Below are positions 1-30,994 of a DNA stretch of 30,994 bases, in pieces. The stretch is from a virus. Location of the stretch: IMG/VR virus record IMGVR_UViG_3300005663_000153, positions 1-30,994 of that record; one strand, 5' to 3'. The translations under genes and the position numbers were made by a program. Each line of letters starts with the position of its first letter. Position 1 is the stretch's first letter. The notes under the pieces are model-generated. The model worked only from the letters and a program-made list of their open reading frames with translations, was not told the DNA's origin and did not search any database.

Positions 1-1305
1 TGGGATCATGCAATATGCAAATGGGAGAATGTAACTATTGGTGGAACTATAACAAAACGTAATAGATTTCAAATCTATTCTGGAACTTTAGGATCAGCTT
101 CTAGTGTCACTGTAGCTACTAGTGGTACAAACACAGCTCATAGTGTTCTTGGATTTAGTACTAAGACGGAAACAGGTGGAAGTGCTACCTCCAATACATT
201 TGATGGTACTATAGGGGTTACTGGAACTTATTATGGATTTTTCGATGAGATTTATAGTATAGTCATTAGTAATGATAATATTGCTGTGAGGGGTATAGGA
301 AGTGCTAGTAAGGGAGGTAGTAATACGTATGCTGGTACTATGACTACTGGTGGCGTGTTCAATAATACTGGTGGAGATACTACTTATGTGATAGAAATAG
401 ATGTTACTAATGGTACAACTATGGGTGCTGGTACTGGAAATGTACCAAGAATGAAATGGGTAGGTACAGGTGGCGGTGATGACACTCAAACTGATTGGAC
501 TGAACTGCTATACCCAGACTTTTGGTATAGTGTAGGTAAATATGGATTGATGGCTAAATTTACTGATGCGGTGTTTAACACTGTTGGCACTGCATGGACA
601 ATAGTCTGTTCTAAACCGGACTATGCTGAAGGTTCAAATGCTAATGCTGCGATTGGGACTGCGGAATTTGTATGGAGTTCCGATAGAGGTGATATGAGTG
701 GGGCTTCAAGAGGTACTACTTCATCTGGAGCTACAAGAGTGGGAACAAGAGGGTTATACATCAATTTCACTGGCGGCAATAATTTAGCTGCAGGCGATGA
801 GTTCTTTATAATTTGTAAACCGCCGGAGCCAGCAAGTTACAACATTACAAGTTTGAATTATGGCAATGTGACCGTTTCAACTGAGAGCTCATTAAGGGCA
901 GTTATGTTTGAGATAGAGTCTGGTGCAACACAGATGAGTACAGTGAAGTTTGGTTTACAGAGTAATGGATCATTTAGTCATCATAATGCTGGAAACAGTG
1001 ATACTTATTTTAGATTTGGTACGGTTGGTCCGGCTAATAATGCTGGTGGTTCACCAATGACTGGTCAAGAGTGGCGTATGGATTTAGCAGCTACTGATAT
1101 TGACAGTGATACGCCTCCAACCTATTTGTATGCTACAGAAGATAATCTTTCTGTTGTAGCGACTGCAGATGCAAGTGAGGCTGTAGGTAATTATCCACTA
1201 AGAGGTATGACAAGTGATCCTATGTGGTTGAATATTAGACTTGGCTCATCAGAAACTGGCGCAAATTCAACCGTCAACTACAGAAATTATTTTGATTATT
1301 CATGA
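1..1305 (+). CDS. Virion/tail-like structural protein, 5' partial
   Basis: The frame is open from the first base to a TGA at 1303-1305, so the start lies outside the window. A GTG at 286 is in frame but has no ribosome binding site, and coding-like sequence continues upstream of it. The visible 434 residues are rich in Gly, Ser, Thr and Asn, with no membrane segment. Near the start there is a module with the pattern SGT-x-GS-x-SSV followed by LGF (about residues 30-55). The 2512-residue protein at 8408 has a similar pattern (SGT-x-GTTSAV then LGF), so the two probably share a structural domain used in phage adhesive or tail proteins. The position ahead of the large structural genes supports a virion role. 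I do not recognise a named family for the remainder. Confidence 0.75.
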   Translation, partial: WDHAICKWENVTIGGTITKRNRFQIYSGTLGSASSVTVATSGTNTAHSVLGFSTKTETGGSATSNTFDGTIGVTGTYYGFFDEIYSIVISNDNIAVRGIGSASKGGSNTYAGTMTTGGVFNNTGGDTTYVIEIDVTNGTTMGAGTGNVPRMKWVGTGGGDDTQTDWTELLYPDFWYSVGKYGLMAKFTDAVFNTVGTAWTIVCSKPDYAEGSNANAAIGTAEFVWSSDRGDMSGASRGTTSSGATRVGTRGLYINFTGGNNLAAGDEFFIICKPPEPASYNITSLNYGNVTVSTESSLRAVMFEIESGATQMSTVKFGLQSNGSFSHHNAGNSDTYFRFGTVGPANNAGGSPMTGQEWRMDLAATDIDSDTPPTYLYATEDNLSVVATADASEAVGNYPLRGMTSDPMWLNIRLGSSETGANSTVNYRNYFDYS

Positions 1306-1340
1306 TAATAAGTAATTTCAATTAGTTATTATATATTTTT
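1306..1340 (+). terminator. Weak AT-only hairpin with T-run
   Basis: Right after the stop codon, arms TAATAAGTAA (1306-1315) and TTAGTTATTA (1322-1331) can pair with one internal mismatch around a six-base loop. A T-rich stretch ending in TTTTT follows at 1336-1340. The placement fits a factor-independent terminator, but the stem has no stable GC pairs, so it is only a candidate. Confidence 0.35.
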
Positions 1341-1350
1341 ATTGTAAAAA

Positions 1351-1382
1351 TATCTAGCAAAATTGAAAAAATATTCTATAAT
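1351..1382 (+). promoter_or_regulatory. Phage promoter, copy 1
   Basis: TATCTAGCAAA at 1351-1361 precedes a perfect TATAAT at 1377-1382. The same upstream motif, the same 26-base start-to-start distance and the same TTC before TATAAT recur at 24312-24343. These are the only two intergenic gaps above 100 bases in the window. Read as a promoter, CTAGCA (1354-1359) is the -35-like element, 17 bases before the -10 element. Transcription would begin near 1390 and run into the endonuclease gene at 1448. The non-consensus -35 box could mean an activator or a modified sigma factor. Confidence 0.65.
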
Positions 1383-1447
1383 ATATGTAGATGGTTATTT
1401 ATTAATAAAGAATGAATTATCTAAAAATATACTATAGGAGCGTTGAT

Positions 1448-2221
1448 ATGAAAAGGATATTATGGCTAGATGAGGAAAAAAAAGAAATTATACAGATGTA
1501 TAATAATGGTTGCAAGCAGATAGAAATAGCAGAATATTTCAATGTGTCTCAGACAGCTATTAGTACTAGGCTGAGAAAATGGAAAGTTAGTAATCCAGAT
1601 GGTAATAGATTTATACGTGTGGATATACCAAAGAATGTTTTATATGATTTATATTGGAACAAGGAACTTCATCCTGTAGAAATTGGTAAGAAATTTGGTT
1701 GTGGTATAGCGCCTATTCACCGGAAAATGAAACAATATGGAATTCCTACTAGAACTAAGAGCGAAGCCCGTATGGGAAAACTAAATCCTATATATGGCGT
1801 AGGACATACCGAGGAAGCTCGTAAGAAAATGTCGGAGGCTTTTACTAATGGTAGAAAGATCGGGTTTAATAGTCATTGGGGAAAAGGTTCTTATTACGAC
1901 ACCCCACATCAGGGCAGGAAGTGGATGCGCTCTGGTTGGGAAGTTAAAGTAGCTGATTATTTGACAAGAAATAATATTAATTGGTATTATGAGTATAAAT
2001 GGTTAAAAGTAAAATATGGTGTAAACTATTTACCGGATTTCTATTTACCGGATAAAGAAAAGTATATTGAAGTAAAAGGTAGAAAGAAAAAAAAGGATTT
2101 GGAAAAGATTATACTAGCTCAACAAAAATATAATATAGAGTTGTGGGATGGTGAAGAATTATTAAAAAGAGGTATTGTAAATAATAGTGGTGTGGCAGAA
2201 ATAAATAGAAAATATAGATAG
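1448..2221 (+). CDS. HTH - NUMOD3 - PD-(D/E)XK homing-type endonuclease
   Basis: Predicted 257-residue DNA-binding nuclease. The ATG at 1448 is chosen because AGGAG (1436-1440) sits seven bases upstream; an in-frame ATG at 1412 lacks such a site. Domain order: a first helix-turn-helix at about residues 12-46 (QIEIAEYFNVSQTAISTRL), a second at about 63-100 (PVEIGKKFGCGIAPIHRKM), a NUMOD3-like motif at about 109-135 (GKLNPIYGVGHTEEARKKMS), and a nuclease domain at 158-243. The nuclease core shows E165 in SGWEVKVADYL, P196-D197 in LPDFYL, and E208-x-K210-G in YIEVKG, the pattern of PD-(D/E)XK enzymes. NUMOD modules are typical of phage homing endonucleases, so the likely job is gene drive into cognate sites rather than phage growth. 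It has its own promoter and is unrelated in sequence to the HNH endonucleases further along. Confidence 0.8.
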   Translation: MKRILWLDEEKKEIIQMYNNGCKQIEIAEYFNVSQTAISTRLRKWKVSNPDGNRFIRVDIPKNVLYDLYWNKELHPVEIGKKFGCGIAPIHRKMKQYGIPTRTKSEARMGKLNPIYGVGHTEEARKKMSEAFTNGRKIGFNSHWGKGSYYDTPHQGRKWMRSGWEVKVADYLTRNNINWYYEYKWLKVKYGVNYLPDFYLPDKEKYIEVKGRKKKKDLEKIILAQQKYNIELWDGEELLKRGIVNNSGVAEINRKYR

Positions 2222-2242
2222 TACAGGATCAAAGGAGGTATT

Positions 2243-2554
2243 ATGAGAAGGGGATGGGAAGTAGAATTATTTAATGGATCAATACTCAGGGAGAGTGACT
2301 TGGACTGGAAAAAAGTACCTAAAAACCAGATCGCAAGGCTCTCCCTTTTTTATGACGGCCGCGAGTGGAATTTATCTGGTAAAGAAGCTTATTTTGTTAA
2401 GTATCGTGCCAGTGTAGTGCCTGGTATACAAGAGAGTTTTAGAGTAGAACGTAGCATCATAGGATTTTATGAGGGGGCTAAGAAGATTTGTTACCATGTA
2501 GAAGAATCTACTGGTAAATTTAGTTTGGAGGTAATAGATAATAGTGGCAGCTAA
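2243..2554 (+). CDS. Small hypothetical protein upstream of Cys-rich giant
   Basis: 103 residues with a strong Shine-Dalgarno sequence, AAAGGAGGT (2231-2239), just before ATG 2243. No signal peptide, membrane segment or cysteine motif is visible. The N-terminal half has a readable core (NGSILRESDLDWKKVPKNQ, then a short beta-like FYDGREWNLSG), suggesting a compact alpha/beta fold. Its 3' end overlaps the GTG start of the 1820-residue protein by 11 bases, so the two are probably translationally coupled and may act together in virion assembly. I do not recognise the family and assign no function. Confidence 0.7.
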   Translation: MRRGWEVELFNGSILRESDLDWKKVPKNQIARLSLFYDGREWNLSGKEAYFVKYRASVVPGIQESFRVERSIIGFYEGAKKICYHVEESTGKFSLEVIDNSGS

Positions 2555-5500
2555 TGTGTGTCAATACTGGAGTATAGATAGTGACGGTAATCCTATAGAA
2601 CCTGGACTGTGTCCTAATTGGGATGTTACTAATGCTATTTGTACTTTTACAGAAAAGAAAACTAATGCGGATGGAGATGAAGTTACGGATTCAGAGGGTA
2701 ATCCGGTAGAGGTTAAGGATTCAGAGGGTAATCTGATAAGAGCCTCGTTTTATCCGCATTGTAATCTGGTAGGCACACAAGCACAGTGTAATCAGTATGC
2801 TGGTACTGGAACCCAAAAAAGATGTATAGTACCTGATCATAGTAGACATGTTGTAAATAGAAGAACGGGTAAAAAATGGGCTACTAAATCTGTGATAGAA
2901 GAAGGAAAGGTTACAACCCCAGCTGATTATAGCGCTATCACTGAGTATAATGATGGTAGATGTGATGGGTTTGGTACTGCTACAAAGTGTACTGCATATT
3001 CTTCATATATTATGGGGTTTTCTTCACTTCAGCCAGACGACAAAGATGGTACAAAGAAAGCTGATGAAGATGGTGTATTTACTACTATAAGTGGTTTTGA
3101 TGTACGATTACCACTATCCCATGAAGTATACAACAAGCGTGCAGACCTGGGCAGATGTTATTGGTGGCAAGCTGATAACGAGGATTTTACAGCTGAATCG
3201 TCTTTGGATAGTCCAAATTTCGGCAAGGTAAACACTGTCACTTTTAGATGTACTAATCCAGATGAGATAGTTCAGAATTATAGCGGTGATGTAGGTAATG
3301 GATTTAAGTGGGATTTTGATCTGCACATGAATAGATCTCCTTGTAATGGTGCTAAACCTGAGTGCCCTAGATATACTAGTGGTATATGTTGGCAATACTG
3401 TATAGACGAGAAGATGCGTCTAGGTGACAAGGTACTGGCTGAACAAGTGTTGGAGCTGAGATATCACATAAGAAAAGAAAAATGGGAAGAACAGAAATTT
3501 AAGGATTCTTTTATAGAACCATATCTATATGCATGGGATGGTACTGTGTCTGTTCAGTCAGATGACAAGTATCTTATACCTGCCCATAGAACTTATATAA
3601 ATGACTTTGATACATTTGAAATAAAACATGATAAAGCTATGCTGACCGAAGGTACAGTGGCTGATGACTATAGAAAGAAATATCCCGATTTAGTAAGAGA
3701 ACTAAAAGATATAGTACTTGCACCTATTATTAGAAATAGATTCGATAATAAGGATATTCATGGTGAAGATTTAAAAGATATTGACGGTGAAAGTTTAAAT
3801 ATATTTGAGTCATCAGATATTGATCACAATAGTGTATTGATATTTGGTGATATGTTCTGGCATAATAGTGAAACATATGCTTTTAACATAGATGACCCAG
3901 AGTTAAATTTTCCTTCACATGTAGCTGAAAGATTAAAAGAGCATATGAACATGTCTGAAATAGAAGCCAAGTTAGAATTAAGTAGTGGAGCTGTGTTCGA
4001 TGAGTTTTATGATGAGTTAGAATGCATATTAGATTTTATAATAGATGCAATGCCAGATAAAATGCCAGCGTCAGAATTTGGTAGCGACCAGAATATGTTT
4101 TATATAGATGCCCCTAGTAGGTGGGGGGATAATAATATATTTGTGTTTAACAAAGGTAGTGGTAGATGGGAATTCGATAAGATATATTTTAAAAAGATAT
4201 ATGTCGGCGGTATTATTGGGCAAACTGGTTTTAGTCTTTCCGGTGATGGAGAGATAGATTATTTGCCTGATTATGGAAGTGATTTTTCTGCGTATTTGAA
4301 TGATAATGGATCTGTATCATTTAGTTTCTTTCCACTCATAAATGAAGAACGCGGTGATTATGGCCAATACTTATCCTATTATATGTATCTTGATGGTGTC
4401 CGTGACAGGTTATCGGCTAACCCTTCAATTATTCCAGATAACAAAACTTATGAATTGACTTATAGACTGTATAAGGTTACTGTAGGATCTGATATAGAGC
4501 TGGATATAAAAAACACTAAGTTCTTCGGCAACGCCGGTTATGCCTTAGTAGTTATACCTGATGAGGTTGACGAGACTAAGGTATTAAGTTATGTAATCAA
4601 ACCATGGGAAGTTGAAGGTAAATTAGAGATAGTTCATGTAGATGATGATGGTAATGAGACTGGCAGAGAAGAAATGATTATATATGAGAGCTGTAATGAT
4701 AGAATGGAAGTGAATCAGTTTATTATCAGGCCGAAAGATATTAATAACTTTAATTCTTTTTGTAAAAATGATTATTTATCCATAAAAGAGCTTGTGACAT
4801 ATGAAAGACGCACATTAGAAAATCCCCTTGGGGGAGAAGAAGAGCTGGAATCATTTATAGATGAAGATGATTCAGTAAGCTACAGAGAGAATTTTGTTAT
4901 AAATGCCACTGACAATTTATATACTATTAGAAAATTTGGATACGAGCCTCTTATGGTTTCTATTGTATTTAGAGGGATAACTGGTAGAATTAAGGGCCAT
5001 GTAAAAACAAAACTTATAACATGGATACGTCAGCCTTTTTGTAGAGATGTAGAAATTAAATATGCTTGGAACGCCAGCTATGAATATGCCACACTATTAC
5101 CAGAATATAATTGTTATATCAGAGAAGGTGAACAGGCTGGCAAAAGAGTTGATCCAGATCCAGTTTATAAAGGATATACACCTCCATGTGGTGATCATGA
5201 TTTAAGTTTTAACACTGGTCTTGGGCCTATGTGGTATCCGTATGTTGATTGTAATTCTTATGACAGATATAATATAACAGGCAATCTTAGTGAGTGGGAT
5301 ATACGAATTATGGAAGTATTTTGGGAAGACTGGTCTGATCCGCCGCATGGCAGCCATGATATTCGTATGTTAGGCCCAGCCGATAGTTTTGGAGAGACAT
5401 GTGATTCACACGCGTCATTATGGAATTGTTTATGTGATTGGTCCTATTGTAATTCAACTAAAAAGACTGAAAATCTTTTTACAGGGTATGGTAGATATAG

Positions 5501-8006
5501 GGGTGGGGTAACTGGATTAGACAAAGTAAAGATGCTACAAAATAGTGGCGCTTCGCCTAAATTCGGTAATACTTATAGAGATTTTATGAGAAGTTATAGA
5601 TCAATGGATAACATAGATTATTATGTAGTACAAGGAACGAGTTTTATACGTAAGCGAAAATGGGTTCCAATAAACGAGTTTTATGCCAGTGCAAGTATTA
5701 CTAATCCAACATCTTCTTATCCATATTTAATGTATTGTAGCAATGATTTTTATGATGATACTAGTAGTTTTATGCATCAGTTTGGATTTTTGACGGTAAA
5801 CGATACTATAGAAGGCGTGCAAATTAGTGAGAGTATGGAGATGGCCGCTTTAGTAGCAATGAGATATGATTTCGACGAGGTATTTAGAACCCATAGTTCA
5901 TTGGCAGGGTTGTATTATCCGTTTCCTAAAGATCCTTACTATAGACTAATTAATAGTGTACTGGTACCAATAATTACATGGTATACATATAAAGATTATC
6001 CAGAAGGAGACCTATCAAAATCTATACAATGGGCTTGGCAGGAATTGTGGGGCGAGTTAGAAAGATACGATCTTAATACATCAGATAGAACCTGTGCTAG
6101 TTATACTTATATAGGAGATCATCCTACCATAGATAATTCCACTTTAATGGAAGAAAAACTTGTTACCCCGCAACGTAAATCTGGAGATGATATTATAGGC
6201 CGGCATATTTATTTCAATGTAGAACATCCTGATTATAAATATGATTATATGTTAGGCGAACATAGATTAGTTTGTGATGAAGGAGATCAAGTGCTTTGGT
6301 TGACGGCGCCTGTAGAGGAGGGCATAGGTAACTACGGTGACGATCCTATATGGAGTATAAAACTAAATAGTGGCCCTAAGAGATGTTTTGATTTAGATGG
6401 TGTGTGGGCCGATGGTATCGGATGTAACAAAACCCTATATGATACATGTACTACATCCCCGTGGGTGACCGAGGTTACTTTATTTGATACTGGATTTACT
6501 AGCACAACTCCAGATGCGGATAGGACTATTACAACTTATGATTCAATAGGTGATGAGGTTTTAGAGTATTATCAAAGAGGTTTAGATGTTACTATTAGAT
6601 CGGGGATGCTCAAGTATTTACCTCGAAGTGCAGTTTTATTGAATTCAGAAGATTATGAAATAAAGTTGGATAAATTAGCAGACTGTATGACTGCAGGAGA
6701 AAAGGAAAATAATAACTGGGCGTCTCTAGAAGATTTAACAGAGTTTTATCCTGCGGAATATAATCTAAATTTGAAGTACTGTGATGGCTCTAACGAATTA
6801 AACATAGACATGAAATTGGCAAATGATATGTCTATTGGAGCTGTCTCTATTGATTTTGGATTGGGAGCTGAAGAAGTAGAAGGAGGCACGCCAAATACAG
6901 CGGAATCGATATTTCTTGGTGATTTGTATCATCTTCCCGGAGTTACAATATATAAATCTGGTATGTTTTTGTCGGGTAGTAAAGATACACTAAGATCTGT
7001 TAGGGGATTTTATGATATAGCTTTCAATGTCAATGATATTAAAAGTCCTTATCAATACCTTAGAATAAAAATTAGATTAAAAGCAACCACTGAAGAAATT
7101 AATGCCAAGGGCAATTTGAGTAATTATTATAATAAGAGTGGGGTATTAAATCAAGTACATATACAGAATGTTTATGTATACTATAATAGATTCGAAGATT
7201 CCACAGAAGATATAACTACATGGGAGCGTAAATATAATATATCAGTTGGAAAACATGGTGACTTTCCGCCCCACGGCGCTGATAGTACAGGATCCTTGCT
7301 TTATGTCATACCAAAGGATAGATCTACTGTTTATCAATATGATAGTATAGGTGGGGTTGTTGGAATGCCTAGTAGTGCTGGCAACATTAAAACTATGAAC
7401 AAAAGTAGAGGACGTATACTATTTGAGACCCATTCAGACAAGGAAGCGATGTCAATAGGAGTAGGTGGAGGATTAAGTTGGTTGTATAAGGCAGAGGAAG
7501 AACAAAAAAATATATATGATGCCATAATAAACGAGGGCGAAACCTCATTCTCACTTACCTCTGTAGCTCCACCAAGTCTTGATAGTAAGTTGCTTGAAAT
7601 AGGTATAACTTTTCCAGCTTGGGGTTGCTCGTTTCATAATTCAGTGGTTCGTCCACTTAAAAGCGTAGACAAACAAGGTACTTATAGTCCTTGTGGCCAC
7701 CTTTTTATAGCCGATTATAAAAATATAGAACAGATCAGTAATTGTGGTAAACACGGCTCAATATTCTGGAGATCTACTGAAAATGTGTTTGAATATGTGT
7801 TTCAACATAAATGTACTGGCACTTTGAATTGGAGTATAGATGTATTTACAGCATGGGAGAATGGTATGGGGGCAGTACTTACTAATCCAATGGGATATAT
7901 TGGTCCGGAGCTGGCACGAAATGAGGAAGTAGCAAACAGAATTAATGCGTCAGAGTATGGCTCTGTAACTATGCAATTGGCGGGTTCTGTAGCGTCATTA
8001 AACTAG
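2544..8006 (+). CDS. Giant cysteine-rich probable virion protein (1820 aa)
   Basis: A single uninterrupted frame of 1820 residues. The start is a GTG at 2544: an in-frame stop lies at 2535-2537, and GGAGGT at 2527-2532 gives a rather long spacing of about 11 bases. There is no signal peptide and no clear membrane segment. Cysteines are unusually frequent (at least 40), concentrated in the first about 300 residues (GLCPNW, PHCNL, RCIVP, GRCDGF, and the cluster PCNGAKPECPRYTSGICWQYC with one residue between the C of SPC and G) and in a second cluster near residues 953-972 (ETCDSH, NCLCDWSYC). Two short DSEGN repeats occur near residues 50-62. Much of the rest is Asp-, Tyr- and Gly-rich beta-type sequence. 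Size and location between structural genes suggest a tail, fibre or baseplate component; the cysteines could bind metal or form disulfides after release. No named family recognised. Confidence 0.7.
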   Translation: MAANVCQYWSIDSDGNPIEPGLCPNWDVTNAICTFTEKKTNADGDEVTDSEGNPVEVKDSEGNLIRASFYPHCNLVGTQAQCNQYAGTGTQKRCIVPDHSRHVVNRRTGKKWATKSVIEEGKVTTPADYSAITEYNDGRCDGFGTATKCTAYSSYIMGFSSLQPDDKDGTKKADEDGVFTTISGFDVRLPLSHEVYNKRADLGRCYWWQADNEDFTAESSLDSPNFGKVNTVTFRCTNPDEIVQNYSGDVGNGFKWDFDLHMNRSPCNGAKPECPRYTSGICWQYCIDEKMRLGDKVLAEQVLELRYHIRKEKWEEQKFKDSFIEPYLYAWDGTVSVQSDDKYLIPAHRTYINDFDTFEIKHDKAMLTEGTVADDYRKKYPDLVRELKDIVLAPIIRNRFDNKDIHGEDLKDIDGESLNIFESSDIDHNSVLIFGDMFWHNSETYAFNIDDPELNFPSHVAERLKEHMNMSEIEAKLELSSGAVFDEFYDELECILDFIIDAMPDKMPASEFGSDQNMFYIDAPSRWGDNNIFVFNKGSGRWEFDKIYFKKIYVGGIIGQTGFSLSGDGEIDYLPDYGSDFSAYLNDNGSVSFSFFPLINEERGDYGQYLSYYMYLDGVRDRLSANPSIIPDNKTYELTYRLYKVTVGSDIELDIKNTKFFGNAGYALVVIPDEVDETKVLSYVIKPWEVEGKLEIVHVDDDGNETGREEMIIYESCNDRMEVNQFIIRPKDINNFNSFCKNDYLSIKELVTYERRTLENPLGGEEELESFIDEDDSVSYRENFVINATDNLYTIRKFGYEPLMVSIVFRGITGRIKGHVKTKLITWIRQPFCRDVEIKYAWNASYEYATLLPEYNCYIREGEQAGKRVDPDPVYKGYTPPCGDHDLSFNTGLGPMWYPYVDCNSYDRYNITGNLSEWDIRIMEVFWEDWSDPPHGSHDIRMLGPADSFGETCDSHASLWNCLCDWSYCNSTKKTENLFTGYGRYRGGVTGLDKVKMLQNSGASPKFGNTYRDFMRSYRSMDNIDYYVVQGTSFIRKRKWVPINEFYASASITNPTSSYPYLMYCSNDFYDDTSSFMHQFGFLTVNDTIEGVQISESMEMAALVAMRYDFDEVFRTHSSLAGLYYPFPKDPYYRLINSVLVPIITWYTYKDYPEGDLSKSIQWAWQELWGELERYDLNTSDRTCASYTYIGDHPTIDNSTLMEEKLVTPQRKSGDDIIGRHIYFNVEHPDYKYDYMLGEHRLVCDEGDQVLWLTAPVEEGIGNYGDDPIWSIKLNSGPKRCFDLDGVWADGIGCNKTLYDTCTTSPWVTEVTLFDTGFTSTTPDADRTITTYDSIGDEVLEYYQRGLDVTIRSGMLKYLPRSAVLLNSEDYEIKLDKLADCMTAGEKENNNWASLEDLTEFYPAEYNLNLKYCDGSNELNIDMKLANDMSIGAVSIDFGLGAEEVEGGTPNTAESIFLGDLYHLPGVTIYKSGMFLSGSKDTLRSVRGFYDIAFNVNDIKSPYQYLRIKIRLKATTEEINAKGNLSNYYNKSGVLNQVHIQNVYVYYNRFEDSTEDITTWERKYNISVGKHGDFPPHGADSTGSLLYVIPKDRSTVYQYDSIGGVVGMPSSAGNIKTMNKSRGRILFETHSDKEAMSIGVGGGLSWLYKAEEEQKNIYDAIINEGETSFSLTSVAPPSLDSKLLEIGITFPAWGCSFHNSVVRPLKSVDKQGTYSPCGHLFIADYKNIEQISNCGKHGSIFWRSTENVFEYVFQHKCTGTLNWSIDVFTAWENGMGAVLTNPMGYIGPELARNEEVANRINASEYGSVTMQLAGSVASLN
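2687..2733 (+). repeat. Two 17-bp direct repeats, 30-bp period
   Basis: GGATTCAGAGGGTAATC occurs at 2687-2703 and again at 2717-2733, exactly 30 bases apart. This encodes two ten-residue units each containing DSEGN in the N-terminal part of the Cys-rich protein. It looks like a recent in-frame tandem duplication. Confidence 0.8.
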
Positions 8007-8014
8007 GAGATATT

Positions 8015-8407
8015 ATGTTCGATATAGATTGTGATAATTGCGGCGAGGGGTTAGTAATCAACGACATGGCCACTCTAGACCAATATATGAAGGATATGGA
8101 TTATTTAGTCGATGATGAAGGTAAAGTTGTGGATGCATCTATCCAACAATATCTGGTATATCAATGTAGATTATGTGAAAAAACCTATAACTTTACATAT
8201 AAAGAGTGGGAGTTAAGATATCGAAGAAAAACAGCCCAACAGGTAATGGAACTCAAGAAACAGAAAATGTTTTCTGAACATATAAATACACAAGCCGTGG
8301 ACGCAGATAATGGCTTGGAACACTGTGGCCAATGCAGCGGCTTTGCCGGAGATGGCTACTGTCTTGTGGATATTATTAAACAATGTACGATAAGGAAAGA
8401 AAAGTAA
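8015..8407 (+). CDS. Small zinc-ribbon-like protein
   Basis: 130 residues, with AGGAGA (8005-8010) overlapping the preceding stop and a spacing of 4 to the ATG. It has two probable metal sites. An N-terminal CDNCG pairs with CRLCE about 45 residues later, like a split zinc ribbon. Near the C-terminus a second group reads CGQCSGF, then GYCLVD and QCTIR. The middle is a basic, charged helix. Its stop codon abuts the ATG of the 2512-residue gene (TAAATG), so the two are probably co-translated. Location among virion genes could mean a structural or chaperone role, but a regulatory DNA- or RNA-binding role is equally possible. Confidence 0.75.
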   Translation: MFDIDCDNCGEGLVINDMATLDQYMKDMDYLVDDEGKVVDASIQQYLVYQCRLCEKTYNFTYKEWELRYRRKTAQQVMELKKQKMFSEHINTQAVDADNGLEHCGQCSGFAGDGYCLVDIIKQCTIRKEK

Positions 8408-11400
8408 ATGCCATACAACTTCCTTCGGGACGCAAGAATAATTGAAAATTCATTTCTCTGTGTACATGATACATTGGATGCTTATTCATCTGATTTTCAT
8501 ATAAATGGCGACGTGGATAATTGGGACATTTATAACAATATTTATTTATATGGATGTTGGAATGGCACATTGTTTGGTACTGCAAATGATAGAAGCTGTT
8601 ATATAAGTCGTAATAATGTATTCTCGGTGGTGGAAGCAGAAGATTATTATTATATTAAAATATTGATGAAGGTTACTAATAATAATCCAGATAAAGTTGT
8701 AGGGGGTCTTACTACAGGACGTATACAATGGTTAAGATTAGGCGAAGCAGTGTGGGATTCTACTAAGCAGATAGATTTTGATCTTGTAGTTGATGATAAG
8801 TGGAGACTTTATAGTATAAATATGGGGCCAGCTCCTGAGTGGCAGGGCAACATAAATAATTTAAGAGTTTATCCGTTTATAGATGGGTGGTCTGGTGATC
8901 ACTTTGCTATTAAGTTCATAAAGATTAGTTCATTATCTAAATTTGCGTGTGATAATACTCAATGTTCTTATTTTCCTTTCTACGAGCATAACTGCCCTGG
9001 CGCTGGTATAAGAGGCAGTTGTGTGGCTGGTACATCTAGTAGTTTTTATACTACTGTGTCTGGTGTTAGTGATGAACTGGCAGTTGACATTGATGGGTAT
9101 GGGTATGAATATTTTAATCTCGGCGATAATGAAAACGCAACTGGTATAGATATAGCTAAAATAATTGCTAACAAAATAAGTACGTTTAATATAGGTGGTT
9201 ATTCATATTCTAGTTGTGAGTATTCTGAACTAAATAAGTTGAAAATAACTTCTGGTACTGTAGGAACAACAAGTGCTGTTGGAATAACAGGTTCCGCGGC
9301 TAAGTCGTTGGGGTTTGAAGATTCAGAGGAAAATGATATATCAACCAAAGTAACAGGTACTAATCCAGCTACGGGTTTTGATTATGCATCATCAAGATTT
9401 CTTTCGGCTTATGAGATAAGTAAACTTATAGATGGTGATACAGATAACTTTGCATATATGCATGATCCTACTCAATACAGTGTGGAGGGTGGTAGACGAG
9501 ATTTCAATGAAGTAGGTACTTATAGGCTTATATCTAGTTTAGCGGCAGGCGAGTATTATGATTCTTTAAATAATGTGGGTAAGACCATAATAGATTATTC
9601 ACACCCTATAGATAATAATGGTAAATTAAAAGCTGTTTATATGTATGGTAAAGTAGATAGCGCGTCGAGGATAAAAATTTTGAGGCCCAGAAGTGATGGT
9701 CAATTATTAACCGTATACTCATTGAGCTTGCCAACAGAGAACGCTTCATATCTATATACTTCTAGACCATTGGTATATAGAGTAGATTGCGATATACTTG
9801 TAAACAAAGGTGATCTTATAGGGATATATAACGCTGATTTGTATGTTGGCGTGTCAAAGACCGGTTTGCCAGATGCTACTTTCTGTCAAATAAACGGTGA
9901 AGCAACAGGTATTTTTGATCCTGGTGTTCCGTTTTCCTATGGATTGGCTGGGCTTTCTATTTATGCTAGGGGAGATAGATGGCAAACTAACACTATACTT
10001 GATATAGATCTTGGTGACAGAATAAATGTGGAAGAAATAAATATATATGGCAGTGAGGATGCAAGCTATTTTGAGTTTAACGTTGCTAGTTGTCTTGATG
10101 TGAGTTGGGAAGTGGATTTATTTAGTCAATCGCATTATCATACTGGAATAAATTGGATTACTATTGTTGGATTTACAGATATTCATACTAATACGTATTA
10201 CGGTAGAGACGCTCTGGATGATTCTATTCGCACCGCAGATAATGGACAGGTAGGTACTAGTTATGGATCTGATTCCAGTGGGTTGTATACAACTGGTGAC
10301 AACCACTCATATTTTTATGTGAATGGGGATGCTGAGTGGTTGTATAATTATACATGTACAGGTAAGACAGAATATTGTTGGCCAAATGTTCCACGTGGAA
10401 TTGGTGGATTTAAATATGATCCTATAGCTTTTATTCTAAAATTTCCCAATGAAAAATCTGCTCCTATACATAAAAGCATTGTTTATTTCAAGGAGAGAAA
10501 TAACTTTAGAAGTATGGCGTTGTCTTATTATTTAGGTCGATATGAATTTACTGGTAATGCTGATGATACTAAATTTCGATTAATTCCTTCTTATAATTCA
10601 GTAAAGTTAGACGGTATAGAATATTTACCTGGAGATAATGATTATATATTTAATAATCCTACGAGTGCACGAGTTAGGTATGCAAGTGGAAATAAAGATC
10701 CTATAAATTGGGAGGAATATAGTGCATCTATAGGTACCGATTGGACTATAATAGAACATAACTTTGACGAGATAGAGTCTCTTGGGTTTAGAATTTATAC
10801 TAATCATCATAATAGTACTAAAATATCAGAGATAGAGCTTTATAGTAAAATGAAAACCACCCCATCCCTTTTGGATAATGTCACATTGTCTTTTTCAGAC
10901 TATGGAGAAATATGGGTTTCTCCATCTTTTAACGAACTAACTTCTGGAAAAATACAAGCTTTTCTAGGAGGAGCTCCTAGATATATTACTATGGAGTTTG
11001 ATGCCTCTACTGAGTTTTCTATTAATGAAATAGAATTATTGGTCGGGGATCAAGTAAAAACAGGCGATTGTTCTGATATTGTGTTATTAGATCACGCTAA
11101 ATCTGGTGCAGTAAATGAAGCTACTCCTATTACATTGGAAAATGTTTATGACAAGCCGTTTGATTTGACTGTGGATTTACCTCGCCAGACCTATGAGGTG
11201 GATAACCTAGTGTTCTGGAGCAAGATGGGTTCTTACGATGAGATAGAGAAGCCAGAAATAGGTCCGGGGTGCAAACTATTCAAAAGCGATGATCATAATA
11301 TAAGAAATGACAATAGTCAATGCGCAATAAACACACCTTCTTATGCATTGAAAAATATATTGTCTAATAGTAAAAATGCTTATTATAACGAGGACGATGA

Positions 11401-14400
11401 ACACTGGCAAAGTTATGGTACTATTTCCAGCGGTGTATCTTTGGATTTTTGCAATAACTCTTATAGAAAAACTGAATTTACTTTCAATTCAGTGTCTAGT
11501 GAATATTGGAAAATAGGATTTCCACTTATTATAGACTATGTAGATGCTTTTAATGTGGATCCAAACTGGACGATATCGAATACTGGTAGTTATTCTTATG
11601 GCGGCGGTTGGGATAGTATTAATAAGCGATTTAGTTTTACAGTATACAAAGATAATGCTGGGTATCAACTGGCTTACAAAACATTTAATAGCACAATCTC
11701 AGAAGCTGATTCACTTGAAATTAAATTTAAGTTCAGAGCTACTAGTAACAGTGGTCTGGCTGGAGTCAGCATAGGCTTGACAAATATTCCGATAGTTAAG
11801 GCTGGATTGCGCCTTTCTTTTTATCTAAATTCTACTGGTTGGAATTCAATAGAACTAAAGGTTACAAATATGAATGGCTCTATTTCGGATTTAGTGGCAA
11901 TTGTCAATCCAGGGCCTTATTGGCAAATGAATACGGATTATTATGTAAAAGTAACGTCTAATGGGTCCGGTTCTTATGCTATGTTTATATGGACAGATAC
12001 ATGGGATGGTGCTAGTTTGTTTGGTACTAGATCGATGAGCAGCAGTATAGCTTGGGATAGTACCAAATTTGGTATAGTCCATGCTAATCATGGTTCTCAG
12101 GGTAATTCAATATCTGGATGGATAGACGATGTAGATATTAAAAGTCCTTTGATGTCGGTGGAAGCAAGATATATTGATGCTTATTATAACGATACCTTAG
12201 TTGAGATAGAGAAAGTATATTTTGATAGTAGTAATGACAATATGGCTCAAAGCAGTGGGGTAGTTTCTGATGGTGTAGATATGAATCCTGGGCCTGGTAT
12301 ATCTGGATATAACACTGCTATAGGGTTTAAATTGACAGGCTTAGATCCTGTTAATAAAATAAGAATTATACATCAAAATCATCTTTCAGAGTTTTTTAAT
12401 TCCGCCAATGTTTATGTTAATTCTGTAAATGATAATAATTATATTTTATGGGACGATGAAAGTGGTAATTTAAGTTTTAACTATTCGAATAGTACATATA
12501 ATACTTATTTTGTAATTGATTTGTCTAATAGGTACGATATAGATGTAATACGAAATTACGGTAGTGCTACTAATAAATTATTACTGTCAGACTCAAACAT
12601 GGATTATTCTAATAGTGAGGTTTCAAGCCCGTATAATGTAACTTGGGATAATAGTACGCGCAGTGATTTAAGATGGCTACGTGTAAACATACTGACCGGT
12701 GATGAAACTACTAGATGCCTGAGAAAACTTGGTATTTATCCTGAAATAGAGACAGTTTTTGGACCTGCTGGCGGGTACAACTGTGAATGGCAATCTTTGG
12801 GTAATATACTATCGGATTATAATCCGCCTATAAATGTGGCCTATGATGCTACAGTTACAGGCACTAATTATTACTTTTTGGACTACTATCCAGAGAACGC
12901 TGTAAATGGTGTAAACAATGATTATAGAGCTCAAGCTTGTTGGGGATTTCAAGAGGTAGATAGCGTAGATCCTTATATGCGAATAGATTTTGATCAAACC
13001 TACACTATAAATAAAGTTGTACTATATCATGGATATGATCCTGCAGATTCTGGGGTTATGAATACTAATTATACTTTTAGTACTGCATACTCAGTATATG
13101 ATCCTGGACATGAGGTTACTCCATCAGTACGTTATTCTTCATCAACAGGTGTTTTTGGGGATAGTATGTACTTTGATGGATCTACTACTTATTTGACAAT
13201 AGATGACAGTGATGATTGGGATTTTAGATCGAATCATTATGCTATAGATTTTAGAGTTAAATTTTCTAGCTTTAATACTGCTGATGGTTTTGATACATTT
13301 TTATGGTTCGGAGCAGACGTTGATCCTAATGTTGCATTTCAAGTTGATTATAAAAATAGTACTAATAAATTAAGATATGTACCTTATCGTGCATCTACAC
13401 CCAATGTTATAGAGCAGGACTGGACTCCCTCTTTGAATACGTGGTATCATGTAGCTGTGACTTCATTTTCTGGTACCGTTAGATTATTTGTGGACGGCCA
13501 ACAAATAGGTACGACTACTTCTGGTGTGGGATCTAATACTCCACTTGAGTATCCATTATATATAGGTGCTAAAGGAACTACATTTGATAGAAACTTCAAT
13601 GGATATATGGATGAACTGCGTATATCTAAAGGAGACTCTAGATGGACTTCTAATTTTACCCCGCCAACAGAAGCTTATAGTGTTACTAATTCTGGCATAG
13701 ATGATTATGCTAAACTTGTATTACATTTTGATGGAGAAATATATAATCCTGTAGTTTCAGTGAGCAGTAACAGTGATCATTATAGACTGCATCAGTTTGA
13801 TCCTATAAGTGCTTTAAGAGCCAAACTAACAATAACTGGATATGATTATGAAAGGCAGTTAATTATTGATGAGGAGACTGGCTTGTATGAACTGTTTAAA
13901 GGAAGTTATTTGCGTGAAATAGAGATATATACATATACAGATTCTGGGTATGTAAATAGTGAGGATTGGCCTATAGTTGCTACAGATCTTACTGATCAGT
14001 TTGATGTGACGAATCATTCGCTTATTAATAAGGATGTGACAGATACAGATACAGACTGGGATAATAATGAGACATTTTTTAAGTATTCTGATAATATATT
14101 TGATGACCCACAGAAAGTTTCATTCACACTAGATGGAGAATATATTACATATTATCAGAAAACCGATAGTTGGGTGGATGCCGGTGCTACTGAGTATGTA
14201 TTTGGTACTAATGTGTATTTTGATGTTGGTACATATATAGTTGAGTGGGCTGCCTATGCCAGTACAGATTTATTTACTGCTGATTACCCCGAGGAATCAA
14301 AAATTAGTTTAAGACTAGTTGGTCCGGCTACGGTTGATTATTTTGCGGATATAGATGTTGCAACTACATGGCTTAATGAATCAGGCACTATTACTGTACC

Positions 14401-15946
14401 TGAGGCTGGTAGGTATACAGTAAAGGGGGTACAGCATATAGATCCCACATATACTTGGGGGATTAGAAATCCTAATATATACCGATCTACTGGACTTATC
14501 AAATGGGTATCGGTTAAAAGAGATATCGCTGAGAATTATTCATATGACGACGATTCTGGTAAATATGGTAAAGATTATTTAAGTACTTTGAAGGTGTTTG
14601 GAGATACTAAATATAATCCTACTGAATATAACTGGTGGTGGAACTCAACGATTAGTACTTTAAGTAATGATGCCTTAACTGTTAAAGTCGGTAGAAGATC
14701 CCTAAAGATAGACTATCCAGATTCATCTACTGCTGATACGGTATCGTTTATAGAGGGTGATGATTTTGGCTTCGATGAGTATTTTGATATAAAAGACGTA
14801 CTACACTTCTGGTGGTATATAAGTGATGTAAGTAAATTGGACTTGAGTTTTGGGGATGTAACTTTTGGTGTGATAAATAGCGCGGACAATGCTTACTATA
14901 AATGGGATGTAAGTGATATGAGTTTAAGTACAGGCTGGAATGATATGCGGCTGAAATTTGAAGACGCAAGTGAATTTTATCCGTCCGCTGATGAATTTGA
15001 ATCTATATTTGGCTTTGTGTCTCCCAAGATAGATTTTAAAAATAATGGCAAGGATCTGTCGTCCATTAGATTTAGATTTCGTGGGGTTGGTCAGGCATTT
15101 ATTATGAATATAGATGATCTAAAAATACAACGAAATGTGTTTGAAGACGATGTCAAATTTGACAAAGGGATGTGCCTTATTGGGCATGATTATTTAGAAA
15201 TTCCGCTAGCAGGGATGACATTAGAACGAGGTACTATAGAATTCTGGATGAAACCATACACTGATAGCACTGGAAGGAATTTATTTAATGATTTAAATTC
15301 TCGATTATTATTCTCGATGGTAAATAATAACAACAATATTATTTCGCTGGGAATAAAATCAGGAGCATGGCTACAGCCAATTACAGGACATATAAGAAAA
15401 GCTCTGAGTACTTTTGAGATAGATGTAGGGGATTTACCGTCTAATAGTTTCATAAGCATAAATGAAATTATACACATAGCATTTGTATGGAGCCATGATG
15501 GCTCATTTACTGACAATAAAGACACCATTAGGATTTACATAAACAATGAGTTGATTGTAACAAGTAAAATTGCCTGGCGGGTAAATGATACGAAATCAGC
15601 GGTCATAAAACTAGGCGGAGCTACCGCTCAGACCGCACATAATAGTGACACTTATGGAAGCGCGATTTTTGACAACGTAAAAATTTATAACTATTGTAAG
15701 ACTGAATTTAATATAGAAACAGAGGGAGTAGAAAAAGATATTTCATACACCGCTAATGAATTTTTGCAGATCAGCGAGAATGGTACTGATTTTTACGGCA
15801 TGGGTTCTACAAATTTACCTATAGTTTTTCAAGCTGTACCAGCTGGGACGAGTAAAACTATATATGTAAGACCTGCTAAAAATGAAAGATTTGCACAGAG
15901 CCCAAATACTGCAAGCATCCTTGTAGAATGGCTCACAACGGTGTGA
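8408..15946 (+). CDS. Giant multidomain adhesin-like tail protein with LamG domains (2512 aa)
   Basis: 2512 residues in one frame, the largest gene here. The ATG directly follows the upstream stop, with AAGGAAAG ahead of it. It reads as a chain of beta-sandwich modules. An N-terminal jelly-roll-like segment covers about residues 20-180. A SGT/LGF module near 281-318 resembles the one in the truncated gene at the window start. Discoidin-like pieces follow (IDGDTDNFA near 341; PENAVNG and RIDFDQTYTINKVVLYHG near 1480-1545), with another jelly-roll at about 1046-1248. A clear LamG-like domain lies at about 1575-1755 (SMYFDGSTTYLTI, WYHVAV, GYMDELRISKG), and a second LamG-like domain at about 2255-2425 (GTIEFWMKPY, IFDNVKIYNY). 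LamG and discoidin folds often bind glycans, so the likely role is a side fibre or receptor-binding component. No trimerisation or catalytic motif was recognised. Confidence 0.8.
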   Translation: MPYNFLRDARIIENSFLCVHDTLDAYSSDFHINGDVDNWDIYNNIYLYGCWNGTLFGTANDRSCYISRNNVFSVVEAEDYYYIKILMKVTNNNPDKVVGGLTTGRIQWLRLGEAVWDSTKQIDFDLVVDDKWRLYSINMGPAPEWQGNINNLRVYPFIDGWSGDHFAIKFIKISSLSKFACDNTQCSYFPFYEHNCPGAGIRGSCVAGTSSSFYTTVSGVSDELAVDIDGYGYEYFNLGDNENATGIDIAKIIANKISTFNIGGYSYSSCEYSELNKLKITSGTVGTTSAVGITGSAAKSLGFEDSEENDISTKVTGTNPATGFDYASSRFLSAYEISKLIDGDTDNFAYMHDPTQYSVEGGRRDFNEVGTYRLISSLAAGEYYDSLNNVGKTIIDYSHPIDNNGKLKAVYMYGKVDSASRIKILRPRSDGQLLTVYSLSLPTENASYLYTSRPLVYRVDCDILVNKGDLIGIYNADLYVGVSKTGLPDATFCQINGEATGIFDPGVPFSYGLAGLSIYARGDRWQTNTILDIDLGDRINVEEINIYGSEDASYFEFNVASCLDVSWEVDLFSQSHYHTGINWITIVGFTDIHTNTYYGRDALDDSIRTADNGQVGTSYGSDSSGLYTTGDNHSYFYVNGDAEWLYNYTCTGKTEYCWPNVPRGIGGFKYDPIAFILKFPNEKSAPIHKSIVYFKERNNFRSMALSYYLGRYEFTGNADDTKFRLIPSYNSVKLDGIEYLPGDNDYIFNNPTSARVRYASGNKDPINWEEYSASIGTDWTIIEHNFDEIESLGFRIYTNHHNSTKISEIELYSKMKTTPSLLDNVTLSFSDYGEIWVSPSFNELTSGKIQAFLGGAPRYITMEFDASTEFSINEIELLVGDQVKTGDCSDIVLLDHAKSGAVNEATPITLENVYDKPFDLTVDLPRQTYEVDNLVFWSKMGSYDEIEKPEIGPGCKLFKSDDHNIRNDNSQCAINTPSYALKNILSNSKNAYYNEDDEHWQSYGTISSGVSLDFCNNSYRKTEFTFNSVSSEYWKIGFPLIIDYVDAFNVDPNWTISNTGSYSYGGGWDSINKRFSFTVYKDNAGYQLAYKTFNSTISEADSLEIKFKFRATSNSGLAGVSIGLTNIPIVKAGLRLSFYLNSTGWNSIELKVTNMNGSISDLVAIVNPGPYWQMNTDYYVKVTSNGSGSYAMFIWTDTWDGASLFGTRSMSSSIAWDSTKFGIVHANHGSQGNSISGWIDDVDIKSPLMSVEARYIDAYYNDTLVEIEKVYFDSSNDNMAQSSGVVSDGVDMNPGPGISGYNTAIGFKLTGLDPVNKIRIIHQNHLSEFFNSANVYVNSVNDNNYILWDDESGNLSFNYSNSTYNTYFVIDLSNRYDIDVIRNYGSATNKLLLSDSNMDYSNSEVSSPYNVTWDNSTRSDLRWLRVNILTGDETTRCLRKLGIYPEIETVFGPAGGYNCEWQSLGNILSDYNPPINVAYDATVTGTNYYFLDYYPENAVNGVNNDYRAQACWGFQEVDSVDPYMRIDFDQTYTINKVVLYHGYDPADSGVMNTNYTFSTAYSVYDPGHEVTPSVRYSSSTGVFGDSMYFDGSTTYLTIDDSDDWDFRSNHYAIDFRVKFSSFNTADGFDTFLWFGADVDPNVAFQVDYKNSTNKLRYVPYRASTPNVIEQDWTPSLNTWYHVAVTSFSGTVRLFVDGQQIGTTTSGVGSNTPLEYPLYIGAKGTTFDRNFNGYMDELRISKGDSRWTSNFTPPTEAYSVTNSGIDDYAKLVLHFDGEIYNPVVSVSSNSDHYRLHQFDPISALRAKLTITGYDYERQLIIDEETGLYELFKGSYLREIEIYTYTDSGYVNSEDWPIVATDLTDQFDVTNHSLINKDVTDTDTDWDNNETFFKYSDNIFDDPQKVSFTLDGEYITYYQKTDSWVDAGATEYVFGTNVYFDVGTYIVEWAAYASTDLFTADYPEESKISLRLVGPATVDYFADIDVATTWLNESGTITVPEAGRYTVKGVQHIDPTYTWGIRNPNIYRSTGLIKWVSVKRDIAENYSYDDDSGKYGKDYLSTLKVFGDTKYNPTEYNWWWNSTISTLSNDALTVKVGRRSLKIDYPDSSTADTVSFIEGDDFGFDEYFDIKDVLHFWWYISDVSKLDLSFGDVTFGVINSADNAYYKWDVSDMSLSTGWNDMRLKFEDASEFYPSADEFESIFGFVSPKIDFKNNGKDLSSIRFRFRGVGQAFIMNIDDLKIQRNVFEDDVKFDKGMCLIGHDYLEIPLAGMTLERGTIEFWMKPYTDSTGRNLFNDLNSRLLFSMVNNNNNIISLGIKSGAWLQPITGHIRKALSTFEIDVGDLPSNSFISINEIIHIAFVWSHDGSFTDNKDTIRIYINNELIVTSKIAWRVNDTKSAVIKLGGATAQTAHNSDTYGSAIFDNVKIYNYCKTEFNIETEGVEKDISYTANEFLQISENGTDFYGMGSTNLPIVFQAVPAGTSKTIYVRPAKNERFAQSPNTASILVEWLTTV

Positions 15947-15956
15947 GGAGAATGGA

Positions 15957-16349
15957 ATGGGTAAGAAATTAACTATAGAATATATAAGAGAACAATTTGA
16001 AAAAGAGGGTTATAAATTATTAAGTAAGAAATACGTAGGCGCTCATATTAAATTGAAATATGTGTGTTCTAAAGGACATAGACACAATATTACTTGGAAT
16101 AATTGGAGTAATGGAAGGAGGTGTCCATATTGTGCTGGCCGGCCGCACTCTGATTGCTGGCACATCAACAAGCAGTTAGTTATTCATCACATTGATTATA
16201 TTAAGAAGCACTGTAATCCATGGAATTTAATTACTCTATGTAGATCATGTAATGGTCGAGCAAATAAAAATAGGAAATGGCACACATCTTACTATACGGA
16301 AATAATGATAAAGAGAGGTTTATCACATGCAGTACAACTTAATTCGTAA
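15957..16349 (+). CDS. Mini HNH endonuclease with one zinc module (internal-deletion form)
   Basis: 130 residues. GAGGAG (15945-15950), overlapping the stop of the giant gene, sets the ATG at 15957. One N-terminal zinc module carries ligands C37, H41, C56 and C59 (CSKGH, then CPYC). It is fused almost directly to an HNH core: H77-H78-x-D80 (IHHIDY), N90, C95 and C98 (LCRSCN). Compared with the 284-residue relative at 21599, two of three zinc modules and about 45 residues before the HNH core are missing. The join falls between CAGR and SDCW, so the first cysteine of the usual HNH pair is gone while C67 remains. Its 3' end overlaps the next structural gene by 23 bases and contains that gene's ribosome binding site. 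It may still cut or nick DNA, or be a decayed but translated remnant. Confidence 0.85.
   Translation: MGKKLTIEYIREQFEKEGYKLLSKKYVGAHIKLKYVCSKGHRHNITWNNWSNGRRCPYCAGRPHSDCWHINKQLVIHHIDYIKKHCNPWNLITLCRSCNGRANKNRKWHTSYYTEIMIKRGLSHAVQLNS
16313..16318 (+). promoter_or_regulatory. Ribosome binding site for 16327 inside HNH gene
   Basis: GAGAGG lies eight bases before the ATG at 16327. It is read as part of the IMIKRGL codons of the upstream HNH gene, so the coding sequence of the endonuclease supplies the initiation signal for the downstream structural gene. Confidence 0.7.
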
Positions 16350-18516
16350 CGGATCATTAAAATCACTAACATCTAGTGGAACAGGTAATACTAGTCTGTC
16401 GTGGGCGCAACTGGAGAGTTTATTAGATGGGACCACTGCTTCTGGTGGGGTATCAGTGACTGTGTCTGGCGTACTTTATTTAGAGGCAGATATAAGTCAA
16501 CGAATAAAATTAGATTCTGTACGTCTTTATAGCAGTGACTTAACAAAATCAGCTAATATTGTATTTTATGTTAAAGATGCTGAAAGCAGTAGTTATAGCC
16601 AACTCACTACAAATGTGTCAACTTATTATTATCCAACATTGGTAGAGCCTAAAGCACCGAGATTTGTTCTTGTTACTATTTCTGGCGTTGGTATGACTAT
16701 CCATGAATATGAGGCGGTGAATAATGATTATATAGTAGCATTTGGTTCTGATGGAAGTCAATATGCTAAGTATTTGGAAGATACTCCAGTGGGTTCAGAA
16801 GGAACTGCAGAGACTATTTCATTATTTAATAATAGTAGTTCTTTAACCGGTATGGCTGCCACGGCTTACACAGTAGTTGATTATACAGGTAGTGTTGCGG
16901 ATGAGTATGTAAAAATTTCGTCGAGTCAAAATGGAACATATTACGGAATAGAGGATGGCGCTTTAATAGAAGATGATAATCTTAATTCAACTTATAGATG
17001 GAGTATGGGATCGTTTGTTGATACTGAGGTTAGTGTTGACGAAGTAATAATCTCATCACCCAGTACAAGTGGAACTTACGCCACCCCCATATTCAAATTG
17101 GACAATCAATATAACTCAAGTTATTTTATAACAGATGGGACAGCTGTTAGTGGAACTGGTAGTATTAGTTATGATGCAAATGTTTATAATGGAACTATAA
17201 GAGTGAAGAGTAGTAATACGGAGCCAACACCTATATCTGAAGCGTATTTGGTACTTGCTACTAGAAACATGAATCCTACAAAATATATACCATATACTAG
17301 TTCTTATGCTACATGGTTTAGTTATGATGGTGGCGCAAGTACTTATGGAATGTCTATGGCTGTAGATAGACGTACTGGTTATGTTGTAATGACATACATG
17401 TATTCTTTTTCTACTACTGTACGTACATATGTGCGTATATATAATAGATCAGGTGGTGTTGTTATTACGGGTCTTTGGAGTGATAGTAACTATGCTTATT
17501 CTGGAGATGTAAATTTAGAATTTGATAAGAGTGGGGGTTTATGGTCATATTCGAGTTCATATAATCCAGATGCTCCTGGGACTCCTCGAACTTTGAAGCA
17601 TATTAACAGTACTCTGAGCGCTTTAGCGTCTATAAGTGATAGTTTTATTGATTTTTTATATGATTTTGCTGTTGAATTAGATGGTGACGGAGTATGGTAT
17701 ACAGATAAGGTGGACGATTTGGTAATACATAAGAATACTAGTGGTACAACGATACATAGTATTGCTTTAGAAACACCCCGGGCTATATGTGGTACACTTG
17801 ATAATGGGTGTTGGGTAGTAGACAATAAAGATGGTGATACTGCTACAGCGTATAGATATAATTCGAGTGGGGGGGTGGTAAAAACTGTTACTTTACCAGA
17901 AACACCGGCTTATAATAATACACAGGTTAATAGAGTGACTACTGATTATGAGGATGGTTTTTGGTATAGACATGATAGTTATGTATATCATGTTACTAGT
18001 GGCGGCTCGGTAGATGTAGGACCAATTTTTATTAATAATGCTAACAGATTAAGGGGTGCTCACAACGGCTGTTTTGTTATAAGTACGACTAATAATATGT
18101 TGTATTTTATTGATAAGGCCGCGGGAGATATAACAAGATCTACTAGTATTGCGAGTAATGCACAACCTGTGTTTGGTGTTTTTCCTTTTAATAATGATTC
18201 AGTTGTAGAGTTTCAAAATACTTCTAACTGGATACCAGCTTCATATGATCCAGTATGGGGAATTGGTGGTACTGCTGAATGGCAAGAAGTAAGAAAGGAT
18301 GGGTATTTTTTACCTAAGGCGAGATACCATAGAACAGAAGTTACTCTTAGGGGCGACGCTACACTGGAGAAAATTTTGTTGCCGCCAGCAATAAAAACTG
18401 AAGACATACAACCTCAACAGAGTCAAAATATTTATATTAAGACAGATATACCTGAAGGGGCTGATATAACAGATTACGAAACTAGGATCAAAACTTGGTT
18501 CGGGGTACAAGAATAA
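16327..18516 (+). CDS. Tail-like protein with beta-propeller segment (729 aa)
   Basis: 729 residues, starting inside the preceding HNH gene. The N-terminal start (MQYNLIRNG) loosely resembles that of the 2512-residue protein (MPYNFLRDA), which may mark a shared attachment segment. Residues about 55-320 are Ser/Thr/Tyr-rich beta sequence. From about 328 to 635 a repeated pattern appears: GGLWSYS, DGVWYTD, NGCWVVD, DGFWYRH and NGCFVIS near residues 403, 455, 493, 543 and 581. Spacing alternates roughly 50 and 38, as expected for blades of an NHL- or lyase-type beta-propeller. The last about 70 residues (KARYHRTEVTLRG, then NIYIKTDIPEGADI) look like a compact C-terminal beta domain. Probable receptor-binding or fibre-tip protein; no enzymatic residues were identified. 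Confidence 0.75.
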   Translation: MQYNLIRNGSLKSLTSSGTGNTSLSWAQLESLLDGTTASGGVSVTVSGVLYLEADISQRIKLDSVRLYSSDLTKSANIVFYVKDAESSSYSQLTTNVSTYYYPTLVEPKAPRFVLVTISGVGMTIHEYEAVNNDYIVAFGSDGSQYAKYLEDTPVGSEGTAETISLFNNSSSLTGMAATAYTVVDYTGSVADEYVKISSSQNGTYYGIEDGALIEDDNLNSTYRWSMGSFVDTEVSVDEVIISSPSTSGTYATPIFKLDNQYNSSYFITDGTAVSGTGSISYDANVYNGTIRVKSSNTEPTPISEAYLVLATRNMNPTKYIPYTSSYATWFSYDGGASTYGMSMAVDRRTGYVVMTYMYSFSTTVRTYVRIYNRSGGVVITGLWSDSNYAYSGDVNLEFDKSGGLWSYSSSYNPDAPGTPRTLKHINSTLSALASISDSFIDFLYDFAVELDGDGVWYTDKVDDLVIHKNTSGTTIHSIALETPRAICGTLDNGCWVVDNKDGDTATAYRYNSSGGVVKTVTLPETPAYNNTQVNRVTTDYEDGFWYRHDSYVYHVTSGGSVDVGPIFINNANRLRGAHNGCFVISTTNNMLYFIDKAAGDITRSTSIASNAQPVFGVFPFNNDSVVEFQNTSNWIPASYDPVWGIGGTAEWQEVRKDGYFLPKARYHRTEVTLRGDATLEKILLPPAIKTEDIQPQQSQNIYIKTDIPEGADITDYETRIKTWFGVQE

Positions 18517-19361
18517 TGAAGAAATATAGTTTAAACTATGTGAAAAAATCATTTGCTTTAGATAATTATAAATTGACATCTAATGATAAATATATAAATG
18601 GACGCCAAAAATTTGATTATATTTGTTCTAAAGGACATAGACATAGTATTAGTTTTGGCAAATGGCTAGAGGGTAGGAGATGTCCTTATTGTGATGGTCA
18701 GGGAAAACCTACTATTGAATTTATACGATCACAGTTTGAGAATATAAACTATATTCTTTTAACAGATGTATATGTAAACTCATGTAATAAATTAGAATAT
18801 ATTTGTTCAAATGGACATCAACGTAAAATTAGTTGGAATGATTGGCGATTAGGCAGGCGGTGTATTCACTGCCTTGTATTAGATAAGATTGAATCATCCT
18901 TTGAGAATGAAAACTATATTATTTTGTCAATAGATAACTTTAGTTGGCGAGCAAGAGTATTATATAAATGTTCTTTAGGCCATGAGCATGCAGTAAGTTG
19001 GTCTAACTGGAGTAGAGGAACCAGGTGCCCAACATGTGCTTATATTAAAAAATCTGGCCCAGGACATCCAAATTGGAAAAATGGTATTTCCTGTGAGCTT
19101 TACTGCGATGCATGGGCGGATAAAGAATATAAGGAAGATATAAAAGCTAGAGATAATTATGAATGTCAAAACCCATATTGTTGGGGAACTGGTACTAGGT
19201 TAGTTCTACATCATGTAGATTATATAAAAAAGAATTGCATTCCGGTGAATTTAATAACACTGTGTAATTCATGTAATAGTGGAGCTAATTTTAGAAGAGA
19301 ATTTCATGAAGAGTTTTATAAAAATATTATGAAAAACATAGTGGGGAGTAGAATAAAATGA
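18516..19361 (+). CDS. HNH homing endonuclease with three zinc modules
   Basis: 281 residues. The start is the ATG in TAATG at 18516, sharing one base with the upstream stop. An in-frame TTG at 18495 is rejected because all family members begin at the equivalent M-x(1-3)-K/R-x-(S/T) position. Three N-terminal C-x3-H...C-x2-C modules have ligands C37/H41/C56/C59, C97/H101/C116/C119 and C152/H156/C171/C174; the third repeat is five residues short. The C-terminal HNH core has C217 and C222, H232-H233-x-D235 (LHHVDY), N245, C250 and C253. An NPNWKNG-like NUMOD3-style element (HPNWKNG) precedes the core. HNH enzymes cut or nick DNA through a His-metal finger; the zinc modules probably read the target. 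It ends in an ATGA overlap with the next tail gene and carries that gene's GGGGAG site. Confidence 0.88.
   Translation: MKKYSLNYVKKSFALDNYKLTSNDKYINGRQKFDYICSKGHRHSISFGKWLEGRRCPYCDGQGKPTIEFIRSQFENINYILLTDVYVNSCNKLEYICSNGHQRKISWNDWRLGRRCIHCLVLDKIESSFENENYIILSIDNFSWRARVLYKCSLGHEHAVSWSNWSRGTRCPTCAYIKKSGPGHPNWKNGISCELYCDAWADKEYKEDIKARDNYECQNPYCWGTGTRLVLHHVDYIKKNCIPVNLITLCNSCNSGANFRREFHEEFYKNIMKNIVGSRIK
19343..19348 (+). promoter_or_regulatory. Ribosome binding site for 19358 inside HNH gene
   Basis: GGGGAG is nine bases before the ATG at 19358 and lies within the last codons of the upstream HNH gene. Confidence 0.6.
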
Positions 19362-21595
19362 GTCTTGCTGGATGGAATAATAATAAAAAACTAACATTAA
19401 CCATAGATTCGACCAAGGTAGATGAAAATATCATCAATTTTCCTGTACTTATAACTTTATCATCTGGTACTGGTATAACTAGCTTTGATGCTTCAGCTGT
19501 ATTTACTGAATTAACTCCTGCTTCTGGTACTTTAGCTTCTGGCACAGTATTATTATTACATTGTGATGGAACAAATGGAAGTACATCTTTTATAGATGAA
19601 TCAACTAGTAGTCATACGATCACAGCTAATGATAACGCACAAATATCTACTGCGCAGTCTATGTTTGGTGGTTCTAGTGCTTATTTTGATGGTACAGGAG
19701 ATTATTTGAGTATAGCTGATAGTGCCGACTGGGATTTTGCAGGCGGCCCTTTCACTATTGATTTTCGGGTAATGAAAGATGTTTCTCATACAGGAATTGG
19801 GCATGTAATTTCACGCTGGGACAGTGTAAATAATGATGAAAGGTGGTCGATAAGATATAATGATAATGATCTCCAGGTTTTTCTGGGCGCGTGGCAAACT
19901 ATAACACTAGGAGTGGATAATAATTGGCACCATGTAGTATGGATTTATGATTCTGGTTTAAATACAGTTTATTTTGATGGTATAGAAGAATTATCCTATT
20001 CGTTTACTTTAAATGATCATACTTCTCAATTAAGGGTAGGAGGTTTATCTGCCTCCGAACTTGCAGGATATATAGACGAGCTTCGTATTTCAAAAGGAAT
20101 AGCTCGTTGGACTTCAGATTTTATTCCGCCGACAGGACCATATGGAAGCTCTTGGGATAATAGAAAGAAAATAGCTGTTACGGCCACTGTTTCTGGAGTA
20201 GAAACTGAACTACCTGTTGAAATAGATTACTGGGATTCAGAAAATAATCAATCATGGTTATGGACTAAAGTTCCGACTATAGTTTCTGGAACTGACACTA
20301 CTCTTTATTTATACTATGATTCTACACACACTATTAATTCTGGTTATATAGGCGATACTGGCGAAACACCAGCACAAAGTGTTTGGGATAGTAATTTTGT
20401 CGGTGTATGGCATATGGGACAAAGTCCTGCCGGAGATGTATCTGATATAATGAGGGATTCTACATCTAATAGTAATGATGGAACTCCTGGTGGATCCATG
20501 ACTAGTGCCGATTTAATAGATGGGCAGATTGGTAAAGCTATAGATTTTGATGGCAGTGATGATTTAATAGACTGTGGGACGGATGCCAGTCTGGATATTA
20601 CTGGAGCTTTAACTATATCAGCTATTGTGAAGCCACTAACTAACCCAGCTTTTGCTGGTATTATAGATATGGCCCAGGAGAGTACTTCAATTGAAAATTA
20701 CTCCATGTTGAATTTCGCTGGCACTCTTTACTTTCAGTACAATAATAGTGGCTGGCAAAGTCACATTGAATCTAGCTTTTTTGATACTGGGGTACAACAA
20801 TCAGTTGATATAACCTATAATGCTGGAACTATACAATTTTATAAGGATGGTTCTCCAACTACTAGTGTAGGTGGAAAACCAGTTTTAGTGTCTGATACTT
20901 CTAATACATTCAAAATTGGTAGATATCAAGTTGGTAGTCAAGGTAATTTTGATGGTATAATAGATGAAGTACGTATATCCGACAGTGTTCGTTCAACTGC
21001 CTGGACTAAAGCCACTTATTATAGTAATTTTGGTGATTTGATTACCTATGCATTAGGCATAGAACCCACCATTTTTACTTTTAGTGGTCCTATACCGATA
21101 CATTTATCCACAGTTTATGGAACTAATCACACATTACAACTTACAACAACTATTACTGGTGCAGATATTCCCTATGTATATGCTGCTACATTTTATGATG
21201 ATGGCAATAATCAAATAGGATCTACTGTTTATGGGCTGGATAGTGGTGCTCAAGCTACTTCTACAGCAGCATTATCCACGCCGGCTGCTACAACTTATAG
21301 TTGGTATATCAAATCAACTTCAAGTGGTAGTACAGGGACTAGTCAAACCTATACTTTTACAAATAGATTTTTGTGCGAAGGGTACACAGAGGTTAATGGT
21401 ACTCGTGCTTCAGGAATTCCTGTGAGACTTTATAGACGAAGTACTGGTGTATTAGTAAGTGGTACTGAGTCTACTGGTGTTAGTGGTACATTTTCAATAG
21501 TAACCTCATATAATGAAGCACATTATGCTGTTGCACTGCATCCCACTGATAGTGGGACTAATGCCTTAATTTATGATTATCTTACGCCGGAGTAA
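19358..21595 (+). CDS. DUF2341/LamG receptor-binding-like tail protein (745 aa)
   Basis: 745 residues, starting in an ATGA overlap with the upstream HNH gene. Modules in order: a DUF2341-like opening (GWNNNKKLTLTIDS, residues 5-40); a LamG-like domain at about 75-255 (YFDGTGDYLSIADSADWDF, YIDELRISKGIARWTS); a second DUF2341 segment at about 265-330 (SWDNRKKIAVTATVSG); a second LamG-like domain at about 347-550 (VGVWHMGQ, AIDFDGSDDLIDCG, IIDEVRISDSVR); an FN3/Ig-like stretch at about 565-670; and a carboxypeptidase-regulatory-like beta-sandwich at the end (ASGIPVRLYRRSTG, then GTFSIVTSYNE). Such chains of carbohydrate-binding folds are common in phage tail fibres and surface adhesins. The first LamG domain is closely similar to one in the 2512-residue protein. 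Most likely a fibre or receptor-recognition protein; the ligand is unknown. Confidence 0.82.
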   Translation: MSLAGWNNNKKLTLTIDSTKVDENIINFPVLITLSSGTGITSFDASAVFTELTPASGTLASGTVLLLHCDGTNGSTSFIDESTSSHTITANDNAQISTAQSMFGGSSAYFDGTGDYLSIADSADWDFAGGPFTIDFRVMKDVSHTGIGHVISRWDSVNNDERWSIRYNDNDLQVFLGAWQTITLGVDNNWHHVVWIYDSGLNTVYFDGIEELSYSFTLNDHTSQLRVGGLSASELAGYIDELRISKGIARWTSDFIPPTGPYGSSWDNRKKIAVTATVSGVETELPVEIDYWDSENNQSWLWTKVPTIVSGTDTTLYLYYDSTHTINSGYIGDTGETPAQSVWDSNFVGVWHMGQSPAGDVSDIMRDSTSNSNDGTPGGSMTSADLIDGQIGKAIDFDGSDDLIDCGTDASLDITGALTISAIVKPLTNPAFAGIIDMAQESTSIENYSMLNFAGTLYFQYNNSGWQSHIESSFFDTGVQQSVDITYNAGTIQFYKDGSPTTSVGGKPVLVSDTSNTFKIGRYQVGSQGNFDGIIDEVRISDSVRSTAWTKATYYSNFGDLITYALGIEPTIFTFSGPIPIHLSTVYGTNHTLQLTTTITGADIPYVYAATFYDDGNNQIGSTVYGLDSGAQATSTAALSTPAATTYSWYIKSTSSGSTGTSQTYTFTNRFLCEGYTEVNGTRASGIPVRLYRRSTGVLVSGTESTGVSGTFSIVTSYNEAHYAVALHPTDSGTNALIYDYLTPE

Positions 21596-21598
21596 AAA

Positions 21599-22453
21599 AT
21601 GCCTAAAAAACTAACTATAGAGTTTGTGCGAGATAAGTTTAAGGAAGAAAAATGTTTATTATTGTCAAATGAATATATAGACAGTAATATTAAGCTTAGT
21701 TATGTATGCCCTAACAGCCATGAACATAGTATTACATGGGGTGATTGGTATGCAGGCCATAGATGTTCTTACTGTGCTGGTCAAGGTAAACCAACTATAG
21801 AATTTATTATGTTATTGTTTGAGATTGAAAACTATATCCTTTTGACAAAGGAATATATAAATTGTGAACAAAAGCTAGAATATATTTGCCCAAACGATCA
21901 TAGATATAATATTAGTTGGGATATGTGGCAGCAAGGATATAGATGCTCTTATTGTTATGGAAATGCTAAACTTACTATAGAATTTATTAAGGAGCAATTT
22001 GAAGATGAAGGATGGATACTTGAATCTACTGAATATATCAACAGTAGGCAAAAACTATATTGTATTTGTTCTAAAGGACATAGACATAGGATTAGATGGA
22101 ACAATTGGCAGCAGGGCTGTAGATGTCCTGTGTGTGCTTATATTAAATTAGAAGGTGATGGAAATCCTTCATGGAATAGCGGCGCTTCTTTTGAGCCTTA
22201 TTCTATAGAATTTAATAATAGATTGAAAAAATCTATTTTTGAGCGTGATAATTATATTTGCCAAAACTCTGATTGTTGGAAAACCAGTAAAAGATTATGT
22301 AGCCATCATATTGATTATGATAAAAAGAATTGTGATCTATCTAATTTAATTACACTATGTAATTCCTGTAATTCTAGGGCTAATTTTAATCGAAATTTTC
22401 ATATAAATTTTTATAAGTCTATCATGATTAAACGAGGGCTGATTAATGCCTAA
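21599..22453 (+). CDS. HNH homing endonuclease with three 60-residue zinc modules
   Basis: 284 residues; CGGAG (21588-21592) six bases ahead sets the ATG three bases after the upstream stop. It is the most regular member of the family. KLTIEFV, KPTIEFI and KLTIEFI begin at residues 4, 64 and 124, and the metal ligands C37/H41/C56/C59 recur at exactly +60 and +120. A GNPSWNSG element (188-195) leads into an HNH core with C221 and C226, H236-H237-x-D239 (SHHIDY), N249, C254 and C257, followed by ANFNRNF. This is the expected fold for a free-standing homing endonuclease that cuts intron- or insertless alleles of neighbouring genes. The C-terminal IMIKRG codons contain the ribosome binding site of the next tail gene, which it overlaps by eight bases. 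Confidence 0.9.
   Translation: MPKKLTIEFVRDKFKEEKCLLLSNEYIDSNIKLSYVCPNSHEHSITWGDWYAGHRCSYCAGQGKPTIEFIMLLFEIENYILLTKEYINCEQKLEYICPNDHRYNISWDMWQQGYRCSYCYGNAKLTIEFIKEQFEDEGWILESTEYINSRQKLYCICSKGHRHRIRWNNWQQGCRCPVCAYIKLEGDGNPSWNSGASFEPYSIEFNNRLKKSIFERDNYICQNSDCWKTSKRLCSHHIDYDKKNCDLSNLITLCNSCNSRANFNRNFHINFYKSIMIKRGLINA
22434..22438 (+). promoter_or_regulatory. Ribosome binding site for 22446 inside HNH gene
   Basis: GAGGG lies seven bases before the ATG at 22446 and is part of the codons for KRG near the end of the HNH protein, the same arrangement as at 16313. Confidence 0.65.
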
Positions 22454-24290
22454 TTATATCCCGCCAAATATAAGGAATATTCCTTTTAGCTTTACGACTG
22501 GTGGATACACTAAGCCGGATTTTAGTGAGGTACCTTTCCGGTTTGGGCTTAGACCTACTTTTCAACAAACAGCAGATCTACAAGCTGCTATTAATGTAAT
22601 TAGTCAATCAAGTGCTGATTTGTCAGCGTCTATTTCTTCCACTAGTCTTCAAGGTTATGATAATTTAAATGCTTATATAAAGCCCACTATTCAAACTTAT
22701 AGTGATTTAGTGGCTGCTATACGAAGATTCGATCAAGATGATAATGATCTGGGCGGAGATGTACATGGTTGGGCTATAAAAGATTTAGGTGTAGAAATAG
22801 GAGCACACCCTCCGGCTGATCTGCTTGGTAGTATAAATATAATAGAGCTACGAAATTTAAGTGCGACAATTAATAGTGTATTGCTTGCTGGACCAGTTGA
22901 TTTAGGTGCAAGAATAAATATATTTCAGAGTACTTATGCTAATTTGACCGCTTCTATTGCTAGTAATTTATTGCTGGGTGATTTGTCTGCTAGTATAAAT
23001 ATAATTGATTTTACAAATTTGCCTGCTGTAATTAAATCGTTTACTCAAGCTTATAAAGATTTAGGCGCGGCTATTAATCCTGGCGAAAAATTAGACTTAG
23101 GCGGCATACTACATGGTTGGGCTATAAGTAATTTGGGCGCTACTTTAATTGGAGGATATGGTCCATATGATATACAAGCTTCTCTAAACCCAATTCCTGG
23201 TCAAGATCTTTCCGCAATTATCAGAGGTTGGAAAGGATTTCAAATTCCTGTAGATTTACCAGCTTTGGTGTCTAGCTGGGCAACCACAGATTTGAACGCT
23301 ATTATTAGTTTAATAGAGGCGGCTGATCTTGGAGCTTCGATAACTGCAATTGGAAAATTGGCAAACTTAGGTGCTATAATTATACCGAAGACTATTTTAA
23401 TGAAGCGAGCTTTGCAAATATCTTTGTTGGAACATAAAGATATGAAAGCTGTAATAAATTTTCAGTGTTTTGGGTCTGCTTATAGTAATTTAGGCGCATC
23501 TATGTATACCATATATAAGTCAGAGTTGAAAGCTTTTATCACAGGGTGGTATGGTGGAGGTACAGCAGATACTATAAGGGACTTGGGAGCTTATATAAAC
23601 GCCGAAGACTATTATGTGGAAGATAAATTTACAGTAACTTTTGTCCCGGCGGTAAGAAAATATACACAACTAAACATAAACTTTAGTGTGAATGATGTAT
23701 ATAAAACATTTGATACTTTACCAATAATATATGGAAGTTTTTACGGCGCCAATCTTTCAGCTACTATAAATGGCATACTTAATAGTTATGATCTTGGAGC
23801 AACAGTAACACCAGTGTTACAAACAAATTATACAGAGCTACCTGAAAATGTAAGTCCAAAAACACATGAAATTGTTATTGATTTTAATAATAGGTGGAGA
23901 GAAAACTGGCGTAGATTTGTTGAGATAATGTTTCAGAGAGGCGGTGCCGAGCCGTTCCATTATTTTTATGTAAAGGGATCAAATACAATTTATAGAGTCG
24001 ATAGAGAACGGCATTGGACTATATGGGCCGATTCTTATTTAAATACTGAAGATGATATGGTAGAGCGTAGAGATATACGACAGAAGTACATCTTTAATAT
24101 GTCCAATTATAGCACAGTAGATGAAGCTGTTAGAGATCTGATTGATAGAGTTTCAACTTATAGAAGAGCGAGTTTAGGGGCTTCCATAGTAGGTGAGTGG
24201 GGCCCAATGGCTGATCTGTCGGCGTATATTGATCCTAAAGTAAAATACAGCTGGGTAAAACATTTAGGTGCTTCTATAACTGGCTTATAA
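22446..24290 (+). CDS. Repeat-built tail/fibre protein with (D/N)LxAxI units (614 aa)
   Basis: 614 residues. After an N-terminal segment of about 40 residues, a degenerate unit (D/N)-L-x-A-x-I recurs every 12-16 residues: 21 consecutive units start between residues 44 and 307 (for example DLQAAIN, DLSASIS, NLNAYIK, DLGARIN, NLTASIA, DLGASIT). More occur near 332-380, 436-450 and 577-610. Two longer variants contain HGWAI (residues 107 and 223). Each unit looks like one short beta-strand and a turn, consistent with a beta-solenoid or intertwined fibre shaft. A separate globular-looking domain interrupts the repeats at about 466-575 (FNNRWRENWRRFVEIMF, FHYFYVKGSNTIYRVDRER). There is no signal peptide or membrane segment. 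It is the last gene of the structural block. The repeat type is not one I can name. Confidence 0.75.
   Translation: MPNYIPPNIRNIPFSFTTGGYTKPDFSEVPFRFGLRPTFQQTADLQAAINVISQSSADLSASISSTSLQGYDNLNAYIKPTIQTYSDLVAAIRRFDQDDNDLGGDVHGWAIKDLGVEIGAHPPADLLGSINIIELRNLSATINSVLLAGPVDLGARINIFQSTYANLTASIASNLLLGDLSASINIIDFTNLPAVIKSFTQAYKDLGAAINPGEKLDLGGILHGWAISNLGATLIGGYGPYDIQASLNPIPGQDLSAIIRGWKGFQIPVDLPALVSSWATTDLNAIISLIEAADLGASITAIGKLANLGAIIIPKTILMKRALQISLLEHKDMKAVINFQCFGSAYSNLGASMYTIYKSELKAFITGWYGGGTADTIRDLGAYINAEDYYVEDKFTVTFVPAVRKYTQLNINFSVNDVYKTFDTLPIIYGSFYGANLSATINGILNSYDLGATVTPVLQTNYTELPENVSPKTHEIVIDFNNRWRENWRRFVEIMFQRGGAEPFHYFYVKGSNTIYRVDRERHWTIWADSYLNTEDDMVERRDIRQKYIFNMSNYSTVDEAVRDLIDRVSTYRRASLGASIVGEWGPMADLSAYIDPKVKYSWVKHLGASITGL
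22575..23387 (+). repeat. Array of 21 degenerate 12-16-residue protein repeats
   Basis: Residues 44 to about 314 of the 614-residue protein: (D/N)LxAxI units begin at residues 44, 58, 73, 87, 101, 113, 125, 137, 152, 166, 179, 191, 205, 217, 229, 242, 254, 270, 282, 294 and 307. DNA identity between units is low, so the array is old rather than a recent tandem expansion. Confidence 0.8.
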
Positions 24291-24308
24291 TTTTTTAATT
24301 TTTTTATT
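24275..24308 (+). terminator. Weak hairpin plus T-tracts at end of structural block
   Basis: TATAA (24275-24279) and TTATA (24285-24289) can form a five-pair stem around CTGGC, and two long T-tracts follow (24291-24296 and 24299-24305). The site is where the structural operon should end, just before a new promoter. The stem is short and AT-only, so this is tentative. Confidence 0.3.
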
Positions 24309-24311
24309 TTC

Positions 24312-24343
24312 TATCTAGCAAATGATAAATTTTATTCTATAAT
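24312..24343 (+). promoter_or_regulatory. Phage promoter, copy 2
   Basis: TATCTAGCAAA (24312-24322) and TATAAT (24338-24343) match the copy at 1351-1382 in motif, in 26-base start-to-start spacing and in the TTCTATAAT core, while the bases between differ. It would start transcription near 24350, reading through the thymidylate synthase, NDK, clamp and recA genes. Confidence 0.7.
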
Positions 24344-24351
24344 AAAGGTGT

Positions 24352-24393
24352 TGACACAATATGCATGACGCAAGACGTATGACACATAATTTA
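24352..24393 (+). repeat. Three 14-bp iterated TGACRCA units (candidate operator)
   Basis: TGACACA at 24352-24358, TGACGCA at 24366-24372 and TGACACA at 24380-24386 are spaced exactly 14 bases apart. They lie immediately downstream of the expected transcription start of promoter copy 2 and upstream of the ribosome binding site of the next gene. A 14-base period with a conserved heptamer suggests tandem binding by a protein (repressor or iteron-type). The copy-1 promoter region at 1351-1447 has none. Confidence 0.5.
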
Positions 24394-24410
24394 ATGTAGG
24401 AGAAATTTAG

Positions 24411-25178
24411 ATGAATCTGGAGTTTATTGAGTCTACTACACTGCCAGACGCATGGTTCCAATGTATTGATAGAATTTTGGAATCGGGCAGAAAATATACA
24501 ATAGATAGAGGCAGTTATGAAGGACAACAGCGCCTTGAATTTGACTATATAACTGTTCATATCAAATATCCAGGAGTGCGTCCGCTACTCCCTGATATCC
24601 CACCACATTTAGGCATACCCAACCCCGTCGCAGACGGATACCTTGAAGAATACCTACCATATCTAATGACATCCACAAAAAAAGAGGGAGAAGACTATAC
24701 ATACGGCGAGCGTTTGGCTGGGTGGAATTACTTTGAGTTTCCTAATACCAAATCATTTACCGACTCTATAGAAGTGATAACTCTTTCTGGCTTGTCTGAC
24801 TACCTGGATTTTATAGAAATAGACCAAATTAGCGAAGTTATAAATATGTATAAAGAAGATGGTCACAGGACAAATCAGGCGTGCATGTCCGTTTCTGCTC
24901 CATCAGATATATCTTTAAAAGATCCTCCCTGCTTAAGAACAATAGACACAAGAATAAGTGATGGTCATTTACACTTTGTGGTATATTTTCGTAGTTGGGA
25001 TCTATATTCTGGCTTCCCCGCTAATTTGGGAGCAATTCAGTTACTTAAAGAGTATATGAGTGCAGAAATAGGTGTTGACGACGGCGAAATAATAGCTTCC
25101 AGTAAGGGGCTCCATTTGTATGATTATGCGTGGAAACTTGCTGAATTAAGAGCCGGTAAGGAGATTATTAATGGCTAA
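24411..25178 (+). CDS. thyA: Thymidylate synthase (ThyA superfamily, archaeal/phage type)
   Basis: 255 residues with AGGAGA (24398-24403) seven bases upstream. It should methylate dUMP to dTMP using methylene-tetrahydrofolate (EC 2.1.1.45). Conserved landmarks: YGERLAGW (98-105, the YGxxxR substrate loop), the catalytic cysteine C174 in DPPCLR, R194-S-x-D197 in FRSWDLYSG, N205 in GFPANL, and H235-x-Y237 in LHLYDY. PPCL, where most bacterial enzymes have PPCH, and the long SKGLHLYDY end resemble archaeal-type enzymes. N205 at the position that discriminates dUMP from dCMP argues for a thymidylate synthase rather than a dCMP hydroxymethylase, although a dUMP hydroxymethylase cannot be excluded. 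First gene after promoter copy 2; NDK three genes later would complete dTTP supply. Confidence 0.87.
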   Translation: MNLEFIESTTLPDAWFQCIDRILESGRKYTIDRGSYEGQQRLEFDYITVHIKYPGVRPLLPDIPPHLGIPNPVADGYLEEYLPYLMTSTKKEGEDYTYGERLAGWNYFEFPNTKSFTDSIEVITLSGLSDYLDFIEIDQISEVINMYKEDGHRTNQACMSVSAPSDISLKDPPCLRTIDTRISDGHLHFVVYFRSWDLYSGFPANLGAIQLLKEYMSAEIGVDDGEIIASSKGLHLYDYAWKLAELRAGKEIING

Positions 25179-25323
25179 ATTGACGGTTAAAGAAATCCAT
25201 CATATCAAGCTTCTTTTAGAAGAAAGCACTTTAACTGAACGACATATAGGAGAAATGTTCGGAGTTTCTCATGATGTAATAAGTAAAATAAAACAAGGAA
25301 AGAATAGGGGACGGGTTAAATGA
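25171..25323 (+). CDS. Mini helix-turn-helix protein (50 aa)
   Basis: ATG at 25171 overlaps the thymidylate synthase stop by eight bases, with AAGGAG seven bases upstream. The 50 residues contain a helix-turn-helix signature (LTERHIGEMFGVSHDVISKI, residues 21-40) and a basic tail (KQGKNRGRVK). The form matches the stand-alone HTH found at the N-terminus of many phage homing endonucleases and small regulators. It could be an autoregulator of this operon, possibly acting on the 14-bp units upstream, but that is inference. It ends in an ATGA overlap with the next gene. Confidence 0.7.
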   Translation: MAKLTVKEIHHIKLLLEESTLTERHIGEMFGVSHDVISKIKQGKNRGRVK

Positions 25324-25493
25324 CAGTAACTTACATAGAACAACATTGTCCATACTGTGATAAGGACACATCATTCCAAGAATTTTCATCCTTTACAGGG
25401 ACATTAAAAAGATGCATGGAATGTGGGTATGAAGTTGCTGAATTGGTAGAAGACTACAAGATCCCAACACCTTGGGAAATTATAAATAGTTAA
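25320..25493 (+). CDS. Mini zinc-ribbon protein (57 aa)
   Basis: Starts in an ATGA overlap (25320-25323) with the preceding mini gene; GGGGA upstream can serve as its ribosome binding site. The 57 residues carry two CxxC knuckles, CPYC (10-13) and CMEC (32-35), separated by 18 residues, the layout of a single zinc ribbon. A short acidic C-terminal tail follows. Function unknown; such mini-ribbons often bind nucleic acid or a partner protein. The stop runs directly into the ribosome binding site of NDK. Confidence 0.7.
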   Translation: MTVTYIEQHCPYCDKDTSFQEFSSFTGTLKRCMECGYEVAELVEDYKIPTPWEIINS

Positions 25494-25503
25494 GGAGAGA
25501 ATT

Positions 25504-25911
25504 ATGACAGAAAGAACGTTAGCAATTGTTAAACCGGACGCTGTAAAAAGGGATCTGATAGGTCACATACTCACCAGAATGGAACTGGAAGGATTTAAAA
25601 TAGTTGACATGAAAATGACATTGTTGTCCAAAAAACAAACAGAAGAACTCTATAAAGTGCATAAAGATAAGCCGTTTTTCGAGGGTCAGACAGATTTTAT
25701 GTCGAGTGGGCCATGTGTAATGTTGGTATTAGAAGGAGCGGGTGTTATAGAAAAGTATAGAAAATTGATGGGGCCCACAGATTATATGAAATCAGAACCA
25801 CATACAATTAGACATGAACTTGCGACAGATATACGACATAATATAGTTCATGGATCTGATTCTGAAGAGTCGGCAAACTTTGAGATTAGTTTTTTTCAAC
25901 GTATTAAATAA
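25504..25911 (+). CDS. ndk: Nucleoside diphosphate kinase
   Basis: 135 residues, preceded by GGAGAG directly after the upstream stop. It transfers the gamma-phosphate from NTPs to (d)NDPs through a phospho-histidine (EC 2.7.4.6). Signature features: TLAIVKPDAVKR (5-16), the LMGPTD loop, TIRHELATD, and the active-site block N113-x-x-H116-GSDS-x-E with H116 as phospho-acceptor. Length is close to that of bacterial enzymes (about 140). The usual NPxxAxPGTIR segment is changed to DYMKSEPHTIR, a variation that keeps the TIR. In this operon it would convert dTDP and other dNDPs to triphosphates for phage replication. Confidence 0.95.
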   Translation: MTERTLAIVKPDAVKRDLIGHILTRMELEGFKIVDMKMTLLSKKQTEELYKVHKDKPFFEGQTDFMSSGPCVMLVLEGAGVIEKYRKLMGPTDYMKSEPHTIRHELATDIRHNIVHGSDSEESANFEISFFQRIK

Positions 25912-25925
25912 ATAGGAGGCAAAGG

Positions 25926-27050
25926 ATGGAATTTAAAATACCGGTAGATGAGCTACAAGGAATAATTTCTCGTTTATCTAATGTTGTTAAGGTGAATGAA
26001 TCAGGCATTACTGGCATGATTTTGATAGATGCTGGAGACGATGTAAAATTTAAAGCGACAGATGGAAATGTAAATTTAGTAGTGACAGCGAAAGAGGTCG
26101 AAGTTATTGAAAAAGGTAAGGTTCTACTGAATCTTGACAAGGTTAAGGGATATATTATGAAATTTGTTCCTCTTATAGAGGATTATGGAACAAAAGATTT
26201 TCATTTCGTTGTGAGTGATAAGTTAGGGCTTATAAAAACTAAAACATGTTTTCAATCTGGTAAGCCGGCATATAAGAAACTGAAGTTTGAGGTATTCAAA
26301 CCGGAACTTTACCCAATTATTAAGCCGTTCGGCGAAGCTCAGTTGATCGTCAATAGTAATATTCTAAAACGAGGTATAAATAGGGTGCTTCACTGTGTTA
26401 ATCCTGGTGAGGTTAGAAAAGCTATTACTGGAGTGGGTATAACAATATTACAGGATAGTATTGTATTTGCTGGAACTAATGGTGTGAAACTTGCAGAGTT
26501 TTCAATCGATATCAATGCAGATCTTATACAAGATACAAAAGTTATGAGTTATAACTTAGCGTCTATCTTAAGAAGTACTCTTGATGACGATGCACAAGTA
26601 TTTGTAATATTTGACGGAAGATATATTTATATCAAGTCCAATAATCTGTATATTATTGGTAATCTTATTATTGGCGAGGATTTTCCAAACTATAGACCGA
26701 TGTTTGATTTGGATAGGGTTATTAGTTTTCCGAGAGTTGATTTTATTGACACTATTCACGCAGTTATGGATGTTTTAGACGCAGAAGATAATCATAGATT
26801 GACACTTAATTTTAATGATAAGACACTTACTATAAAGAATGATAGAGTAGACTCAGTACAGACATTTGATGAGCCGTTTGAGTCTAACCTGGATATTGAT
26901 GTGAATGGTGAGTTTTTGGACTCATTGCTACATGATTTTATAGGCGAATCTTTAGAACTAAATTTTACTGATGGTAATAATTATATAGTTTTCAAGGCAA
27001 GTGATAACGAAAAGCACACAGCTCTACTAACAGTAGTCAAAAGGAGATAA
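25926..27050 (+). CDS. dnaN: DNA polymerase sliding clamp (beta subunit, DnaN-like)
   Basis: 374 residues, with AGGAGG (25915-25920) upstream. The beta clamp is a ring-shaped dimer that tethers polymerase to DNA; each subunit has three similar domains of about 120 residues. Here domain 1 spans about 1-125, domain 2 about 130-250 (NILKRGINRVLHCV, GVGITILQDSIVFAGTNG-VKLAEF) and domain 3 about 260-374 (GEDFPNYRPMF just before; VDFIDTIHAVMDVL inside). The ATNG-x-KLA pattern replaces the bacterial ATDGHRLA. The C-terminus ends TVVKRR rather than the bacterial PMRL, so the peptide-binding pocket has diverged. It is followed three bases later by a protein with a canonical clamp-binding peptide. Confidence 0.88.
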   Translation: MEFKIPVDELQGIISRLSNVVKVNESGITGMILIDAGDDVKFKATDGNVNLVVTAKEVEVIEKGKVLLNLDKVKGYIMKFVPLIEDYGTKDFHFVVSDKLGLIKTKTCFQSGKPAYKKLKFEVFKPELYPIIKPFGEAQLIVNSNILKRGINRVLHCVNPGEVRKAITGVGITILQDSIVFAGTNGVKLAEFSIDINADLIQDTKVMSYNLASILRSTLDDDAQVFVIFDGRYIYIKSNNLYIIGNLIIGEDFPNYRPMFDLDRVISFPRVDFIDTIHAVMDVLDAEDNHRLTLNFNDKTLTIKNDRVDSVQTFDEPFESNLDIDVNGEFLDSLLHDFIGESLELNFTDGNNYIVFKASDNEKHTALLTVVKRR

Positions 27051-27052
27051 CT

Positions 27053-27730
27053 ATGAATATGGCGAAAAGATATAGAGAAGAAACTGGGTTTAAGTGGCCC
27101 GATCCACCTGCGGAGGAATGTCAACTTGATTTATTTGGCGATGGAAAATCCACTGAAGAAGTACAGCTTGAAAAAGCTATAGAAGTGGTTGAATGTATAG
27201 GATATAGGGTAGTAAAGACCAAGGAAGAGTCCAAAGAGTTAGCCATAGAGCATGGTTATGCGGTGTCCGAACTACTAATGGTGAATGATCGGGTAGTGAC
27301 CTTGAAAGACCTACGTAACTATTTCTTTATGCGTTTGTGGACTAAATATCCTGGTAGACAGACAGATTATTATGAAAATTGGCAACAAGAAATGCGCATG
27401 ACGCGGTTATTTGTTGAGGCAATAGAACTAAGAGGGCTTAATAAATCCAACGCTATACAACGTGGAATAGAGATAATTGACATTATATTTAATCACGAAG
27501 AGGAATTCAGATTTAAAAATCCTATTAGTATAAGGGTGTTAGGCCAGGGTAAATCTGGTTGGATTACAGGTAAAGCAATAGAAATTCTGAATAATCGGTT
27601 GGAAAAACGTATTGAAGCAGAGCTGAGGCAAAAGGCTGAAGAGTTGGAATATGAGTTAGCACGTGATCTAGAAAAGCAGTCTTTTATAGATAATAAACTT
27701 GATAAAATAATAGCAAAGATAGAACAATAG
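27053..27730 (+). CDS. Clamp-associated protein with QLDLF motif
   Basis: 225 residues; AAGGAG seven bases before ATG 27053. Near the N-terminus, residues 24-28 read QLDLF, the canonical beta-clamp-binding pentapeptide (consensus QLxLF), in an otherwise Pro/Glu-rich and probably flexible leader. The body is helical with no nuclease, helicase or polymerase motif that I recognise. The final about 50 residues (LEKRIEAELRQKAEELEYEL and beyond) form a likely coiled coil. Adjacent to the sliding clamp and just upstream of recA, it is probably a clamp-binding replication or recombination accessory factor. The exact activity is unknown. Confidence 0.75.
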   Translation: MNMAKRYREETGFKWPDPPAEECQLDLFGDGKSTEEVQLEKAIEVVECIGYRVVKTKEESKELAIEHGYAVSELLMVNDRVVTLKDLRNYFFMRLWTKYPGRQTDYYENWQQEMRMTRLFVEAIELRGLNKSNAIQRGIEIIDIIFNHEEEFRFKNPISIRVLGQGKSGWITGKAIEILNNRLEKRIEAELRQKAEELEYELARDLEKQSFIDNKLDKIIAKIEQ

Positions 27731-27740
27731 GAGCTAAAAT

Positions 27741-28778
27741 ATGGTTAAGAAGAAGGAAGTTAAGGAAATTAAGGATCAGGGCACTTTAGAGATAGCACGA
27801 AAAGCAATTACCAAGAAGTACGGAGAAGGAGTTATTAGTTATCTAGGAGACCACGAGGACTTGAAAATTGACGCTGTTTCTACTGGGTGTTTAGCGTTGG
27901 ATGCTGCATTAGGTGTCGGAGGATTCGCCAGAGGACGACTTTACGAGGTATATGGACCCAACAGTAGTGGTAAATCTACACTAGCACTGAGCGTGTGTAT
28001 GCAAGCCCTGAAGAGGGATATGAATGTGGCATATGTAGATGCAGAACACTCACTAGATCCAAAATTAGTGAGAAATATGGGAACAGTAATAGGTGTCAAT
28101 CCTGATAGTATAGATTTGGTCCAGGCATTTACCGGCGACGAAAATCTTGAGATCGCAGAGATACTCATGAAGAGTGGGGAAGTTGATGTTCTGGTTGTAG
28201 ATAGTGTTTCTGCTCTGTTGCCGAAGGGCATGGCAGAAGGGGAGATTAGCGACAATTATATTGGACTACTTGCACGACTTATGAGTAAGGCATGCTTAAA
28301 ACTCACACCAATAGCTAATCGCACAAATACTTTACTTATATTTATCAATCAAATAAGGCATAATATAGGGAAATGGGGAGATGATAGAACTCCTACGGGT
28401 GGAGAAGCGTTGTCTTTCTACGCGACTGGTAGAATCAAGGTAGAAGGCGGAGAATCTAAAAAATCTCGTATAATTGATAGCGAAGGGCTTGTTTCTGGAC
28501 ATACTAGTGAATTTCAGGTAGTAAAAAATAAACTTGCGGCCCCATGGAGAACAGCGGGTATAGAGCTAATATATGGTGTTGGGTATAATTTTTCAGGCGA
28601 GATAATAAATTTAGGAGTTGATTTTGGTTTGATTGAGCAAGCAGGAGCCTGGTTTAAATATAATGAAGACAAATACCAAGGTAAAGATAGTTTGACAGCA
28701 GCTTTTATTGATAACCAAGATATGTATGCTGAACTACAGTCTAAGGTCAAGTCCGTGCTGGGGTTATCAAATGAGTAA
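27741..28778 (+). CDS. recA: RecA recombinase
   Basis: 345 residues, with AGGAG (27729-27733) overlapping the upstream stop. ATP-dependent strand exchange protein of bacterial RecA type, not T4 UvsX type. Visible motifs: Walker A GPNSSGKST (72-80), catalytic E102 in VDAEHSLD, Walker B VLVVDS (150-155), the L1-side ISDNYIGLLARLMS, FINQIR with Q204, and the L2-side PTGGEALSFYATGR. The L2 loop is shorter than in E. coli (IGKWGDDRTPTGG). The acidic C-terminal tail of bacterial RecA is absent, so the protein ends soon after the core, which might relax autoinhibition. It overlaps the next nuclease gene by eight bases, suggesting joint use in recombination. Confidence 0.95.
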   Translation: MVKKKEVKEIKDQGTLEIARKAITKKYGEGVISYLGDHEDLKIDAVSTGCLALDAALGVGGFARGRLYEVYGPNSSGKSTLALSVCMQALKRDMNVAYVDAEHSLDPKLVRNMGTVIGVNPDSIDLVQAFTGDENLEIAEILMKSGEVDVLVVDSVSALLPKGMAEGEISDNYIGLLARLMSKACLKLTPIANRTNTLLIFINQIRHNIGKWGDDRTPTGGEALSFYATGRIKVEGGESKKSRIIDSEGLVSGHTSEFQVVKNKLAAPWRTAGIELIYGVGYNFSGEIINLGVDFGLIEQAGAWFKYNEDKYQGKDSLTAAFIDNQDMYAELQSKVKSVLGLSNE

Positions 28779-29124
28779 ACTCTCCGACGAGGTCTATGAT
28801 AAGTTCAGAGAGTGGTATCCGCATTTTACTATTAGAAAAGAGCATTATGTGAATTATAAAGGTAGTAGATTGTTCTTTGATTTTTTCATAAAAGAACTTA
28901 ACTTATTGATAGAATGTCAAGGTCAGCAGCATTATGAATTTAACAAGCATTTCCATGGTGATAAATTAGTATTTCTGGACTCAAAGGCACGAGATAACTT
29001 GAAGATAGAATACGCTGAGGAAAATCGTATGGCACTTATGCTTATACGATACAATGATAAAATAGAATACAGATTGATGCAAAGTAATATAATGAAAGCT
29101 ATATTAAAGGTGAAATTATCATGA
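28771..29124 (+). CDS. Small PD-(D/E)XK-like endonuclease
   Basis: 117 residues starting at ATG 28771, inside the last codons of recA; upstream in-frame ATGs are within recA and lack a better ribosome binding site. The core reads LFFDFFIKELNLLIECQGQQHYEF: D37, then E48-x-Q50 followed by GQQHY. This matches the small restriction-fold nucleases of phages and large DNA viruses, where (D)...E-x-(D/Q/K)-G-x-Q-H is typical. A later K/E-rich helix (DNLKIEYAEENRMALMLIRY) also fits. The N-terminal HFTIRKEHYV supplies an early acidic residue, E24. Possible roles are junction or branch processing with RecA, or a reduced homing or repair nuclease. Confidence 0.75.
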   Translation: MSKLSDEVYDKFREWYPHFTIRKEHYVNYKGSRLFFDFFIKELNLLIECQGQQHYEFNKHFHGDKLVFLDSKARDNLKIEYAEENRMALMLIRYNDKIEYRLMQSNIMKAILKVKLS

Positions 29125-29318
29125 ATTTAGAAGATGGCACCACTCATTTTCAATGTGCTGGATGTAACAGTATAAAATTGGTCGATGAAGGTCATATAAT
29201 CAAAGTAGCATACAATGTGTTTGATACGGATAGTCAAAAAAGATTTTTTTATAGACCTCATTGGGTTATGTTATGTGATAAATGTTTTAGAGGGGAGAAG
29301 GAAAAGAAAGATGACTGA
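29121..29318 (+). CDS. Small zinc-knuckle protein (65 aa)
   Basis: Starts in an ATGA overlap with the nuclease gene; AAAGGTG lies upstream. CAGC (12-15) and CDKC (52-55) form a wide zinc ribbon with about 36 residues between knuckles, followed by a very basic/acidic tail (FRGEKEKKDD). No family recognised. It overlaps the next gene by eight bases. Confidence 0.7.
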   Translation: MNLEDGTTHFQCAGCNSIKLVDEGHIIKVAYNVFDTDSQKRFFYRPHWVMLCDKCFRGEKEKKDD

Positions 29319-29574
29319 AATAATAATTCCGGGACAGAAAGATCCTCACGACGTAGATAAAGAAAAAGATTGTTCAGACTTTGTGCCTCTAAATGACGGC
29401 ACAATTCATGGAGATAAAAAGTATTGTGATAGGTCATTTGCATGTAAACAGATAGGTATGTTGGGTCAGTGGGTAGAGATAGATAAGAACGGCAAGATAG
29501 TAGCCAGGGACTACTTGTGTACTGGTAAGCACCCTATATGGGAAGAGCGAAGCGAGGATGAAAATGCGACATAG
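29311..29574 (+). CDS. Small cysteine-containing protein (87 aa)
   Basis: The ATG at 29311, preceded by GGGGAGAAGGAAAAG, is preferred over an in-frame ATG at 29215 that lies inside the upstream gene without a ribosome binding site. The protein has four cysteines in the order DCSDF, KYCDRSFACK, YLCTGKHP, which could form one metal site or a small knot, in an acidic and lysine-rich context. It begins with a short beta-like MTEIIIPGQKDPHD. Function unknown. Its 3' end overlaps the next gene. Confidence 0.65.
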   Translation: MTEIIIPGQKDPHDVDKEKDCSDFVPLNDGTIHGDKKYCDRSFACKQIGMLGQWVEIDKNGKIVARDYLCTGKHPIWEERSEDENAT

Positions 29575-30142
29575 TAGCTATTATAATAATACCTATTATA
29601 TCCATATAAAAGTAGATAAAGATCTTATTGGTCTTATGGATCATTGGGAGAACGATGTATGTAATGTGCACCGGTGGGAGGTGTCAGAGGATCTTTTTTC
29701 CAGCAAGCATTTTTTTGTAATACTTACCAATAAATTATATGACTTTTATAAACGTACAGGTATGAAGTACACTGCTGGGTATGATTGTGGTTTTGATGAT
29801 GTGCCTAATTTTAGGCCCCCGACAGAGTCTGTGTATCAATTTGAGGATAGAGTACAAACCATAGATGAAAATAAACGTATTTGTAGACATGTATTTTGTT
29901 TGAAAGATAATCAAATAGAAATTCTGAAAAAAATAGATGATCGTAAAGCTGAGAGAGGTGCTGCTGAGGTTGTATTAGTTCCAACTGCTCCAATTTTGAA
30001 AAATCCATGGTATAAATGGTGCATTACGCATATAATACTTGGTATTGCTGTGCTTGGAACTTTAGCTTTTATTTTCAAAACGGAGGTTTTGGATAAACAT
30101 TATCCCAAGGCTCGTGAAAATATTATGGAGAAGTTTAAATGA
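29564..30142 (+). CDS. Single-pass C-terminal membrane protein (192 aa)
   Basis: The ATG at 29564 is chosen because GAGG (29554-29557) is six bases upstream; the ATG at 29558 touches that site. The first about 150 residues are a soluble-looking alpha/beta domain with several Tyr, His and Cys residues. One hydrophobic segment near the C-terminus (HIILGIAVLGTLAFIF) is preceded by KNPWYKW and followed by a charged tail of about 20 residues (FKTEVLDKHYPKARENIMEK). It would be anchored in the host membrane with most of the chain cytoplasmic, if the flanking positive charges act as usual. Function unknown; lysis, exclusion and signalling roles are all possible. It ends in an ATGA overlap. Confidence 0.7.
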   Translation: MRHSSYYNNTYYIHIKVDKDLIGLMDHWENDVCNVHRWEVSEDLFSSKHFFVILTNKLYDFYKRTGMKYTAGYDCGFDDVPNFRPPTESVYQFEDRVQTIDENKRICRHVFCLKDNQIEILKKIDDRKAERGAAEVVLVPTAPILKNPWYKWCITHIILGIAVLGTLAFIFKTEVLDKHYPKARENIMEKFK

Positions 30143-30606
30143 CAATAGAAGACGCACTAAATAAACGAGCAGAAGAACTGATGGTATTCAAAATGCCAAA
30201 AAATGAAGGTCTTATGAATGAGATATTTTCGTTTGATGTAAGAAATCTGGAGGCTACGCCATCAGCGAAGATCTCGCAGTATACCATAGGTCTTTCACAG
30301 TTCCTAATTTTTTTCTCGTCGCAAATCAACAAGACCAAGGTACAACTAATGCAGAAGAATAGGGTCATAGATACCTACATAAACCAGTCAGAACTCAAAG
30401 GTACTAAAGTGGAAAGAAGGCGGAAAGTAATAGATGCACATGAAGAACTACAAGCCATAGAAAAAGGCGTTGAACTTCTTGAGGCAGAAATAAAGCTGAC
30501 AGATGGTTTAGAAAAACATTATCTTGAACTTATACAAAGTTTTAAGAGAGAACTTACGCGTAGAGAGCATGAAATGAAATTTAGTAGGGACGAGCGGAGA
30601 TTATAG
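30139..30606 (+). CDS. Helical protein, possible recombination accessory factor
   Basis: 155 residues, starting in an ATGA overlap. Apart from a short N-terminal leader it is predicted helical and highly charged: SQYTIGLSQFLIFFSSQINK (46-65), then long helices with KVERRRKVIDAHEELQAIEK and a basic end (RELTRREHEMKFSRDERR). No membrane segment or catalytic motif. Size, helical make-up and linkage to recA recall UvsY-type recombination mediators, but I see no diagnostic sequence match. It is a hypothesis only; a coiled-coil structural or chaperone protein is the alternative. Confidence 0.65.
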   Translation: MTIEDALNKRAEELMVFKMPKNEGLMNEIFSFDVRNLEATPSAKISQYTIGLSQFLIFFSSQINKTKVQLMQKNRVIDTYINQSELKGTKVERRRKVIDAHEELQAIEKGVELLEAEIKLTDGLEKHYLELIQSFKRELTRREHEMKFSRDERRL

Positions 30607-30607
30607 A

Positions 30608-30994
30608 ATGCGTAGATTATCACATGAATATGTAAAGAATTTATTTGAAAAAGAGGGATATAGACTGCTGTCTGAATATAAAAACAGGCGTACAAAGATA
30701 AAATATAGATGTATAAATAATCATGTTCGTTATATGTGGCCCGCAGATTTTAAAAACGGTATTAGGTGTGCGGAATGCGCAGGCTTGGTAAAGAAAAATA
30801 TAAATTTTATTAAATCAGAATTTGCTGTCGAAGGGTATATACTTTTAACCACTGATTATATAAACGCTCATCAGAAATTGAAATGTATATGTCCAAATAG
30901 ACATGTGTATAATATGCGATGGGCTATGTGGCAACAAGGCCATAGATGTGCTTATTGTGCTGGTATTGGTAAACCCGATATAAAATTTATAAAA
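30608..30994 (+). CDS. Zinc-module (HNH-family) endonuclease, 3' partial
   Basis: The ATG at 30608 follows CGGAG (30595-30599) and sits just after the previous stop; the frame remains open to the window edge (129 residues seen). Two modules of about 60 residues are complete, with ligands C35/H39/C54/C57 and C95/H99/C114/C117. A third module begins at the end (GKPDIKFIK). The spacing and sequence (EYVKNLFEKEGYRLLS, then WQQGHRCAYCAG) make it a fourth relative of the endonucleases at 15957, 18516 and 21599. The HNH core expected downstream is outside the window. The first module is more diverged (CINNH rather than CSKGH). Its presence in the replication block shows that the family is not confined to tail gene junctions. 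Confidence 0.85.
   Translation, partial: MRRLSHEYVKNLFEKEGYRLLSEYKNRRTKIKYRCINNHVRYMWPADFKNGIRCAECAGLVKKNINFIKSEFAVEGYILLTTDYINAHQKLKCICPNRHVYNMRWAMWQQGHRCAYCAGIGKPDIKFIK

Follow-up and report, generated by a model that had tools for sequence, protein, structure and literature searches.

Free-standing HNH endonuclease genes between the tail genes of a metagenomic phage: empty alleles, occupied alleles, and ribosome-binding sites at the junctions

Zinc-module HNH endonucleases at the locus

The window analyzed here is the whole of a 30,994-base metagenomic virus record, IMGVR_UViG_3300005663_000153. With genes named by their first position, the order 286-2243-2544-8015-8408-16327-(19358)-22446-thy-clamp-recA-28708-29215-30139 is largely conserved in relatives. 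A nucleoside diphosphate kinase gene, recognized by sequence at 25504–25911, adjoins the thymidylate synthase-like gene and the sliding clamp gene and has a counterpart only in L016/G006 and L118/L129 among the relatives read. The tail region contains, all on the plus strand, a 2512-residue LamG/F5-8C-like adhesin gene (8408–15946), a 729-residue gene (16327–18516), a 745-residue LamG-domain gene with matches to phage baseplate/virion PHROG families (19358–21595), and a 614-residue gene (22446–24290).

The three consecutive junctions between these adhesin or tail genes (sites 1, 2, and 3) are occupied by three related plus-strand genes, H1, H2, and H3, which have the 16327, 19358, and 22446 genes, respectively, as their targets. 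H2 (18516–19361, 281 residues) and H3 (21599–22453, 284 residues) each encode three zinc modules of approximately 60 residues followed by an HNH domain, and are 49 to 51% identical in amino acid sequence. The nuclease class follows from matches to PHROG HNH/endonuclease families (phrog_559, E = 6e-23, for H3; phrog_681, 2e-19), the Pfam HNH match being sub-threshold, and the motif HHxDY...LITLCxSCN...AN..R is conserved in the endonucleases. H1 (15957–16349) is shorter, with 130 residues and a single zinc module; the Pfam CapR homology domain (PF21817) scores above the cut-off with 27 bits, and DUF4379 and HNH are sub-threshold. H1 lacks the linker of about 39 residues, including the first Cys region, that precedes the HNH core in H2 and H3, and it lacks part of the nuclease fold; it is probably a degenerating copy in which the reading frame has been kept.

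The genes fit tightly between their neighbors. On the left, H1 starts 10 nt past the stop at 15946, H2 starts by a TAATG over the stop at 18516, and H3 starts 3 nt past the stop at 21595. On the right, the next gene is overlapped by 23 nt in the case of H1, by 4 nt in the case of H2 (ATGA), and by 8 nt in the case of H3 (AATGCCTAA), the H3 stop TAA lying inside the downstream gene. Strings resembling a Shine–Dalgarno (SD) sequence occur in the last codons of H1 (AAGAGAGG, codons for KRG), H2 (GGGGAG, VGS), and H3 (GAGGG, KRG). Upon re-reading of the frames and junctions, the coordinates, overlaps, and relatedness given for the three genes in the first-pass annotation held, as did its observation that each gene carries the SD of the downstream gene in its last codons, twice within KRG. 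Its description of HNH genes between every pair of tail genes was too strong, since junctions 2544/8015 and 8015/8408 have none and a fourth family member, H4 (30608–30994, plus strand), follows a non-tail gene (30139–30606; site 4). H4 is incomplete, being cut by the contig end.

The window has one further homing-type endonuclease, at 1412–2221 on the plus strand, which is unrelated to H1–H4 (helix-turn-helix, NUMOD3, phage endonuclease I/PD-(D/E)XK-like) and lies in the 286/2243 junction. This junction, empty in G003 and G005, is an endonuclease hotspot (NUMOD3-type in the window; L025, 6065–9064); in G008 the same gap holds a zinc-module frame of about 667 codons together with a relative of the window's endonuclease that is split over two frames. 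Gene 8015–8404, with a weak PHROG hit, was considered as a further endonuclease and rejected, being conserved at 54 to 60% in the relatives that cover the gene.

Empty and occupied alleles in relatives

Syntenic contigs were found by a RecA-guided scan followed by alignment-guided scans; scans with single tail proteins, and searches of phage collections with the 22446, 2544, and clamp proteins, found no relatives. The relatives are mostly 40 to 60% identical to the window in protein sequence, and those found first lacked HNH genes at all three tail junctions. Site 1 is occupied in three contigs (the window, L131, and L130) and empty in seven, whereas site 4 is occupied in two (the window and L112) and empty in about 20. 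Sites 2 and 3 are empty in the relatives, apart from site 2 of L130. The zinc-module endonuclease family was also found at non-tail junctions, namely between recA and the next gene (recA/28708; L114 and L117), at the 29215/30139-type junction (L112), after the 30139-type gene, and at the 286/2243-type junction. The neighbors of the endonucleases are complete and syntenic with the empty alleles, the insertions lying inside neither introns nor inteins. Alignment across the junctions, which had been proposed as a check on mobility, thus revealed empty alleles at site 4 as well as at the three tail junctions, in support of mobility. Between the 28708- and 29215-type genes of L020, a zinc-module-only frame of about 74 codons (1265–1447) is perhaps an endonuclease remnant.

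Local DNA similarity among H1–H3 (65–86%) and the origin of the window as a viral contig from a metagenome would both fit an assembly artefact in which endonuclease fragments of different phages had been joined. We regard such an origin as hardly credible because the independent contigs L131, L130, and L112 have insertions of this kind at the same places but with endonuclease alleles that differ, and all frames are intact.

A tree of 23 family members, in which most deep forks are weakly supported, is not grouped by insertion site, and best hits agree with the tree in this independence from the sites. The site-1 endonucleases of L131, L130, and the window do not group as sisters, whereas the copies at sites 1 and 2 of L130 do (support 100/100; 65% amino acid identity), indicating spread within one genome. 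In cultured phages of Bacillus, Staphylococcus, and Lactococcus, homologous zinc-module endonucleases are present. Because the tree does not follow the insertion site, the genes appear to be mobile, free-standing homing endonucleases.

The opposite outcome, HNH genes at the same junctions in all relatives or inherited vertically with the tail genes, was not seen: most relatives lack the genes, and their phylogeny is not sorted by insertion site. A rival reading is that of domesticated genes, vertically inherited and useful to the phage, perhaps through recombination of receptor-binding genes. The occupation of three consecutive adhesin-like junctions would fit such a role, as would the strong variation in number and size of the LamG-type genes here among relatives (four in L115). 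Domestication is nevertheless very unlikely, given that most relatives lack the genes at these sites, that the genes occur at non-tail junctions as well and form no site-specific clades, and that H1 looks decayed. The earlier suggestion that the endonucleases could drive shuffling of receptor-binding genes gained no evidence, and since the family also occupies non-tail junctions, such as that beside recA, we see no tie to receptor-gene shuffling. The four genes of L115 that resemble the 19358 LamG gene (573–9970) have no zinc-module endonucleases between them and point to an expansion of adhesin genes at the locus.

Initiation signals at the junctions

In the seven empty alleles of site 1, the tail genes abut with a stop-to-ATG spacer of 9 to 13 nt (for example TATAGGAGAATAAAGATG in L129 and TAAAGGGGAGTTAAAATG in L022). 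A clear SD is present in five of these; L122 and L123 have a weak SD only. The first-pass annotation had asked whether the downstream gene has a ribosome-binding site of its own where the cassette is absent, and at the sites compared it usually does. In the occupied alleles, the sequences before the endonuclease (TGAGGAGAATGGAATG in the window and TTTAGGAGAATTGAATG in L131) have the same GGAGAAT SD, and the sequences before the target (AAAGAGAGGTTTATCACATG and CGAAGGAGAAATTTAGTAAATG, respectively) have a different SD, inside the 3′ end of the endonuclease gene. In the window, the spacer past the upstream stop (15947–15956, plus strand; GGAGAATGGA), which corresponds to the target's own SD in empty alleles, would now initiate H1, and the replacement SD lies in the KRG codons at the 3′ end of H1, ahead of the ATG of the 16327 gene (16310–16329, plus strand; AAAGAGAGG).

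The other sites vary this arrangement. At site 3, the left SD (CCGGAGTAAAAATG) falls within the final codon of the gene upstream, whereas in empty alleles it is in the spacer. In the empty alleles of site 4, the 30139-type gene contains the SD within its final codons (GAAAGGAGAATTTAATG), often with a TAATG or TAGTG overlap, and in the occupied alleles (the window and L112) the ATG of the endonuclease takes that overlap position; in L112, the stop of the endonuclease overlaps the start of the target in a TAGTG as in the empty L020. At recA/28708, the empty L115 was compared with the occupied L117 and L114, and in each case homology resumes at the ATG of the target. No consistent co-conversion tract was found beside this insertion, downstream identity being 93% for L115/L117 and 80 to 83% for other pairs. 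The site-1 insertion of L130 and the insertions of L114 and L117 have no strong embedded SD. Presence and absence alleles as seen here also exist in cultured phages: between the occupied AM5 and the empty LW81, Lactococcus phages that are about 93% identical, homology resumes within approximately 6 nt of the target's ATG.

Taken from alleles at 40 to 93% identity, and hence not exact to the base, these boundaries suggest that the cassette fills the slot between a pre-existing SD and the start codon that it served. Noncoding DNA is rarely alignable at 40 to 60%, the protein identity of most relatives, so the start-codon boundary could partly mark where alignable coding sequence begins.

The first-pass annotation had further proposed that the element carries a portable initiation signal. 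We compared gene pairs over all fetched contigs using a simple, purpose-made gene caller, with which start choices are approximate. The SD begins within the coding sequence of the upstream gene in 23 of the 53 pairs with an endonuclease upstream and in 256 of the 577 others (Fisher p = 1.0); within the syntenic lineage the numbers were 3/5 and 153/276, and a further comparison gave 20/48 and 77/236 (p = 0.25). Ordinary pairs of the window, such as 8015/8408 and 25926/27053, have an embedded SD too. A special link between the embedded SD and these endonucleases was therefore rejected, and the proposal of a portable signal is not supported, because embedding is equally common behind non-endonuclease genes; it is ordinary compact-operon geometry in these phages. 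Overlaps of at least 5 nt into the next gene are somewhat commoner for endonucleases (20/53 versus 116/577, p = 0.005), as expected if these use whatever out-of-frame stop the target offers.

There are features that would favor a dedicated, selected ribosome-binding site at the 3′ end of the element, making insertion before any gene possible: H1 and H3 have IMIKRGL in common, with the SD in the KRG codons and in equal phase to the next ATG, and several family members (L028, L032, and L046) end in RRY (AGGAGATAT), readable as an SD. Yet many members have an SD past their stop or none, and the C-terminal motif retains its Arg in members with no SD embedded there (L029, L040, and L045), which, next to the equal frequencies given above, makes such a dedicated signal improbable.

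A general seating rule may be considered tentatively, and we think it less probable than its negation: the endonuclease family would insert between SD and start codon, taking the target's SD and supplying a new one from conserved C-terminal codons. This would lock the endonuclease in place, since the downstream gene would fall silent if the 3′ end of the endonuclease were cleanly lost. In a literature search of incomplete coverage, no published description of such an SD hand-over was found.

Relation to known free-standing endonucleases

Free-standing endonucleases of phage T4 often lack a promoter of their own, overlap the stop of the upstream gene, and carry the promoters of downstream genes, which favors their retention (PMC2988022). 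Like H1–H4, the mob and seg genes of T-even phages are promoter-less cassettes in operons between conserved genes; mobE has a start/stop overlap with its upstream gene (UAAUGA), as found here, and in both systems expression signals of downstream genes are embedded in the endonuclease coding region (PMC2988022). The embedded signals described for T4 are promoters, whereas those observed here are ribosome-binding sites in the last codons (PMC2988022). The putative DNA-binding part also differs from that of the T-even enzymes, being an N-terminal zinc-module array.

Arrays homologous to those of H1–H3 are found in Lactococcus phages AM1–AM12 and WRP3 and in Bacillus phage Eldridge, where the endonuclease lies between tail tube and appendage genes, a place that is empty in Goe8. 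In Eldridge (L135, 3001–3900) and AM5 (L134, 2992–4113), the array is joined to a different, nuclease-like C-terminal domain, which as read from the sequence rather than by domain search is not the HNH of H1–H3, suggesting that nucleases may be swapped on a common DNA-binding array. Unlike in H1–H3, the SD of the next gene lies outside the endonuclease gene in both phages.

In lactococcal Skunavirus phages, many I-HmuI-like HNH genes occupy eleven locations, and marker exclusion has been shown for some (PMC12724721). These resemble the present family in that many genes occur at several junctions, with truncated copies; their phylogeny clusters by insertion location, which is not the case here at the divergence sampled, and by published description their DNA-binding domain differs from the zinc-module array (PMC12724721).

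Considering this evidence together, H1–H4 are very probably free-standing (intronless) HNH homing endonuclease genes, that is, selfish cassettes in co-directional phage operons. The elements are a clear case of an already known class, with an anatomy of unusual clarity, and not a new kind of element. Each cassette would have its seat precisely at the target gene's start codon, so that the target's old SD, whether it lies in a short spacer or within the final codons of the gene upstream, would initiate the endonuclease, and an SD in the endonuclease's last codons would initiate the target, the endonuclease stop falling in or over the target's first codons. With one initiation signal taken and another supplied, both neighbors would stay translated. 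The cassettes would most likely spread during co-infection, when the endonuclease would cleave the DNA of a relative that lacks it, at a site in a flanking gene, and repair would copy the cassette with its flanks. New junctions would presumably be reached through illegitimate recombination, as a rare event, with selection retaining those products in which the downstream gene is expressed.

The empty and independently occupied alleles give a clear comparative picture of how homing endonucleases may settle in gene-dense operons with the expression of their neighbors unbroken. They suggest that ribosome-binding sites, as well as promoters, can be what keeps a cassette of this type from being lost easily.
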